Shown: piece after piece, positions 1 to 64,000 of the stretch | Layout: each line of letters starts with the position of its first letter | How positions within the stretch are numbered: position 1 is the stretch's first letter | Origin: Bradyrhizobium barranii subsp. barranii | Lineage (GTDB): Bacteria > Pseudomonadota > Alphaproteobacteria > Rhizobiales > Xanthobacteraceae | Assembly (NCBI RefSeq): GCF_017565645.3 | Contig: NZ_CP086136.1 | Coordinates: 3,765,501 to 3,829,500, forward strand | Length of the DNA: 64,000 nt | Direction of reading: 5' to 3' | Notes under the pieces: model-generated | Database searches by the model: none | Told to the model about the DNA's origin: nothing | The model's input: the letters and a program-made list of their open reading frames with translations, nothing else | Program-made: the position numbers and the translations under genes

Positions 1-672
1 TGAACTATAGAACACGTTGATGAGGACTACGCCGCTTGAATAGAGGCCGAACCTGACTACCTCGGGGTAGCCCTGCAACGACGGCCGGAAAATGCGTAGA
101 TCTCGTCGGTTGCCCATCAGATAGACCGTCTGGACCACACTTCCGGCGATCATTCCCCAGATCGGCGCAAGATAGCTATAGCCCATCTTCGCGAGCGCGA
201 TTGATACGCAGACCATCGTGAAATTGCAGGCAAGATTGCTGGCCGCGACGACGCCGAACTGCATGTCCCGACGATACAGCGCGATGATCGTCGTCGAGAA
301 CGGGGTAACGATGAAATTGAGGACGGCAACGGCGATACCAGTCGCGGGTCCCTGAGCGCCGAGCGTCGATCCGACAACGCCACCCAGCAGATAGAGAAGA
401 AGCCCGATCGCGACGGACAAGCCAAATGTGATGGTAAAGGCGGTCCTGACGTTAACTTCCGACAGGGATGCTTTCTGAATGAGATAGTTGGCGCCGCCGA
501 ATTCCTGGGAAGAGGTCGAGAACACCGACGTGATTGCGAGGACGACTGCATAAATGCCGAACTCCTTGGGAGTCAGCAGTCTCGACAAAATGCCAATCGA
601 GACAAGGAACAGCAGCAGGCTCGCGTAACGCTCGAGCGCCGAAAAGAAAATCGAACGTTGCACAGCGTTCAT
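1..672 (-). CDS. Polysaccharide flippase (Wzx/MATE-like), C-terminus cut by window edge
   Basis: The reading frame starts with ATG at 672 and stays open to base 1, so only the first 224 residues are visible. The start MNAVQRSIFFSALERY, followed by alternating hydrophobic helices (VSIGILSRLLTPKEFGIYAVV, then a YLLGG-type helix and later ones), is typical of the polysaccharide_synt/MATE-fold flippases that move lipid-linked sugar repeat units across the inner membrane. The motif LTPKEFGIYAV near residue 28 is characteristic. It is the last visible gene of a leftward set of glycan genes (3963 to 1), 34 bp after the Gfo/Idh oxidoreductase, which supports a role in exopolysaccharide or O-antigen export. 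The substrate cannot be told. An O-antigen polymerase is unlikely given the N-terminal pattern. Confidence 0.8.
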   Translation of the reverse strand, partial: MNAVQRSIFFSALERYASLLLFLVSIGILSRLLTPKEFGIYAVVLAITSVFSTSSQEFGGANYLIQKASLSEVNVRTAFTITFGLSVAIGLLLYLLGGVVGSTLGAQGPATGIAVAVLNFIVTPFSTTIIALYRRDMQFGVVAASNLACNFTMVCVSIALAKMGYSYLAPIWGMIAGSVVQTVYLMGNRRDLRIFRPSLQGYPEVVRFGLYSSGVVLINVFYSS

Positions 673-706
673 CGCGAGCCTTCGCAGCTATAGGCCGGCA
701 CCTGCC

Positions 707-1756
707 TCAGGCAATCGCCCTGACGTGCTCCGGAATCCTCCGCGGCTGCTTCAGCCGGACCGGCCGGCCGTGATCGGCGATCGAACGCGATGCCGCCTCC
801 AGCACCTCAATGACCCGCAGGCCCGACAAGCCATTGGAAACCGGCGAGGCGCCGGTGGTCACGCATTCGACGAAGTGCTGGACCTCCGTTAGCAGCGCCT
901 CCTTCGTGGAGATATTGGGCGCCCACATGTCGCCGGCCCGATATCCGATCCGGAATTGATGCGTATTCTCGGCTTGCGGGTTCAGCGTGATGCCCTTGTC
1001 GTAGACCTTGATCTTCTCGGTGGGCTCGAGGTCGTTATAGGCGATCATCTTCTTGCTGCCGCCGATGAAGGTCTGACGCACCTTGACTGGGGAAAGCCAG
1101 TTGACGCTGACATGCGCAACGCACTTGCTCTCGAAGAACAACGTGATGTGCGCCATGTTCTCGGGCGAGCCGGCCACATGGCACGACCCCGTCGCCGAAA
1201 CCGCAACCGGATCCTCTTCGAGGAGATATTGGATGATTGAGAGGTCGTGAACCGCCAGGTCCCAGATCACGTTCACGTCGCTCTGGAACAGGCCGAGGCT
1301 CGATCGCGTGCTGTCGTAATAGAAAATCTCTCCGAGCTGGTCTTGCTGCAGGAGCTCGCGGATCTTCTGCACCGCCGGGGTATAGAGGAAGGTGTGGTCC
1401 ACCATCAGAGTCAGGCCACGCCGATCGGCCTCGTCGACGAGGTGACGCACCTGGTCGGACGTCGGGGCAAGCGGTTTCTCGACCAGCACATGCTTTCCTG
1501 CTTTCAACGCTGCCAGGGCCAGCTCATAGTGAGTATGAACGGGCGTTGCGACCGCTATGGCGTCGATCTCCGGATTACGCAGAAGCTCGCTGAAATCCGA
1601 CGTCGTGGTGACTTCGGGGTGGCGGCGCGCGCAGGTAGCCAGCTTTTCTGCGTCAAGATCGCTGACGCTGACAACGCACGACGACTCGTTGCTCGCGAAA
1701 TTGCGGACGAGATTCGGTCCCCAGTATCCATATCCGACAATGCCGATTCCAATCAT
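707..1756 (-). CDS. Gfo/Idh/MocA-family NAD(P)-dependent sugar oxidoreductase
   Basis: 349 aa, the usual length for the family. The N-terminus IGIVGYGYWGPNLVRNF is the Rossmann GxGxxG dinucleotide-binding loop. EKPLAPT near residue 93 is the conserved EKP motif of the family, and WDLAVHDLSI near residue 165 carries the His/Asp region of the substrate site. Members near glycan genes (WlbA, MviM-like) oxidise nucleotide sugars such as UDP-GlcNAc derivatives at C3. The gene lies between a GT2 glycosyltransferase and the flippase, all transcribed leftward, so a role in making an unusual sugar for the same polymer is inferred. The exact substrate is not readable. The ATG at 1756 is the first residue of the Rossmann strand and needs no extension. 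Confidence 0.85.
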   Translation of the reverse strand: MIGIGIVGYGYWGPNLVRNFASNESSCVVSVSDLDAEKLATCARRHPEVTTTSDFSELLRNPEIDAIAVATPVHTHYELALAALKAGKHVLVEKPLAPTSDQVRHLVDEADRRGLTLMVDHTFLYTPAVQKIRELLQQDQLGEIFYYDSTRSSLGLFQSDVNVIWDLAVHDLSIIQYLLEEDPVAVSATGSCHVAGSPENMAHITLFFESKCVAHVSVNWLSPVKVRQTFIGGSKKMIAYNDLEPTEKIKVYDKGITLNPQAENTHQFRIGYRAGDMWAPNISTKEALLTEVQHFVECVTTGASPVSNGLSGLRVIEVLEAASRSIADHGRPVRLKQPRRIPEHVRAIA

Positions 1757-1895
1757 TTGCAGGCCCCTTAATATTCAATGTGTGAAAAGATCCAAGAGTG
1801 CGGAGTTTTCGCTCGTACTGTTCGACTGAGGTAGAAAACGCGATCGAGCTCGCTTCCCGCCACGACAAGCCTCGGTAAAAAAGAAGCTTGGGCAA

Positions 1896-2939
1896 TCATT
1901 TTGGCTCGCTCCCGGTGAAGTGGAATACGAGCGCTGCTTTCGCTGCCGCCGATTTGTGCCAGCTACCATTATCGCGCTTGACGACGGACAAGACGAACCA
2001 CGCAATCATGCGAACGAAGTTCGATGCGATGTAGATCAGTTTGAGCAGCCACCACGACGCCAATCCGAGGTTCTTGCGATGATAGATCATCGCGCTCTTC
2101 TGTAGCTGGACGAACATCTTTTTGCTGGCTTGCTTGGTGCTCTTGGCACCTCCGTCAAGATGAACAATGCGGGCGCTAGGCGTGAATACGCGCCGCCAGC
2201 CGGCCTGCGCAAACCGATAGCACCAGTCCGCTTCCTCCGAATAAACAAAGTAGGCCTCGTCCATCAGTCCGACCTGCGCGATCGCTTCGCGACGCACCAG
2301 CATGAACATGCCCGTGACGACATCGACGTCTCGCTCGCTCCGGCGGTCCCACCAGCTAAACTCTGGCCGGCCGAACAGACGCGAGCGCGGGAAGGCCCGC
2401 GACAACCCCGAGAGCGCAAGGAAAAGGTTGAAGGGACTTGGGAATGAAAAGCCCGTCGGCGTGATTCGATCTTCGGCCTCGAGCACCTGACATCCGACAA
2501 CACCTACATCGAGATGGAGATCGGCGTAACGAACGCTGTGGGAGATGGCGTCGTCGAGTACGACCGTATCCGGATTTAGCAGGAGGGTATATCGTGCCGA
2601 AGCAAGCTGCATGCCCTGGTTGCAGGCTGCAGCAAAGCCACGATTTTCTGCGTTTGCGATCAAGGTCACGTCCGGAAATTCGGCGCGGACCATGTCGGCA
2701 GAGCCGTCTTGGCTGTTGTTGTCTATGACGAACACTTGAAAGGAAACACGCTGCGTCTGCTCAAAGACGGAGCGTAGGCAGCCTCTTAGGATGTCGCGAG
2801 TATTCCAGCTCACGATGACAACTGCGACGTCTGTCTCACTGACGCGAGGTGCCGAGACCGTCCGTAATTGAAGCAAATCGCCGCAACTATCGCTGCGCAG
2901 CTGGCGGCTCGGCACAACCGATTGGGCTTGAGACTCCAT
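1896..2939 (-). CDS. GT2 family glycosyltransferase (rhamnosyltransferase-like)
   Basis: 347 aa. The open frame extends to 3059, but the upstream 40 residues overlap the next gene and are of poor quality, so I take the ATG at 2939 (MESQAQ). The GT-A fold starts with VAVVIVSWNTRDILRGCL (about residue 37). It is followed by FVIDNNSQDGSADMV, ENRGFAAACNQG and the acidic metal/nucleotide motif LLLNPDTVVLDD. EEADWCYRFAQAGWR near residue 240 is the acceptor-side ED motif of the WcaE/rhamnosyltransferase branch. Hydrophobic C-terminal helices (LLKLIYIASNFVRMIAWFVL) suggest membrane attachment. It lies 14 bp downstream of the PssE-like gene in the same leftward operon. The donor sugar is unknown, although dTDP-rhamnose genes lie 20 kb away. 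Confidence 0.88.
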   Translation of the reverse strand: MESQAQSVVPSRQLRSDSCGDLLQLRTVSAPRVSETDVAVVIVSWNTRDILRGCLRSVFEQTQRVSFQVFVIDNNSQDGSADMVRAEFPDVTLIANAENRGFAAACNQGMQLASARYTLLLNPDTVVLDDAISHSVRYADLHLDVGVVGCQVLEAEDRITPTGFSFPSPFNLFLALSGLSRAFPRSRLFGRPEFSWWDRRSERDVDVVTGMFMLVRREAIAQVGLMDEAYFVYSEEADWCYRFAQAGWRRVFTPSARIVHLDGGAKSTKQASKKMFVQLQKSAMIYHRKNLGLASWWLLKLIYIASNFVRMIAWFVLSVVKRDNGSWHKSAAAKAALVFHFTGSEPK

Positions 2940-2953
2940 ATCATTCACCTGCG

Positions 2954-3460
2954 CTAAAGCGCATCCCCGTCGAGACGAACATGCCCCGTCTCGATGAATG
3001 TCCGGATTGCCCCGATCAGGTGCGACGACGCCTGTGGATCGAGCCGATCTTGGTCGCAAGAGACTTCCAGTTGATCCAGCTTGAGTGACAGCTCCTGTTC
3101 GTCGAACGCGACTTCGATTCGGCCTTGTTCGGAAAATCGCGTTGCGGTTGCGACCTGATGATCGTTCCGGTGCTCGCCCAGGCTTGCCCGTCGCGGCATG
3201 ACCAGGATTCGCTTTCCCAGCTCGAGGGCGGTGATGATGGAGCCCATGCCGGCGTGCGCGATGACCAGGCTTGCCGACTCAACACGCCTCCGAAACTCGC
3301 CGGGATCGATGAAGCGTTCAGCGCTGATATTCTCGTAGCGATAATCTGACGGCCCGATTTGAGCGAATACGTCGGGCTTTCCGCGCATACCGGCCCATTC
3401 GTCGACGGTCCGTACCAGCCGGTCAAAATGTCCCTGCGTACCGACTGTCACAAAAATCAT
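2954..3460 (-). CDS. PssE/Alg13-like glycosyltransferase catalytic subunit
   Basis: 168 aa from the ATG at 3460, which overlaps the stop of the upstream gene (ATGA, 3457-3460). MIFVTVGTQGHFDRLVRTVD is the start of GT28 C-terminal-domain proteins. HAGMGSIITALELGKRILVMPR with GEHRNDHQ is the UDP-sugar binding site of the Alg13/PssE family. In rhizobial exopolysaccharide synthesis, PssE pairs with PssD to form a two-subunit GT-B enzyme that adds glucuronic acid to the lipid-linked primer, and the yeast Alg13/Alg14 pair has the same split. The coupled PssD-like gene upstream supports this reading. The actual donor sugar is not determined. Confidence 0.85.
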   Translation of the reverse strand: MIFVTVGTQGHFDRLVRTVDEWAGMRGKPDVFAQIGPSDYRYENISAERFIDPGEFRRRVESASLVIAHAGMGSIITALELGKRILVMPRRASLGEHRNDHQVATATRFSEQGRIEVAFDEQELSLKLDQLEVSCDQDRLDPQASSHLIGAIRTFIETGHVRLDGDAL

Positions 3461-3963
3461 AGCACCGATCCTGCGTAGTGGGGGCCTTCGGGGCGTGCCA
3501 GATGCGGCCACTGCGTCAGCCAGAGGTCTGCTGAGTGACCGACCCATGCTCCGGACATTGAAAGCTGTTCGACATTGGCAATGCTGTCGAGCCAAACGGT
3601 GCGTGCGCCCAACAGCCGTCCGAGCCGAAGTGCCAGATATCCGGGAGCAGCGCCCGTAGAGACCACGATATCGGGGCGCTCCCTCCAAACGACTGAGCTG
3701 AGCCGTGCCGCTGTCTTCATCAGCGCAATCTTGCTCCAGCGGTTGGCATCGTTGACCACATAAAAATTGTGACCTGGCACTTGTGCGCGATACGAGTCGT
3801 GAACGGTGACGTAGCTGACCTCGCATCCCTCAAACGCGTGTCTGATGCGCATCAACTGAACCCAGTGGCCGCCGCCCGAAGCAACCGCCAGCACCTTCGG
3901 ACGGGCGCTGTGCGTTGCAAGTGCGCGTATTTGATCGTTCTGTAGCCCGTTGCTTTGGAGCAT
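3457..3963 (-). CDS. PssD/Alg14-like glycosyltransferase membrane-anchor subunit
   Basis: 168 aa, starting with ATG at 3963 behind a GAGGGG ribosome-binding site. The N-terminal half has PKVLAVASGGGHWVQLMRI, the glycine-rich loop of Alg14/PssD. This is followed by DIVVSTGAAPGYLALRLGRL and VWLDSIANVEQLS, both typical of this acceptor-side subunit. The family recruits the catalytic Alg13/PssE subunit to the membrane, and the pair act on an undecaprenyl-linked sugar. Unlike many Alg14 proteins, I see no long N-terminal transmembrane helix. It is the first gene of the visible leftward operon, preceded by an AT-rich region (about 3990-4085) likely to carry the promoter. Confidence 0.85.
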   Translation of the reverse strand: MLQSNGLQNDQIRALATHSARPKVLAVASGGGHWVQLMRIRHAFEGCEVSYVTVHDSYRAQVPGHNFYVVNDANRWSKIALMKTAARLSSVVWRERPDIVVSTGAAPGYLALRLGRLLGARTVWLDSIANVEQLSMSGAWVGHSADLWLTQWPHLARPEGPHYAGSVL

Positions 3964-4406
3964 TATTTCCCCTCGAACCCTAAAGCCGAAGTAGGTGCTG
4001 CCGCGCCAGATAATTCTTATAACGCATATTTAAAATATTAAATACCGAAAAGGAAGCGATTTATTCGGAATTAATAACAGGGTTAAATGAGGCGATCGGG
4101 CGCCGGCGACCAGTGTGACGGCCGCCGCCAGGGCGTGGGCGTCGGGTGGGGCCGCGCGTCCATTTCGCCTCGGCCAGCTATCGCGAGCGAGATTTCAGGG
4201 GGAGGGCGGTCGCCGCTCAAGCTTACGGTTGGCTGGCATGGAAAGAGGTGGGCGCTGGAGGCAACCCATTTGGCCGCTCGTCGTGGATGCGATTTGGACG
4301 GGGCGACCGCGCTCCCTCCGTTCAATCGCGGACATGCCCGCCAGACTGCCGTTACGCTCGAGCGACTTCCCAAGTCGACGCGATTGCGAGCGCAATTGAC
4401 ACCGCG
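3964..4406. other. Intergenic region with AT-rich promoter-like stretch
   Basis: 443 bp between two leftward glycosyltransferase genes. Bases about 4005-4085 are strikingly AT-rich against the GC-rich surroundings and lie just upstream of the PssD-like start, so a promoter there is plausible, though I cannot fix -35/-10 boxes. The remainder (4086-4406) has open frames in several phases but no ribosome-binding site, recognisable motif or consistent composition, so I see no gene in it. Confidence 0.45.
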
Positions 4407-5270
4407 TCATTTTTTGGACGCATCTGCTGACAACGCAGCGCGAGAACTCTCATCGCGTTGCCAGACGGCGGTTCTCGCGCGGGAGCGCGCCTTTGCCCTG
4501 TAACGGGCGACAATGTTTACATAGCAGAAGACCGATAGCCCGGGCCAGAGAAGGGGGTTTGCGAACAATCCTAGCAGCGTTCGGCTGTTAGTCTCGCCCC
4601 TGTTGCCGGTAAGCTCCGGAAAGCGACGGATAACCTCGGCTGTGCCGGCGTGAGCGCGCGTCCTTACGGCGATCAGCTGGCCGATGGTGCGGGCCGGGAA
4701 TACCTTGGATTTAATCGTCGTAAGCGTCTCACGCTCGTCCGGCCTAAACTGGAGGCGAACGAAGGTGTCGTCGGCAATAACATCCGGGAATTGAGAGAAC
4801 CGTCTGCGCCCGGCTTCGGACAGCGCGTAGACGCCAGATCCGCCAAAGCCTTCGCGCGCCGAGGGCAGGCGGTCTCGAATGGAAAAATACAGACGGACCA
4901 GCCGGGAGCAGCCGGTCAGGTCGATATCGGGCGTCGGTGCTACGGCCAGCACGTCGCCCCGCCTGAGCCGGTCCGCCAGCGCCCGAACAGCATCGATAGT
5001 AATGACGATATCGGCGTCGACGTAAATCCGCGGGAAGATGTTGGAAATTTGGTCGCCAAGGTTCAGTGCGTGGATCTTGCTTGCAATCTCGGTTTCGACC
5101 ACGCGAACGGTTGGACCGATACGGCGAGCGATGCTCGCCGTATCGTCTGTGCACCCATTGCAGACAACAACTGCGCTGATGTCCTCAGAACCCGAGCCGG
5201 TGACCCACGGTTTCAAGGTTCGTGCAATCACCGTGCTTTCGTTATGCGCTGGGACGACTATCGAAATCAT
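4407..5270 (-). CDS. GT2 family glycosyltransferase
   Basis: 287 aa from the ATG at 5270 (MISIVVPAHNEST). The longer frame to 5369 lacks a sensible start. The GT-A core shows ISIVVPAHNESTVIARTL, then VVVCNGCTDDTASIARR, then IYVDADIVITIDAVRAL, where DAD is the metal-binding DxD-type motif. The LRRGDVLAVAPTPDIDLT and GFGGSGVYALSEAGRRRF segments follow. This pattern fits enzymes that glycosylate lipid carriers or polysaccharide chains. The C-terminal part (LFANPLLWPGLSVFCYVNIVARYRA, broken here only by charged ends) looks membrane-associated. A degraded paralogue of this gene lies 1.2 kb away, on the other side of the methyltransferase gene. The donor and acceptor are unknown. Confidence 0.87.
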   Translation of the reverse strand: MISIVVPAHNESTVIARTLKPWVTGSGSEDISAVVVCNGCTDDTASIARRIGPTVRVVETEIASKIHALNLGDQISNIFPRIYVDADIVITIDAVRALADRLRRGDVLAVAPTPDIDLTGCSRLVRLYFSIRDRLPSAREGFGGSGVYALSEAGRRRFSQFPDVIADDTFVRLQFRPDERETLTTIKSKVFPARTIGQLIAVRTRAHAGTAEVIRRFPELTGNRGETNSRTLLGLFANPLLWPGLSVFCYVNIVARYRAKARSRARTAVWQRDESSRAALSADASKK

Positions 5271-5507
5271 GACCGCTCGGCCAGAATGAATCGCCGTGCC
5301 TGAACTTGAATAAATGAGACCCGGGCCATTGCAAATCGCATACTTCACCGCGCCAGGGTTTCGCCCCAATAGGCCGCAGACGATGATCGAGCCGACACAA
5401 TATAATTGATTAATTTGAAATTTAAATCAGATTCTGTTATCAAGTGCTGAATATATTCAGCCATTCAGCTATTCCGCCATTCGGCGAGCGTTCGAAAGAA
5501 AGAGACA
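5271..5507. promoter_or_regulatory. Divergent intergenic region, probable promoters
   Basis: 237 bp between the leftward GT2 gene and the rightward methyltransferase gene. Bases about 5395-5465 are AT-rich with runs such as ttaatttgaaatttaaatc, unlike the flanking coding DNA. This is the expected place for back-to-back promoters. No exact boxes or operator can be assigned by eye. Confidence 0.45.
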
Positions 5508-6416
5508 ATGCTCCAATACGTATTGGCTGCGCAGGCACTGAAGGTATTCTCGCTCAATGGGGCGACTAAGCGCCTTTATCGCACCCTGGGGAATAACCTG
5601 GGTGGTCGCGCGCGTGAACGGGGCTTGCCGGCACACTACCTTTCCCGCGCGGACCAAAATCTCGCTCAGCTGGAGCGCTTTGGTGCGATCCGCGATGGCT
5701 TGCGTCTGATGGAAATTGGGACGGGCTGGGTCCATTGGGAAGCTCTCTTCCTGCGATGCTTCTATGACGTCGAGATCGTCTTGATGGATGTTTGGGACAA
5801 TCGCCAATTAGGCGGGTTCAGGGCCTATGCTGCCGAGCTTGGCCGGCGGCTTAACGAGACTCAGCGCAGTGAGGACCAAAAGCGACGCGCCAGGGACGTG
5901 CTCGGGAGCGTCGCTGAGTGCAAATCGTTTGACGAAGTTTATGATCTGCTCGGCTTTCGCTACGTCATCGGCGTCGAGAATGCGTACGCCGCTATTGGCG
6001 ATGGCGAGTTGGATGCGATTTTCAGCAGCGATGTCTTGGAGCACATTCCGGCACCCGCGATCCCGCAGATGTGTCGGGAGCATTTCAGGATGCTTAAGCC
6101 GGGCGGTGTCAGCGCGCATCAGGTCGTTCCGTCGGACCACCTGACCATCTATGACAAGCACGTAAACAGTAAGAATTATCTACGATACGATGATACCGTC
6201 TGGAGCCTGTTCTTCGCAAATGACGTGCAATATGTGAACCGAATCCAGATGAGCGAGTGGGCCCACCTGTTAGAGGAGGCCGGTTTCGAGGTCGAGTGTC
6301 AGCCAATCGCGCGCGTCGACGTTTCTTCCCTAAAGATAGCGAACCGTTTCAAACGGTTGCCGCCATCTGATCTTGGCGTAACTGTCTTTCACTTGATGGG
6401 TCGCAAGCCAACATAG
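5508..6416 (+). CDS. Class I SAM-dependent methyltransferase
   Basis: 302 aa. Motif I is LRLMEIGTGWVHWEALFL (about residue 65), with the acidic motif II in VEIVLMDVWDN. Motif IV is AIFSSDVLEHIPAPAIP (about residue 178), followed by HFRMLKPGG, the usual post-motif of class I methyltransferases. The region between motifs II and IV is longer than in minimal enzymes. The gene stands alone rightward between two leftward GT2 genes (one functional, one broken), so methylation of a surface polysaccharide sugar or of its reducing end is the likely role. That is inference from context. The start ATG at 5508 has a purine-rich GAAAGAAAGAGA leader. Confidence 0.85.
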   Translation: MLQYVLAAQALKVFSLNGATKRLYRTLGNNLGGRARERGLPAHYLSRADQNLAQLERFGAIRDGLRLMEIGTGWVHWEALFLRCFYDVEIVLMDVWDNRQLGGFRAYAAELGRRLNETQRSEDQKRRARDVLGSVAECKSFDEVYDLLGFRYVIGVENAYAAIGDGELDAIFSSDVLEHIPAPAIPQMCREHFRMLKPGGVSAHQVVPSDHLTIYDKHVNSKNYLRYDDTVWSLFFANDVQYVNRIQMSEWAHLLEEAGFEVECQPIARVDVSSLKIANRFKRLPPSDLGVTVFHLMGRKPT

Positions 6417-6438
6417 ATCGGTCTTGCCATCCAGCGAA

Positions 6439-6705
6439 TTAAGAGCAAGCACGCCCCGTGACTAGATCCATGCCGTCGGCTCCGACGATATCGTTATCAA
6501 CATAGATCCGCGGAAAGCTGCTGGAGAGCTCATCTCCAATGTTCAAAGCATGAGTCTTACTCGCGAGTTCGGCCTCGATAGGCGAACTGTTGGGCCGATG
6601 CGGCGAGCGACAGTTGCAGTTCATTAGAACGCTCATTGCAAACAACGACCGTGCCCCGGCGCGGTCGAACGATGATTGCCGTATCATCGGTGCAGCCGTT
6701 GCATG
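6439..6705 (-). pseudogene. Broken GT2 glycosyltransferase, 3' fragment (paralogue of 4407-5270)
   Basis: On the minus strand this piece carries CNGCTDDTAIIVRP in one frame and AELASKTHALNIGDELSSSFP followed by RIYVDNDIVGADG in another. Both match the active GT2 gene nearby (CNGCTDDTASIARR, EIASKIHALNLGDQISNIFP, RIYVDADIVITID). A frame change separates the two blocks, and the frame stops at 6439, long before the normal C-terminus. The gene continues on the far side of the IS66 element (9867-9975). It cannot make a full enzyme. Confidence 0.75.
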
Positions 6706-6794
6706 GATAGCGGTACGACGACCCCACCTCGTTTAGGTGGACGGGATGAGCGAGACTCGCGCGTGGATTTGACAACGCGAGGGACGCTCGTTCC

Positions 6795-7217
6795 ATGCAT
6801 CAAGACAGACATCAAGACGGGCATGATGCCGCCTCCTATCAGCGGATCGAGGTGATCACAGGGGAGAGGCGACGGCGCAGTTGGAGCGATGCGGAGAAGG
6901 CGCGGATCGTGGCCGAGAGTGCCGATCCGGAGACGAGCATTTCCGAGGTGGCTCGACGCAACGGGGTGAACCGGGGACTGCTCAGTGTGTGGCGGCGCCA
7001 GGCGCGGCTCGCGTCGAGCGAAGCGCCGCAGTTCGTGCAAGTCAGGCTCGAGGCCGCCGTCGAGGCGCAGCCGAACGCGATCGATAAGGCGCATGTTCTG
7101 ACGGATCCGGCCGAGCGGATCGAGGTGATGATCGCGGGCGCGACGGTGCGCGTGCCCGTCGGCGTCGACGCCGCGACGCTGGAGCGCGTGCTGGCGGCGG
7201 TGAGATCGACGCGATGA
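6795..7217 (+). CDS. tnpA: IS66 TnpA/InsA accessory transposition protein
   Basis: 140 aa. The N-terminal half has the helix-turn-helix RRRSWSDAEKARIVAESADP followed by SISEVARRNGVNRGLLSVWR, the OrfA/TnpA DNA-binding signature of IS66 elements. The C-terminal part (TVRVPVGVDAATLERVLAAV) is the conserved tail of this family. Its stop overlaps the tnpB start (7214-7217), giving translational coupling as in other IS66 members. It is thought to help the TnpC transposase bind the ends; it is not catalytic itself. Confidence 0.92.
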   Translation: MHQDRHQDGHDAASYQRIEVITGERRRRSWSDAEKARIVAESADPETSISEVARRNGVNRGLLSVWRRQARLASSEAPQFVQVRLEAAVEAQPNAIDKAHVLTDPAERIEVMIAGATVRVPVGVDAATLERVLAAVRSTR

Positions 7218-7570
7218 TCTCTTTCGGTCCAATGGTCCGTGTGTTCGTCGCGACGCAGCCGATTGACTTTCGTAAAGGCGTTCATGGCCTTGTCGCGCTG
7301 GTAGCGGAGGGATTAGGCGGCAAGCCCTACAGCGGTGACGTTTATGTCTTCCGATCGAAGCGATCGGATCGTTTGAAGCTACTGGTTTTTGACGGCTCGG
7401 GAATGGTTCTAGCGACGAAGTGGCTGGAGAATGGGGGCTTTGCCTGGCCACCTGTTCGCGAGGGTACGATGCCGGTGACGGGGGCGCAACTGGCGATGCT
7501 GATTGAAGGTCTTGCGGAGTGGTCGCGTGTGGTCCCGAAGGTGACGAAGCGGCCGACGAAGGTTGCCTGA
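7214..7570 (+). CDS. tnpB: IS66 TnpB accessory protein
   Basis: 118 aa, the standard length. MVRVFVATQPIDFRKGVHGL and GDVYVFRSKRSDRLKLLVFD are the hallmark blocks of IS66 Orf2/TnpB, and the middle WLENGGFAWP is also conserved. It overlaps tnpA by four bases (ATGA). The protein is required for efficient IS66 transposition in studied elements, but its biochemical role is not known. The gene is intact and its product is the same as that of the second copy. Confidence 0.95.
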   Translation: MISFGPMVRVFVATQPIDFRKGVHGLVALVAEGLGGKPYSGDVYVFRSKRSDRLKLLVFDGSGMVLATKWLENGGFAWPPVREGTMPVTGAQLAMLIEGLAEWSRVVPKVTKRPTKVA

Positions 7571-7620
7571 AGCGTCTTGTTTTGCTGGCGATTGCGAGTG
7601 CGTTCGTGTAGCTCTGCGAT

Positions 7621-9171
7621 ATGGCGCTTCGCCCCGAAGATCTCCCCTCTGACCCTGCGGCTCTTGCCGAGATGGTGCTGGCTTTCGAAGGCGAGAACGA
7701 TGATCTGCGCGCAGAGATCGCCACGTTGAAGAGCCTGATCTTCGGCGCACGATCGGAGCGCGCGGCGATCGTCTGCGCCGAACAGATCGCGTTTGATCTG
7801 GAACGGACCGCCGGCTCACAGCTCCCGGCCAATGACGACAAACCGGACGCGCCGCGGCCGGAGCGGCGCAAAGCGAAGCGCAACATCGGCGCGCTGCCGG
7901 CGCATCTGCCTCGGGTCGAGCGGGTGATCGAGCCGGCGTCCACGCTGTGCCCGTGCTGCACGGGTCAGATGCATCGGATCGGCGAGGAGAGCAGCGAAGC
8001 GCTCGATCGGGTTCCCGCGTGGCTGCGTGTGCTCCGCACGATCCGTCCAAAATACGCCTGCCGCTCCTGTGAGGGCCCGATTGTCCAGGCCCCGGCACCG
8101 GCGCGGCTCGTCGAGGGCGGCATGGCAACGACGGCGCTGATCGCGCATATCGCCGCGGCCAAATATGCCTGGCAATCGACGCTCTATCGCCAGACGCAGA
8201 TCCTGGCGGGTCAGGGTGTCGTCGTCGACCGTCAGACGCTGGCGCGCTGGATGGGGAGCGCGGCGTGGCTGGTCAGGGGCCTCTACGATCTGCAACTGAA
8301 GACTATGCACGGCTTCGAGCGGCTGTTCTGCGACGAGACGCCGATGCCAGTGCTCGATCCGGGACGCGGCCGCACGAGGATCTGCCAGTTCTGGGCGCAC
8401 GCGACGGACGATCGGGCGTGGAAGGGGCCGGCGCCGCCGGCGGTCGCCTACGTGTTCGCAGGTGGTCGCGGCAAAAAGGAGATCGTGGCGCAGTTAGCCG
8501 GCTTCGAAGGCGTGCTGCAAGTCGACGGCTATGCCGCCTACGCCTCGCTGGCGGGCGATGCGATGATGTCGGGCCAGATCCAGCTGGCGTATTGTCTCGT
8601 TCACGCGCGCCGCAACTTCGTGAGGGTGCACAAGACGACGAACTCACCCTTCGCCGCGGAGGTCATCGAGCGCATTGCGGCCGTCTACGCGATCGAGGAG
8701 AGGATCCGCGGTCTCGATGCTGGGGAACGCCGCGCGACGCGACAGGCCGAGACGAAGCCGCTGATGGAGGCGTTGAGGGCCCGTCTGATCGCGGTGAAGG
8801 ACGGGATCTCCCGCCGCTCGACGCTCATCAAGGCGATCGACTACATGCTCGAACGCTGGCAGGGCCTGACGACGTTCCTGGATGACGGGCGGCTCGAGCC
8901 GGACACCAACACGGTCGAACGATCGATCAGGCCAATTGCGATCGGAAAAAAGAACTCGTTGTTCAGTGGTGACGAAGGCGGGGGCGAGACCTGGGCGATA
9001 CTCGCTTCGCTTCTTAACACAGCGAAATTGAATGGCCTCGACCCCGAGGCGTATCTCGTCGACGTTCTCGATCGCATGGTGAGCGGCGCCACGAAGACCA
9101 ACCAGCTTCACGAACTTCTGGCCTGGAACTGGAAGGCCGCACGCGAAGCCGAAAAGCGGGCCGTGGCATGA
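7621..9171 (+). CDS. tnpC: IS66 TnpC DDE transposase
   Basis: 516 aa. An N-terminal leucine-zipper-like coiled coil (LAEMVLAFEGENDDLRAEIA) is followed by a Cys4 zinc finger (CPCCTG near residue 106 and CRSCEG near residue 145). The catalytic DDE core follows: first Asp in FCDETPMPVLDPG, second in LQVDGYAAYASLAG, and the Glu in DTNTVERSIRPIAIGKKN. The C-terminal IS66 segment ETWAILASLLNTAKLNGLDP is intact. The gene lies 50 bp after tnpB and appears functional, in keeping with two fresh copies in this window. Confidence 0.95.
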   Translation: MALRPEDLPSDPAALAEMVLAFEGENDDLRAEIATLKSLIFGARSERAAIVCAEQIAFDLERTAGSQLPANDDKPDAPRPERRKAKRNIGALPAHLPRVERVIEPASTLCPCCTGQMHRIGEESSEALDRVPAWLRVLRTIRPKYACRSCEGPIVQAPAPARLVEGGMATTALIAHIAAAKYAWQSTLYRQTQILAGQGVVVDRQTLARWMGSAAWLVRGLYDLQLKTMHGFERLFCDETPMPVLDPGRGRTRICQFWAHATDDRAWKGPAPPAVAYVFAGGRGKKEIVAQLAGFEGVLQVDGYAAYASLAGDAMMSGQIQLAYCLVHARRNFVRVHKTTNSPFAAEVIERIAAVYAIEERIRGLDAGERRATRQAETKPLMEALRARLIAVKDGISRRSTLIKAIDYMLERWQGLTTFLDDGRLEPDTNTVERSIRPIAIGKKNSLFSGDEGGGETWAILASLLNTAKLNGLDPEAYLVDVLDRMVSGATKTNQLHELLAWNWKAAREAEKRAVA

Positions 9172-9818
9172 CGAAGCCGAAGCAAGGGCGGGGAACGCGA
9201 AAAGCACGCAAGACGACGATGGCGGACTATGCCATGTCGTTCGAACGGCTCGGGCAATGGATCAGCAAGCGCGCCAGGTCGCCGACGCTTCGGCATCCGC
9301 GGGCGACGTCGCTCTCCATGCTCGATGGCGCGGTGGCCGCGGTCGTCGCCGGGCCGGTCTCGATGGCGTCCGAGGAATGGGTGTGCCCGCTCCTCGGCGT
9401 AGATCCCGACGCCTTCAATCACGACACCGAGGAGTTCTCGGCAATCGCCGCCACGCTGATGCGCCACAACGCTATCAGCGAGACGCTGTCGACGAGACCG
9501 GAGAGCTTCGAGCCGCTGTTCGTGCGATCACCGGACGGCGAAGTCGACCCGCAGCCCTGGTGCATGGGCTTCTACGCCGTCATGAAGCTTCGGCTTCTCG
9601 TCTGGTCGCGGCTTCTCCCCCCGAATGGAACCGAACACCTTATGCTGCGGCCGATCTTGGTCCATTGCATCGACGACGCCGGTCGACCCTTGCTACCCCC
9701 GGCCCGGCGCACGCTGGGAACGCAGCCCATCATCCAAAACGCCTGGCGCAACATTCCAGCAACCGTCGAGGCCCTCCGGCAGTTCTGGATGCCTATACGC
9801 TTCAAGCGCGGTGCGTAG
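9168..9818 (+). CDS. UPF0149/YecA-like passenger protein of the IS66 element
   Basis: 216 aa, overlapping the tnpC stop by four bases and ending 48 bp before the element's right end, so it is part of the IS. SMLDGAVAAVVAGPVSMASEEW and the later WCMGFYAVMKL resemble the LDGFLTAL...GP and W..GF blocks of the UPF0149 (YgfB/YecA) family. No zinc-binding SEC-C tail is visible. It is not a known transposase component; I would call it a tnpD-like passenger. The function is unknown and the family assignment is by eye. Confidence 0.75.
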   Translation: MTKPKQGRGTRKARKTTMADYAMSFERLGQWISKRARSPTLRHPRATSLSMLDGAVAAVVAGPVSMASEEWVCPLLGVDPDAFNHDTEEFSAIAATLMRHNAISETLSTRPESFEPLFVRSPDGEVDPQPWCMGFYAVMKLRLLVWSRLLPPNGTEHLMLRPILVHCIDDAGRPLLPPARRTLGTQPIIQNAWRNIPATVEALRQFWMPIRFKRGA

Positions 9819-9866
9819 GCCGTCCGCACCAAGTCCGTGGCTCCGTGGGCCTCTCGTACCGTTTAC

Positions 9867-9975
9867 GTTGCATGCGACCACCACCTCCATCTCATCGGGG
9901 GCGCCGCTGCCGAGCCATGTATTCAACTTCCGCGCAATCACCCGCATTATGTGCTGGCATGATGATCAGATTCAT
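9867..9975 (-). pseudogene. Broken GT2 glycosyltransferase, 5' fragment
   Basis: The minus strand from the ATG at 9975 reads MNLIIMPAHNAG, then after a one-base frame change VIARKLNTWLGSGAPDEMEVVVA, running into the target duplication. It aligns with MISIVVPAHNESTVIARTLKPW of the active GT2 gene (4407-5270). Joining it across the IS at the GTTGCATG duplication restores VVVACNGCTDDTA with the fragment at 6439-6705. The original gene was thus a tandem paralogue that has been frameshifted and split. Confidence 0.72.
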
Positions 9976-10382
9976 GATGTCGGCCCGGATATATGTTCTC
10001 TATCGCTTATAATAATCAAAACTTGATTCATAATATAATATGCGTCGGGCAAGAATAGATGGGCTTGGCCCTCTCTTGCGGTGGCCCGGGTGTCGTTTGG
10101 TCGCGGCTCAAATAATAAGATGCGCAAGATCATATATTCGATGGTTAGATTGCGCCTTCCTGCCCCGAATCTTTGGGCTGCGGCATCTCTGGCAATAGGC
10201 CGCAAGTGTCGGGGCGACCCGTTTGTCCTGTGCACTTGCCGGACGGGCACCCGTCGCGCTGCGTAATTTCCGCAATCGGTCCTGTTTCAATCCATCTGTG
10301 GTTTGTCGCGCATATTAAATCGTGGATCCAAGTTACGCGCTGTTCACCAAGTCCATCTTGGTCCCGCCCAATCCGTCGATGA
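9875..10382. other. Spacer between the two inverted IS66 copies
   Basis: About 508 bp between the two target duplications. The first 100 bp is the 5' end of the broken GT2 gene. Bases about 9980-10190 are AT-rich and may hold its former promoter. The rest has no open frame with a ribosome-binding site or a recognisable product. Flanked by 3.1-kb inverted repeats, it could flip by recombination. Confidence 0.5.
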
Positions 10383-10438
10383 AATAAAATGTAAACGGTA
10401 CGAGAGGCCCACGGAGCCACGGACTTGGTGCGGACGGC

Positions 10439-11089
10439 CTACGCACCGCGCTTGAAGCGTATAGGCATCCAGAACTGCCGGAGGGCCTCGACGGTTGCTG
10501 GAATGTTGCGCCAGGCGTTTTGGATGATGGGCTGCGTTCCCAGCGTGCGCCGGGCCGGGGGTAGCAAGGGTCGACCGGCGTCGTCGATGCAATGGACCAA
10601 GATCGGCCGCAGCATAAGGTGTTCGGTTCCATTCGGGGGGAGAAGCCGCGACCAGACGAGAAGCCGAAGCTTCATGACGGCGTAGAAGCCCATGCACCAG
10701 GGCTGCGGGTCGACTTCGCCGTCCGGTGATCGCACGAACAGCGGCTCGAAGCTCTCCGGTCTCGTCGACAGCGTCTCGCTGATAGCGTTGTGGCGCATCA
10801 GCGTGGCGGCGATTGCCGAGAACTCCTCGGTGTCGTGATTGAAGGCGTCGGGATCTACGCCGAGGAGCGGGCACACCCATTCCTCGGACGCCATCGAGAC
10901 CGGCCCGGCGACGACCGCGGCCACCGCGCCATCGAGCATGGAGAGCGACGTCGCCCGCGGATGCCGAAGCGTCGGCGACCTGGCGCGCTTGCTGATCCAT
11001 TGCCCGAGCCGTTCGAACGACATGGCATAGTCCGCCATCGTCGTCTTGCGTGCTTTTCGCGTTCCCCGCCCTTGCTTCGGCTTCGTCAT
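10439..11089 (-). CDS. UPF0149/YecA-like passenger protein of IS66 copy 2
   Basis: 216 aa, the same predicted product as the ORF at 9168-9818, and placed the same way after tnpC with a four-base overlap. It carries the LDGAVAAVVAGP block typical of UPF0149-type proteins. Retention of an intact passenger in both copies argues that it travels with the element and is not a chance ORF. The function is unknown. Confidence 0.75.
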   Translation of the reverse strand: MTKPKQGRGTRKARKTTMADYAMSFERLGQWISKRARSPTLRHPRATSLSMLDGAVAAVVAGPVSMASEEWVCPLLGVDPDAFNHDTEEFSAIAATLMRHNAISETLSTRPESFEPLFVRSPDGEVDPQPWCMGFYAVMKLRLLVWSRLLPPNGTEHLMLRPILVHCIDDAGRPLLPPARRTLGTQPIIQNAWRNIPATVEALRQFWMPIRFKRGA

Positions 11090-12636
11090 GCCACGGCCCG
11101 CTTTTCGGCTTCGCGTGCGGCCTTCCAGTTCCAGGCCAGAAGTTCGTGAAGCTGGTTGGTCTTCGTGGCGCCGCTCACCATGCGATCGAGAACGTCGACG
11201 AGATACGCCTCGGGGTCGAGGCCATTCAATTTCGCTGTGTTAAGAAGCGAAGCGAGTATCGCCCAGGTCTCGCCCCCGCCTTCGTCACCACTGAACAACG
11301 AGTTCTTTTTTCCGATCGCAATTGGCCTGATCGATCGTTCGACCGTGTTGGTGTCCGGCTCGAGCCGCCCGTCATCCAGGAACGTCGTCAGGCCCTGCCA
11401 GCGTTCGAGCATGTAGTCGATCGCCTTGATGAGCGTCGAGCGGCGGGAGATCCCGTCCTTCACCGCGATCAGACGGGCCCTCAACGCCTCCATCAGCGGC
11501 TTCGTCTCGGCCTGTCGCGTCGCGCGGCGTTCCCCAGCATCGAGACCGCGGATCCTCTCCTCGATCGCGTAGACGGCCGCAATGCGCTCGATGACCTCCG
11601 CGGCGAAGGGTGAGTTCGTCGTCTTGTGCACCCTCACGAAGTTGCGGCGCGCGTGAACGAGACAATACGCCAGCTGGATCTGGCCCGACATCATCGCATC
11701 GCCCGCCAGCGAGGCGTAGGCGGCATAGCCGTCGACTTGCAGCACGCCTTCGAAGCCGGCTAACTGCGCCACGATCTCCTTTTTGCCGCGACCACCTGCG
11801 AACACGTAGGCGACCGCCGGCGGCGCCGGCCCCTTCCACGCCCGATCGTCCGTCGCGTGCGCCCAGAACTGGCAGATCCTCGTGCGGCCGCGTCCCGGAT
11901 CGAGCACTGGCATCGGCGTCTCGTCGCAGAACAGCCGCTCGAAGCCGTGCATAGTCTTCAGTTGCAGATCGTAGAGGCCCCTGACCAGCCACGCCGCGCT
12001 CCCCATCCAGCGCGCCAGCGTCTGACGGTCGACGACGACACCCTGACCCGCCAGGATCTGCGTCTGGCGATAGAGCGTCGATTGCCAGGCATATTTGGCC
12101 GCGGCGATATGCGCGATCAGCGCCGTCGTTGCCATGCCGCCCTCGACGAGCCGCGCCGGTGCCGGGGCCTGGACAATCGGGCCCTCACAGGAGCGGCAGG
12201 CGTATTTTGGACGGATCGTGCGGAGCACACGCAGCCACGCGGGAACCCGATCGAGCGCTTCGCTGCTCTCCTCGCCGATCCGATGCATCTGACCCGTGCA
12301 GCACGGGCACAGCGTGGACGCCGGCTCGATCACCCGCTCGACCCGAGGCAGATGCGCCGGCAGCGCGCCGATGTTGCGCTTCGCTTTGCGCCGCTCCGGC
12401 CGCGGCGCGTCCGGTTTGTCGTCATTGGCCGGGAGCTGTGAGCCGGCGGTCCGTTCCAGATCAAACGCGATCTGTTCGGCGCAGACGATCGCCGCGCGCT
12501 CCGATCGTGCGCCGAAGATCAGGCTCTTCAACGTGGCGATCTCTGCGCGCAGATCATCGTTCTCGCCTTCGAAAGCCAGCACCATCTCGGCAAGAGCCGC
12601 AGGGTCAGAGGGGAGATCTTCGGGGCGAAGCGCCAT
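11086..12636 (-). CDS. tnpC: IS66 TnpC DDE transposase (copy 2)
   Basis: 516 aa, the same product as the transposase at 7621-9171: zinc-finger cysteines CPCCTG and CRSCEG, catalytic blocks FCDETPMPVLDPG, LQVDGYAAYASLAG and NTVERSIRPIAIGKKN, and an intact C-terminus. No frameshift or stop is seen, so this copy should be able to mobilise both elements. It lies 50 bp after tnpB. Confidence 0.95.
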   Translation of the reverse strand: MALRPEDLPSDPAALAEMVLAFEGENDDLRAEIATLKSLIFGARSERAAIVCAEQIAFDLERTAGSQLPANDDKPDAPRPERRKAKRNIGALPAHLPRVERVIEPASTLCPCCTGQMHRIGEESSEALDRVPAWLRVLRTIRPKYACRSCEGPIVQAPAPARLVEGGMATTALIAHIAAAKYAWQSTLYRQTQILAGQGVVVDRQTLARWMGSAAWLVRGLYDLQLKTMHGFERLFCDETPMPVLDPGRGRTRICQFWAHATDDRAWKGPAPPAVAYVFAGGRGKKEIVAQLAGFEGVLQVDGYAAYASLAGDAMMSGQIQLAYCLVHARRNFVRVHKTTNSPFAAEVIERIAAVYAIEERIRGLDAGERRATRQAETKPLMEALRARLIAVKDGISRRSTLIKAIDYMLERWQGLTTFLDDGRLEPDTNTVERSIRPIAIGKKNSLFSGDEGGGETWAILASLLNTAKLNGLDPEAYLVDVLDRMVSGATKTNQLHELLAWNWKAAREAEKRAVA

Positions 12637-12686
12637 ATCGCAGAGCTACACGAACGCACTCGCAATCGCCAGCAAAACAAGACGCT

Positions 12687-13043
12687 TCAGGCAACCTTCG
12701 TCGGCCGCTTCGTCACCTTCGGGACCACACGCGACCACTCCGCAAGACCTTCAATCAGCATCGCCAGTTGCGCCCCCGTCACCGGCATCGTACCCTCGCG
12801 AACAGGTGGCCAGGCAAAGCCCCCATTCTCCAGCCACTTCGTCGCTAGAACCATTCCCGAGCCGTCAAAAACCAGTAGCTTCAAACGATCCGATCGCTTC
12901 GATCGGAAGACATAAACGTCACCGCTGTAGGGCTTGCCGCCTAATCCCTCCGCTACCAGCGCGACAAGGCCATGAACGCCTTTACGAAAGTCAATCGGCT
13001 GCGTCGCGACGAACACACGGACCATTGGACCGAAAGAGATCAT
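12687..13043 (-). CDS. tnpB: IS66 TnpB accessory protein (copy 2)
   Basis: 118 aa, the same product as the protein at 7214-7570, with VFVATQPIDFRKGVHGL and VYVFRSKRSDRLKLLVFD. It overlaps tnpA by four bases and is intact. It is needed in known IS66 elements for full transposition, with no catalytic motif of its own. Confidence 0.95.
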   Translation of the reverse strand: MISFGPMVRVFVATQPIDFRKGVHGLVALVAEGLGGKPYSGDVYVFRSKRSDRLKLLVFDGSGMVLATKWLENGGFAWPPVREGTMPVTGAQLAMLIEGLAEWSRVVPKVTKRPTKVA

Positions 13044-13462
13044 CGCGTCGATCTCACCGCCGCCAGCACGCGCTCCAGCGTCGCGGCGTCGACGCCGACG
13101 GGCACGCGCACCGTCGCGCCCGCGATCATCACCTCGATCCGCTCGGCCGGATCCGTCAGAACATGCGCCTTATCGATCGCGTTCGGCTGCGCCTCGACGG
13201 CGGCCTCGAGCCTGACTTGCACGAACTGCGGCGCTTCGCTCGACGCGAGCCGCGCCTGGCGCCGCCACACACTGAGCAGTCCCCGGTTCACCCCGTTGCG
13301 TCGAGCCACCTCGGAAATGCTCGTCTCCGGATCGGCACTCTCGGCCACGATCCGCGCCTTCTCCGCATCGCTCCAACTGCGCCGTCGCCTCTCCCCTGTG
13401 ATCACCTCGATCCGCTGATAGGAGGCGGCATCATGCCCGTCTTGATGTCTGTCTTGATGCAT
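13040..13462 (-). CDS. tnpA: IS66 TnpA/InsA accessory protein (copy 2)
   Basis: 140 aa, the same product as the protein at 6795-7217: helix-turn-helix RRSWSDAEKARIVAE with SEVARRNGVNRGLLSVWR, and the TVRVPVGVDAATLERVL tail. It is the first gene of the inverted element, 89 bp in from the 13551 end. Intact. Confidence 0.92.
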   Translation of the reverse strand: MHQDRHQDGHDAASYQRIEVITGERRRRSWSDAEKARIVAESADPETSISEVARRNGVNRGLLSVWRRQARLASSEAPQFVQVRLEAAVEAQPNAIDKAHVLTDPAERIEVMIAGATVRVPVGVDAATLERVLAAVRSTR

Positions 13463-13559
13463 GGAACGAGCGTCCCTCGCGTTGTCAAATCCACGCGCGA
13501 GTCTCGCTCATCCCGTCCACCTAAACGAGGTGGGGTCGTCGTACCGCTATCAATAAAAT

Positions 13560-14020
13560 GATAAATATCCCGCAAGGCGATTATTAAAGCGCGTCTCTTA
13601 TGGTGCGTCGCATCGGATCGGCGGATGTCGCACGCATCAAACAAGTCAGCTTTACTCAGTCGCGAGAATCTTGATATTCTAATGTCGCAGCCAAGAGTCT
13701 TGTCTTTCGAATGTAGCGTCGCAGTCACGGTGGCTGTTCGTGCGTGACTGGCTCTCCACAATTCCCGTAGTTCACGCAAACCCAGGTATTTCTGGGGTTT
13801 AGCTGTGCGAGATAACGCGTTTTCGAGGCCGCGACGGCAGGCAAAGGGATCGAAGCGAACGGAAATGACCGCAGCTAGGCCCACGTCTGGTCCCAAAAAA
13901 GCCGTCCGCGTTCGACCATTACGTCGACGTCACGGTTGTCCAGAACCGGTCGGCATGAGTGCGGGGACAAGTTGCGCTCATGCCGAATAGACGCAAGCAG
14001 CTAAATTAAGGAGAGGCGCT
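13560..14020. other. Non-coding region upstream of the secreted protein gene
   Basis: About 460 bp between IS66 copy 2 and the 1036-aa exoprotein gene. Open frames here have no ribosome-binding site or recognisable motif. The last 20 bases contain AAGGAGAG (14008-14015), the ribosome-binding site of the next gene. The promoter for the secretion locus should lie here, but I cannot identify boxes. Confidence 0.4.
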
Positions 14021-17000
14021 TTGGCTTACACGTTCAACGGAGTTGTTTATCCCGACGCCACCACTACCGGTGTGCCGCCAGGGGTAACCCTCAATCCCTA
14101 TAATGGGGACATTACCATCAACACACCGGGAACGGTCATCTCAGGCCTCAAGATCACCGGCACGGTTTATATCAACGCCGACAATGTCACGATCAAGGAC
14201 TGCAGCATCGCGTCCACCGGCTACAACGTGGTCAATATCAAGAGCGGAGTGTCGGGTGCGGTAGTTGAAAACTGCGAAATCAATGGCACCGGCAACGGAC
14301 CGCAAGGCCAGACAGGCATTGGTGGCCAGGGAACGTTCGCCAATAACAACATCTACAACGTTGAAAATGGCATCAACGTTGAGGGCAGCAATGTCGTCAT
14401 CAAGGGCAACTACATCCACGACCTGAATGCGTCTGGCGGAAGCGCGGGTCACTATGACGGCATCCAGGCCCAGGGCGGATTCAACAACGTTCTTATAAGC
14501 GGGAATACGGTGCTCGGACGTGATACGTCGTGCATCATCATTCAAAATGCCTTCGGGCCGATAGACAACATCAAGGTCGATGGCAACTTGCTTCTCGGGC
14601 AGAACAACGCGGCTGCCACCATCTACGTTGAAGAAAAAGCCGGCTTCTCCGGTCAAATTACCAACGCTCAAGTCACGAACAATGTACTTGGCAAAGGCTT
14701 TTGGTATTGGAGCAGCATCGTAGATACTAATCCGGTGTGGACGAACAACGTTGATTACGCCACCGGCAAGCTCGTAACGACGAACAACACACTCTCAGGG
14801 ACGCCCACGACCCCGCCAACCCCGCCTGCGACTCCAGACGCGCCGGCGATCGCTTCGTTTTCGAACGACACGGGAAAAGTCGGCGACGGCATCACCAGCG
14901 ACACAACGCTCCAGCTGAAGGGTACGGCTGCGGCAAACAGCGCGATCAAGATCTACGACGGCTCGACCCAGATCGGCACGGCGACTGCTAATGCGAGCGG
15001 GAGCTGGGAGTATATTACGGCGGTACTGACCAACGCCCAGCACGTGCTGAAAGCGACGGCCACCAGTGCCAGCGGTCAGACCAGCGCCGCATCCGCTGCG
15101 CTCACGGTAACGGTCGATAATGTTGCGCCGACTGCCCCGGTGCTGAAAAGCAACACGGTTGTCGAGACGAACAAGGTACAGTTGTCCGGCACCGCCGAGG
15201 CGGGCAGCGCCATCAACGTCTATGATGGGGCGAACCTGGTCGGTACGGCCACGACGGGAGCGAATGGTAGCTGGAGCATCACCACCAGTGCCCTGTCGAC
15301 CGGATCTCACACCCTGACGGCGAAGGCCACGGACGCCGCCGGCAACGTCAGTGCTGCATCGCAGTCGGCAAATCCGGTGATCGGCGGGGCGACGACGCCA
15401 CCGCCGGCTACGCCGACGATCGTCTCCTTCTCGAATGACAGCGGCAAGGCCGGGGACAACGTCACCAACGACAACACGCTGACACTGAAGGGCACAGGCG
15501 CGGCCAACGCCACCATCACGGTGTTCGACGGCAACACTCAGGTCGGGAGCGTCAAAGCCGACGCCAGTGGCAATTGGAGCCTGACCACCGCGGCGCTGAA
15601 GGACGGAGCCCACAGTTTCACGGCCACGGCTTCGACCAGCAGCACTGCTGCTGCTGCAGCAGCGGCAACCGCAAGTCCAACGTCTGCGGTGCTTGCCGTC
15701 ACGATCGATACCACGGCGCCGACCGCGCCGGTGTTGAAGGCGAACTCCGTTGTCGATACCAACCACGTGCTGTTGTCCGGCACCGCCGAGGCGGGCAGCT
15801 CCATCACGGTGTATGATGGATCGACTCTGGTCGGGACCGGTACGGCGGGGACAAATGGAAGCTGGAGCATCACCACCAACAGCCTGTCGAACGGTACCCA
15901 TACACTTACTGCAACAGCGACGGATGTTGCAGGCAATGCAAGTGCCGCCTCGCAATCAGTTAAGCCGGTGATCAGCACCCCGACACCGCCGTCTCCCACG
16001 GCGCCTAAGATTGCCTCCTTCTCGAACGACAGCGGGACGGTCGGCGACAACATCACCAACGACAACACGCTGACACTGAAAGGCACGGCTGTGGCCAATG
16101 CCACTGTCAAGGTGTTCGACGGCACGACCCAGGTCGGAAGCATCAAGGCTGACGGCAATGGCAACTGGAGCGTGACCACGGCGGCGCTAAACGATGGCGA
16201 TCACCACTTCACCGCCACCGGCACCGACGCGTCGGGGAAAGCCAGCGCGGCGTCTGCTGCCCTCGACGTCAAGATCGACACCCATGCGCCGGTCGCGCCG
16301 AGCGTAGGGCTCTACACGCAGGGCGGTTCGGCCGTCAGCGGCACGACCGCGCTCGACGACCTGATCGTCAAGGGGACCGCGGAGGCAAACAGCAAGGTCG
16401 CCATTTTCGATGGCGCCAAGCAGATCGGAACGGCAACCGCCGGCAACAGTGGCAGCTGGAGCTATGACACCGGCCACCTTGACGATGGCAGCCATAGCTT
16501 CACGGCCAAGGCTATTGACGTCGCCGGCAATACCAGCGGCTCTTCTACGGCTAAGGGCGTCACGGTGAGTGGGCACTCGTCGCCGATCGACATCACCGGA
16601 TTCGGCTACTACAGCACGAATGCGTTCATCAAGGGTACGGCGGACGCTTACAGTCAGGTCAAGATTCTTGACGGCAACAAAATCATCGGTACCGTCAAGG
16701 CCGATGGTGACGGCGACTGGACTTACAAGGCGACCGGCTTGTCGGACCAGGTGCATACGTTCAAGGCTCAGGAGGTCAACAGCAGTGGTCAAGTGACCGG
16801 AACGAGCTCGGCGAGTGCAATCCTCGGCTCAAGCAAGGGCAACACGCTGACTGGTACAACCGGTGACGACATCTTCGTCGGCAACGGTCATCCGGATACC
16901 TTCGTATTCGATGCGAATTTCGGTAAGGATGTCATCAAGGACTTCAATTCTTACGGGCGTTCGCACGACACGGTTCAGTTCAGCAAGAGTGCGTTCAGCG

Positions 17001-17131
17001 ACTTTGCGAGCGTTCTTAACCACGCCTCGCAGGTTGGGCAGGACGTTGTCATTGCGAATGGAGATGACTCGCTCACGCTGAAGAACGTCAAGCTCGGTTC
17101 ACTGCAAAGCCACGACTTCCATTTCGCGTAA
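14021..17131 (+). CDS. Large type I-secreted beta-helix / Ig-like repeat / RTX-like exoprotein
   Basis: 1036 aa from a TTG start at 14021, with AAGGAGAG five bases upstream. Residues 1-260 read as a right-handed beta-helix (NNNIYNVENGINVEGSNVV, HYDGIQAQGGFNNVLISGN), as in pectate-lyase-like and carbohydrate-binding proteins. Residues about 270-950 hold seven Ig-like units of two alternating types, one opening with SFSNDSG and one with APTAPVL, each with a YDG...VGT...GSWS core typical of bacterial Ig-like adhesin domains. The C-terminus has one RTX-like nonapeptide (TGTTGDDIFVGNG) and ends in DFHFA, with no cysteine and no N-terminal signal peptide, as expected for a C-terminal type I secretion signal. 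The ABC exporter and fusion protein follow directly. A surface adhesin or polysaccharide-binding/modifying protein is inferred; catalytic activity is not shown. Confidence 0.85.
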   Translation: MAYTFNGVVYPDATTTGVPPGVTLNPYNGDITINTPGTVISGLKITGTVYINADNVTIKDCSIASTGYNVVNIKSGVSGAVVENCEINGTGNGPQGQTGIGGQGTFANNNIYNVENGINVEGSNVVIKGNYIHDLNASGGSAGHYDGIQAQGGFNNVLISGNTVLGRDTSCIIIQNAFGPIDNIKVDGNLLLGQNNAAATIYVEEKAGFSGQITNAQVTNNVLGKGFWYWSSIVDTNPVWTNNVDYATGKLVTTNNTLSGTPTTPPTPPATPDAPAIASFSNDTGKVGDGITSDTTLQLKGTAAANSAIKIYDGSTQIGTATANASGSWEYITAVLTNAQHVLKATATSASGQTSAASAALTVTVDNVAPTAPVLKSNTVVETNKVQLSGTAEAGSAINVYDGANLVGTATTGANGSWSITTSALSTGSHTLTAKATDAAGNVSAASQSANPVIGGATTPPPATPTIVSFSNDSGKAGDNVTNDNTLTLKGTGAANATITVFDGNTQVGSVKADASGNWSLTTAALKDGAHSFTATASTSSTAAAAAAATASPTSAVLAVTIDTTAPTAPVLKANSVVDTNHVLLSGTAEAGSSITVYDGSTLVGTGTAGTNGSWSITTNSLSNGTHTLTATATDVAGNASAASQSVKPVISTPTPPSPTAPKIASFSNDSGTVGDNITNDNTLTLKGTAVANATVKVFDGTTQVGSIKADGNGNWSVTTAALNDGDHHFTATGTDASGKASAASAALDVKIDTHAPVAPSVGLYTQGGSAVSGTTALDDLIVKGTAEANSKVAIFDGAKQIGTATAGNSGSWSYDTGHLDDGSHSFTAKAIDVAGNTSGSSTAKGVTVSGHSSPIDITGFGYYSTNAFIKGTADAYSQVKILDGNKIIGTVKADGDGDWTYKATGLSDQVHTFKAQEVNSSGQVTGTSSASAILGSSKGNTLTGTTGDDIFVGNGHPDTFVFDANFGKDVIKDFNSYGRSHDTVQFSKSAFSDFASVLNHASQVGQDVVIANGDDSLTLKNVKLGSLQSHDFHFA
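14850..16295 (+). repeat. Tandem Ig-like repeat units within the exoprotein gene
   Basis: Three successive A+B double units begin at about 14850, 15418 and 16006, roughly 566-592 bp apart. Each A unit opens with a SFSND(S/T)G coding block and each of the first two B units with APTAPVL; the third B unit is more divergent. The DNA of the A and B units is similar enough between copies to allow recombination that changes repeat number. Confidence 0.75.
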
Positions 17132-17165
17132 GCGAAGGGGCGCCATAAGGCGAAGTACATTCAAT

Positions 17166-17190
17166 ACCGCGGAGCCCTCGGCTCCGCGGT
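17166..17190 (+). terminator. Perfect 11-bp hairpin between exoprotein and exporter genes
   Basis: ACCGCGGAGCC (17166-17176), loop CTC, GGCTCCGCGGT (17180-17190). There is no T-run after it, so it is not a classic full terminator. It lies 34 bp after the exoprotein stop and 21 bp before the ABC transporter start. A role as a partial terminator or mRNA 3'-stabiliser, giving more exoprotein than exporter, is inferred. Confidence 0.65.
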
Positions 17191-17211
17191 GCATGTCAGG
17201 GGACGTGTTCC

Positions 17212-19149
17212 ATGAGCGATCTTGCACGGCGGGGGGATGCGCCCCCGCCGCTGAATATTGATGAGATACAGGTATCGAGATGGGCGATATTTATCGCCGC
17301 CCTCGGGCTTTTGGCAGAGCGGGCGCGATCATCGTCGCGCGCGTTGGGGCAGGGCTCGGTTGAGTTTGTACGAGCGCGGCTCTTTGCCCGCTCCCCCGGC
17401 TCTGCGGATCTCGACGATGAGCCGCAATCCGAGATTTCGGCATTCTTGACTTCGTGCCGTCGGATATTCTGGAGCCTTGCCGTCTTCAGCGGCCTGAGCA
17501 ATCTCTTGATGCTCACCGGCTCGTTCTTCATGCTTCAGGTCTATGACCGGGTGCTGCCCGGTCGCAGCATTCCGACGCTCGTCGCGTTGTTGGTGCTGGC
17601 GATGATGCTTTATCTCTTCCAGAGCGGTCTCGATCTTGTCAGAAGCCGGATCAGTGTTCGGATCGGGCGTTACTTCGATGAGAGGCTCGGGCTTCGTGTG
17701 TTCGACGCAGTCGTGCGCCTGCCGCTCAAGACGCGCGGCGATGGTGACGGCCAGCAGCCATTGCGGGATCTTGACCAGGTTCGCAGCTTCTTGTCCGGGG
17801 GCGGGCCGACTGCGCTGTTCGATTTGCCCTGGATGCCGATCTATCTTGGTATTTGCTTCCTGTTCCATTTTTGGATCGGCGTGACTGCGCTAGTCGGCGC
17901 GCTGGTGCTGGTCGGTATGACAATCCTGACTGAAACGCGAACGCGCGGCCCGGCAAAGGCCGTCTCGCGTCTCGGCGTGACGCGTAGCGCACTCGCGGCG
18001 GAAGGGCGACGAAACGCCGAAGTGCTGCATGCGATGGGAATGAGGCGGCAGGCGGCGTTGCGTTGGCGGGATGTCAACGGAAAGTATCTCTCGGCGCATG
18101 AGCAGGCGAGCGATGTTGCAAGCGGGCTGGGTGGGCTTTCGAAGTTCTTTCGCTCGTTTCTGCAGTCACTTGTGCTTGCGGTCGGAGCGGTCCTCGTCAT
18201 CAATCAGGAAGCGACCGCCGGCATCATCATTGCGGGCTCGATCCTGTCGGCAAGGGCGCTCGCCCCAGTGGAGGTGGCCATTGCGAACTGGAAGGGCTTC
18301 ATTGGAGCCCGACAGTCGGCACATCGGCTCGATCGGTTGCTGAAGCTCCTGCCCGAAGAGGTTGAGCACCTCGGACTCCCCGCGCCCAAAGAGGCGCTCG
18401 TGGTGGAGCAGCTCTATGTCGCGGCCCCCGACTCGGAGAAGGTGATCCTCTCGGACATCTCGTTTCAATTGAAGGGCGGCGAGGCCGTCGGGATTATCGG
18501 GCCCAGCGGATCAGGCAAGTCGACGCTGGTTCGTGCGTTGGTCGGCGTCTGGCCGCGGCTGCGTGGCAAGGTCAAGCTCGACAACGCGACGCTGGAACAG
18601 TGGTCGAGCGATGCGCTGGGCAAGCACATCGGCTATTTGCCGCAGGACGTCGAACTGTTCGACGGCAGCATTGCCGTCAATATCGCGCGCTTCGATGTCC
18701 ACGCAACATCCCAGGCGGTGCTGGAAGCTGCATTTGCGGCCGGCGCGCATGATCTCATACTCGCGCTCCCGGACGGCTATGCCACCAGGATCGGCGAGGG
18801 CGGAATGGCCCTGTCAGCCGGCCAGCGGCAACGCATCGGGCTCGCCCGGGCGCTCTACGGCAATCCTTTCCTGGTCGTGCTCGATGAGCCAACATCGAAC
18901 GTCGACTCCGAAGGTGAAGAGGCGCTCACGGCAGCGATCACGAGCGTTCGCAGTCGTGGCGGCATCGTTGCCGTAATTGCGCACCGGCCAAAGGCCCTCG
19001 AAGGGGTGGACCATGTCCTGGTGATCGGAGAGGGAAGAGTTCAGTCCTTTGGGCCGAAAGAGGAGGTCCTCAAAAAGGTGCTGCGACCGGCAGCTCCGCT
19101 CAGGGTGGTGGCAGACGGACAGGGAGGCGGACGATGGATCGCGAAGTAG
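17212..19149 (+). CDS. Type I secretion ABC transporter/permease (PrtD-like)
   Basis: 645 aa. An N-terminal region rich in charged residues is followed by the transmembrane domain (about 75-350), with ILALLVLAMM-type helices and the LMLTGSFFMLQVYDRVLPGR signature of PrtD/HlyB-type exporters. The nucleotide-binding domain has Walker A GPSGSGKST at 430-438, the signature LSAGQRQRIGLARAL at about 534, and Walker B LVVLDEPTSN at about 553. No peptidase C39 domain is present, which fits substrates without a GG leader. It lies 80 bp after the exoprotein gene and overlaps the fusion-protein gene by 16 bp. It should energise export of the 1036-aa protein through a TolC-like pore encoded elsewhere. 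Confidence 0.93.
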   Translation: MSDLARRGDAPPPLNIDEIQVSRWAIFIAALGLLAERARSSSRALGQGSVEFVRARLFARSPGSADLDDEPQSEISAFLTSCRRIFWSLAVFSGLSNLLMLTGSFFMLQVYDRVLPGRSIPTLVALLVLAMMLYLFQSGLDLVRSRISVRIGRYFDERLGLRVFDAVVRLPLKTRGDGDGQQPLRDLDQVRSFLSGGGPTALFDLPWMPIYLGICFLFHFWIGVTALVGALVLVGMTILTETRTRGPAKAVSRLGVTRSALAAEGRRNAEVLHAMGMRRQAALRWRDVNGKYLSAHEQASDVASGLGGLSKFFRSFLQSLVLAVGAVLVINQEATAGIIIAGSILSARALAPVEVAIANWKGFIGARQSAHRLDRLLKLLPEEVEHLGLPAPKEALVVEQLYVAAPDSEKVILSDISFQLKGGEAVGIIGPSGSGKSTLVRALVGVWPRLRGKVKLDNATLEQWSSDALGKHIGYLPQDVELFDGSIAVNIARFDVHATSQAVLEAAFAAGAHDLILALPDGYATRIGEGGMALSAGQRQRIGLARALYGNPFLVVLDEPTSNVDSEGEEALTAAITSVRSRGGIVAVIAHRPKALEGVDHVLVIGEGRVQSFGPKEEVLKKVLRPAAPLRVVADGQGGGRWIAK

Positions 19150-20450
19150 CAACGCCGGCGCTTCGGTCTATCCAGCGCTACATCATCGTCGGCATGGTCA
19201 TGGTCGGCTTCGTTACTTTTGGTATCGGCGGCTGGGCCGCGACGTCCCAATTGTCGGGCGCCGTGATCGGACAAGGCGTCGTCGTGGTGGACTCGAGCGT
19301 GAAGAAGGTTCAGCACGCCACCGGTGGCATTGTCGGCGAACTGCGTGTCCGCGACGGTGACCGGGTGAAGGCAGGCGACATCTTGATCCGGTTGGACGAG
19401 ACGCAAACGCTTGCGAACGCAACGATCGTCACCAAGAGTTTCGACGAATTGCTCGCGCGTCAGGCGCGCCTCGAAACCGAGCGCGACGGCGCCGAACAGA
19501 TTCTGTTTCCAGCGACCCTGCTCGAACGAGCGAGAGACACCAATCTGGAGGCGGGGCGTGCGATCGCGGCGGAGCGCACATTGTTCGATCTGCGCCGGCA
19601 ATCCCGGAACGGCCAGAAGTCGCAGCTCAAGGAGCGTAAGGCCCAGCTTCAGGATGAAATCAAGGGTTATGTCGGGCAAGCGGAGGCCAAGCAGAAAGAG
19701 GTCGAGTTCATCCGCCAGGAGCTCGAGGGCGTCCGGACGCTCTTCCAAAAGAACCTCGTGCCGATTACACGCTTGACCGCGCTCGAGCGCGACACCGCTC
19801 GGCTGGAAGGTGAGCGGAGCCAGTTGAGCGGCATGATGGCCCAGTCAAAGGGAAAGATAGCTGAGATCGAGCTTCAGATCATCCAGATCGATCAGGACCT
19901 GCGCACCGAGGTCGGCAAGGATCTCATCGAAACGCGCTCCAAGCTTTCCGAGCTCACCGAGCGCAAGACCGCGGCGGTGGATCAGCTCAATCGAATCGAT
20001 ATCCGCGCGCCGCAGTCCGGCCGCGTTCATCAGCTTTCCGTCCACACCGTGGGAGGAGTGATTGCTCCTGGCGAGCAGATCATGCTCATCGTGCCGGATT
20101 CGGATGCCCTCGCGGTTGAAGTCAAGATCGCGCCCCGAGACATCGATCATGTCTATGTCGGCCAAAGCGCGTCGATGCAATTCGCGGCGTTCAACCAGAA
20201 GACGACGCCTGGGGTCGACGGAGAGGTGAGCATGGTGTCGGCGGACCTGACGCAGGAACAGCGCACCGGAGCGAGCTATTACACGGTGCGGATTCTGCTC
20301 AAGGCGGAGGAGCTGGCGAGGCTCGGATCTGCCAAGCTGGTGCCGGGCATGCCGGTCGATGTCTTCATCAAGACGCCGTCGCGAACTGCGTTGTCCTACC
20401 TGATCAAGCCATTACGTGATCAGGCCGGGCGCGCGTTCAAGGAGCAGTGA
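19134..20450 (+). CDS. HlyD-family type I secretion membrane fusion protein (PrtE-like)
   Basis: 438 aa. One N-terminal transmembrane helix (about 16-40, YIIVGMVMVGFVTFGIGGWA) is followed by the barrel-sandwich start GVVVVDSSVKKVQHATGGIV. A long coiled coil lies at about 115-260 (QLKERKAQLQDEIKGYVGQA, KQKEVEFIRQELEGVRTLF), then the second lipoyl half with IRAPQSGRVHQLSVHTVGG and IVPDSDALAVEVKI. The C-terminal GMPVDVFIKTPSRTALSYLI is the standard family ending. It links the inner-membrane ABC protein to an outer-membrane TolC. The ATG at 19134 lies inside the end of the ABC gene, so the two are translationally coupled. Confidence 0.93.
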   Translation: MDREVATPALRSIQRYIIVGMVMVGFVTFGIGGWAATSQLSGAVIGQGVVVVDSSVKKVQHATGGIVGELRVRDGDRVKAGDILIRLDETQTLANATIVTKSFDELLARQARLETERDGAEQILFPATLLERARDTNLEAGRAIAAERTLFDLRRQSRNGQKSQLKERKAQLQDEIKGYVGQAEAKQKEVEFIRQELEGVRTLFQKNLVPITRLTALERDTARLEGERSQLSGMMAQSKGKIAEIELQIIQIDQDLRTEVGKDLIETRSKLSELTERKTAAVDQLNRIDIRAPQSGRVHQLSVHTVGGVIAPGEQIMLIVPDSDALAVEVKIAPRDIDHVYVGQSASMQFAAFNQKTTPGVDGEVSMVSADLTQEQRTGASYYTVRILLKAEELARLGSAKLVPGMPVDVFIKTPSRTALSYLIKPLRDQAGRAFKEQ

Positions 20451-20650
20451 GATTGACGAACGTGAGTGTCTTGACCGGCCTCCAAACCGACGCAGGTGAG
20501 CTGCGCCTGTTGCAAAATACCCGATGACGGGCCAAGCGAGTGCCGAGATCCCCGTCCAGAACCGGCGCTCGGGACCCCTATTCGCAACAGCGGGGGCGCT
20601 TGGTCTATGCCATGCGCGTCGTGGCGGGGCGGCGTGCGTAACCGCCCGCT

Positions 20651-21508
20651 TCAGTTGATGAATCGAACAGCGAGCATCAACCTATCGCCTTGGGTGGGCG
20701 GTGATGCGCGGTGATAGCATGAGGTATCCTGAACGAAGCCGAGGCCTGCTTGGCCTTCAATGACAACTTCGTTCTCAATTCCATACTGCCGCCTTACGTC
20801 TGCCTCGCTCGCTTTGACCGAGCCGAGCAGCATGCGAAGCGGCTTGTGCTTGTGCGACCGCTTCATCATGACATGCGCGCCGGAATTGCGGTCGGTGTCA
20901 GTGATGTAGAAGCTGGCGTACACGAAATTGAATCCCATGACGTCATAATGATAGTCGATGACGCCGTGTTTCATCCGTCGGCGCGCCTCGCCGGTAAAGT
21001 CCGACGCGAAGCTCCAATCGAGGATGGTCATCACTCGACGTGGCTCGTGCCCCAGATAGCCACGCACAACAGCGCGTAGCACCGGATCATTGATGACAGC
21101 CTGCACGGCAGGACATCGCGAGGGCTCGCGGATGCCTCCGACCGGGATGTCCCTTCCGTCGATACATTTGCCTCGAACCACGTCGGCGTATTTGAATTCA
21201 GGTCCTGTCGGATCGAAGATGGCGTGAAGCGGTTCAGATCGGGCAAACGCCTCGATCTCGGCGACGGTGTCTGCCGGGAGTTGCAAGCCGATAAAGACGG
21301 CTTCCTCACGAATGGTTTGCACGACGCGAGGGATGTCGGTGCCAGGGAAGAGCGTCGCATGTTTCTCGGCATCAGGGACAGTCGGGCTTCCAAGACTCGC
21401 AGCCAGATGGCGCACGGAGCTGTAGGCGGATCGGACTGTCCTAAACCTTCCAAGCGCGTATGCGACGTCTCCTCGGGCAATCTTGGTTGCAATGGACTGG
21501 ATGTTCAT
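20651..21508 (-). CDS. Phytanoyl-CoA dioxygenase (PhyH)-like Fe(II)/2-oxoglutarate oxygenase
   Basis: 285 aa from the ATG at 21508, with GGAG seven bases upstream. A GTG at 21520 is a weaker alternative. The facial triad is visible as HYDVMG (His and Asp, near residue 180) and the distal His in SCYHRASPP (near residue 265), with the 2-oxoglutarate-binding Arg likely in HRASPPTQGDRLMLAVRF. ASFYITDTDRNSGAHVMMKR is typical of the PhyH family. Substrates of bacterial PhyH proteins range from ectoine to sugars and antibiotics. Next to polysaccharide genes, a glycan- or lipid-modifying hydroxylation is possible but not shown. Confidence 0.75.
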   Translation of the reverse strand: MNIQSIATKIARGDVAYALGRFRTVRSAYSSVRHLAASLGSPTVPDAEKHATLFPGTDIPRVVQTIREEAVFIGLQLPADTVAEIEAFARSEPLHAIFDPTGPEFKYADVVRGKCIDGRDIPVGGIREPSRCPAVQAVINDPVLRAVVRGYLGHEPRRVMTILDWSFASDFTGEARRRMKHGVIDYHYDVMGFNFVYASFYITDTDRNSGAHVMMKRSHKHKPLRMLLGSVKASEADVRRQYGIENEVVIEGQAGLGFVQDTSCYHRASPPTQGDRLMLAVRFIN

Positions 21509-22043
21509 TTCGAGCTCCACGAAACACTGTGTTATTTAGATTGGATGTCCTTTTGGGATCTCTTTGTTGGATCTCTTTCTTCTCGCTTTCACTTCGACCG
21601 GCGCGAATAAATCAACACGATAGGTGCCGCGCCGCGTAGCATCCCACGGTCTGATTTCTCGAGATTCAGCTTCCGATCATTCAGAGGAGCAGTCCCAGAC
21701 GCGGTTTATGCAATCAATTTTCACGACCTCGCAATTATTGATCGAAACAACTGGGCCGCGCATCGCTACGAAGTCAAACACTATTTCGTGATTTAAATTT
21801 TGTAAATCCATTTAATATTTAGTCCTATAGAATAGTATTAATTGACCGCGGGCTGCTCCATTGCCTTCTGTGTCGGGCGCGACACCTCCGGCAATTCCAG
21901 CGTGGCCTCCCCTGAGAGGAATTCTGGTGCATGTCGGGGAGGTTGCGCGAGCTTGGTCTTGGCCGCGCTCTTCAGGCAAGCCTTGGGGGCGGCGCGGTAT
22001 CGAGTAAAATGTTTGATTTAATTCGTGACGACCGTAAAATCTT
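21509..22043. other. AT-rich intergenic region
   Basis: About 535 bp between the leftward PhyH-like gene and the rightward acyltransferase. Bases about 21765-21845 are AT-rich (tttaatatttagtcctatag) and probably carry a promoter. Open frames across it are not convincing, with no ribosome-binding sites or motifs. An 18-codon frame from about 22011 (MFDLIRDDRKILWS) may be a gene remnant. Confidence 0.4.
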
Positions 22044-22163
22044 ATGGAGCTACACCGTGAGCTGACAGCCCGCGGATGGTTCGGCGCGGCCAGAAAAAGA
22101 CGTTTTAATGCGTCGCTTCGTGAGATGCGCGTGAGAATGGCCCAAGAGAGTACCTTTGGATGA
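22044..22163 (+). CDS. Possible 39-aa ORF coupled to the acyltransferase
   Basis: The ATG at 22044 opens a frame (MELHRELTARGWFGAARKRR...) that ends in a TGA overlapping the acyltransferase ATG (ATGA at 22160-22163). The coupling is suggestive. There is no clear ribosome-binding site, and it may instead be the tail of a broken upstream gene. It is basic and has no recognisable domain. Confidence 0.3.
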   Translation: MELHRELTARGWFGAARKRRFNASLREMRVRMAQESTFG

Positions 22164-22714
22164 CGCAAAAGTCGCAGTCGGGAATGCCCGATGAGATGGT
22201 TGACAAGTGGCTGGGGCTCATAAGGCCATTTATGCAGGCTCTCGCGATCCGTAAAAAGGCGCAGTTTGGCCGGAGGGTCTCGATCGGAGACCTCCTGACC
22301 GAGCGCGGCGACAATGCGGCTGCCTACGGCTTCGGCGAGGGCACCACCATGTATGATGGCGTGCTGGTGCTGGGAGATGTCCGGGTCGGCCGCAACACGT
22401 GGATAGGACCAGGCTGTATTCTGGATGGCTCCGGCGGCCTCGACATCGGCGACTGGTGCTCACTATCCGCCGGCGCCCAGATCTACTCGCACCACACGGT
22501 CGGCCGCTCCACCTCGCTTGGCGAAAAGCCCATTGACTACGCTCCGACCAGGATCGGAAATGGCGTCTACATCGGACCCAATGCGGTCCTTCAGATGGGC
22601 ATCACGATTGGCGACAAAGCCGTGATAGGCGCTAATTCATTCGTCAACCGCGACGTTCCGGCTGGTGCGAAAGTATTCGGATGTCCGGCGCGTATTCGAG
22701 CGGATTTCAGGTGA
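22160..22714 (+). CDS. Left-handed beta-helix (hexapeptide) acyltransferase
   Basis: 184 aa. From residue 55 onward there are imperfect hexapeptide repeats (VLVLGDVRVGRNTWIGPGCI, IGDWCSLSAGAQIYSHHTVG, IGNGVYIGPNAVLQMGITIG, IGDKAVIGANSFVNRDVPAG). The ending KVFGCPARIRADF is the usual LbH terminus of WbbJ/NodL-like O-acetyltransferases. The catalytic His is likely in IYSHHTVG. It probably O-acetylates a polysaccharide or nucleotide sugar, in keeping with the glycan gene context. Its last 78 bases overlap the convergent VanZ-like gene. Confidence 0.85.
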   Translation: MTQKSQSGMPDEMVDKWLGLIRPFMQALAIRKKAQFGRRVSIGDLLTERGDNAAAYGFGEGTTMYDGVLVLGDVRVGRNTWIGPGCILDGSGGLDIGDWCSLSAGAQIYSHHTVGRSTSLGEKPIDYAPTRIGNGVYIGPNAVLQMGITIGDKAVIGANSFVNRDVPAGAKVFGCPARIRADFR

Positions 22715-23128
22715 GGAACTCTGGGGCAGCGTTTCGCAACGGTTTTTCGCCGAGTATTGCTGCTGGCTGCGAAGCGTTTTCCCCAAACTGAGTATCGCGT
22801 GGCCCGCTCCCAGACCTAGACAGCCGCCCGCCATCTTCTCCACCGCGTCGGCCAATCGCGCATGGCGATCGGGCGTGGCAAGCTGCATGAGCTCGAGTAG
22901 TGCAGCGCTTCCGATCACGAGACAAAGCACGAGCGTGGTATGGCGCGGATAGGCGAAGCAGAACAAGAGCCCAATCGGAATAAACGCGGCGACATGCTCG
23001 AGGCTGGTTGGATAGCGAAGAGTTGGACGTGCGCCGAGCGGCGAAATGGTGGCATAGACGAGGAAGCACAAGAATGTCCAAGCGGCCACAGCGGCAATTC
23101 TCTGAGCCATAGCGGCTGGTCCTGACAT
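22637..23128 (-). CDS. VanZ-like membrane protein
   Basis: 163 aa with four predicted helices: AAVAAWTFLCFLVYATISPL, SLEHVAAFIPIGLLFCFAYP, TLVLCLVIGSAALLELMQLA and GGCLGLGAGHAILSLG. The order and the ELMQL..PDRHARLADAVEKM..G pattern match the VanZ-like family, whose founding member gives low-level teicoplanin resistance. The rhizobial copies have no defined role but often sit beside polysaccharide genes. The ATG at 23110 has a better ribosome-binding site (AGGA) than the one at 23128. The 3' end overlaps the acyltransferase gene by 78 bp on the opposite strand. A shorter paralogue lies at 36223-36588. Confidence 0.7.
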   Translation of the reverse strand: MSGPAAMAQRIAAVAAWTFLCFLVYATISPLGARPTLRYPTSLEHVAAFIPIGLLFCFAYPRHTTLVLCLVIGSAALLELMQLATPDRHARLADAVEKMAGGCLGLGAGHAILSLGKTLRSQQQYSAKNRCETLPQSSSPEIRSNTRRTSEYFRTSRNVAVDE

Positions 23129-23191
23129 ATGCGGGAGCTCGGCGATTGCGTTCGGTGAAAGGCGGGCGATCCAGTGCTTCGCGCCTTTGCT

Positions 23192-24283
23192 TTATTGAAC
23201 GGGGCTTGGCCGGGTAAGCCCGCTGCTCAGCCCAACCCTTGTGGCCTCATAGCCCTTTTCTAGTATCGCTCGCCACCATCGTTTTTCGTCCACATACCAT
23301 CGTACGGTCTTTTCGATCCCGCTTTCAAAGGTCTCTTGCGGGCGCCAACCGAGCTCGAGTTCAAGCTTCGAAGCATCAATTGCGTAGCGATGGTCGTGGC
23401 CGGGGCGGTCTTCCACGAAGGAGATCAAGCGCCGGTACGGATGTTCTTTGGGGACCAGCTGGTCTAACAGGTCGCAGATGGACTCGACGACACGAAGGTT
23501 GGTTCGCTCATTCCGGCCACCTATATTGTAGGTGCCGCCGACCTTGCCGCGTTCCAGCACCAGCGAGAGAGCCCTTGCGTGGTCTTCCACGTAGAGCCAA
23601 TCTCGAATGTTGCTGCCGTCGCCATAGATCGGCAAAGGCTCTCCCGCGAGACCTTTGATAATGATGTGGGGGATCAGCTTTTCCGGGAAATGATAAGGGC
23701 CGTAATTGTTCGAACAGTTCGTTACGACCGTAGGCAGATCGTACGTTTCGTGCCATGCCCGGACGAGATGGTCGGATGAAGCCTTGGTCGCCGAATAGGG
23801 TGAACTCGGTGCATAGGCGGTGGTCTCGGTGAAAAGGCCCTCGTCACCCAGCGAGCCAAATACTTCATCGGTGGAGATGTGTAGGAAGCGAAAATTTTCG
23901 CGCTTCCGGGGCGCGATCGCTCGCCAGTAACGCAGCGTCTCCTGCAGCAGCGTGAAGGTACCGACGACGTTGGTCTGGACAAATTCGTTGGGGCCGTCGA
24001 TCGAGCGGTCGACATGGCTTTCGGCGGCCAGGTTCATCACCGCGTCGGGCTGATACTTGTCGAACAACGTCCGCAAGCCAGCGCCATCGCAGATACATTG
24101 CTGTACGAAGGCGTAGCGAGGGTGGCCGCAAGCCGGGGTCAGCGAGTCGAGATTGGCGGCGTAAGTAAGCTTGTCGATATTGACGACGCGAGCCTGCGTA
24201 TCGCGCAGGAGATGTCGTATGACAGCGGACCCGATGAAGCCAGCTCCGCCAGTGACAAAAATCGTGGGATTATTCAGCCGCAT
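23192..24283 (-). CDS. rfbB: dTDP-glucose 4,6-dehydratase
   Basis: 363 aa from the ATG at 24283, overlapping the end of rfbA by 14 bp. The Rossmann motif [16 protein letters not shown] lies at the N-terminus. [18 protein letters not shown] holds the catalytic Thr/Asp/Glu triad, and [12 protein letters not shown] is the YxxxK of short-chain dehydrogenases. It converts dTDP-glucose to dTDP-4-keto-6-deoxyglucose, step two of dTDP-L-rhamnose synthesis. It is paired with rfbA, with rfbC and rfbD on the opposite strand, so all four pathway enzymes are present. The C-terminus is about 20 residues longer than in short orthologues. Confidence 0.96.
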
Positions 24284-25178
24284 GCATCGTCTCGACAATG
24301 GAGCTGCGTGCGTAGTCCCTCGCGACCGATTTCAGATATTCTCCGTAGCTGCTCTTGTTGCTCTTCTCGGCGGCCCTTTCGAATTGCTGCAACGAAATGT
24401 AACCTTGGCGAAGCGCGATCTCTTCGGGGCAGGCGATGTGAAGGCCTTGGCGCTGCTCCAGGATCTGAACGAAATGGCTGGCCTCGACCAGCGAAGCGTG
24501 AGTGCCGGTATCGAGCCATGCGAAGCCACGGCCGAGGACCTCGACGAAAAGGTCGCCCCGCTCGAGGTAGGCTCTGTTGACATCGGTAATCTCGATCTCG
24601 CCGCGCGCCGAAGGTTTAACATTCGCAGCGATATCAAGCACATCGTTGTCGTAGAAATAAAGACCGGTTACCGCAACGTTGGACTTCGGATGTTTCGGCT
24701 TCTCTTCGATCGACAAGGCATGGCCCGACCGGTCGAGCTCCACCACGCCATAAGCCTGCGGCTCATTGACTACATAGCCGAATATCGTCGCGCCCTTCGC
24801 ACGAACGGAAGCAGTGGAAAGTGCGTTAGGGAGGCCGTGTCCGTAGAAGATGTTGTCACCCAAGATCAAGGCAACCGAATCCGAGCCTACGAAGTCGCGT
24901 CCGACGATGAAAGCATCTGCGAGCCCGCGCGGTGTCTCTTGTGTGGCGTATTCGAAGCGGAGGCCGATCTCCGAGCCGGTGCCTAGCAAGCGCTGAAACA
25001 GGGGACTGTCTTGCGGTGTCGAGATGATGAGGATGTCTCTAATGCCCGCTAGCATCAGGGTTGACAGCGGATAGTAGATCATTGGCTTGTCGAAAACGGG
25101 CAGGAGCTGCTTCGATACGACCGTGGTAACTGGATAAAGGCGTGAACCGGTACCGCCCGCGAGAATAATGCCTTTCAT
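24270..25178 (-). CDS. rfbA: Glucose-1-phosphate thymidylyltransferase
   Basis: 302 aa. The nucleotidyltransferase signature [16 protein letters not shown] starts at residue 3, with [20 protein letters not shown] next, then [11 protein letters not shown] and [20 protein letters not shown]. The ATG at 25178 has GAGGGG just upstream; a TTG 12 bp earlier is less likely. It makes dTDP-glucose from glucose-1-phosphate and dTTP, step one of the rhamnose pathway, and is normally feedback-inhibited by dTDP-rhamnose. It is the first gene of the leftward rfbA-rfbB pair. Confidence 0.96.
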
Positions 25179-25318
25179 CGCCCCTCGCAAAATACTTGGT
25201 TTTGTGGAAATATAAGTTTGATCCTCAATAGGATTCCGATTATCTATTTAATATGGCTGTATGTCCATAGTTAATTTAATATAATAAATTCAATCGCCTA
25301 GTCGGCGCGGGTATAAAG
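25179..25318. promoter_or_regulatory. Divergent promoter region of the rfb genes
   Basis: 140 bp, strongly AT-rich (about 25200-25300) between rfbA (leftward) and rfbC (rightward). Both gene pairs must start here, so back-to-back promoters are expected. Candidate AT-rich hexamers are numerous and I do not assign specific boxes. Confidence 0.6.
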
Positions 25319-25873
25319 ATGAAAATTATCGCCTCGGACATTCCGGACGTATTAATTTTTGAGCCGGATGTGTATGGGGACGCGCGTGGATTTTTTTTAG
25401 AGACTTATCAGTTTCAACGCTATGCGGCAGCCGGCCTGAATCGCCCCTTCGTGCAGGACAATTTGTCTCGGTCAACCCGTGGCGTGCTGCGCGGGTTGCA
25501 CCTGCAATATCCCAATTCGCAAGGCAAGTTGGTTACTGCATTGCGGGGAAGGGTGCTCGACGTGGCTGTGGACGTGCGGGTCGGCAGCCCTCATTTCGGG
25601 CGACATGTCGCCGTTGAACTGACCGAGGAAAACCGTCGCCAGCTTTGGATTCCCCGCGGCTTCGCTCATGGTTTCATCGTTCTCTCCGAGGTGGCGGAGT
25701 TCTTCTACAAATGCGATGAGTATTACAGCCCGAGAGACGAGCGCTCTATTCGGTGGGACGATCGTGCGATCGCGATTCGATGGGGCCTGGAGAATCCGAG
25801 GCTCTCGGCCAAGGATGCGGAGGCGCCAATGCTGTCGGAGATCGTGGATCTGCCGATCTTTGGCGAGGTATGA
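25319..25873 (+). CDS. rfbC: dTDP-4-dehydrorhamnose 3,5-epimerase
   Basis: 184 aa, typical length. The cupin-type barrel shows FEPDVYGDARGFFLETYQ, then NLSRSTRGVLRGLHLQYP with the catalytic His, LWIPRGFAHGFIVLSEVAEF with a second His, and YYSPRDERSIRWDD. It epimerises dTDP-4-keto-6-deoxyglucose at C3 and C5, step three of dTDP-L-rhamnose synthesis. It overlaps rfbD by one base (TGATG), so the pair is translationally coupled. It is transcribed away from rfbA-rfbB. Confidence 0.96.
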   Translation: MKIIASDIPDVLIFEPDVYGDARGFFLETYQFQRYAAAGLNRPFVQDNLSRSTRGVLRGLHLQYPNSQGKLVTALRGRVLDVAVDVRVGSPHFGRHVAVELTEENRRQLWIPRGFAHGFIVLSEVAEFFYKCDEYYSPRDERSIRWDDRAIAIRWGLENPRLSAKDAEAPMLSEIVDLPIFGEV

Positions 25874-26874
25874 TGCGGATCTTGCTGACAGGCAGTACAG
25901 GGCAGGTCGGGGGCGCGCTTCTGCCGCTGCTCGGAGAGCTCGGAACCGTCGTTGCGCCACCACGCGCCCTATTTGATCTTGCCAGGCCGACCACGCTTGA
26001 GCGTGGGCTTGATGAGATTTCGCCCGATCTGATCGTCAATCCCGCTGCATATACCGCGGTCGACCGTGCGGAAGATGAGCGCGAGCTTGCCGGTCTCGTC
26101 AACGCCAGAAGCCCCGAGGCGATCGCAAACTGGGCATTAGCGCACGGCGTTCCGATCGTACATTTCTCGACCGATTATGTGTTCAACGGTAGCGGCAGCC
26201 ACGCGCGCGCCGAGCAGGATCCGACCGGTCCCCTTTCAGTCTATGGTGAGAGCAAGCTCGCTGGCGACGTCGCGGTCCAGGCATCCGGCGCGCGTCATCT
26301 GATCTTCCGCACCTCCTGGGTCTATGCGGCACATGGCACCAATTTCCTGAGAACGATTTCAAGGCTTGCGAGTGAGCGCAAGGAGCTGAGGATCGTCGCA
26401 GATCAGGTGGGCGCGCCGACCAGCGCGAGATCCATCGCTGCTGCCGTGATGACGATCTTACGAGAGCACCCCGGCAATCTCGAGCGGCTGTTTGCCGAAA
26501 AGCGGGGCGTCGTGAACGTGGCTTGCAGCGGTCAGGCAAGCTGGCATGAATTCGCCGTTGCGATCGTCGAAGGGTTGAGAGCGCGCGGGGTGGTGCTCCC
26601 AGTCGAAGCGATCATTCCGATCGCAACCTCGGACTTTCGGACGCGTGCAGTTCGCCCCGCCAACTCGCGTCTCGATCTCAGCCGCTTGCGTCACGACTTC
26701 CGGATCGCAATGCCCCGCTGGGAGGACGCCTTGGCCGTTGAGCTCGACGAATTCGCGGGCTTTGAGGCAGCTATCGCCACCTCGGCGGAGATTCCTGCAG
26801 CGATCAGGTGGCGCTCCCGCGGATTTACCGCCACGACGTTGCCGCTTAACGGGGCCCGATGCACGCGGGAATAA
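25873..26874 (+). CDS. rfbD: dTDP-4-dehydrorhamnose reductase
   Basis: 333 aa from the ATG at 25873. The frame is open further upstream, but the Rossmann start MRILLTGSTGQVGGALLPLL fixes this start. ISPDLIVNPAAYTAVDRAED, VHFSTDYVFNGSG and the YGESKLAGD (YxxxK) motif are all present, as is RTSWVYAAHGTNFLRT. It reduces dTDP-4-keto-L-rhamnose with NAD(P)H, the last pathway step. The C-terminal ~35 residues after WEDALAVELDEF are longer than usual and poorly conserved-looking; the frame may have been extended by a lost stop. Confidence 0.94.
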   Translation: MRILLTGSTGQVGGALLPLLGELGTVVAPPRALFDLARPTTLERGLDEISPDLIVNPAAYTAVDRAEDERELAGLVNARSPEAIANWALAHGVPIVHFSTDYVFNGSGSHARAEQDPTGPLSVYGESKLAGDVAVQASGARHLIFRTSWVYAAHGTNFLRTISRLASERKELRIVADQVGAPTSARSIAAAVMTILREHPGNLERLFAEKRGVVNVACSGQASWHEFAVAIVEGLRARGVVLPVEAIIPIATSDFRTRAVRPANSRLDLSRLRHDFRIAMPRWEDALAVELDEFAGFEAAIATSAEIPAAIRWRSRGFTATTLPLNGARCTRE

Positions 26875-27078
26875 GTGCGCCCCCTCCCGCCCCAGCCAGA
26901 TGCTCTGCTTGCCCTGAAATTCCTCACGAAACCGGCCTGGCTGGGGAGGTGCTGCACAGCTCTGCGACACATCACTGCCGCACAGGTGTCGTGATCCCAT
27001 GGCTGCGCATATTTTCCGGAGGAATGCTGTGTATTACTGGCGCCGCCGTCCACCGCGGCCGCTTGCCAGTTTCTTTTC

Positions 27079-27621
27079 TTGTCCGCATCATTTTCTGAGT
27101 TTGAAGACGACCAGCCGCGGCGTGAGGATTACGATCAGATGGCCGCAGACGGGTTCAGCGCCTCTGATATCAACGATGTATGGCAGCACCTCTGTTTGCT
27201 GCGGACTAACAAGCTGGTCCCGACTAAGCCGCATGTGCTGCGTCGACTGGTCGAAGACGTTGAGGCGGTACCGACGGCCATGAACCTCGGCATTGCCCAG
27301 GGCATCTACTACCGCGGTTTGAAGCTCGCTCTCGCCAGCATCGACCGCCGCTATGGCGGCAATCGGGTCGAGGATGCCTGCCTCGACCGGATGATCCTTG
27401 CGCAAAACGATCCACCGTCGCCGCGCCCGGCTATGGGAGTGATGCACGACAACGGTCCGCCCCGCGATCCACCGAAAAAGGAGACCTTGCTAGCGAGCGC
27501 ATCGGCCGCACGCCAGAGCGTCAGCACGTCCGCCCGCCAATCGTTGGGGTTAGCGTACTGCAAGCCGGCGAAGATCGGCGCCAACGCTAACCGCAACGGG
27601 GCATATCTCACATCCAAGTAG
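27079..27621 (+). CDS. Hypothetical protein
   Basis: 180 aa from a TTG start. Residues 1-110 look coherent, with mostly helical composition (MAADGFSASDINDVWQHLCL, VLRRLVEDVEAVPTAMNLGI). The last 60 residues are low-complexity and may be non-genuine. No motif is recognised. It follows rfbD by 205 bp and precedes an IS256 copy. It may be a remnant. Confidence 0.35.
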   Translation: MSASFSEFEDDQPRREDYDQMAADGFSASDINDVWQHLCLLRTNKLVPTKPHVLRRLVEDVEAVPTAMNLGIAQGIYYRGLKLALASIDRRYGGNRVEDACLDRMILAQNDPPSPRPAMGVMHDNGPPRDPPKKETLLASASAARQSVSTSARQSLGLAYCKPAKIGANANRNGAYLTSK

Positions 27622-27729
27622 GGCAGTCGGATTTCATATACGCTTCCATCGCAGGCGCGCGCTCTGGCTCTCGAATTGCCATCAAACGCTCGGGGAATCG
27701 GCGCCGATAAGTCATTCCGACGCACGCGA

Positions 27730-29128
27730 GAGCTATGGCGGAATCTGGGTGATGACGGTGTGAGGAAGGCGGCGTATCGAGGCGGGTGACGAGCCTGCCA
27801 GAACCTCTCGAGGAGAGCGATACGCCATGACCGAGACTACCAATGTTCTTGCTTTCCGTCAGCCGTCCGCGGTTGATGATCCACTGACCGATATCGTTCG
27901 TGCCGGCGCGCGGGACCTGCTTGCCAGGGCGATCGAGATCGAGGTTGGCGCGTTTCTGGCCAGCACGGCCAATCTGACGCTGCCCGACGGTCGAGCGCGC
28001 CTGGTCCGACATGGGCACGGTCCGGTGCGCGAGATTGCGACCGGCATCGGTCCGGTGGAGGTCGCTCGTCCCAAGGTCCGCGACCGCGGAGCGAGCGGGC
28101 CAGGCGACCGCCTCCGCTTCAGTTCGGCAATCCTGCCGCTATGGGCGCGGCGGACGAAGAGCCTGGATGCCTTGATCCCGGTCCTCTATTTGCGCGGCAT
28201 CTCGACCGGCGACTTCCAGGAGGCGCTCTCGGCGCTGCTCGGCAAGGATGCGCCGAACCTGTCGCCTTCGGTGATCGCCGGCCTGAAGGCCGATTGGCAG
28301 GTCGAGTACGAACGCTGGCAGAGACGCGATCTGTCGGCGCGTCGCTATGTCTACATCTGGGCCGATGGCGTGTACCTGCAGGCCCGCATGGAAGATCACA
28401 GCGAATGCATGCTGGTGCTGATTGGCACCACGCCGGAAGGCAAGAAGGAGCTGATCGGCTTCCAGGTCGGCGTGCGCGAGAGCGCGCAGAGCTGGCGCGA
28501 ACTCCTGATCGACCTGCGGCAACGCGGGTTACGGATTGCCCCGCAACTCGCCATCGGCGACGGCGCCCTCGGCTTCTGGAAGGCACTGGACGAGGCCTTT
28601 CCCGGCACGCGGCACCAACGATGCTGGTGCCATAAAGTGAGCAACGTACTCGACAAGGTCGCCAAATCCGTGCAGGGCCCCATGAAGAACGACCTGCGGA
28701 ACATCTATCTGGCCCCACACCGGGCCGAAGCTGAAACCGCGATCGACGTCTTCGTCGAGAAATACCACGTCAAATACGGACGTGCGGTGGAGTGCCTGAT
28801 CAAGGATCGCCATGCGCTGCTCGCCTTCTTCGACTTCCCTGCTGAGCACTGGATCCACCTACGCAGCTCGAACCCGATCGAGAGCGTCTTCGCCACGGTG
28901 CGCCACCGAACGGTGCGGACCAAGGGATCGCTGTCGCAACAAACTGCGAAGCTGATGGTGTTCAAGCTCATCGACGCCGCATCGAAGACCTGGCGGCGAT
29001 TGAAGAGCACGAACCAGTTGCCGAAAGTCATCGCCGGTGTAAAGTTCATCGACGGAATCGAAGTCATTCCGAACACTGAAAGCCACGCCGCCTGATCAGG
29101 CCGCGTCACCCAAAATCAGCCATAGCTC
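27730..29128 (+). mobile_element. IS256-family insertion sequence, copy 1 (1399 bp)
   Basis: The left end begins GAGCTATGGCGGAATCTGGG and the right end is its imperfect inverse (...CAAAATCAGCCATAGCTC). The 9-bp direct repeat CGCACGCGA lies at 27721-27729 and 29129-29137, which fits IS256 insertion (8-9 bp). One transposase gene is carried. A second copy with the same product lies at 34543-35941 in the same orientation. Confidence 0.95.
27827..29095 (+). CDS. IS256-family transposase (Mutator type)
   Basis: 422 aa, near the usual 400. The DDE core shows YIWADGVYLQARMED (first Asp), LAIGDGALGFWKALDEAFPG (second Asp) and SSNPIESVFATVRHRT (Glu), with RHQRCWCHKVSNVLDKVAKS, the C/D(2)H-type Mutator signature, between them. 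The N-terminal half (DDPLTDIVRAGARDLLARAI) is the usual IS256 start. No frameshift is seen. Its product is the same as that of the copy at 34640-35908. Confidence 0.96.
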   Translation: MTETTNVLAFRQPSAVDDPLTDIVRAGARDLLARAIEIEVGAFLASTANLTLPDGRARLVRHGHGPVREIATGIGPVEVARPKVRDRGASGPGDRLRFSSAILPLWARRTKSLDALIPVLYLRGISTGDFQEALSALLGKDAPNLSPSVIAGLKADWQVEYERWQRRDLSARRYVYIWADGVYLQARMEDHSECMLVLIGTTPEGKKELIGFQVGVRESAQSWRELLIDLRQRGLRIAPQLAIGDGALGFWKALDEAFPGTRHQRCWCHKVSNVLDKVAKSVQGPMKNDLRNIYLAPHRAEAETAIDVFVEKYHVKYGRAVECLIKDRHALLAFFDFPAEHWIHLRSSNPIESVFATVRHRTVRTKGSLSQQTAKLMVFKLIDAASKTWRRLKSTNQLPKVIAGVKFIDGIEVIPNTESHAA

Positions 29129-29137
29129 CGCACGCGA

Positions 29138-29620
29138 TCCTCCTTTGCGCTCATCATCAGCGGGGGTTCCGCCGCTCGATCTTGACCGGCCTGAGATCAT
29201 CCATGGTTTCGTCGTTACAGACTTGTTGCCATAGTTGGACTCACCGCGATCAAAGCAGCAAGCACTTCCAAGGATAGTTGAATGCTTGGCCGAGCGATTG
29301 AGCTGCCCAAATCCGGTTTCGCGTTGGAGATCGGCAACCTGATAAGACCGAACTCTGCACGAAGGAAAGTGCTGAGCCGGGGCATTAGAGCTGAAACGCC
29401 GCTTAGGCTCTACGAGTTCGAATCTACGACGCTGTTGCGTAGTCCAACTTGGAGTAGCCGACCAAGGGTCGGGACCGACCAGCGAGACCGTCGCATCGTC
29501 GTCCAGGGTCTCTTCTGCTGGACATCGCTGGTTCAATACTTGCCATTGCGTCCGTGGTGTCCTGGCCGTCACAGTTTGCAGGCGCACACGGTTGGGCGTG
29601 CGATTAAGTCAAATGCTACC
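29138..29620. other. No recognisable gene
   Basis: About 480 bp between IS256 copy 1 and the broken AraC-type gene. Long open frames exist in two phases, but neither shows a motif, ribosome-binding site or consistent composition. Probably decayed DNA. Confidence 0.4.
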
Positions 29621-30578
29621 TCAATTGGCGACTTCTGCTTCTTGAGTGTCTTGCCGGCTGCCACTATTAGCGCGTCGTGTTGCCCGGTATCGGCCGCGTG
29701 ATAAGTCGTGCTGTCGATAGAATAGCTTCGAGAAGGCCGCAGACGTCTCGTAACCGACCCGGCTTGCAATCCGCGCGATGGGCTCGTCATTCGTCTCCAG
29801 CAGAAATGCGGCTTCCGCCATCCGGCGTTCGATGACGTACTGGTGCACGGATTGGCCGACGAGCCTAGTAAAGCGTTCCGAAAATGCCGAGCGGCCAAGC
29901 CCCGCGCGGCGGCCGAGGTCGTTCAAGGTCCAAGGCCCCTCCGGGCTCTCATGGTGAGTTTGAGTACCGGCCCGATGTGCGGGTCGGATATGGCCCCGAT
30001 CCAGCCGCCTTGCCCGGGACTGAGAGATGCGATCCAGTGTCGGAGTACTTCGACAAAGAGCACTTCCGTTAGTCGCGAAAGCGCAACGCGTTGGCCAGGC
30101 CGCTCAAGCGCGGACTCGCTGACCATGCGGCGCAGGACTGCTTCGAGCCAGCCACTGTCCGCCCTCGGCTTCAGCAAGAGCACGCGCGGAAGCAGCTCCA
30201 GCACACTCCCGATATTGGCCGCGACACGGTGAAACTGCCGCAGATCATGGTCGAGGACGGCTTCGCACGACTGCCCTGACGAATGACACCGAATCGCGAT
30301 GAAGCTCGATCAATATCAATAATCCGCAAAGGCTTGGCCCGGCGATCTGAATAGAACACATGGGGCTCTTCACGTGTGATGACGACAAAATCGCCCTCGG
30401 TCATCTTGATCTCTCGGCCTTTGCCGAGCGCTAGGGTTGCTGAGCCCCGACTGAGATAGTGAAATAGGGCATAGGGGCCCGCAGGCAACTCAAGATGCCA
30501 GGGATGGCCAAGCTCGAAATGAAATAGCAGTGTCCCGCCGAGGCGAACGCGATCAAGTACTTGGGCGAGGATGTCCAT
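29621..30578 (-). pseudogene. Broken AraC-family transcription regulator (cupin + HTH)
   Basis: The N-terminal cupin part starts at the ATG at 30578 (MDILAQVLDRVRLGG), with FELGHPWHLELPAGPYALFH and EGDFVVITREEPHVFY. The frame then shifts near 30210 to VLRRMVSESALERPGQRVAL and RLTEVLFVEVLRHWIAS. A second shift near 29945 leads to the AraC DNA-binding tail LNDLGRRAGLGRSAFSERF and IARIASRVGYETSAAFSKLF. All pieces are in order and match a single AraC_6-type regulator, so two frameshifts have inactivated it. It would have sensed a small molecule and regulated a neighbouring gene no longer apparent. Confidence 0.8.
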
Positions 30579-30795
30579 GCGCGGAGGTACACACGCGGAT
30601 GATCGCATACAATGCTTGGAAGGCATCGCGGGGCATCGGACTGGCCACGACCGGGATTTTGATCCGACATCAAGAAGAGTGCCTGCAGGAGAGAGCGCAA
30701 CGGTGGGCTTCACCGCTTTGTTGCAGACCACGATGAATTGGGGACAGATTGTCAACGTTCATTCCCGTTGTCTCGGGGGCGACCGTCTTTTCTTG

Positions 30796-31566
30796 TCATG
30801 CCTCGATCTCGACAACCAAGGTGCAATCGAAAGCCGGGTTCTCTTTGCCGTAGCCATGCGGATTGGCGATGATGCGTGTCTGTCCGACTCGATAATCGAA
30901 CGAGTTGTGGACATGGCCGTGAACCCAGAGGGCCGGCTGATAGGCTTCGATCAGCTCCGACAAATCGGAGACAAAGGCGGCCGTCACCCAGTCATCGCGA
31001 TAAATCGGAACCACTGAATTTCGATGCACCGCGTGGTGCGTTACCACGACGGTCGGCCCCGGGAACAGCGAGCCCAGGGCCTCTTCAATAAAGGAGCGCG
31101 AGCGTTGATGCAGCAGCTCGGCCTCCTGCGGCCGGAAACGCAGCCACGGTTTTTTCAGCCAACCGATGCGACGGTGATCGTTCATGGCGGCTGCGCAAGT
31201 CTGCATGACCGGGATCTGCCTGTTGTCACCAAAAAGGCGATAATCCGTCCACAAGGTTGCGCCCACGAATCGGGCGCCCCCCAGTGCAACTTCGGCATCC
31301 TCAAGGAGATGAACGTTAAACGAAGGCGCCAGTGCACGCGCTTCCTCCAGCTCGGGCGGAAGGAAGCGGCGATAATGTTCGTGATTTCCCATCACCATAA
31401 CAATCGGGATGGCCAATGGCACGATCTGGCGCAGCCGTTCGAAGGCGCGTCGTGCGCCTTCGCAGGTGTCGCCGGCGACCACGACGACATCGATGCCCTC
31501 CGCAAGAACAATGGGCTTGATAGGGAGGACATCGGCATGCAGATCGGAGAAAATCTGGATCCGCAT
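30796..31566 (-). CDS. Calcineurin-like metallophosphoesterase
   Basis: 256 aa from the ATG at 31566 with a strong GGAGGAG site six bases upstream. All five metal-binding motifs are intact: SDLHAD (DxH, residue 7), VVVAGDTCEG (GD), MVMGNHEHY (GNHE), VVVTHHAVH (H) and WVHGHVHNSFDY (GHxH). This predicts a dinuclear-metal phosphodiesterase or phosphatase; the substrate (nucleic acid, cyclic nucleotide, dinucleotide or protein) cannot be read. It is the last gene of a four-gene leftward operon with a GIY-YIG/DUF4357 protein, starting two bases after the upstream stop. The start at 31689 given by the longest frame would intrude into that gene. Confidence 0.87.
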   Translation of the reverse strand: MRIQIFSDLHADVLPIKPIVLAEGIDVVVVAGDTCEGARRAFERLRQIVPLAIPIVMVMGNHEHYRRFLPPELEEARALAPSFNVHLLEDAEVALGGARFVGATLWTDYRLFGDNRQIPVMQTCAAAMNDHRRIGWLKKPWLRFRPQEAELLHQRSRSFIEEALGSLFPGPTVVVTHHAVHRNSVVPIYRDDWVTAAFVSDLSELIEAYQPALWVHGHVHNSFDYRVGQTRIIANPHGYGKENPAFDCTLVVEIEA

Positions 31567-31568
31567 GA

Positions 31569-32093
31569 TTACTCCTCCCCGGGACAGAATGCAGCGGCAA
31601 GAGCCGCTTCGCTTGCGGCAAACTGTTCGCGGTTCATTGGGAAGGCTTTGTGGCGGTCGAGCCAGGCAAGGCCCAGTTCCTCGGCGCAAGGATCACCCCA
31701 CTGGCAGCGGCCAAGAACGTGCGACAGAACCGGCACCGAGGCAGGATCGCCTGCAAGCGCGCAAGACAGAAGAGCCGACATGACGATGTCGATCTGCAGC
31801 GTCACCACGCGCAGCGGTATCAACGAAAGCGCCATACCGATGGCGGCAGCGGCATCGCCCGCCAACGCAGCGGCGCCTTCCATGCCGCCTCCCATGACGG
31901 CAAGCCCTTCGAGCGCGGCGGTAACTTGGAGATGCTCTGCGCCGCCCAGTAGATGCGGGGGCAATAGCCGCCACCACACCAGCGGGTGCGCGTCTTCAGG
32001 GCTGTAAGACTCAGGCGCTTCAGTGGGGCGTCCGGCCTCACCACCTTGTGCACTGAGCGGCTGTTCGAATTCCTGCGAGTACTTAGAGGACAT
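31569..32093 (-). CDS. Hypothetical protein of GIY-YIG/phosphoesterase operon
   Basis: 174 aa with AGGAGGG upstream of the ATG at 32093. The N-terminus (about 1-45) is acidic and polar. The middle (60-135) is rich in Ala, Gly, Leu and Met with long hydrophobic runs (VMGGGMEGAAALAGDAAAAI, LSLIPLRVVTLQIDIVMSAL), perhaps two or three membrane or packed helices. The C-terminus is soluble (GDPCAEELGLAWLDRHKAFP). I recognise no family. It is tightly packed between the GIY-YIG gene (13-bp gap) and the phosphoesterase gene (2-bp gap), so it should be made with them. Confidence 0.75.
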   Translation of the reverse strand: MSSKYSQEFEQPLSAQGGEAGRPTEAPESYSPEDAHPLVWWRLLPPHLLGGAEHLQVTAALEGLAVMGGGMEGAAALAGDAAAAIGMALSLIPLRVVTLQIDIVMSALLSCALAGDPASVPVLSHVLGRCQWGDPCAEELGLAWLDRHKAFPMNREQFAASEAALAAAFCPGEE

Positions 32094-32106
32094 ATGCCTT
32101 ACCCTC

Positions 32107-33054
32107 CTAAGCGTCGATCAGGATGGTGTGGGGGTGGCGTACCGGCTGCCACACGCGGACGCCGATGTGCGCGCCGGTCACCACCTTGGCGGCAATGGCT
32201 GCCGACGGGAACCAGACGTTTGCGATCAGGCGAGATCGATCGCCAACACCATCGATATCGACCAGCACCTTCTTGTTTCGCAATTCCTTACGACGATCGG
32301 TAATGATCTTGTGCGCGCTCGGATTGACGACGTTGCGAACTTCGGACCCTGCGGTCACGATGAAACCGCGCTCAGGATGCGGATAACCGCGGGCATAGAT
32401 CCCTGTATAGAGCAGTTCACGCTCGCTACTGTTTGCGGGATCGACGCGGACATCGATCTGCATGGGGTCGCCATCCTCGGGGCCGATCGGATCAACCTCG
32501 ACCTCGGGAGCAAGCATCGCCGAGTGCTGGTTGTCGAAGTTCGAATCGAGCGCACGGCAGCCGGCGTCGAACAGGAAGACGCGGGCGTCCGTGACAATGC
32601 GCTCCAACTCGGCGCGCTTTTCCTCCGGCACCGCCGGGATCTGCGGGTCGCGCAAATTGGTGACGACCACATAGTTCATCGACTGCGCGATTTCCCAGAG
32701 GCGATACTGAAGGTAAAGGACCGGCAGCTTGTCCAGCCACGGATCGGGGTAGCCGACGATCACGTAGACCTCGCGAGCAAAGTTCTTGGTCGGATCGTCG
32801 AGGTGGTCGATAACTCGCGAGAACCCGTTCTTGGTCTCACCCACGTAAACCGTGTTGTGGTTGGCCAGAAGATATCCGGCGGCGCCAACGGCACGGTCGA
32901 GCGCGATGCGGGAAACCTGCGGCATCGGGCAAGCCCACACCGCGACGCGGCTGGCATCATTGTAAATGCGGCGCAAGCCGCTGGTATCGCCCTCGGGGCG
33001 ATAGATCTTGGATGTGCAAGCCGCAAGCGCCGGCAATTGGAAAATGGACGACAT
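32107..33054 (-). CDS. GIY-YIG nuclease-like protein with DUF4357 domain
   Basis: 315 aa from the ATG at 33054 (AGAGGG seven bases upstream). Residues 58-101 fit the GIY-YIG core of the DUF4357-linked group: AAGYLLANHNTVYVGETKNG, then SRVIDH with the likely catalytic Arg80 and His84, then AREVYVIVG. Residues 111-170 (LYLQYRLWEIAQSMNYVVV, EEKRAELERIVTDARVFL) match the helical linker of that group. Residues 216-305 fit DUF4357 (YARGYPHPERGFIVTAGSEV, NVWFPSAAIAAKVVTG, GVRVWQ). Such proteins are often annotated near restriction and defence genes, but the role is unknown. The second gene of the operon, 205 bp after the 51-aa ORF. Confidence 0.8.
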   Translation of the reverse strand: MSSIFQLPALAACTSKIYRPEGDTSGLRRIYNDASRVAVWACPMPQVSRIALDRAVGAAGYLLANHNTVYVGETKNGFSRVIDHLDDPTKNFAREVYVIVGYPDPWLDKLPVLYLQYRLWEIAQSMNYVVVTNLRDPQIPAVPEEKRAELERIVTDARVFLFDAGCRALDSNFDNQHSAMLAPEVEVDPIGPEDGDPMQIDVRVDPANSSERELLYTGIYARGYPHPERGFIVTAGSEVRNVVNPSAHKIITDRRKELRNKKVLVDIDGVGDRSRLIANVWFPSAAIAAKVVTGAHIGVRVWQPVRHPHTILIDA

Positions 33055-33259
33055 ATTGGATCCCTCTATGTGTTTGAGAGATCGCGAGGCCAATGATCGC
33101 GTCGTTCGCCGAGCTGCCGGTTCCGGAAAGCCCAACCGTGACAGGTCAGGACCGGTCTCATCCGTCGCGAAGGCGGATCAGATCGGAGAGCAAGGCGTCG
33201 TCGCGATCGTGTATTGCGCCGCAACAACGGCGCAATGCAGCGAACCTCGCGATCGAGGC

Positions 33260-33415
33260 CTAGGCGTTGTGCGGTCGGCCGAACACAGCCACTGCGACGG
33301 CAGCGAAGCAAAGCTCCACAGCAAGCGAGTGGATCGCCTCGGTCACGGGCGCGCTAGCGTTGAGCAACAGGAGGGGCGGGGGCAGCGAATCGGAGTTATA
33401 AGCAGACTTAGCCAT
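33260..33415 (-). CDS. Small 51-aa protein, first gene of the GIY-YIG operon
   Basis: Starts at the ATG at 33415 with AAGGAAG six bases upstream. Sequence character: MAKSAYNSDSLPPPLLLLNA, then a helical/hydrophobic part (AIHSLAVELCFAAVAVAVFG) ending RPHNA. Probably one membrane or amphipathic helix. Good ribosome-binding site and a shared direction with the three following genes argue that it is real. No family recognised. It could be a toxin-like or regulatory peptide, but nothing shows this. Confidence 0.6.
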   Translation of the reverse strand: MAKSAYNSDSLPPPLLLLNASAPVTEAIHSLAVELCFAAVAVAVFGRPHNA

Positions 33416-34533
33416 GATCGACTTCCTTATCAGTCGGTGGTGGTCAGGCCGTCGCTTCGTATTTCGACTACTTGGCGGCGGCCGCTTTCTCTCGCAGCTT
33501 TGCGAGGCAACCGAGGTATGGTCCGATCCGCATCGTGTCTACGGTTGGCCGAATATTTCTCCAGTCAGGATGGTTAACGAGCTATTGTACGGACATCTCG
33601 ATTGAGCCGGCCGGCGATTTCGACCTGATCTGCGGAAGGAGTTCAGCGCGAAGCGGTAGCCCGCGGGGTGTATCGGCTGCGGACAACATCTTCGATCCGC
33701 CGGGCCCACGGTACCCCGCCAGCGTCTGCGGCCGGCGGGATACTTAGGTTTGGCCGAGCCTTTCCCGTTTCGCGAATGTTGCGTGGAATTGGCTGACTGG
33801 GCTCACTGCCAGATCGATAGACATCTTGAACCGCTGGCGAGAGATCTGGCCCGTTGCAATCTCTTAACCCTGCATGAGGGCTAAGCTTTCGGGAGTCATT
33901 CGTCGTGCAACGAGTTTTTGACGTTTTGCAACGTGTCCTTGGGGAAATCCGGTGGCCGGCCCATCGCATGACGCGTCCCAAGAACACGTTGCAAAACGTC
34001 TAAGACACGTTTTTTAACGTGCCATGTAATGGGGGGCCGAGTTCAAAAGTGCGCCGCCTCACCTCCCGCCGACGTCCACCAAAAGGGATGTGCCGAAGGG
34101 GGAAATTTCAAGCACGAGAAGCGGGCCTCTGCGCTCCACTTGTAACTGGATCTCGGGTGCTGGGGCGCCCTCACTTTGCTTTACTAAATTATCGGGGCGC
34201 CCGTCGAATTGCTTTCAGCAATTCGCCCGTCCGGCGCACCGCGCTGCCTGTCGCCATTCGCACTGGAACAGCCTTTTTAGGGAGACGGGCCCGGCTGGGA
34301 GGCGCTTTGATGTACTGCCGGGGCCGCTCCGCCAGCCGAGAGACAAGCTCAGCATCATTTAAGTGACGCTTGGCGTCCCAAGTTCCTGCCAGTCAGTCTG
34401 CGGAGTTCAGGGTGGTAAATGACGACGGCGGTAAGTCCGCAATAAGAGAGGGCCGCCTTGCGGGGCCAGTCTAATGTCATCAACGCCGATCAGCGGTCCG
34501 TACAAATACCGATAGACAGCGACGCCCCACTCT
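33416..34533. other. Long region without a recognisable gene
   Basis: About 1.1 kb upstream of the GIY-YIG operon and before IS256 copy 2. Open frames are present but lack ribosome-binding sites and motifs. It holds the ACGT-type palindromes (33921-34020) and presumably the operon's promoter. The rest looks like decayed DNA. Confidence 0.45.
33921..34020. repeat. Cluster of three ACGT-N6-ACGT palindromes with a 23-bp inverted repeat
   Basis: ACGTTTTGCAACGT (33921-33934), ACGTTGCAAAACGT (33986-33999) and ACGTTTTTTAACGT (34007-34020). The first two are arms of a larger inverted repeat, 33921-33943 and 33977-33999, matching at 22 of 23 positions with 33 bp between. This could be a multi-site operator, a recombination site or a long hairpin. 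No known site is recognised. Confidence 0.7.
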
Positions 34534-34542
34534 CATTAAGAG

Positions 34543-35941
34543 GAGCTATGGCGGAATCTGGGTGATGACGGTGTGAGGAAGGCGGCGTATCGAGGCGGGT
34601 GACGAGCCTGCCAGAACCTCTCGAGGAGAGCGATACGCCATGACCGAGACTACCAATGTTCTTGCTTTCCGTCAGCCGTCCGCGGTTGATGATCCACTGA
34701 CCGATATCGTTCGTGCCGGCGCGCGGGACCTGCTTGCCAGGGCGATCGAGATCGAGGTTGGCGCGTTTCTGGCCAGCACGGCCAATCTGACGCTGCCCGA
34801 CGGTCGAGCGCGCCTGGTCCGACATGGGCACGGTCCGGTGCGCGAGATTGCGACCGGCATCGGTCCGGTGGAGGTCGCTCGTCCCAAGGTCCGCGACCGC
34901 GGAGCGAGCGGGCCAGGCGACCGCCTCCGCTTCAGTTCGGCAATCCTGCCGCTATGGGCGCGGCGGACGAAGAGCCTGGATGCCTTGATCCCGGTCCTCT
35001 ATTTGCGCGGCATCTCGACCGGCGACTTCCAGGAGGCGCTCTCGGCGCTGCTCGGCAAGGATGCGCCGAACCTGTCGCCTTCGGTGATCGCCGGCCTGAA
35101 GGCCGATTGGCAGGTCGAGTACGAACGCTGGCAGAGACGCGATCTGTCGGCGCGTCGCTATGTCTACATCTGGGCCGATGGCGTGTACCTGCAGGCCCGC
35201 ATGGAAGATCACAGCGAATGCATGCTGGTGCTGATTGGCACCACGCCGGAAGGCAAGAAGGAGCTGATCGGCTTCCAGGTCGGCGTGCGCGAGAGCGCGC
35301 AGAGCTGGCGCGAACTCCTGATCGACCTGCGGCAACGCGGGTTACGGATTGCCCCGCAACTCGCCATCGGCGACGGCGCCCTCGGCTTCTGGAAGGCACT
35401 GGACGAGGCCTTTCCCGGCACGCGGCACCAACGATGCTGGTGCCATAAAGTGAGCAACGTACTCGACAAGGTCGCCAAATCCGTGCAGGGCCCCATGAAG
35501 AACGACCTGCGGAACATCTATCTGGCCCCACACCGGGCCGAAGCTGAAACCGCGATCGACGTCTTCGTCGAGAAATACCACGTCAAATACGGACGTGCGG
35601 TGGAGTGCCTGATCAAGGATCGCCATGCGCTGCTCGCCTTCTTCGACTTCCCTGCTGAGCACTGGATCCACCTACGCAGCTCGAACCCGATCGAGAGCGT
35701 CTTCGCCACGGTGCGCCACCGAACGGTGCGGACCAAGGGATCGCTGTCGCAACAAACTGCGAAGCTGATGGTGTTCAAGCTCATCGACGCCGCATCGAAG
35801 ACCTGGCGGCGATTGAAGAGCACGAACCAGTTGCCGAAAGTCATCGCCGGTGTAAAGTTCATCGACGGAATCGAAGTCATTCCGAACACTGAAAGCCACG
35901 CCGCCTGATCAGGCCGCGTCACCCAAAATCAGCCATAGCTC
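34543..35941 (+). mobile_element. IS256-family insertion sequence, copy 2 (1399 bp)
   Basis: Same ends and length as copy 1, flanked by a different 9-bp direct repeat, CATTAAGAG, at 34534-34542 and 35942-35950. The separate duplications show independent insertions, so the 5.4-kb segment between the copies is not a simple composite transposon. The direct orientation would allow deletion of that segment by recombination. Confidence 0.95.
34640..35908 (+). CDS. IS256-family transposase (copy 2)
   Basis: 422 aa, the same product as the protein at 27827-29095, with YIWADGVYLQARMED, LAIGDGALGFWKALDEAF and SSNPIESVFATVRHRT supplying the DDE residues. Intact. It can be expected to act on both copies in this window. 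Confidence 0.96.
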   Translation: MTETTNVLAFRQPSAVDDPLTDIVRAGARDLLARAIEIEVGAFLASTANLTLPDGRARLVRHGHGPVREIATGIGPVEVARPKVRDRGASGPGDRLRFSSAILPLWARRTKSLDALIPVLYLRGISTGDFQEALSALLGKDAPNLSPSVIAGLKADWQVEYERWQRRDLSARRYVYIWADGVYLQARMEDHSECMLVLIGTTPEGKKELIGFQVGVRESAQSWRELLIDLRQRGLRIAPQLAIGDGALGFWKALDEAFPGTRHQRCWCHKVSNVLDKVAKSVQGPMKNDLRNIYLAPHRAEAETAIDVFVEKYHVKYGRAVECLIKDRHALLAFFDFPAEHWIHLRSSNPIESVFATVRHRTVRTKGSLSQQTAKLMVFKLIDAASKTWRRLKSTNQLPKVIAGVKFIDGIEVIPNTESHAA

Positions 35942-35950
35942 CATTAAGAG

Positions 35951-36222
35951 TTTGGCGGGGCCTTTGGTTGACTTGGCAGGGCTAGGTTAGGCTGCGATTG
36001 CAGCGAGCCCATCGATGCCTGCCTGTACATCGATACTATTTACGTGATGATCGCGTCGCTTTGATCGCGTTCAGATTGTTCAACACCGCCTTGCGGTGTT
36101 TCGGACTGCGTCGGCTTACCGCGACGGCAACACCCCCTTGGTGGGGACCATAGTCAGTGGACTATGGTGAAGGCATCGCTCGTTCATTCTGAACTGACGC
36201 CCGGAACATTTGGCCCGCCAGC
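35951..36222. other. Non-coding region with two perfect hairpins
   Basis: Two perfect short inverted repeats: AACACCGC-ctt-GCGGTGTT (36082-36100) and ACCATAGTC-agtg-GACTATGGT (36147-36168). A third, CCGCCAGC-tcac-GCTGGCGG, covers the end of the next gene (36215-36234). None has a following T-run on either strand. They may be terminators of the leftward VanZ-like gene or part of a small structured RNA. No coding gene is seen. Confidence 0.45.
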
Positions 36223-36588
36223 TCACGCTGGCGGCCGAGGCAAAAATATCAAAATGGCCTGGGCGAGTGTAACTCCGATGATGCTACCCACCACCTTCTG
36301 AGAGAGGTCGAAAAACGCTGGCTCGTGGTTAGGTGTCAACGCTTGCAGGAGCTCAAGCAAGACAGACACGCTTGTTGCCAGAGCGCAAGAGAGCGTGAAC
36401 CGACCGGGTAGCAGAAAGGAAAGCAGAAATCCTAGCAGGCCATATGCGCTGAACCGCTCGACGACGACGACCCAATACGTTTCGGCGTGGCCCAGCAATG
36501 CTGGTCGACCCGCCAGTCTAGCCAACGTGGCGTAGACAATTAGAGCGAGGCAAATTCCCATCGCAGCGATAAGGCGATTCGGGTTCAT
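36223..36588 (-). CDS. VanZ-like small membrane protein
   Basis: 121 aa with four hydrophobic segments: MGICLALIVYATLARLAG, VVVVERFSAYGLLGFLLSFL, TLSCALATSVSVLLELLQAL and VGSIIGVTLAQAILIFL. The pattern E.FSAYG.LG...SFL..GR and LLELLQALTPNHEPAFFDL is the VanZ-like family layout, as in the protein at 22637-23128. It stands alone in decayed DNA between IS256 copy 2 and the island boundary. Function in this genus is undefined. Confidence 0.7.
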   Translation of the reverse strand: MNPNRLIAAMGICLALIVYATLARLAGRPALLGHAETYWVVVVERFSAYGLLGFLLSFLLPGRFTLSCALATSVSVLLELLQALTPNHEPAFFDLSQKVVGSIIGVTLAQAILIFLPRPPA

Positions 36589-38035
36589 GCCCTGACAGGG
36601 TAGATCATTGGTTGGCAGAAGCGCAGAAAAGCTGAGAGCATCGTTAAGAGGGAACTAGGCTTGGTCCAGGGGATTAGGCCGGTTCGGGCGGCGCATTGCC
36701 GTAATGGCAGGTGCAACCGTTCAGCCCTTTCGACGGCAAGCTTCTGATAGCCAGCGCCTGCGCTTCGAATTCAGCTTTCAGCCTGGGATTTATCTCTGTC
36801 TCAGCAGGCGCGCCGGTTCATGCTGGTGGTCCGCAAGCTACATAGACCACAAGCGGCGGTGCCCGCCGGTCTATAATCTAATCGCCCCCCGTTCGCTGAA
36901 AGGTCGGCGGGAATCTCTTTGGGACGAGTGGATCATCTTTCTGCGCCAGCTCTTCGATGAGCAGGAGAACCGCTAGTCGCGTCCCCGGGCTCTTGATCTC
37001 CTTGAAGGCGTTGGTCAGGCAAAGCACTTCGCGAGCGCCTTTGGAAATACACATGGGCACCCATTCAACGTAGGACGCGACAGGGGATCTGCTACGGCTT
37101 GCGCATTTCCGAGCAAAAGCCGGGCGAAAGGATCTAAGTGAAATATGCAAACAGCCCCAGTGAGAAAATTTAGCGGAATAATTTGTTAAATTTCAAACGT
37201 ATTCTACGGTTCCCCGAAGGAACCGCCGAATTGCTTAATCTGTCTTCGAAACGATGGGGGCCTGCCGGTTCGGAATGTCGCTTCTCTTCGAGAGCAGGAG
37301 TGGCCCCAGCTCTTCCAAGGAAGCTCCAATGAGGACGGGTAAGAGAGACCAGGGCCGCTCCGGCCGGCGCGGATAGCAACAAGCCGGCCACGGTCAATCG
37401 GTCGGCTGCTGTGTCGTTCGTAAGCTTTGTCGCTAGCGGGTCGATGCTATCCGATCGACGTCAAGCATTACGCCACCGACCACCACCAGAACGCTCAACG
37501 GTCCAGGGGGTCTTTTACCCTCTGCAGTTAAATCGCACCCAGCGTATCCCTGATCAGGAACGGGGCTTTTCGGCCTCGCAATTATTGTTTGCTACCAAAC
37601 GTTCCGCCACCGGTGATGAGAGCGAGTAAGGTATCGCCCGCTTGCCTTCGAGGTCAGTGAAGCGGACACCCGATCACCGCTCCCGCGCACCGCCAAGTAG
37701 AGTCCCCCAGTGTCCGCATGAACGCCAGCTTGCAGGGATTTAACTTGGTTCGAATTGAGTGTCACTTTAACGTTCCCCCTCCGCATACCACCTACCGTCA
37801 CGGATGCTTTGCTGGTCATGGTCAGTCGTTCCACAATCGACTTGTCGGGATGTGTGACCATCACGGATACGATAAAGGGACGGATGCGTCAGCTTACCAC
37901 TTTTTTGCCAGAACCGGCTGGCGTTCGGCGAATTTGTGCGAAGTCAGACGATGGTTCCTGAAGCTATGCTACTGTAAACAAATCAGAATACGAGATGTGA
38001 CGATGCTCGGTGATGGCAGGCGCGGTACTAAAAAT
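36589..38035. other. Decayed region at the accessory/core boundary
   Basis: About 1.45 kb with no intact gene. It contains a possible 58-codon C-terminal fragment (36878-37054, minus; EIKSPGTRLAVLLLIEELAQ, reminiscent of the tail of some XRE-type regulators) and an integrase N-terminal remnant (37670-37819). Other open frames lack ribosome-binding sites and motifs. Confidence 0.5.
37670..37819 (-). pseudogene. Remnant of a tyrosine integrase (arm-binding N-terminus)
   Basis: The minus strand reads VTLNSNQVKSLQAGVHADTG followed by GLYLAVRGSGDR. This is the start of phage/island integrases (the VK.LKPG.HAD.GGLYL.V..SG pattern of the arm-type DNA-binding domain, DUF4102). After GDR the sequence loses similarity and no catalytic R-H-R-Y region follows, so only the first ~50 residues remain. 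It lies about 220 bp from the core kinase gene, as expected at an island edge. Confidence 0.6.
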
Positions 38036-38065
38036 GGATACATGATCCGTGACGGCATTCGGTAA
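38036..38065 (+). pseudogene. Possible last codons of an OmpR-type response regulator
   Basis: In frame, NGYMIRDGIR followed by TAA, ending 14 bp inside the kinase gene. OmpR/PhoB regulators usually end in RG.GY.(L/I)R, and regulator-kinase pairs typically overlap like this. No regulator body lies upstream, so these codons may be the 3' end left by an island inserted in the regulator gene. This is inference from ten residues. Confidence 0.3.
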
Positions 38066-39503
38066 ACTCGTCCGCACCACGGCATTCCGGCTGACGCTGG
38101 TCTACCTGCTGCTGTTCGCGATGTTCGCAGCCTCGCTGCTCGGCTATTTCGCCTGGAACACGCGGCGGTTGATCACCGAAGAGATCACGCAGACGGTGAA
38201 TGCCGAGACCTCGGAGATCAACGAGATCTACGGCCGCCGCGGCCTGGTCGGCCTCGTACGCGCGATCGAATATCGGGCACTGCGACCGGGCGCCAATCTC
38301 TACCTTGTGACCACGCCCACGGGCCAGGCGATCGCCGGCAATGTCGGCTCGCTGGCGCCGGGCGTGATGGCGACGTTTGGCTGGACGGAGACCGCCTATC
38401 GCCGGATCGAGGACGCGGATGACCGCGACCATCGCGCGCTCGTGCGCGTCACCGAATTGGAAAACGGCTTCCGGCTCCTGATCGGCCGCGACCTCGCCGA
38501 GCGGCGGCGCCTCTTCGGCATCGTCGCCAAGGCCGCGCAATGGTCGGTCCTGATCGTCGTAGTGCTTGGCCTCGGCGGCGGCATCTTCGTCGCGCGCAGG
38601 GTGTTGAGGCGCATCGACGCGATGACCGGCACCGCGCAACGCATCATGACGGGCGATCTCAGTGGGCGCCTGCCGGTGGGGCGCAGCGGCGACGAACTCG
38701 ATCGTCTTGCGGAAAACCTCAATGCCATGTTGGAGCGGATCGAGGCGCTGATGGCGGGGCTGAAGGAGGTCTCCGACAACATTGCGCACGATCTCAAGAC
38801 GCCGCTGACGCGCCTGCGTAACCGCGCCGAGGAGGCGCTGGCGAAATCGGGCAGCGAAGCCGATTACCGTGTCGCGCTGGAGCGGACCATCGAGGAATCC
38901 GACGGCCTGATCCGCACCTTCAATGCGCTCCTAATGATCGCGCGCGCCGAGTCCGGACAGGCGCGCGGCAACATGGACGATTTCGACGCGGCCGACGTGG
39001 CGGGCGGCATCCACGAGCTCTACGAGCCGCTGGCCGAGGAGGACGGCATGACCTTGAAGGTCAAGACCAATCCCTCGCCGGTTCACGCCAACCGCGAATT
39101 GATCAGCCAGGCGCTCGCCAACCTGGTCGAGAACGCGATCAAATACGGCAAGCCGGTCGCGCAGACCGGTGGAACCGTGGTCAGCATGGACAGCAGGCAG
39201 ATCATCATCGAGGCGAAGCACGAGGGCGACCAGGTGCTGCTCAGCGTCACCGATCGCGGCCCTGGTATCCCCGAAGCCGACCGCAAGCATGTCGTCGAGC
39301 GATTCGTGCGGCTTGAAGCCAGCCGCACGCTGCCGGGCTCCGGCCTCGGTCTCAGCCTTGCCGCCGCGGTTGCGACATTACATGGCGGAGAATTGCGGCT
39401 GGGTGATGCCCAGCCCGGCCTCGTCGCCACGCTGGTGCTCCCGGCGCGTGTCGGCGACAGGGTTGCTCCGCCAATGCAGGATGTGCCACAGAAGGTGGCA
39501 TGA
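38049..39503 (+). CDS. HAMP-domain sensor histidine kinase
   Basis: 484 aa from a GTG at 38049. TM1 is at about 14-36 (LTLVYLLLFAMFAASLLGYF) and TM2 at about 160-180 (WSVLIVVVLGLGGGIFVARR), with a short periplasmic sensor domain between. HAMP runs to about 238. The phosphoacceptor is His247 in NIAHDLKTPLTRLRNRAEEA. The ATPase domain has ANLVENAIKYG (N box), DRGPGIPEADRKHVVERFVR and LPGSGLGLSLAAAVA (G boxes). It overlaps glnE by four bases. Related gene orders have a response regulator immediately upstream; here only its presumed last codons remain, so the cognate regulator is not in this window. The stimulus is unknown. Confidence 0.93.
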   Translation: MTAFGKLVRTTAFRLTLVYLLLFAMFAASLLGYFAWNTRRLITEEITQTVNAETSEINEIYGRRGLVGLVRAIEYRALRPGANLYLVTTPTGQAIAGNVGSLAPGVMATFGWTETAYRRIEDADDRDHRALVRVTELENGFRLLIGRDLAERRRLFGIVAKAAQWSVLIVVVLGLGGGIFVARRVLRRIDAMTGTAQRIMTGDLSGRLPVGRSGDELDRLAENLNAMLERIEALMAGLKEVSDNIAHDLKTPLTRLRNRAEEALAKSGSEADYRVALERTIEESDGLIRTFNALLMIARAESGQARGNMDDFDAADVAGGIHELYEPLAEEDGMTLKVKTNPSPVHANRELISQALANLVENAIKYGKPVAQTGGTVVSMDSRQIIIEAKHEGDQVLLSVTDRGPGIPEADRKHVVERFVRLEASRTLPGSGLGLSLAAAVATLHGGELRLGDAQPGLVATLVLPARVGDRVAPPMQDVPQKVA

Positions 39504-42487
39504 ACCACTCCGCGCCGGGAAACGCGGACAAGCATGGTGAGGGCCTGGCCGCGCGCTTCGCGGAGGCTCCCCATATTGCCGCTTCCACAACTGAAGAACG
39601 ACGTCTTGAAAACTGGCTGGCTGAGCTCGAGCCGGTTCAATCAGCCCGTCTCGAGGCCCTGCTGGTCCATCCCTTCGCGCGGGATATTTTGGCCGGCATC
39701 GCCGAATTCTCACCCTATCTGTTTGATCTCGCGCGCGCCGAGGCGCCGCGCCTGATCCGGCTGCTCGAATGCGATCCGGACGCGCATCTGGCCGCGCTCA
39801 TCGCGGAGGCGAGGGATGCGGTCCTTGTGGCGACCGATGAAGCCGAGGTGATGCGGCGGCTTCGCAGGATGAAGGCGGAAGCGGCGCTTCTCACCGCGCT
39901 GTGCGATATCGGCGGCGTCTGGCCGGTGATGCGGGTGACGGCGGCGCTGACCGATGTCGCGGTATCCTCGGTGCAGGCGGCGCTCCAATATCAGCTGCGT
40001 CAGGAAGCCGCACGTGGAAAAATCCTGCCGCCCAATCCCGAAGCTCCGGAAGAGGGCTGCGGCCTGATCGTGCTCGCGATGGGCAAGATGGGGGCGGGCG
40101 AGCTGAACTATTCCAGCGACATCGACCTCATCGTGTTCTTCGATCCCGATGCCACGACGCTCGCGCCCGACATCGAGCCGCAGCCGTTCTTCGTGCGGGT
40201 GACGCAGGGCGTGGCGCGCATTCTCCAGCAGCGTACCTATGACGGCTACGTCTTCCGCGTCGACCTGCGCCTGCGTCCCGATCCGTCCTCGACGCAAGTG
40301 GCGATTTCGCGAGACGCCGCGCTGAACTATTACGAGCGGGAAGGGCGCACCTGGGAGCGCGCCGCGATGATCAAGGCGCGTGCCTGTGCCGGCGATGCCA
40401 AAGCGGGCGAGGCGCTGCTCGCCGAAATCGCGCCCTTCGTCTGGCGCAAGCATCTCGACTTCGCCGCGCTTGCCGACGTCCACGACATGAAGCGGCAGAT
40501 GCAGACCTATCGCGGCCAGAGCGAGATCGCGGTCGAGGGGCACAACGTCAAGGTCGGGCGTGGCGGTATTCGCGAGATCGAATTTTTCGCGCAGACGCAG
40601 CAGCTGATCGCCGGCGGTCGCCATCCGGAGTTGCGGGTGCGGCCGACGCTCGCCGCGCTCGATATTCTCGCCACCAGCAACTGGATCACCTTTGCCGCGC
40701 GTGACGAGCTGACCATTGCCTATGAATTCCTGCGCCGTGTCGAGCACCGCCTCCAGATGATCGCCGACGAGCAGACCCATGCGTTGCCCGACGACAAGGA
40801 GGCGGTCGAGCGCTTTGCGCGCTTCCTCGGCTATCCGGATCGCGAAGCCTTCGCGCGCGACCTGTTGCGGCAGCTCCAGATCGTGCAGGGACACTACGAA
40901 AAGCTGTTCGAGGGCGATGACCCGACCGGCACGGCAAAGCTGCCGGCGCTCGACTACAGTGCAGGTCCTGACGATCCGCGCCTACTGCAATATTTGACGA
41001 CGCTCGGCTTCAAGAAGCCGGCCGCACTCGCGCAGACCATACGTGACTGGATCACAGGCGACTACCGCGTGTTCCGCAACGACCAGACGCGAAGCGCTTT
41101 CGTCGAGTTCGTGCCGGCCCTGATCGACGGCCTCGCGCGGGCCGAGGAGCCGGATCGCGCCGTCGTGGCGTTCGATCAGTTCCTCCAGGCACTCCAGCTT
41201 GGCGGGCGGCTGATCACGCTGCTCGGCCAGAACCGCGATCTCGTCGCGCTCGTGGCGCTGGTGCTGGGCGCGGCGCCGCGGCTCGGCGAGATGCTGGCGC
41301 GGAAGCCGCAGCTCATGGACGGCCTGATCGATCCCAGATTCTTCGGCGCGATGCCGGACAAGCGGGAATTGTCGGCGCGATTGGCCGCGACGGTGCGCGA
41401 CGCCGACTCCTATGAGGAATTTCTCGACCGTCTCCGCCTGTTCGGGCAGGAGAGCCTGTTCCTGATCGGCACGCGCATTCTCTCCGGTACGGTCTCGGCG
41501 CAGCAGGCCAGCACGGCTTTCGCCGATGTCGCCGAAGGCATCGTCCACACCGTGCACGATCTTGTCGCCGAACGCTTCGCCGCCCAACACGGACGTATCA
41601 AGGATCAGGAGACCGCGATCATCGCGATGGGCCGGCTCGGCAGCCGCGAGATGACGGCATCGTCCGATCTCGACCTGATCCTGCTGTACGATTTCGACAG
41701 CGACAATCCGGACTCCGACGGGGCCAAATCGCTTCAGGGCGCCCACTACTTCGCGCGCTTCACCCAGCGCCTGATCAGTGCCTTCACCACACGCACCAAT
41801 TACGGCGTGCTGTACGAGATCGACATGCGGCTGCGCCCGTCGGGACGCGCCGGTCCGGTGGCGTCGAGCCTCGTCTCATTCGCGGACTACCAGGCCAACG
41901 AGGCCTGGACCTGGGAGCACATGGCCCTGACCCGCGCCCGCGTGGTATCGGCCTCGGGTGAATTCCGTGAGCGGATCGAGCGTATCATCCGCGATGTCCT
42001 GACCCGCCGCCGCGATCGGGCGACCATTGCCAACGACGTCGCCGACATGCGGCGCGCCATCGCGCAGGAGAAGGGCGAGAGCGACCATTGGGATCTCAAA
42101 TACGCTGCAGGCGGCATGGTCGATATCGACTTCATCGCGCAATATCTCCAGCTCGTGCACGCCCATGACAAGCCTGAAATTCTCGACGTCAGCACCCTTC
42201 AGGTTCTGGACAACGCCGCCAAGCTCAACGTGCTCCCGCAATCGGAGGCGGAGATCCTGCGCGCGGCGGCGCGGCTCTATCACGACCTGACGCAGATCCT
42301 GCGGCTCTGCGTCAGCGACGGCTTCAAGCCCGAGACTGCCGGCACCGACCTTCAGCGCGTGATGGCGCGCGCCGGCGATGCGCCCGACTTCTCGTCACTG
42401 GAGGCGCGCGTGAAGGAAACGCAGAGCGAGGTGAGGCGCGTATTTACGGCGCTGCTGGAAGGGACGTCGTCTGCTTCAGCGAGGTAA
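39500..42487 (+). CDS. glnE: Bifunctional glutamine synthetase adenylyltransferase/deadenylylase
   Basis: 995 aa, normal length. Two nucleotidyltransferase domains are present. The N-terminal (deadenylylating) one has VLAMGKMGAGELNYSSDIDL near residue 190. The C-terminal (adenylylating) one has IIAMGRLGSREMTASSDLDL near residue 710. The GG/S...DxD motifs are intact in both, and the linker VGRGGIREIEFFAQTQQL is typical. The enzyme controls glutamine synthetase in response to nitrogen status via PII. Its start overlaps the kinase stop (ATGA), so it is translated with the kinase. Its 3' end overlaps the convergent fdsD gene by 44 bp. Confidence 0.97.
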   Translation: MNHSAPGNADKHGEGLAARFAEAPHIAASTTEERRLENWLAELEPVQSARLEALLVHPFARDILAGIAEFSPYLFDLARAEAPRLIRLLECDPDAHLAALIAEARDAVLVATDEAEVMRRLRRMKAEAALLTALCDIGGVWPVMRVTAALTDVAVSSVQAALQYQLRQEAARGKILPPNPEAPEEGCGLIVLAMGKMGAGELNYSSDIDLIVFFDPDATTLAPDIEPQPFFVRVTQGVARILQQRTYDGYVFRVDLRLRPDPSSTQVAISRDAALNYYEREGRTWERAAMIKARACAGDAKAGEALLAEIAPFVWRKHLDFAALADVHDMKRQMQTYRGQSEIAVEGHNVKVGRGGIREIEFFAQTQQLIAGGRHPELRVRPTLAALDILATSNWITFAARDELTIAYEFLRRVEHRLQMIADEQTHALPDDKEAVERFARFLGYPDREAFARDLLRQLQIVQGHYEKLFEGDDPTGTAKLPALDYSAGPDDPRLLQYLTTLGFKKPAALAQTIRDWITGDYRVFRNDQTRSAFVEFVPALIDGLARAEEPDRAVVAFDQFLQALQLGGRLITLLGQNRDLVALVALVLGAAPRLGEMLARKPQLMDGLIDPRFFGAMPDKRELSARLAATVRDADSYEEFLDRLRLFGQESLFLIGTRILSGTVSAQQASTAFADVAEGIVHTVHDLVAERFAAQHGRIKDQETAIIAMGRLGSREMTASSDLDLILLYDFDSDNPDSDGAKSLQGAHYFARFTQRLISAFTTRTNYGVLYEIDMRLRPSGRAGPVASSLVSFADYQANEAWTWEHMALTRARVVSASGEFRERIERIIRDVLTRRRDRATIANDVADMRRAIAQEKGESDHWDLKYAAGGMVDIDFIAQYLQLVHAHDKPEILDVSTLQVLDNAAKLNVLPQSEAEILRAAARLYHDLTQILRLCVSDGFKPETAGTDLQRVMARAGDAPDFSSLEARVKETQSEVRRVFTALLEGTSSASAR

Positions 42488-42680
42488 GAGCCTCGCGCAC
42501 GTTCGGCTCCAAGCCTGCGCCGCCCGCGTCGAGATGGGCGAAGATCGCGCGCTTCATCCGGGGATCCCAGAACTTCTTGATGTGGTCGGCGATTCCCGGC
42601 ACGGCCTTGTCGTGACCTTGGCTCTTGAAGAAGGTACCGATCTGGTTGGCCATGTAGACGAGGCGGTCAGGCGACGACAT
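42444..42680 (-). CDS. fdsD: NAD-dependent formate dehydrogenase delta subunit
   Basis: 78 aa from the ATG at 42680. RLVYMANQIGTFFKSQGHDKA, then IADHIKKFWDPRMKRAIFAH, are the conserved blocks of the FdsD family. The protein is needed for active formate dehydrogenase in Rhodobacter/Cupriavidus-type systems, perhaps in cofactor insertion or assembly. It overlaps fdhD by 14 bp and is last in the fdsGBA-fdhD-fdsD order. The stop lies inside the end of glnE on the other strand. Confidence 0.93.
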   Translation of the reverse strand: MSSPDRLVYMANQIGTFFKSQGHDKAVPGIADHIKKFWDPRMKRAIFAHLDAGGAGLEPNVREALTSLKQTTSLPAAP

Positions 42681-43497
42681 CGATAATCTCCCGAGCACGA
42701 TGAGCCGTAACGCGACTCTGGTGCGTGAATACTTCAAACCCATCGCTGCGGGCAATCGCGATCAACGTGATGCCGGCGGCCTCCGCGGTGCGAACCGCGA
42801 GCGCGGTGGGCGCCGAAACGGCGACCAGCACCGGGGCGCCGATTGCGGCCGTCTTCTGCACCATCTCGACCGAGACACGGCTCGTCAGCAGCACCATGCC
42901 CACGCTAGCGTCCGTCCGGCTGCGCGCCAGCGAACCTGCGAGCTTGTCTAGCGCGTTATGGCGGCCGACGTCCTCGCGCAGGGCCACAATGCCATTCGAT
43001 GGCGACCAGAAGGCTGCAGCGTGGACCGCGCGCGTCTGCATGTTGATCGATTGCAGGGGCGCGATCGCCTGCATCGCCGTCATGATCTGTTGCGGCGTGA
43101 AGCTGGACCCTGGTGGGACGACGGCCGCGGGCCGCACGGCCTCGGCGATTGAATCGATGCCGCAAATGCCGCAGCCGGTCGGGCCGGCAATGTGCCGCCG
43201 CCGCTCGCTGATGCGCGCGGCATCTTCCGAAGCCAGCCACATGCGCAGCTCGATGCCGTCGTCGAGGCGGACCACTTCGAGCGACTTGATGTCGTCGACC
43301 GACCTGATGATGCCTTCGTCCAGGCTGAAGCCGACCGCAAAATCCTCGAGGTTCTGTGGAGTCCCCATCATGACGGCATAGCTGCCGCCGTTATAGGTCA
43401 GCGCCAGCGGCGTCTCCTCCGGGATCAGGCGCGCGCCTTCGGACGCGACTCCGTCGCGCCAGATCTCGCGGTCGATGGCCTGGACCGGCACGTGCAT
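42667..43497 (-). CDS. fdhD: FdhD/FdsC sulfurtransferase for formate dehydrogenase cofactor
   Basis: 276 aa from the ATG at 43497. The frame is open further upstream, but the segment overlaps fdsA. The sulfur-carrying motif CGICG is seen in GPTGCGICGIDSIAEAVRP near residue 120. MGTPQNLEDFAVGFSLDEGI and REDVGRHNALDKLAGSLA are FdhD hallmarks. FdhD passes sulfur from IscS-like enzymes to the bis-MGD cofactor before insertion into FdsA; in fds operons this position is called fdsC. It is 4 bp after fdsA. Confidence 0.95.
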   Translation of the reverse strand: MHVPVQAIDREIWRDGVASEGARLIPEETPLALTYNGGSYAVMMGTPQNLEDFAVGFSLDEGIIRSVDDIKSLEVVRLDDGIELRMWLASEDAARISERRRHIAGPTGCGICGIDSIAEAVRPAAVVPPGSSFTPQQIMTAMQAIAPLQSINMQTRAVHAAAFWSPSNGIVALREDVGRHNALDKLAGSLARSRTDASVGMVLLTSRVSVEMVQKTAAIGAPVLVAVSAPTALAVRTAEAAGITLIAIARSDGFEVFTHQSRVTAHRAREIIDVVA

Positions 43498-43501
43498 GCC
43501 G

Positions 43502-46375
43502 TTACTCCGCTGCCTCGGCCGGCGCGATGCGGCGGGAGTGCTGCGCCTGCGCGTCATAGGCCTTCTGCCAGTCGGACGGGCCGTTCGACGGCGAGATCTG
43601 CACCGCCGTGACCTTGTATTCGGGGCAGTTGGTGGCCCAATCCGAATAGTCGGTGGTGATGACGTTGGCCTGCGTGTCCGGGTGATGGAAGGTGGTGTAG
43701 ACGACGCCCGGTGAGACGCGGTCGGTGATCTCCGCGCGCAGCGTGGTTTCGCCCGCACGGCTCGCGAGCCGCACCCAGTCGCCGTCGCGCACACCGCGCT
43801 GCTCGGCGTCGTGCGGATGAATCTCGAGCCGGTCCTCGGCATGCCAGACCACGTTCTCGGTGCGCCTTGTCTGCGCGCCGACATTGTACTGGCTGAGGAT
43901 GCGGCCCGTGGTGAGCAGCAGCGGGAAGCGGGGACCGGTGCGCTCGTCGGTCGCGACATATTCCGTGACGATGAACTTGCCCTTGCCGCGAACGAAGCCG
44001 CCGATATGCATCACCGGGGTGCCCTCCGGCGCCTTCTCGTTGCAGGGCCACTGCACCGAGCCGAGTTCGTCGAGCTTGGCGTAGGAGACGCCGGTAAACG
44101 TCGGCGTCAGTGCCGCGATCTCGTCCATGATCTCGGACGGATGGCTGTAGTTCATCTCGAAGCCCATGGCCTTGGCGAGGGCGATGGTGACCTCCCAGTC
44201 GGCCATGCCGTTCTTCGGCGTCATCACCTTGCGGACGCGCTGGATGCGGCGCTCGGCATTGGTGAAGGTGCCGTCCTTCTCGAGGAAGCTCGAGCCGGGC
44301 AGGAAGACATGGGCGTAGTTCGCGGTCTCGTTCAGGAAGAGGTCGTGAACGATGACGCATTCCATCGACGACAGCGCCGCCACCACGTGCTTGGTGTTGG
44401 GATCGGACTGGAGGATGTCCTCGCCCTGCACGTAGATGCCCATGAACGTGCCTTCGATCGCGGCATCGAACATGTTGGGAATGCGCAGGCCCGGCTCCGG
44501 GTTGAGCTTGACGTTCCAGAGCGCCTCAAACTGGTCGCGCACAGCGTCGCCCGAGATGTGGCGATAGCCCGGCAGCTCGTGCGGGAACGAGCCCATGTCG
44601 CAGGAACCCTGCACGTTGTTCTGGCCGCGCAACGGGTTCACGCCGACGCCGGGGCGGCCGATATTGCCGGTCGCCATCGCGAGGTTGGCGATCGCGATCA
44701 CCGTGGTCGAGCCCTGGCTGTGCTCGGTGACGCCGAGGCCGTAATAGATCGCGCCATTGCCGCCGGTGGCGTAGATGCGCGCGGCTTCACGCAACACCTG
44801 CGGATCGACGCCGGTCAGGATCGCGGTGGCTTCGGGGCTGTGTTTCGGCTGGGCGACGAAGGCGGCCCATTCCTCGAACTCGGCCCAGTCGCAGCGCTCG
44901 CGCACGAAGGCTTCGTTGGCGAGGCCCTCGGTGACGATGACATGAGCCAGCGCGGTCACGACCGCAACGTTGGTGCCGGGCATCAGCGGCAGGTGCAGCG
45001 CCTTCACGTGCGGCGATTCCACCATTTCGGTGCGGCGCGGATCGATCACGATCAGCTTGGCGCCCTGGCGCAGCCGCTTCTTCAGGCGCGACGCGAACAC
45101 CGGGTGGGCGGAGGCGGGATTTGCACCAATGATGACCGCGACGTCGGTATCTTCCACCGAGTCGAAGTCCTGCGTGCCGGCCGACGTGCCGAAGGTCTGC
45201 GACAGGCCGTAGCCGGTCGGCGAATGGCAGACGCGGGCGCAAGTGTCGACATTGTTGTTGCCGAAGCCGCCGCGGATCAGCTTCTGCACCAGATAGGTTT
45301 CTTCATTGGTGCAGCGGGACGAAGTGATGCCGCCGATGGCGTCACGGCCGTATTTCTTCTGGATGCCGCGCATCTTGGCAGCGGCAAACGAGAACGCCTC
45401 ATCCCAGGACACTTCGCGCCAGGGATCCTCGATCCGCTCGCGGATCATCGGGTTGAGGATACGCTCCTTGTGGTTGGTGTAGCCCCAGGCGAAGCGGCCC
45501 TTGACGCAGGAATGGCCGCGATTGGCCTTGCCGTCCTTGTACGGCACCATGCGCACGACTTCCTCGCCGCGCATCTCGGCCTTGAAGGCGCAGCCGACGC
45601 CGCAATAAGCGCAGGTGGTGACGACGGAGTGCTCGGGCTGGCCGATCTCGATCACCGACTTTTCCGTCAGCGTCGCGGTCGGGCAAGCCTGCACGCAGGC
45701 GCCGCAGGAGACGCATTCGGAGCCGAGGAAGCTCTCGCTCATGCCGGGCGAAACACGGCTGTCGAAGCCGCGGCCCGAGATGGTCAGTGCGAAGGTGCCT
45801 TGCACTTCCTCGCAGGCGCGGACGCAGCGCGAGCAGACGATGCACTTCGACGGATCGTAGGTGAAATAGGGGTTGGATTCGTCCTTGGGCATCCAGGCGG
45901 CGTTGACCTCGCCGTTGGATTTGGCGAAGACGTGGTTCTCGCCCTCATAGCCGTAGCGCACGTCGCGGAGGCCCACGGCGCCGGCCATGTCCTGCAATTC
46001 GCAATCGCCATTGGCGCCGCAGGTGAGACAGTCGAGCGGATGGTCGGAGATGTAGAGCTCCATCACGCCCTTGCGCAGCTTCTTCAGCCGTTCGCTCTGG
46101 GTGTGCACGACGAGGCCGCTCATGACCGGCGTGGTGCAGGAAGCGGGCGTGCCGGCGCGGCCCTCGATCTCGACGACGCAGAGACGGCAGGAGCCGAACG
46201 CGTCGACCATGTCGGTCGCGCAGAGCTTTGGGATCTGGTGGCCTGCATCCATCGCGGCCCGCATGATCGAGGTGCCCTCGGGCACCGTGACCTGGTTGCC
46301 GTCGATGGTCAGCGTCACCATCGTCGTCGATTTGGAGCGCGGTGTGCCGTAGTCGATTTCTTCGATCAGAGACAT
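43502..46375 (-). CDS. fdsA: NAD-dependent formate dehydrogenase alpha (catalytic) subunit
   Basis: 957 aa. In order: a 2Fe-2S domain (FGSCRLCVVEIEGRAGTPASC region, about residue 62), a His-Cys3 4Fe-4S site (DHPLDCLTCGANGDCELQ), two ferredoxin-type clusters (CIVCSRCVRACEE and CVSCGACVQACPTA), then the 4Fe-4S of the molybdopterin domain (CAYCGVGCAFKAEM). The molybdenum ligand is the Cys in TCARVCHSPTGYG (near residue 378), so this is a cysteine, not a selenocysteine, enzyme. GQNNVQGSCDMGSFPH and the C-terminal bis-MGD-binding half follow. It oxidises formate and passes electrons to FdsB/FdsG for NAD+ reduction. RBS AGGAGA at 46387-46382. Confidence 0.97.
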   Translation of the reverse strand: MSLIEEIDYGTPRSKSTTMVTLTIDGNQVTVPEGTSIMRAAMDAGHQIPKLCATDMVDAFGSCRLCVVEIEGRAGTPASCTTPVMSGLVVHTQSERLKKLRKGVMELYISDHPLDCLTCGANGDCELQDMAGAVGLRDVRYGYEGENHVFAKSNGEVNAAWMPKDESNPYFTYDPSKCIVCSRCVRACEEVQGTFALTISGRGFDSRVSPGMSESFLGSECVSCGACVQACPTATLTEKSVIEIGQPEHSVVTTCAYCGVGCAFKAEMRGEEVVRMVPYKDGKANRGHSCVKGRFAWGYTNHKERILNPMIRERIEDPWREVSWDEAFSFAAAKMRGIQKKYGRDAIGGITSSRCTNEETYLVQKLIRGGFGNNNVDTCARVCHSPTGYGLSQTFGTSAGTQDFDSVEDTDVAVIIGANPASAHPVFASRLKKRLRQGAKLIVIDPRRTEMVESPHVKALHLPLMPGTNVAVVTALAHVIVTEGLANEAFVRERCDWAEFEEWAAFVAQPKHSPEATAILTGVDPQVLREAARIYATGGNGAIYYGLGVTEHSQGSTTVIAIANLAMATGNIGRPGVGVNPLRGQNNVQGSCDMGSFPHELPGYRHISGDAVRDQFEALWNVKLNPEPGLRIPNMFDAAIEGTFMGIYVQGEDILQSDPNTKHVVAALSSMECVIVHDLFLNETANYAHVFLPGSSFLEKDGTFTNAERRIQRVRKVMTPKNGMADWEVTIALAKAMGFEMNYSHPSEIMDEIAALTPTFTGVSYAKLDELGSVQWPCNEKAPEGTPVMHIGGFVRGKGKFIVTEYVATDERTGPRFPLLLTTGRILSQYNVGAQTRRTENVVWHAEDRLEIHPHDAEQRGVRDGDWVRLASRAGETTLRAEITDRVSPGVVYTTFHHPDTQANVITTDYSDWATNCPEYKVTAVQISPSNGPSDWQKAYDAQAQHSRRIAPAEAAE

Positions 46376-46385
46376 CGTCGTTCTC

Positions 46386-47938
<1,553 letters not shown>

Positions 47939-47942
<4 letters not shown>

Positions 47943-48415
47943 CGCTGTGCCTCCGCGACCAGTGCATCGAGGCGCTTCTCATCGAGCCGGCCAATGAGGC
48001 GGCCGTCGAGCATGGCGGACGGTGCGGTCGCGCACAGCCCGAGGCAGTAGATCGGCTCCAGCGTGACGCGATCATCGGCGGTCGTGTTACCGAGGGGCAC
48101 GCCAAGCTTCGCCTCGGCGCGCGCAGCGAGAGCATCGCCCCCCGCAGCCTGACACGCTTCCGCGCGACAAAGCTTCAGGACATGACGCCCGGCCGGCTTG
48201 TGCCTGAAATCATGGTAGAAGGTGAACACGCCATGCACCTCGGCGCGCGACAGATTCAGCGCCTGCGCCACCATGGGGATCGCCGCCTCCGGCACGTAGC
48301 CGAACGCCTCCTGAAGGGCGTGCAGGATGACCAGCGTCGCGCCCTCTTGCTTCGCATGTTCGGCGATGATCTCGGCGCCGCGCGTCTCGTCCCAAGGCTC
48401 GTAAACCGCTGTCAT
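47939..48415 (-). CDS. fdsG: NAD-dependent formate dehydrogenase gamma subunit
   Basis: 158 aa, NuoE-like. The thioredoxin-like 2Fe-2S domain shows AFGYVPEAAIPMVAQALNLS, VHGVFTFYHDFRHKPAGRH, then cysteines in KLCRAEACQAAGGD and IYCLGLCATAPSAMLDG. FdsG forms the NADH-reactive module with FdsB. It is the first gene of the operon, 224 bp from the divergent LysR gene, so the operon promoter lies in that gap. Confidence 0.95.
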
Positions 48416-48639
48416 TCTTTGTTCTCAGATTGAGCGTCCCTTGATCGCAAACTATTTGGAATCGTTCGAAGATCAATAAAGCTGTCTCATGCTGCGATTG
48501 CGAATTGCGATCGATTTGGAAGTGCAATCAGACGATACGGAAATGCAATTAATCGCGTTCCGCTTGCCGGTTTTTCCGTGTTGGTAATGACCTGCCGTGC
48601 TAGCTTGCGTGCCACGATGGCATCCGAGGGGACGACCGG
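48416..48639. promoter_or_regulatory. Divergent fds / LysR promoter-operator region
   Basis: 224 bp between fdsG (leftward) and the LysR-type gene (rightward). It contains repeated TTGCGAATTGCGATCG-like sequence (about 48496-48512) and several T-N11-A possibilities, as expected for a LysR-type operator. No box can be assigned with certainty. In other bacteria, fds operons are formate-responsive through such a regulator. Confidence 0.55.
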
Positions 48640-49533
48640 TTGATCGACAAGCTTGAACTGCTGCTGGCGCTGGCGAAGGAGCGGCATTTCGGACGCGCGG
48701 CAGAAGTCTGCGGCGTGACGCAACCGACGATGTCGACCGGGCTCAAGCAGCTCGAGGAGATCCTCGGCGTGATGCTGGTCCAGCGCGGCTCCCGCTTCCA
48801 GGGTTTTACCCCCGAGGGCGAGCGGGCGCTGGATTGGGCGCGGCGGATCGTGGGCGATGCCCGCGCCATGCGTGACGAGATCAACGGGCTGAAGCACAAG
48901 CTCTCCGGCGAAATCCGCATCGCGGCGATCCCGACCGTGCTCGGCATGGTCGCCCAGCTGACGACGCCGTTCCGCGCCAAGCATCCCGAGGTGCGCTTCC
49001 GCATCCAGTCCACCACCTCATCAGAGGTGCTCGGGCTGCTCGAAAATCTCGAGGTCGATGCGGGCCTGACCTATATCGAGAACGAGCCGATCGGCAAGGT
49101 GCGCACCATTCCGCTCTACAACGAGAGCTATCGCCTGCTGACCGCGCCGGACGGAATGTTCGGCGATCGCGAGACGGTGACGTGGAAGGAGGTCGGGCAG
49201 GTGCCGCTGTGCCTGCTGACGCCCGACATGCAGAACCGCCGCATCATCGACCGCGCGCTCCGCTCGGTCGGCGCGGAGGCGACGCCAACCCTGACCTCGA
49301 ACTCGCTGCTCGTGCTGTTCACGCATGTGAAGACGGGGCGCTGGGCGAGCGTGATGCCGGCCAAGCTTGCCGAGACGCTCGGCCTGTCCGATACGGTGCG
49401 CTCGATCCCGATCACCGATCCTGATGTCAATTACAGCATCGGCATGGTGATTCCGCAGCGCGATCCGATGACGCCGCTGATTGCGGCGCTGGTCAACGTC
49501 GCGCGCGAAGTCGCGCCGTCGCTGCAATTGTAG
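48640..49533 (+). CDS. LysR-family regulator, probable formate dehydrogenase regulator
   Basis: 297 aa from a TTG start at 48640. The N-terminal winged helix (KLELLLALAKERHFGRAAEV, VTQPTMSTGLKQLEEILGV) is followed by an effector domain (GEIRIAAIPTVLGMVAQLTT, GLTYIENEPIGKVRTIPLYN). In Cupriavidus-type systems fdsR lies at the same divergent position and activates fds, so this gene is likely its counterpart. That is inference from context. An ATG upstream (48617) is out of frame. It ends 106 bp before the convergent kinase gene. Confidence 0.88.
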   Translation: MIDKLELLLALAKERHFGRAAEVCGVTQPTMSTGLKQLEEILGVMLVQRGSRFQGFTPEGERALDWARRIVGDARAMRDEINGLKHKLSGEIRIAAIPTVLGMVAQLTTPFRAKHPEVRFRIQSTTSSEVLGLLENLEVDAGLTYIENEPIGKVRTIPLYNESYRLLTAPDGMFGDRETVTWKEVGQVPLCLLTPDMQNRRIIDRALRSVGAEATPTLTSNSLLVLFTHVKTGRWASVMPAKLAETLGLSDTVRSIPITDPDVNYSIGMVIPQRDPMTPLIAALVNVAREVAPSLQL

Positions 49534-49539
49534 GGTCTA

Positions 49540-49606
49540 CAGCGTTTTCGAGCGAAGTGGATACCGGTTCGCGTTAAGAAAACGCGTCAAAACAAGAATC
49601 CAGAGC
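49540..49606. repeat. Dispersed alphaproteobacterial extragenic repeat
   Basis: Carries GCGTTTTCGAGCGAAGTGG, then ACCGGTTCGCGTTAAGAAAA and CGCGTCAAAACAAGAATCC, the layout of a well-known dispersed repeat of Bradyrhizobium and relatives. The arms GCGTTTTC (49542-49549) and GAAAACGC (49578-49585) form a hairpin. It lies between two convergent genes. Confidence 0.75.
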
Positions 49607-49608
49607 TT

Positions 49609-49631
49609 CGGTTCTGATCCAATCAGAACCG
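49609..49631. terminator. Bidirectional hairpin terminator
   Basis: CGGTTCTGAT (49609-49618), loop CCA, ATCAGAACCG (49622-49631), a perfect 10-bp stem between the stops of the LysR gene and the convergent kinase gene. No strong T-run, so efficiency is uncertain. Confidence 0.65.
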
Positions 49632-49639
49632 ATAATGCA

Positions 49640-51970
49640 CTAGGCCGCAGCCGACATCCCGGACGCCGCCTTGATCGCATCGCGCGGCAGGGTCACGCGG
49701 ACGACGGTGCCCACCTCGATCTTCGAGCGCAGCCGCATCGAGCCGCCGTGGAGCTGCGCCAGCGAGCGCGCGATCGCAAGTCCAAGTCCGGAGCCGTGAT
49801 AGGTCTTGGTGAGCTGGCTCTCGACCTGCTCGAACGGGCGGCCGAGCCGTGCCAGCGAATGCGGCGCGATCCCGATGCCGGTGTCGGCGATCAACAGCAC
49901 GATCTTGTCGTCGAGCTGCCGACTGCGCACCACGATGCGTCCGCCGTCGGGCGTGAACTTCACCGCATTGGAGAGCAGGTTGACGATGATCTGCTTGGTC
50001 GCGCGGCGGTCGGCAACGACCGAGATCGATTTCTCGATCCCGGCGTCGAGCGTCAGATGCTTGTCTTGTGCGCGGCCGGAGACGACACGGAGGGACTCCG
50101 CGAGCGTCTGTCCGAGGTCGAGCTCTTCCATGTCGAGCTTCATGCGGCCGGCTTCGATCTTGGACATGTCGAGGATGTCGTTGATGACTTCGAGCAGGTA
50201 ATGGCCGCTGGTCAGGATGTCCTGGCAGTATTCCTGGTACTTCTCCGAGCCGAGCTCGCCGAACATGCCCGAGCCCATGATCTCGGAGAAGCCGATGATG
50301 GCGTTCAGCGGCGTGCGCAGCTCGTGGCTCATATTGGCGAGGAATTTCGACTTGGTCTGGTTGGCTTCCTCGGCGCGGGTCTTCTCGCGCTGATACTTCT
50401 CGGCGAGGTCGGCGAGCTCGTTGGTCTGGCGCTCCAGCGCGGCCTGGGAGCGCTTCAGGTCGATGACGGTGGCGCGCAGGCGCAGATCGTTGTCGACCAG
50501 CTTCTGCTCGTGCTCCTTGATGCGGGTGATGTCGGTGCCGACCGAGACGTAGCCACCGTCCTTGGTGCGGCGCTCGCTGATGTGCAGCCAGCTGCCGTCG
50601 TCGAGCTGCGCCTCGAAGGTGCGTGCGCCCGGACCCTGGCTGGCCGTCTCGTTGTGGCGGGTGCGCACCTCCGGCATCCGGCCGACCTCGAGCACGGTCT
50701 CGTAGGAGGTGCCGGGGATGACGGCGGTGTCGGGCAGCTTGTGCAGGCGCTGGAAGTGCGAGTTGCAGAGCACGAGGCGGTCGCTCGCGTCCCACAGCAC
50801 GAAGGCCTCCGGAATGGTCTCGATGGCGTCGCGCAGGCGGAGGTCGGCTTCGACGGTGCGTTCAGCAAGGCTCTTCTGCTCGGTGATGTCGACGGCGATG
50901 CCGATCAGGTGCACGCTGGAATCGGTCGCCCCGTGCGTCTTCTCGCAGCGGACGCGGAGCCAGATCCAGTGACCGTCGACGTGCTGCATGCGGAAGGTCT
51001 GGTCGATATGGTCGATCTTCCCGGAGATGAGCTGGTCGGCGATCTCGAACAGGTCGATGTCGTCGGACTTCACCAGCGCATTGACCTCGCCGAAGGTGAG
51101 GAGCTCGTTACGGCCGTCGAGGCCGAGCATCGAAAACATCGACTGCGACCAGAAGATCCGGCCGCGCGACAGATCCCAGTCCCACAGGCCGCAGCGGCCG
51201 CGGTTGAGCGCGGTGTCGATGCGGCCGCGCACGGCGTCGTTGATGAGGTCGCCCTCGCGGGCGCGGGTGGACTGCCAGTGGAAGGCGAAGCCGAGGATCA
51301 GAACGACGAAGCCGGTGGTCGCCGACAGCGTCACCGAGAGCGCGGCGTCCGAGCCCCAGATCGGCTCGTTGCGCTCCTGGATCACGGTGACGAGGCCCGG
51401 CAGCGACTTGATCTGCCGCGAGGTCACCATTGCGGCGTTGCCGTTCGGCAGCGTCATGTCGGAGACGTTGCTGTCGCGCGGCGGCGCCGCGAGCAGTTGC
51501 GCCGTGGTGATGGCATCGAGCAGGCGGTCGTTGCCTGAGGGGTCGCGGTCGATCGGAATGCGGGCGAGGATGCGGCGGTCGACGCCGGCCGAGGTGACGA
51601 CGACGTGGCGGCCGGAGGCCGTGCCCCAGGACGGGATCAGATCGGGCAGCAGCGTCGGCAGGTTCTCGATGTTCTTGAGCCGCTCCTGCCGCGACGAGGT
51701 CAGGCGATCGATCCGCTCTGCGAGCAGGTCGGCCAGCGCCGAGATGTCGTGGCGGAGCACCTGCCGCTTCTGGCGCGTCTGATCGACGACCTGCACGAAC
51801 GCGCCGAGACAGATCGTGACCAGGAACGCGATGATCAACGTCGGCACGGCGCGGCGCAGCGCCGGCTCCGCGATCAGGAGCCGATGATAGGCAGGTTTCG
51901 CGATCGATTGCGCCAATCCCTTGATCGAATCGGATTGGACGCGCACGTTCGCGGCGTCTGCACGCGACAT
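49640..51970 (-). CDS. PAS-domain sensor histidine kinase (PleC/DivJ-type core)
   Basis: 776 aa from the ATG at 51970. A TM at about 40-62 (ALRRAVPTLIIAFLVTICLG) begins a sensor region up to a second TM near 240 (VTLSATTGFVVLILGFAFHW). Two PAS domains follow (GLWDWDLSRGRIFWSQSMFS and FVLWDASDRLVLCNSHFQRL), then a coiled coil. The phosphoacceptor is His549 in ANMSHELRTPLNAIIGFSEI, and the MFGELGSEKYQEYCQDI insert matches PleC/DivJ-type kinases of alphaproteobacteria. The ATPase domain has NLLSNAVKFTPDGG and GSGLGLAIARSLAQLHGG. No receiver domain. Its signal and partner (perhaps a DivK-like regulator) are not visible. The open frame to 52024 is discarded. Confidence 0.9.
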   Translation of the reverse strand: MSRADAANVRVQSDSIKGLAQSIAKPAYHRLLIAEPALRRAVPTLIIAFLVTICLGAFVQVVDQTRQKRQVLRHDISALADLLAERIDRLTSSRQERLKNIENLPTLLPDLIPSWGTASGRHVVVTSAGVDRRILARIPIDRDPSGNDRLLDAITTAQLLAAPPRDSNVSDMTLPNGNAAMVTSRQIKSLPGLVTVIQERNEPIWGSDAALSVTLSATTGFVVLILGFAFHWQSTRAREGDLINDAVRGRIDTALNRGRCGLWDWDLSRGRIFWSQSMFSMLGLDGRNELLTFGEVNALVKSDDIDLFEIADQLISGKIDHIDQTFRMQHVDGHWIWLRVRCEKTHGATDSSVHLIGIAVDITEQKSLAERTVEADLRLRDAIETIPEAFVLWDASDRLVLCNSHFQRLHKLPDTAVIPGTSYETVLEVGRMPEVRTRHNETASQGPGARTFEAQLDDGSWLHISERRTKDGGYVSVGTDITRIKEHEQKLVDNDLRLRATVIDLKRSQAALERQTNELADLAEKYQREKTRAEEANQTKSKFLANMSHELRTPLNAIIGFSEIMGSGMFGELGSEKYQEYCQDILTSGHYLLEVINDILDMSKIEAGRMKLDMEELDLGQTLAESLRVVSGRAQDKHLTLDAGIEKSISVVADRRATKQIIVNLLSNAVKFTPDGGRIVVRSRQLDDKIVLLIADTGIGIAPHSLARLGRPFEQVESQLTKTYHGSGLGLAIARSLAQLHGGSMRLRSKIEVGTVVRVTLPRDAIKAASGMSAAA

Positions 51971-52198
51971 GCCTTCTGCCCCCTGGAAAACCTGCTTGCA
52001 ACTTGAGTTCGGAAGCAGCCCCACATCGCTTCCGAATCAAGCCTGATTTGAATCCAGTTTTCGCAGGCTGTCGAGAGTCAACGAATCGTTAACGCGAATT
52101 TATTCTTATCCAACGCGCAGTTTGCGCATTTTGCGTCCGCAAACTTACGTGCATGGTGAGTCCGAAACGAGAACGTGTGACTCCCCGCACATTTCGCG

Positions 52199-53572
52199 TC
52201 ACGCCCGCGGCGGCTCGGCGTGGCTGATCACGCGCTTCACGCTCGGGAACGCGCGGCGGAGCGCGCGCTCGATCGCGTCGACATGCTCGTGCACCTTGAT
52301 CACGCTCATCGAGGGCGTGGCGCGGCAGTGGAAATTGACGATCTCGCCGGCGTCGGTGTTGCGGACACGCACATTGTGGATGTCGTAGATCTCGCCGCCG
52401 GCGGCATATTCGGTCAGGGCGGAGGCGATGGCCCGCACCCGTTCCGGCACGGCATCGACCCCGAACGGCAGTTCCGGTTCCAATGGCTCGATATGGACGT
52501 CGACCTCGACGTCCGCGCCGAACTCCTCCTGGATGCTGCGCTCCAGCGTGTTGGCGATGTCATGGGCGGCGTCGAGCTGCATCCCGGCGTCGACCTCGAG
52601 GTCGATGCCGACGATCAGCTTGGCGCCGAGGTCGTGCACTGTGACGTGGTGGATGGCGAGGCCTGAATTGTGGGCGATGACCATGATCCGGTCGCGCACG
52701 GTCTCGTTGTCGCGCGCGACGGGGACGGCGGTGAAGGTAAGGTCGGCGTCGCCGAATGCCTTGTCGACCGCCGCCTGCGCCTTGCGCTTGATCTCCTCGA
52801 CGCGGTCGATCGGATAGGTTCGCGGCACCTTCGCGATGGTGTCGATGAACATGGTCGCGCCCACCATGCGCAGCCGCAGCCGCTCGACGTCGATCACGCC
52901 GGGCACGCCAAGGATCGCGGCCGTGGCCTTCTCCTGCGCGCCCTCGGGGGCGCGATCGACCAGCGTCTGCACGGTCGAGCCGGCCATACGCAGGCCGAGC
53001 AGGGCGATCATCACGGCGACGGCGGCGGCCGCCGCGGCGTCGCCCCACCAGAAGCCGAGGGCGGCCAGGATCAGGCCGATGATCACGGCGAACGAGCCGA
53101 GTACGTCGGAGGCGAAATGCAGCGCGTCCGCCGCGAGCGCCTGGCTGCGCGTTTCCCGTGCAGCGCGGTGCAGGGCGCGGGCACGCCACAGGTTCACGAC
53201 GATGTCGATCACCAGCACCACGAACGGTACGGCCGAGATGGTCGGCGGCGGGGTTCCCTCGCGCAGGCGGCTGTATGATTCGACCAGGATGCCCCCGGCC
53301 AGCACGTAGAGCAGGGCGGTGACACCGAGCGCGGAGATGCTCTCCAGCTTGCCGTGGCCGTAATGGTGCTCTTCGTCGGCCGGCTTGTCGGACACCCGCA
53401 CCACCGCCCAGGTGATGATGGTCGCGACCAGGTCGATCGAGGAATGCAGGGCCTCCGAAATCAGCGCCAGCGAGCCGATCGCGATCCCGACCGCAAACTT
53501 GGCCGCTGCCATGCCGCCGCTGGCGAAGATCGAGATTGCGGCGACCGAGGTCTTGTTGTGCTGTGCGCTCAT
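52199..53572 (-). CDS. Cation diffusion facilitator (CDF) metal exporter
   Basis: 457 aa. The six-helix transport domain begins at TSVAAISIFASGGMAAAKFA. The metal-binding motifs are visible in SLALISEALHSSIDLVATI (TM2) and ALAADALHFASDVLGSFAVI (TM5), both HxxxD. HHYGHGKLESISAL is the conserved loop. A long cytoplasmic C-terminal half with two ferredoxin-like segments (GLAIHHVTVHDLGAKLIVGI, EIVNFHCRATPSMSVIKVHE) makes it larger than YiiP. It exports a divalent metal (Zn, Fe, Mn or Co) with proton antiport. Residues alone do not fix the metal. It is monocistronic, with 228 bp of non-coding DNA on the kinase side. Confidence 0.92.
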   Translation of the reverse strand: MSAQHNKTSVAAISIFASGGMAAAKFAVGIAIGSLALISEALHSSIDLVATIITWAVVRVSDKPADEEHHYGHGKLESISALGVTALLYVLAGGILVESYSRLREGTPPPTISAVPFVVLVIDIVVNLWRARALHRAARETRSQALAADALHFASDVLGSFAVIIGLILAALGFWWGDAAAAAAVAVMIALLGLRMAGSTVQTLVDRAPEGAQEKATAAILGVPGVIDVERLRLRMVGATMFIDTIAKVPRTYPIDRVEEIKRKAQAAVDKAFGDADLTFTAVPVARDNETVRDRIMVIAHNSGLAIHHVTVHDLGAKLIVGIDLEVDAGMQLDAAHDIANTLERSIQEEFGADVEVDVHIEPLEPELPFGVDAVPERVRAIASALTEYAAGGEIYDIHNVRVRNTDAGEIVNFHCRATPSMSVIKVHEHVDAIERALRRAFPSVKRVISHAEPPRA

Positions 53573-53700
53573 GGCCGGGGATTTAGCAGCCTAGGGCTGA
53601 ACATCAAGCGACGATCCACAGCTGTAGTCGCGAGTGAGTTGCAGGAGCGAAACTATTGCGAATGCTTCCGAATTGAATGCTCGCTTATGCCACCGGCTCA

Positions 53701-53803
53701 GTCTCGTAGGGTGGGCAAAGGCGCGTAGCGCCGTGCCCACCAACAAGTGTCTCCTGATCAACCGCTGTGGTGGGCACGCTTCGCTTTGCCCACCCTACGA
53801 GAC
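53701..53803. repeat. Extragenic palindromic repeat, 20-bp perfect arms
   Basis: Arms GTCTCGTAGGGTGGGCAAAG (53701-53720) and its exact inverse (53784-53803). Inner sequences are also complementary, with GGCGCG...CGCCGTGCCCACC and GGTGGGCACGCTTCG. This GTAGGGTGGGCAAAG family is abundant between genes in Bradyrhizobium. It lies between the convergent-less 3' regions of the CDF start side and the MDR gene. Confidence 0.85.
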
Positions 53804-53828
53804 CGCGCGCTCGTCGCCCGGCCAGGGA

Positions 53829-54797
53829 TCACAGCGTCACGACGATCTTCCCCAGATGCTTGTTCGCCTCCATGTGCTCGAACGCCTTGTCGATGTCGGC
53901 GAAGGCATAGACCTTGTCGATCGGCAGCTGCAGCTTGCGTGACTCGACCGCGCCCCAGATGTCCTTGCGGACCTCGTCGAAGATCTCGCGGACCTCCTCG
54001 ATGGTGCGGGTGCGGAAGGTGACGCCGACATAGTCGATCCGGCGTGCCGCATGCAGGTCGAAGTTGAAGTCGGCATGGGTGCCGCCGAGCCGGCCGACAT
54101 TGACGATGCGGCCCTTGACCTTGGTGGCGGCGAGGTTCTGGCTCGCGACCTTGCCCGAGACCTGGTCGACGATGAGGTCGACGCCTTCGCCGTTCGTCGC
54201 CTTCAGCACCTCGTCCACCCATTTGGGGTCGGAAGAGTCGACGGCGAGGTCGGCGCCATACTCCTTGAGACGGCCGCGGCGATAGGGATCGGTCGACGAG
54301 CCGATCACGAGCTTGGCACCCTTGAGCCGCGCGATCTGCATTGCCATCAGGCCGACGCCGGAGCTCGCCCCCTGGATCAGCACGGCTTGCCCGGGCTGAA
54401 CGCCGCCAACGGTGACGACCGCATTGTGCATGGTCGCGAGCGCGACGGGCAGGGTGGCGGCTTCCTCGAAGTTCATGTTCGAGGGCGCGCGGAACAGCCG
54501 GCCGTGATCGGCCAGAGTGTATTCGGCGAACGCCGCGCCGCCCGAGCCCATGATGCGGTCGCCGACCTTCACGCCCTTGGCATCCGGTCCGAGCTCGGCG
54601 ACCTCGCCGGCCCATTCCATGCCGAGCACGGTGCCGGCACCGCCGGCGGCGCCATGGGCGTGGCCCTTGCGCATGCCGGTGTCGGCGCGGTTCAGCCCGC
54701 AGGCGCGGACGCGAACTAGCACCTGCGTGCCTTTAGGTGTAGGTTGAGCGACGTCGGAAATCTTAGCTCCATCAGGGCCGTAGACGTAAGCCTTCAT
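53829..54797 (-). CDS. MDR-family quinone oxidoreductase (zinc-free)
   Basis: 322 aa. The GroES-like half has VRVRACGLNRADTGMRKGHA and GMEWAGEVAELGPDAKGVKV. The Rossmann half has AVLIQGASSGVGLMAMQIAR (the GxxxGVG loop of QOR proteins) and DLIVDQVSGKVASQNLAATK. Structural and catalytic zinc cysteines are absent, as in NADPH:quinone reductases and zeta-crystallins. It reduces quinones or enones using NADPH. The C-terminus DKAFEHMEANKHLGKIVVTL is the standard ending. Monocistronic, 79 bp from the nitronate monooxygenase gene, same strand. Confidence 0.9.
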   Translation of the reverse strand: MKAYVYGPDGAKISDVAQPTPKGTQVLVRVRACGLNRADTGMRKGHAHGAAGGAGTVLGMEWAGEVAELGPDAKGVKVGDRIMGSGGAAFAEYTLADHGRLFRAPSNMNFEEAATLPVALATMHNAVVTVGGVQPGQAVLIQGASSGVGLMAMQIARLKGAKLVIGSSTDPYRRGRLKEYGADLAVDSSDPKWVDEVLKATNGEGVDLIVDQVSGKVASQNLAATKVKGRIVNVGRLGGTHADFNFDLHAARRIDYVGVTFRTRTIEEVREIFDEVRKDIWGAVESRKLQLPIDKVYAFADIDKAFEHMEANKHLGKIVVTL

Positions 54798-54876
54798 GAA
54801 TTACTTTCTTGCGTTTGATGTATCTGTTTAAGCGACGGCGAGTATCACCTCGCCTCTCGGGCGATAGTTGTCCTTC

Positions 54877-56134
<1,258 letters not shown>

Positions 56135-56695
56135 TCAACCTTGGCCACGAAGCCGCAGGAGTCGCGATGGAATATACTCGACGTCGATGCTGATGCCGTC
56201 TCCGCTCAGAGGGTTCGCGGTGTAGACGACGGAGACAGACAGTTCGAATTGGCTGACAATCGTCAAGATAGCGATGGTGAGCGCGGTGTCTCCACTCGGG
56301 GCTGCGCCCAGCAGCATCTCTGCAATACGGCAGCAATCATCCATCGTCGCCCCCAACGGAGGAAGCTTGATGACCTCTACCTGACGTGCAGCGAACGTGG
56401 TCGGGTCGGCGACGTCGGGTTCACGCGCAACAACGGCGCCCGAGTTGATCAAGGGCACGACGAACTTCAGAACCGGCGCCGTCACCAGGTTGAGATTTTG
56501 AATGTTGACCTCGGTCGCATACACGCCCGGCCGGGCGCCCGCGACACAACAGCAGCTTGCCTCGGATTGCTTGCCGCATACGATCTTCGCGCTGTATGCG
56601 AAGAGGCCCTCGGCTGCGGCCGGTATCGCGCCGAGCTTTTCGAGAAACGGATGCTTCAACCGGTCAGCACTTCAGCCCGTCTGATTGTTAGCCAT
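56135..56695 (-). pseudogene. Hypothetical gene with an in-frame TGA at codon 8
   Basis: The strong site GGAGG (56701-56705) lies five bases before an ATG at 56695. This reads MANNQTG, then TGA (56672-56674), and the same frame continues SADRLKHPFLEKLGAIPA to a normal-looking end at 56135. If a TTG at 56659 is used instead, 174 aa result with no stop. The product has a CCC motif (ASCCCVAGARPGVYATEVNI), strands with alternating hydrophobics, and DDCCRIAEMLLGAAPSGDTA. No family recognised. Either a recent nonsense mutation, a sequencing error or an alternative start. Confidence 0.55.
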
Positions 56696-56879
56696 CTCGA
56701 CCTCCGTGAAGGTTTGTGGAACGGATGAGCGGCACCTGGGCGCGTTGCTTATAGTCCTCGGTCTTGCCTCGATTGAGTTTTGATTACACTACGCCAGACG
56801 CTTTCCCGCAGCGCCTGCTCACCACCTACAATAGCACTGTCGAGGAATGCTCGCCAATCATGTCAAAGGCGAATAACGG

Positions 56880-57530
56880 CTACTCCGCCGACAGCCGCAC
56901 CATCTGGCGGCCGCCGTTCATTTCCTTGAGGCTGTTGACGAATTTTTCCGGGCGCTGCCAGCGGTAGGGGACCTGCAGGCCCATGAACTCGGCGATGTCG
57001 CCGATGAAGCCGGTGCAGTTGGTGGTCTCAGCGTTCCAGACCGACGAGCTCGCCTGCAATTTCTTGATATAGGCGAAGACGCGCTTGGCGTCGGCTTCGT
57101 TCAGATAGACGCGATAGTTCGCGGTCAGATAGTCCGGATCGAGATCGCCGTAGCTCGCGCCGGTTTCGGCTGGCACCCAGGTGAGGTGACCGAGCACATA
57201 AGCCCAGGTGTCGCCGGCGGGCGTGAGGCCCGCGACTTCGACGGCGCGCTCGCTGGTCTTGCCGTACCAGACAAACGCATGGCCCCAGCTCGCCGCTGTC
57301 CGCGCGCGGAAGTCGACGTAGTAGGGACCTTTCTCTGCGCGTGCGACGGGGCGCCGCGTCGATTGCGGCGCCGGTCGTGATGCGGTGTCGGTCGTAGCAA
57401 GCGCATTGGCGTCGGCAACGCGCTTGTTCGCTTCGTGGGCCGAGGCCGAGGGGGTGGTGCAGGCGAGCATCGCCGCGAGGGCGAATCCCGCGAGGATGCA
57501 GGATCCCGATCGATCAGATGTGTTCGTCAC
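56880..57530 (-). CDS. Secreted hypothetical protein, possible papain-like fold
   Basis: 216 aa. The N-terminus has a signal peptide (SCILAGFALAAMLACTTPSA then SAHE, about residues 10-32). There may be a lipoprotein-type cysteine at LAC, although spacing is not ideal. From residue 70: AASWGHAFVWYGKTSERAVE and AETTNCTGFIGDIAEFMGLQ. A His in a WGHAF strand and a later NCTGF Cys are reminiscent of permuted NlpC/P60 or LRAT-like hydrolases, but this is by eye only. It is periplasmic or surface-exposed. Monocistronic. Confidence 0.65.
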   Translation of the reverse strand: MTNTSDRSGSCILAGFALAAMLACTTPSASAHEANKRVADANALATTDTASRPAPQSTRRPVARAEKGPYYVDFRARTAASWGHAFVWYGKTSERAVEVAGLTPAGDTWAYVLGHLTWVPAETGASYGDLDPDYLTANYRVYLNEADAKRVFAYIKKLQASSSVWNAETTNCTGFIGDIAEFMGLQVPYRWQRPEKFVNSLKEMNGGRQMVRLSAE

Positions 57531-57590
57531 GCTGTGCCCCTCGACTACCGGCCGCTTACGCAGATTTCTTGCGCGTATTTCCGTTGCGCG

Positions 57591-57785
57591 TCAGTAGCGC
57601 GCGGCGACCGGGCCGGGCGCCTTGCCGATCGGGGCCTTTCCAATCGGGCTCTTGCCAATCGGCATCTTGCCGATCGGCGCCTGCTCCGCAGGATAGGGAA
57701 CGGGCTGGCGACGCGGCAGATCCGCAGCGTTCGCAGCCGTCACCAGAGCAAGCGTCGCACCCAGAGCAATTACAATCTTCTTCAC
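57591..57785 (-). CDS. Small secreted protein with PIGK repeats
   Basis: 64 aa from a GTG at 57785. A signal peptide (MKKIVIALGATLALVTAANA, cleavage after A20) leads to DLPRRQPVPYPAEQ. Then follow four tandem pentapeptide units ending GK (APIGK, MPIGK, SPIGK, APIGK) and PGPVAARY. The mature part is Pro/Gly/Lys-rich, basic and without cysteine. No family is recognised. The frame continues further upstream, but the signal peptide fixes this start. Confidence 0.7.
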   Translation of the reverse strand: MKKIVIALGATLALVTAANAADLPRRQPVPYPAEQAPIGKMPIGKSPIGKAPIGKAPGPVAARY

Positions 57786-57961
57786 AGTGATACCCCTAGA
57801 AGGTTTAGTCCAAACACGGCACGGCCGTGCCCCCAGACACGGCTCATAGAAGGCGGCCGAATGCGTCCAAGTTGCGGCACCCGCGGGACATGTTGGCGGC
57901 ATTGATCGGGTGTACAGGGATGTGATGTGTCTGGATGTTTCGGGGTGGTGCGGCCTGGTCG

Positions 57962-58045
57962 GTAGGATGGGTAGAGCGCAGCGAAACCCATCGGCCATTT
58001 GCGCGGGGAGCGATGATGGGTTTCGCTGCGCTCTACCCATCCTAC
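57962..58045. repeat. Extragenic palindromic repeat, 31-bp perfect arms
   Basis: The left arm at 57962-57992 begins GTAGGATGGGTAGAGCGCAG and its exact inverse lies at 58015-58045. A 22-bp loop separates them. This is another dispersed Bradyrhizobium-type family (GTAGGATGGGTAGAG). It sits just past the stop of the coiled-coil gene and may serve as its terminator. Confidence 0.85.
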
Positions 58046-58063
58046 GCTGCTGCTACGCGTCTC

Positions 58064-59470
58064 TCACCCGATCCTGTTCAAGCTGTTCCGGATCGTCGAG
58101 AAGATACCGCCGATGTCCTTGCGCAAGGCATCGAGCGCGTTGAAATTGTCGAAGATGCGGGCGAGGCGGTCCTCGACCTCGCGCTTGCTCCTGGCGAGGG
58201 CATCGACGCGCGAGGCGAGGGTGACGTCGCCGTTCGCCTCGATCTCGCCGACGGTGTTCGCAAGAAGATCGCGGGTGGCGCCGACCTCGGCGATCATGGC
58301 CTCGATGCCGAACACCGGCGCCTTCAGCGGAACGAGGTCGGCCTGCGACTTCGACAGCTCCGTCTTGAACGCGTTCAGCGTCGCCAGCGTCTCCTGCAAC
58401 ACGCCGAGGCGCTGGCGCGACTGGAGGACGAAATCGTTCAGCGCGTTCTGGCGGTCGACGAGGGTCTTGCCGTCGGGGGCGGTTTCGACGTCGGCGAGCG
58501 AGCGTTCGAGCAGGGCCTGGCGCTGGCCGAGCTCCTCGAAATCGAGCCGGATCGCTTTCAGGATGTTGAAGCTGTCGTCGATGCGGGCGAGGCGCTGCGC
58601 GATCTCGATCTTGTTCTTCGAGAGCGTCTCGACGCGAGTGTCGAGCGGCGCCTCGCCGCCGGTCTCGAGCTCGTCGATGCTCTTGGCCAGCCGGTCATGG
58701 CTGAGGCCGAGCTCGCCGATCAGGGCATTGATGCCGGCGTCCGGCGATCGCAGCGGGACCAGCTCGGCATGGGATTTCGCCAGATCTTCCTTGTACTGGT
58801 TGAGGGTCACGAACGTGTCCTGGACCGCGTTCACCCGTGACAGCAGCGCCGATACGTCGCGCGCAACATCTTTCAGGCGGTCGGCGAGGTTGTTCTTGCG
58901 GTCGTCGGTCTCGAGGTCGAGCAGGGAGCGTTCGAGCTGGTTCTGGCGGTCGCGGATCTCGGTGAAAACAGGCTCGACCGCGCGCCGCTGATCGGCGACC
59001 TTGCCCACCATCTCTCGCACTCCCTGCTGGCGCCGGCGGATCTCGGCGAGCTGGTCGTGCATGTCGGTGGATTCGTTGCGGCCCTGCTGGAGCAGGGCGC
59101 GCTGCTCAGTCTCGCCCAGCTTGTCGTGGAGGGCGGAGACGGCCTCCCGGGGATCGCTTTCGATCAGGTGCTGCACGGTGGCGTCGAGGTGGTTTTGCAG
59201 GGCGTGGGCGACGACGACATCCTCGCGGGTCTTCTTGAGGCGGTCGCGCAGGGTATTGAGGCGCCGGTCCTGACGCGAGAGCCGCCAGGAGGGGGCGCCG
59301 ATCAGCGCCAGCCCGAGCGTCACGATCGCGCCGGTTGCGATGCGCTGCGGCATCGGCAGGTCCGCAAACAGGGCGGGCAAGTGCGCGACGTCATAACCAA
59401 ACGCCTGCTGGGCGAGGATCGCGATGGCAGCTAGCAGGACAAACCAGGCAACCACGAAAAACAGCCACAT
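58064..59470 (-). CDS. Membrane-anchored coiled-coil protein with internal duplication
   Basis: 468 aa. Two N-terminal transmembrane helices (about 3-22 and 45-60) are followed by a long coiled coil from about 65 to 460. Two units of about 139 residues repeat: 177-315 (opening QLERSLLDLETDD, with NQYKEDLAKSHAELVPLRSP) and 318-455 (opening LLERSLADVETAP, with NAFKTELSKSQADLVPLKAP). The duplication keeps phase. No enzyme motif. The cytoplasmic or periplasmic location of the coil is not determined. A scaffold or envelope-spacing role is possible. Confidence 0.8.
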   Translation of the reverse strand: MWLFFVVAWFVLLAAIAILAQQAFGYDVAHLPALFADLPMPQRIATGAIVTLGLALIGAPSWRLSRQDRRLNTLRDRLKKTREDVVVAHALQNHLDATVQHLIESDPREAVSALHDKLGETEQRALLQQGRNESTDMHDQLAEIRRRQQGVREMVGKVADQRRAVEPVFTEIRDRQNQLERSLLDLETDDRKNNLADRLKDVARDVSALLSRVNAVQDTFVTLNQYKEDLAKSHAELVPLRSPDAGINALIGELGLSHDRLAKSIDELETGGEAPLDTRVETLSKNKIEIAQRLARIDDSFNILKAIRLDFEELGQRQALLERSLADVETAPDGKTLVDRQNALNDFVLQSRQRLGVLQETLATLNAFKTELSKSQADLVPLKAPVFGIEAMIAEVGATRDLLANTVGEIEANGDVTLASRVDALARSKREVEDRLARIFDNFNALDALRKDIGGIFSTIRNSLNRIG

Positions 59471-59646
59471 CGTGACTTCCCCACCCGGGACACATTCTCG
59501 CCATAGTTGCTATTGGAGAGCGGAACCGAGATCAAGGGGCGGGCGGGGTTGCCAGATGTTTCCGGTCGCGCGATCCACTGCTGGTTGCGTCAGTCGATTG
59601 GCGGAGAGCAGGGTGCCAGTTTTTCCCGGGGAGCGGGGCAAGGCCT

Positions 59647-59733
59647 GTAAGCCCGGATGGAGCAAAGCGCAATCCGGGGTCTGCGCGCGCAGAAACGCCC
59701 GTCCCGGATTAGGCTTCGCTCCATCCGGGCTAC
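59647..59733. repeat. Extragenic palindromic repeat (GCCCGGATGGAG family)
   Basis: The left arm at 59647-59678 (GTAAGCCCGGATGGAGCAAA...) and right arm at 59703-59733 (...TTCGCTCCATCCGGGCTAC) are complementary with one extra base and a few mismatches. This is a third dispersed family in the window. It lies between the coiled-coil gene start and the small membrane protein gene end. Confidence 0.8.
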
Positions 59734-59802
59734 GGCACTGCGTGGGCCCCTTTCGGGGAGGCTAGCAGCAGGCGTCGGCGCGAGCCGGCGAGCCTCGGGC
59801 TA

Positions 59803-59919
59803 TCATTTCCCGAGGAAGTTCGTGCGCATCTTGTCGGCGAACCAGACCACGAAGATCGCAGCGAACGAGAGAGCGAAGTACAGAGCCGCCCAGAGAAGTG
59901 CATTACTGGCGTTCGACAT
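59803..59919 (-). CDS. Small 38-aa membrane protein
   Basis: Starts at the ATG at 59919 with GGGAGG 6 bases upstream. One hydrophobic helix (LLWAALYFALSFAAIFVVWF) is followed by ADKMRTNFLGK, a positively charged tail. No family recognised. The good ribosome-binding site and single clean helix support a real small protein. Too short for domain calls. Confidence 0.6.
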   Translation of the reverse strand: MSNASNALLWAALYFALSFAAIFVVWFADKMRTNFLGK

Positions 59920-60085
59920 GACATCCTCCCTTGCATCAGAAATCGATCTGTTGCCGGGAAGGATAGCGGCAGCCGCGACCGCCGATTTGCGCAGGATCAA
60001 TTTTTGCCGGGCTGCGGCGCAAATGGCCGGCGAGCCTTCATTCCGGGCCCACGATGGATTTGCGGCCTAGGAATGACGCAGCGAG

Positions 60086-60871
60086 TTACAGCCGAAACTC
60101 GTTCGTGAGCTCGCCGATGCCGTCGATCGCGACGGTCACTGTATTCACCGGCTCCTTCATCACGCCGACGCCGACCGAGGTGCCGACGGCGATGAGGTCG
60201 CCGGGAAGCAGGGTCATGTCGTGGGAGATTTTGCTGACCAGCTCCTGCGCGGTGAAGATCATGTCCGAGATCGGATAGTTCTGCCGCTCCGCCCCGTTGA
60301 GGATGGTGCGCACGGTGAGCTTGGCGGGATCGAGGCCGGTTGCGATGACGGGGCCGAACGGGCCGTAATCATCGATGCCCTTGGCGCGGGCCCATTGCGG
60401 GAAGGTGGGATCGCTGGTCAGGATGTCGTTGGCGGTGATGTCGTTGACGCAGGTGTAGCCGAAGATGAAGCTGTCCGCTTCCGCCGGCGAGACGCGGGCA
60501 CAGGTCCTGCCGATGACGATGCCGAGCTCGCCCTCATAGGTGGTCTTGCCGTCGTAGTAAGAGGGGCGGCGGATCACGGCGCCCGGCGTCGTGATGCTGG
60601 TGGTGGCCTTCAGCAGATAGAGCGGCTCCGGCGGCTCGGGCTGGTTCAGCTTGGCGGCGAGCGCGTGGAAATTATTCCAGAGCGCGACGATCTTGCTGGG
60701 CGCGCAGGGCGCGAGCAACTCGACCTCCGACAGCGCCAGCGTCTTGCCGGTGGCTGCATGGCGGCCGAACATCTCGCCATCATGCACGCTGATGCCTGAT
60801 GGCGTCAGGGTGCCGAAGCCGGTCGCACCGGCATGGCGGAAGCGCAGCCATTGTTTCATCTCGCCCGCCAT
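60086..60871 (-). CDS. Fumarylacetoacetate hydrolase (FAH)-family protein
   Basis: 261 aa from the ATG at 60871, overlapping the reductase stop by one base (TGATG). A GTG at 60874 is also possible. The FAH domain has VIGRTCARVSPAEADSFIFG, then VNDITANDILTSDPTFPQWA, YGPFGPVIATGLDPAKLTVR, and LLPGDLIAVGTSVGVGVMKE. The metal-binding EGELG block is in YEGELGIVIGR. Family members act as acylpyruvases, oxaloacetate decarboxylases or hydratases in catabolism. It is coupled with a ketopantoate reductase-like gene, so the pair may act on a shared 2-keto acid; the substrate is unknown. Confidence 0.88.
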   Translation of the reverse strand: MAGEMKQWLRFRHAGATGFGTLTPSGISVHDGEMFGRHAATGKTLALSEVELLAPCAPSKIVALWNNFHALAAKLNQPEPPEPLYLLKATTSITTPGAVIRRPSYYDGKTTYEGELGIVIGRTCARVSPAEADSFIFGYTCVNDITANDILTSDPTFPQWARAKGIDDYGPFGPVIATGLDPAKLTVRTILNGAERQNYPISDMIFTAQELVSKISHDMTLLPGDLIAVGTSVGVGVMKEPVNTVTVAIDGIGELTNEFRL

Positions 60872-61890
60872 CACGCCACCGCCAGTGCACGGGGATCGGC
60901 AGGCGCTGAGACGCCGTCATAGAGGCCGGCGATGCGGGCGCGCTGGGTCACCATCGCCAGCACCGAGTCGAGCGCGGGCGTGGCGATGCCGGTGAGGCGG
61001 CCCATCTCCTGCACCACGGTGACGAGCGGGTCGATCTCCATCGGACGGCCGCGCTCGAGATCCTGGAGCATCGAGGTCTTGTGCGCGCCGACCTTGCGGG
61101 CGCCCTCGATGCGGCGCTCGACGTCGACGCGGAATTTGACGCCAAACGTCTCGGCGATGCCTTGCGTCTCCACCATGATCGCGCGCGACAGCGCACGCGT
61201 GGAGGGATCGGTGCAGATCACGTCGAGCGTTGCATGGGTCAGCGCGCTGATCGGGTTGAAGCAGACATTGCCCCAGAGTTTCAGCCAGATCTCGTCGCGG
61301 ATGCGGTCGAGCACCGGCGCTTTCAGCCCGGCGGCGACGAAGAGATCGGCGAGGCGCTGCACGTCCGAGGTGATTTCGCCGGAGGGCTCGCCGAGCGGGA
61401 AATTGTTGCCGTAGACGTGGCGGATCACGCCGGGCGCTTCGATCTCGGTGGCGGGATAGACGATGCAGCCAATGGCGCGCTCGGCGCCGATCTCACGCCA
61501 CTGCCGTCCGCCGGGGTCGATGCTCTCCAGCGTCGAATTCTCGTATTGGCCGCCGTGCTTGTAGAAATACCAATAGGGGATGCCGTTGACGGCGGTGACG
61601 ATGCGGGTGTGCGGCCCGAGCAGCGGCTGCATCTTCTCGATCACGCCGGTGATCGAATGCGCCTTCAGCGTGATGATGATGTAGTCCTGCACGCCGAGTT
61701 CGGCGGGATCGTCGGTGCAGCGCGGATGCACGGTGTGCTTCTCCTCGCCCGCGAGCAGGGTCAGCCCGCGCTCACGCATCGCGGCAAGGTGGGCGCCGCG
61801 CGCGACCAGGCTGACGTCGGCGCCAGCGCGTGCGAGCTGAACCCCGAGATATCCGCCGATCGCGCCGGCGCCGTAGATGCAGATCTTCAT
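60871..61890 (-). CDS. Ketopantoate reductase (PanE/ApbA)-family protein
   Basis: 339 aa. The Rossmann loop KICIYGAGAIGGYLGVQLAR is at the N-terminus. YIIITLKAHSITGVIEKMQP and the catalytic Lys region DEIWLKLWGNVCFNPISALT are present, and the C-terminal KTSMLQDLERGRPMEIDPLV is the classical PanE substrate-binding segment. The enzyme reduces ketopantoate or a related 2-keto acid with NADPH. Being coupled to an FAH-family gene and not panB, a catabolic paralogue is more likely than the biosynthetic PanE, so I give no symbol. Confidence 0.88.
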   Translation of the reverse strand: MKICIYGAGAIGGYLGVQLARAGADVSLVARGAHLAAMRERGLTLLAGEEKHTVHPRCTDDPAELGVQDYIIITLKAHSITGVIEKMQPLLGPHTRIVTAVNGIPYWYFYKHGGQYENSTLESIDPGGRQWREIGAERAIGCIVYPATEIEAPGVIRHVYGNNFPLGEPSGEITSDVQRLADLFVAAGLKAPVLDRIRDEIWLKLWGNVCFNPISALTHATLDVICTDPSTRALSRAIMVETQGIAETFGVKFRVDVERRIEGARKVGAHKTSMLQDLERGRPMEIDPLVTVVQEMGRLTGIATPALDSVLAMVTQRARIAGLYDGVSAPADPRALAVA

Positions 61891-61988
61891 GAAATCCTCG
61901 CGGGTGTCCGGAATTTTGGGACGAAAGATCCGGTCCGGCTCGGAGAGGTCCGAGCCGGGGCCGGTAGTCGCAGGGGAAGTGTGACGCT

Positions 61989-62417
61989 TTAAGCTGCTGC
62001 TTGCGGCGAGCCGTTGATCGCTTCGTCAACGGCAGCAGCAATGTCGCGCATGCTGATGACGGAGACGAGGCTGTAATCGTCGATGACCGGCAGGTGACGG
62101 ATGTGATTGCGGTTCATCAGATGCCGGACGTGCTCGATCGTGTCCGAGGAGCTGCAGGACACCAGCTGCTGCACCGACACGAGCTGCGAGACCTTGACGT
62201 TGATGGCGTTGGCACCATGCTCGGCGACCGCGCGCACCACGTCGCGCTCGGTGAACATGCCGACCGCGGTGTTGCCTTCGGAGCGGACCACGTCCTTGAC
62301 CACCAGCGCGCTGATATTGTTGGCGCGCATCAGCTTGGCGGCGATACCCACCGTTTCGTTCATTCGCACCGTGACAACGCGCGGTGTCTTCTTGCGCAGA
62401 ATGTCTCCGACCAGCAT
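61989..62417 (-). CDS. CBS-domain pair protein
   Basis: 142 aa from the ATG at 62417, with GGGAGG upstream. Two CBS domains: residues about 8-70 (RVVTVRMNETVGIAAKLMRA, GMFTERDVVRAVAEHG) and 75-135 (VSCSSSDTIEHVRHLMNRNH, RHLPVIDDYSLVSVISMRDI). Stand-alone CBS pairs bind adenine nucleotides or NAD(P)H and regulate partner enzymes. The partner is not evident here. The longer frame to 62468 lacks a ribosome-binding site. Monocistronic. Confidence 0.9.
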   Translation of the reverse strand: MLVGDILRKKTPRVVTVRMNETVGIAAKLMRANNISALVVKDVVRSEGNTAVGMFTERDVVRAVAEHGANAINVKVSQLVSVQQLVSCSSSDTIEHVRHLMNRNHIRHLPVIDDYSLVSVISMRDIAAAVDEAINGSPQAAA

Positions 62418-62544
62418 TGCAACCTCCCTAGGTGAATGACAGGGGAAGTGTGGTATACATAATGCCAATCGTCAAGCATTCGATTTGGCTGATCCGAAAA
62501 TTCTTGCGGCAGCAATACTGACGTTTGTCGTCGTGCCAAAAAGA

Positions 62545-62570
62545 AAAGGGGCGCATCGCTGCGCCCCTTT
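62545..62570 (-). terminator. Rho-independent terminator of the transporter gene
   Basis: A perfect 11-bp stem AAAGGGGCGCA / TGCGCCCCTTT with a TCGC loop. On the minus strand it is followed by TTCTTTTTGG, a U-rich tract. It lies 26 bp downstream of the transporter stop. Confidence 0.88.
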
Positions 62571-62595
62571 CGACCGATTGAAAGGCGTGTGGTCG

Positions 62596-63933
62596 CTACG
62601 CTGTCTCGGTCTTGGCGTTGCCGGTCTTGGCGGTGCCGGTCGCGGCGCTGGCGCTCTCGGCTTCCTTGCCGAGGATGAAGGAGCGGCGCAGCGGCTTGAT
62701 CACGAACAGCGCCGTCAGCGCCGCCGTCGCGTTCAGCGCCACTGCGACCACGAACACGGCCTTCCAGCCGTACGTTGCCGAGATCACGCTGGCGAGCGGG
62801 ACGAGCAGGGATGCCGTGCCTTTCGCGGTGTAGAGCATGCCGTTGTTGGTGGTTGCGTATTTCGAGCCGAAGGTGTCGCCGCAGGTGGCGGGGAACAGCG
62901 AGTAGATCTCGCCGAACACGCCGAAGGACACCGCGGTCGCGAGCACGAACACGATCGGTATGTTTCCATAGGCCGACAGCGTCAGCAGCATTACCGCCGC
63001 GGTGCCGAACGCGATGAACATGGTGTGCTCGCGGCCGATCGTGTCGGAGACCCAGCCGAAGAAGGGACGTCCGAAACCATCGAAGATGCGGTCGAGCGAG
63101 ATCGCGAACGTCAATGCCGCCATCTGGAAGCCCGCGAGCGTCACCGGCGTGTCGGCGATCTTGAAGTCGTGCGCGATCGGGCCGATCTGCGCCGCGGTCA
63201 TCAGGCCGCCGGAGGCGACCATGACGAAAACGAGATACATCACCCAGAAAATAGGGGTGCGCAGCACCTGCGGCGGGGTGAAGTCGATCTTGGTCTGCGG
63301 CAGATTGAGCTGCTTCTTCTTCGGCGGGATCGAGATCCGCGGCGGCTGGATGAAGAAGGCGAGCACGAACACGATCAGGCCCTGGCCGATGCCGAAGGTG
63401 AGGAACGCGTGCTGGTAGCCGCTCGTTACGATCATGGTCGCGATCGGCACAATGGTGAGCGCGGCGCCCGCGCCGAAGCCGGCAGCGGTCGCACCGGCGG
63501 CGAGACCGCGGCGATCGGGGAACCATTTCAGCGCGTTGCCGACGCAGGTGCCGTACACCGCGCCGGCGCCCATGCCGCCGACGACCGCGGCGGCATAGAG
63601 CAGGGTGAGCGAGTCAGCGTAGGAGTTGAGCACCCAGGACAGCGCGATCATGACGCCGCCGAACATGACGACGATGCGCGGACCGTATTTGTCGACGAAC
63701 CAGGCCTCGATCGGCACCAGCCAGGTCTCGGTGACGACGAAGATGGTGAAAGCGAGCTGGATCGCCGCGCGGCCCCAATGATACTTGGCGTCAATCGGAT
63801 CGACGAACAACGTCCAGCCGTATTGCAGATTGGCGATCATCGCCATGCAGACGATGCCCATGGCGAGCTGGAACCAACGGAAACCGGTGCGAAGAGGCGC
63901 AGCTGTGACGGCGCCGTCCGTGCTGGAAATCAT
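62596..63933 (-). CDS. OFA-type MFS transporter (oxalate/formate antiporter family)
   Basis: 445 aa with twelve predicted helices. FRWFQLAMGIVCMAMIANLQ YGWTLFV is helix 1 of the OFA/OxlT branch. WFPDRRGLAAGATAAGFGAG between helices 4 and 5 is the OFA signature. FGWVSDTIGREHTMFIAFGT is the MFS A-like motif between helices 8 and 9, and FGEIYSLFPATCGDTFGSKY is typical in helix 10. The start ATG at 63933 has GGGAGG nine bases upstream. Substrates of this family are oxalate, formate or related monocarboxylates. With an NAD-formate dehydrogenase 14 kb away a role in formate metabolism is tempting but unproven. Confidence 0.88.
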   Translation of the reverse strand: MISSTDGAVTAAPLRTGFRWFQLAMGIVCMAMIANLQYGWTLFVDPIDAKYHWGRAAIQLAFTIFVVTETWLVPIEAWFVDKYGPRIVVMFGGVMIALSWVLNSYADSLTLLYAAAVVGGMGAGAVYGTCVGNALKWFPDRRGLAAGATAAGFGAGAALTIVPIATMIVTSGYQHAFLTFGIGQGLIVFVLAFFIQPPRISIPPKKKQLNLPQTKIDFTPPQVLRTPIFWVMYLVFVMVASGGLMTAAQIGPIAHDFKIADTPVTLAGFQMAALTFAISLDRIFDGFGRPFFGWVSDTIGREHTMFIAFGTAAVMLLTLSAYGNIPIVFVLATAVSFGVFGEIYSLFPATCGDTFGSKYATTNNGMLYTAKGTASLLVPLASVISATYGWKAVFVVAVALNATAALTALFVIKPLRRSFILGKEAESASAATGTAKTGNAKTETA

Positions 63934-64000
63934 CAATAACCTCCCAACGCGCCTGATTGAATGCGACCTGGGATTGCAAGATGACCCAGTGTCGCAAATA

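Follow-up and report, generated by a model that had tools for sequence, protein, structure and literature searches.

The window, the whole 64,000-nucleotide stretch of DNA that was analysed from contig C1 of an 11.4-Mb Bradyrhizobium genome, quite possibly carries an incomplete copy of a modular and patchily distributed defence-type operon, a reading drawn from sequence in which a leader, a GIY-YIG gene, S174 and a metallophosphoesterase (MPE) gene are present and an AAA+ gene is missing. Across related loci the gene set recurs, the GIY-YIG protein has lost its catalytic glutamate (and in a nested sub-clade its catalytic arginine too), and a covarying RNA leader takes in the Shine-Dalgarno sequence and the start codon of a small open reading frame. 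The original prediction of an uncharacterised defence-type or nucleic-acid-processing module is supported by conserved co-occurrence and by a match to PDC-S14, a phage-defence candidate of PADLOC that is itself untested. Set against it are a nuclease predicted to be dead, the rarity of the MPE and the lack of an AAA+ gene in the window.

Gene content and setting of the window copy

All genes of the operon are on the minus strand. Four same-strand open reading frames with good ribosome-binding sites had been proposed, and all four were confirmed: a 51-aa ORF (33415-33260, AAGGAAG), a 315-aa GIY-YIG/DUF4357-type protein (33054-32107, AGAGGG), the 174-aa protein S174 (32093-31569, AGGAGGG) and a 256-aa calcineurin-like MPE (31566-30796, GGAGGAG). 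The tight packing that was also proposed holds for the three protein genes, which are separated by 13 nt (GIY-YIG to S174) and 2 nt (S174 to MPE), but not for the 51-aa ORF, which lies 205 nt from the GIY-YIG gene.

Neighbourhoods of related loci were surveyed for same-strand open frames within 8 kb that covered at least half of a family profile; gene calls in fetched loci were composition-based picks, checked by profiles on open frames. The counts cover 57 clade loci and exclude ten taken as duplicates of genomes already counted (L011-L017, L021, L024, L028), L027 (taken as a G120 copy), L029 (a fragment), L078 (no gene call) and unfetched genus matches, for example G018, G209, G205 and fragments. 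An AAA+ gene was found in 47 of the 57 loci (33 Lon-type, 14 FtsH/M41-type) and S174 in 33. An MPE was present in 12, a DnaQ-type exonuclease in 12 (one of these 7.6 kb upstream) and DUF2130 in nine, so that 32 loci carry at least one of these three. An intact AAA+ gene is missing from ten loci: the window, which has none within 8 kb, L022, L068, L071, L079, L083, L093, L094, L149 (at a contig end) and L164 (truncated). In the distant f95 family of the order, a GIY-YIG gene of the glutamine type accompanied a Lon-type gene in all six loci that reach far enough. The same genome as the window also carries two paralogous loci, L009, where a Lon-type gene is accompanied by DUF2130 and a Gabija-like pair, and L010, where FtsH/M41, DnaQ and integrase genes are found. 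Judged from these sequences, related loci keep the gene set and its co-occurrence is beyond chance. This bears out the predicted recurrence of the operon's genes, but not the pairing of nuclease and phosphoesterase that was placed at its centre, as the steady partner is the AAA+ gene and the MPE is found at just 12 loci.

Some neighbouring features were observed in passing. At L009 the GajA/GajB-like pair (L009:3-2680; PADLOC 3.7e-40 and 1.3e-52) is convergent with the paralogous operon, and at L071 a GajA-like protein (L071:11696-13654, plus strand, 4.5e-49) is encoded about 1.9 kb downstream of the GIY-YIG gene. The GIY match at L078 (G026:C1:8863685-8864599) lies within an open frame of 791 aa, which may be a fusion or no more than an open frame.

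Two of the protein assignments were upheld. S174 was described as belonging to no known family, and none matched in Pfam, NCBIfam or PADLOC; its structure model (pLDDT 78.7) has eight helices, and its relatives adjoin the GIY-YIG gene in related loci, which makes it a possible adaptor. The MPE was said to carry all five metal motifs of a calcineurin-like phosphoesterase. It matched PF00149 (5.7e-12, 46.9 bits against a threshold of 21.5), and SDLH, GD, GNHE, HH and GH[VI]H were common to six aligned MPEs.

A GIY match was present in 44 of 265 genus genomes, and a 900-kb conjugative plasmid carries one copy; a phage collection had no match. The same-species genome G011 had no GIY match and shares the right flank of the window from position 38036 on (95%). 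Two identical 1.4-kb insertion sequences with 24-nt imperfect inverted repeats, which we take to be IS256-type, lie on the plus strand upstream of the operon (34543..35942) and on its downstream side (27730..29129). A composite transposon was ruled out because each copy is flanked by its own 8-bp target duplication, with no single outer one, and the separate duplications point to independent insertions either side of the operon.

A rival view, which could hold alongside the best explanation of the complete loci, makes the window copy a decaying remnant, inactive today; it is somewhat doubtful. Such decay would fit the missing AAA+ gene, the insertion sequences around the operon and the adjoining gene at 29621-30755 (minus strand), which is apparently split over three frames and which we presume, by eye, to encode an AraC-like regulator. 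However, the leader is intact, as is each of the three protein genes with its ribosome-binding site, and L071, the nearest relative in the tree, likewise has GIY-YIG, S174 and MPE genes and no AAA+ gene.

Other features of the window were recorded as well. G011 has an 82% match to window positions 29684-30580, located elsewhere. Two inverted sets of four ORFs each, equal in length and start, are found at 6795-9818 (plus strand) and 10439-13462 (minus strand) and are presumably IS66-like. At 14021-20450 (plus strand) a 1036-aa ORF is followed by 645-aa and 438-aa ORFs, the latter two resembling, by eye, what we take to be a type I secretion pair. An inverted repeat of 35 nt (89% complementary, 33-nt loop) is present at 33909-34011, and its weak match to Rfam mir-431 is surely chance.

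The leader RNA and its distribution

The 51-aa ORF, originally predicted as a peptide gene, is better read mainly as a translated margin of a structured leader RNA (33368..33501, minus strand; 98.9 bits against covariance model R1), and is probably not a conserved protein. The leader consists of helices P1 and P2, a CCA/UGG helix, P3 around the Shine-Dalgarno sequence and P4 within the first codons of the small ORF. In 2.36 Mb of strand sequence (64 loci) the encoded motif MAxxxYxxDS was found 33 times, always in front of a same-strand GIY-YIG gene. This motif looks protein-like, but ATGGCT, the first and third base of TAT, and GATTCG were invariant at the DNA level in 34 of 34 sequences, third codon positions included, and RNAalifold found covarying helices at P1, P3 and P4. 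Invariant third codon positions together with covarying hairpins suggest that the motif reflects RNA. Beyond codon 12, differences were spread evenly over the codon positions (196/200/182 in 25 overlapping close pairs), and with its start inside the conserved leader and no codon-position bias past that point the peptide was rejected as a conserved protein.

In a MAFFT alignment of 44 loci that was made independently of the structure, 93.8% of cells were paired and nine of 16 pairs changed on both sides. The covariation score was 0.251; shuffles gave 0.114, with 0 of 500 as high, and sliding gave 0.085 or less. Further pair types showed no excess (14 compared to 15.6 in shuffles of the same 44 loci), and single-sequence folding of the window leader gave no unusual stability (z -0.95; others -0.83, -2.79 and -2.12). 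At eight loci (L063, L065, L066, L068, L075, L076, L079, L081) the small ORF is 86-96 aa long with half of a GIY-YIG motif (Y..Y-G..R..H); it is possibly a coding remnant or a mini-protein there, which counts against a pure-RNA reading.

Model R1 was built from 33 loci, the window included. In 70 loci it matched strongly 44 times, and 11 of these matches lie outside the model's own set, including those at seven of seven f95 loci (E 1e-15 to 1e-8). Of the 57 clade loci, 45 carry the leader: all 33 of the Lon type, three of 14 of the FtsH type (L025, L026, L072) and nine of ten without an intact AAA+ gene. No match at E 1 or better was obtained in the Glu-type loci L154-L163 or in the FtsH-type loci L010, L023, L074, L080, L082, L085, L088, L096-L099 and L164. 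At six FtsH-type loci (L010, L023, L074, L082, L085, L088) a protein of about 200 aa (cluster 8), for which Pfam gave no match, is encoded in the leader's place beside the GIY/FtsH gene. The window's own genome has two leader matches, one in the window and the other, truncated, at L009 (E 1.5e-4).

Across the genus, 35 matches were found in 31 of 265 genomes, and 34 of them lay 231-489 nt upstream of a same-strand GIY match, a comparison that used the first 49 of 61 GIY places; the 35th is near a contig end. Twenty random 19-kb genus regions gave a best E of 0.018. An order-wide search then found 65 places in 54 of 397 genomes. Forty of these were fetched, and a further ten were already covered among the genus and f95 loci. 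An AAA+ match lay within 5 kb downstream at 15 of the 40 places, including six with a GIY match (L258, L261, L269, L273, L274, L279), two with an S174-like gene (L265, L282) and one with an MPE (L279), and was absent from 25. Four of the 40 places (L268, L285, L287, L289) have less than 3 kb of downstream sequence. By eye, the matches at L281 and L288 look like chance. At L260, L262 and L283 the leader precedes what we take by eye to be transporter-like operons, and at some other places presumably phage-like genes, in other families of the order; these labels, like the AlpA-like one, were given by eye. An exact pattern search also placed the leader in an 81-kb viral contig, L228 (931-1041, plus strand), before a 94-aa ORF, and none of the operon genes was found in the 2 kb available downstream; it may be either a decoy or ordinary regulation. 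The idea that the leader is a dedicated component of this operon fitted the genus survey and was dropped after L228 and the order survey. The leader is probably an order-wide regulatory element whose role can be tested by itself.

Rfam matches on the leader, below gathering scores, were obtained at six of 16 scanned loci. SymR (RF01809) matched on the opposite strand at L228 (E 1.1e-6), L187 (1.5e-5) and L247 (0.0047), and R1162-like antisense RNA (RF00043) matched on the same strand at L240, L229, L228, L231 and the window. The window match had E 0.083 in 6 kb or 0.0041 in 301 bases and reached 28.3 of the 55 bits required; the best scores at other loci were 48.3 of 61 bits for SymR and 38.9 of 55 for the R1162-like RNA. 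The simplest reading of these similarities is that the operon's leader belongs to one broad class with SymR and R1162.

A SymR-like leader would also suit an addiction or mobile-element maintenance module with type I antitoxin-like control and no anti-phage role, as would its presence in a viral contig and at phage-like loci, the integrase at L010, and the relaxase and MobA/MobL genes near some loci. This explanation is unlikely, however, given that no recognisable toxin is present and that those outer relatives which were checked belong to loci of the restriction or BREX type. Pfam identified BrxL and PglZ near the outer Glu-type relative L160, type I restriction-modification genes lie beside outer relatives in two Methylocystis plasmid records, and further outer relatives are presumably in similar loci, judged by eye or annotation.

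The GIY-YIG protein and its active site

The GIY-YIG/DUF4357 label given to the 315-aa protein holds in part. The protein matched the PADLOC PDC-S14 profile nearly end to end (residues 16-297, E 9.3e-31, a profile with no curated score shown for comparison) and matched E-type relatives in a profile-profile comparison (E 5e-22). The GIY-YIG domains of UvrC and I-TevI were among the best structural matches of its model, and the protein models as a GIY-YIG fold. However, DUF4357 (PF14267) scored below its cut-off (E 0.014, 15.8 bits against a gathering score of 38.4) and a Pfam search gave no GIY-YIG match.

Catalysis by GIY-YIG enzymes needs an arginine in the centre of the domain and a glutamate in its C-terminal part, according to the available text of PMC1564403. 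The Arg80 and His84 predicted to be catalytic are both present in the window protein, but Gln116 occupies the position of the metal-binding glutamate. Glutamine is found at this position in 47 of 57 aligned clade members. No inner-clade row out of 52 combines Arg80 with Glu116, whereas each of the 27 outer rows, which represent 23 distinct genes, does so; the glutamate is retained by five basal members of the clade, four of these with the arginine as well, and Arg80 has also been lost in a nested sub-clade. Loss of catalytic residues in homologues had been named as a finding that would count against the original prediction, and it applies to the glutamate, while the arginine and histidine are kept. 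With Gln116 in place of the glutamate, loss of catalytic activity is predicted for the window protein.

Both tyrosines, Gly72, Arg80 and His84 are retained in 47 of the 57 and remain conserved among the members with glutamine, which exceeds the needs of a fully retired site. This retention, together with the occurrence of DUF4357 in both GmrSD homologues and GIY-YIG proteins in the published text available, would fit a modification-dependent nuclease that tolerates glutamine at its metal site and is still active, but such activity is very improbable, as replacing the glutamate with alanine abolishes defence by SNIPE and active-site mutants of CMoRE have no nuclease activity (both from partial text of the sources), and the nested sub-clade has lost Arg80 too.

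Proposed function and relation to known systems

A defence-type module with a non-cutting GIY-YIG protein can be turned into a scheme of action, with an anti-phage function inferred from sequence. By analogy to SymE/SymR, the leader would keep the operon silent at the level of translation, and infection or DNA damage would lift this block. The GIY-YIG/DUF4357 protein would then recognise foreign or modified nucleic acid without cutting it, a Lon-type or FtsH-type AAA+ protein would remodel the target or the complex, and exchangeable enzymes (MPE, DnaQ exonuclease, DUF2130) would do the damage, with S174 as a putative helical adaptor. The window copy might be reduced, might borrow an AAA+ protein from one of the two paralogous loci, or might be decaying. 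Taken as a whole, an immune system with a retired GIY-YIG sensor, an AAA+ machine, swappable nuclease or phosphoesterase effectors and an R1162/SymR-like leader that silences translation in the logic of type I toxin-antitoxin systems is a tentative and rather doubtful proposal. A comparison of neighbourhoods gave no separation of the flanks from random regions: at E 1e-15, 131 flanking proteins matched 43 PADLOC families and 131 random proteins matched 42 (25 of each among the matches listed).

The analysis places a PDC-S14-type candidate gene within a defined operon and predicts how its products share the work, and the clade offers a case of a nuclease domain seemingly turned sensor. An operon of the defence type is also linked to a class of leader RNA with sub-threshold Rfam matches at most.

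Comparison with known systems shows both similarities and disagreements. The window protein resembles PDC-S14 in its profile match and in its layout of GIY-YIG and DUF4357-like regions; however, aligned outer members of PDC-S14 keep the glutamate and sit in type I restriction-modification or BREX-like contexts, whereas the window clade has glutamine and an AAA+ gene as partner. SNIPE and CMoRE also join a GIY-YIG domain to a recognition domain, although the available text describes them as active single-gene nucleases with the glutamate, unlike the multi-gene operon with glutamine found here. The Lon-type partner aligns with the AAA+ domain in known structures of Lon (E 2e-31) but stops after that domain, and the FtsH-type partner matches both AAA and Peptidase_M41; the window copy differs in having neither. 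Finally, the leader shares helices and an ...ACCAC...GGAG...AUGGCU core with SymE/SymR and R1162 in alignments. However, the operon genes downstream of it are not symE or plasmid replication genes, no Rfam gathering score was reached, and the leader is known here from its sequence, with the antisense RNA predicted.
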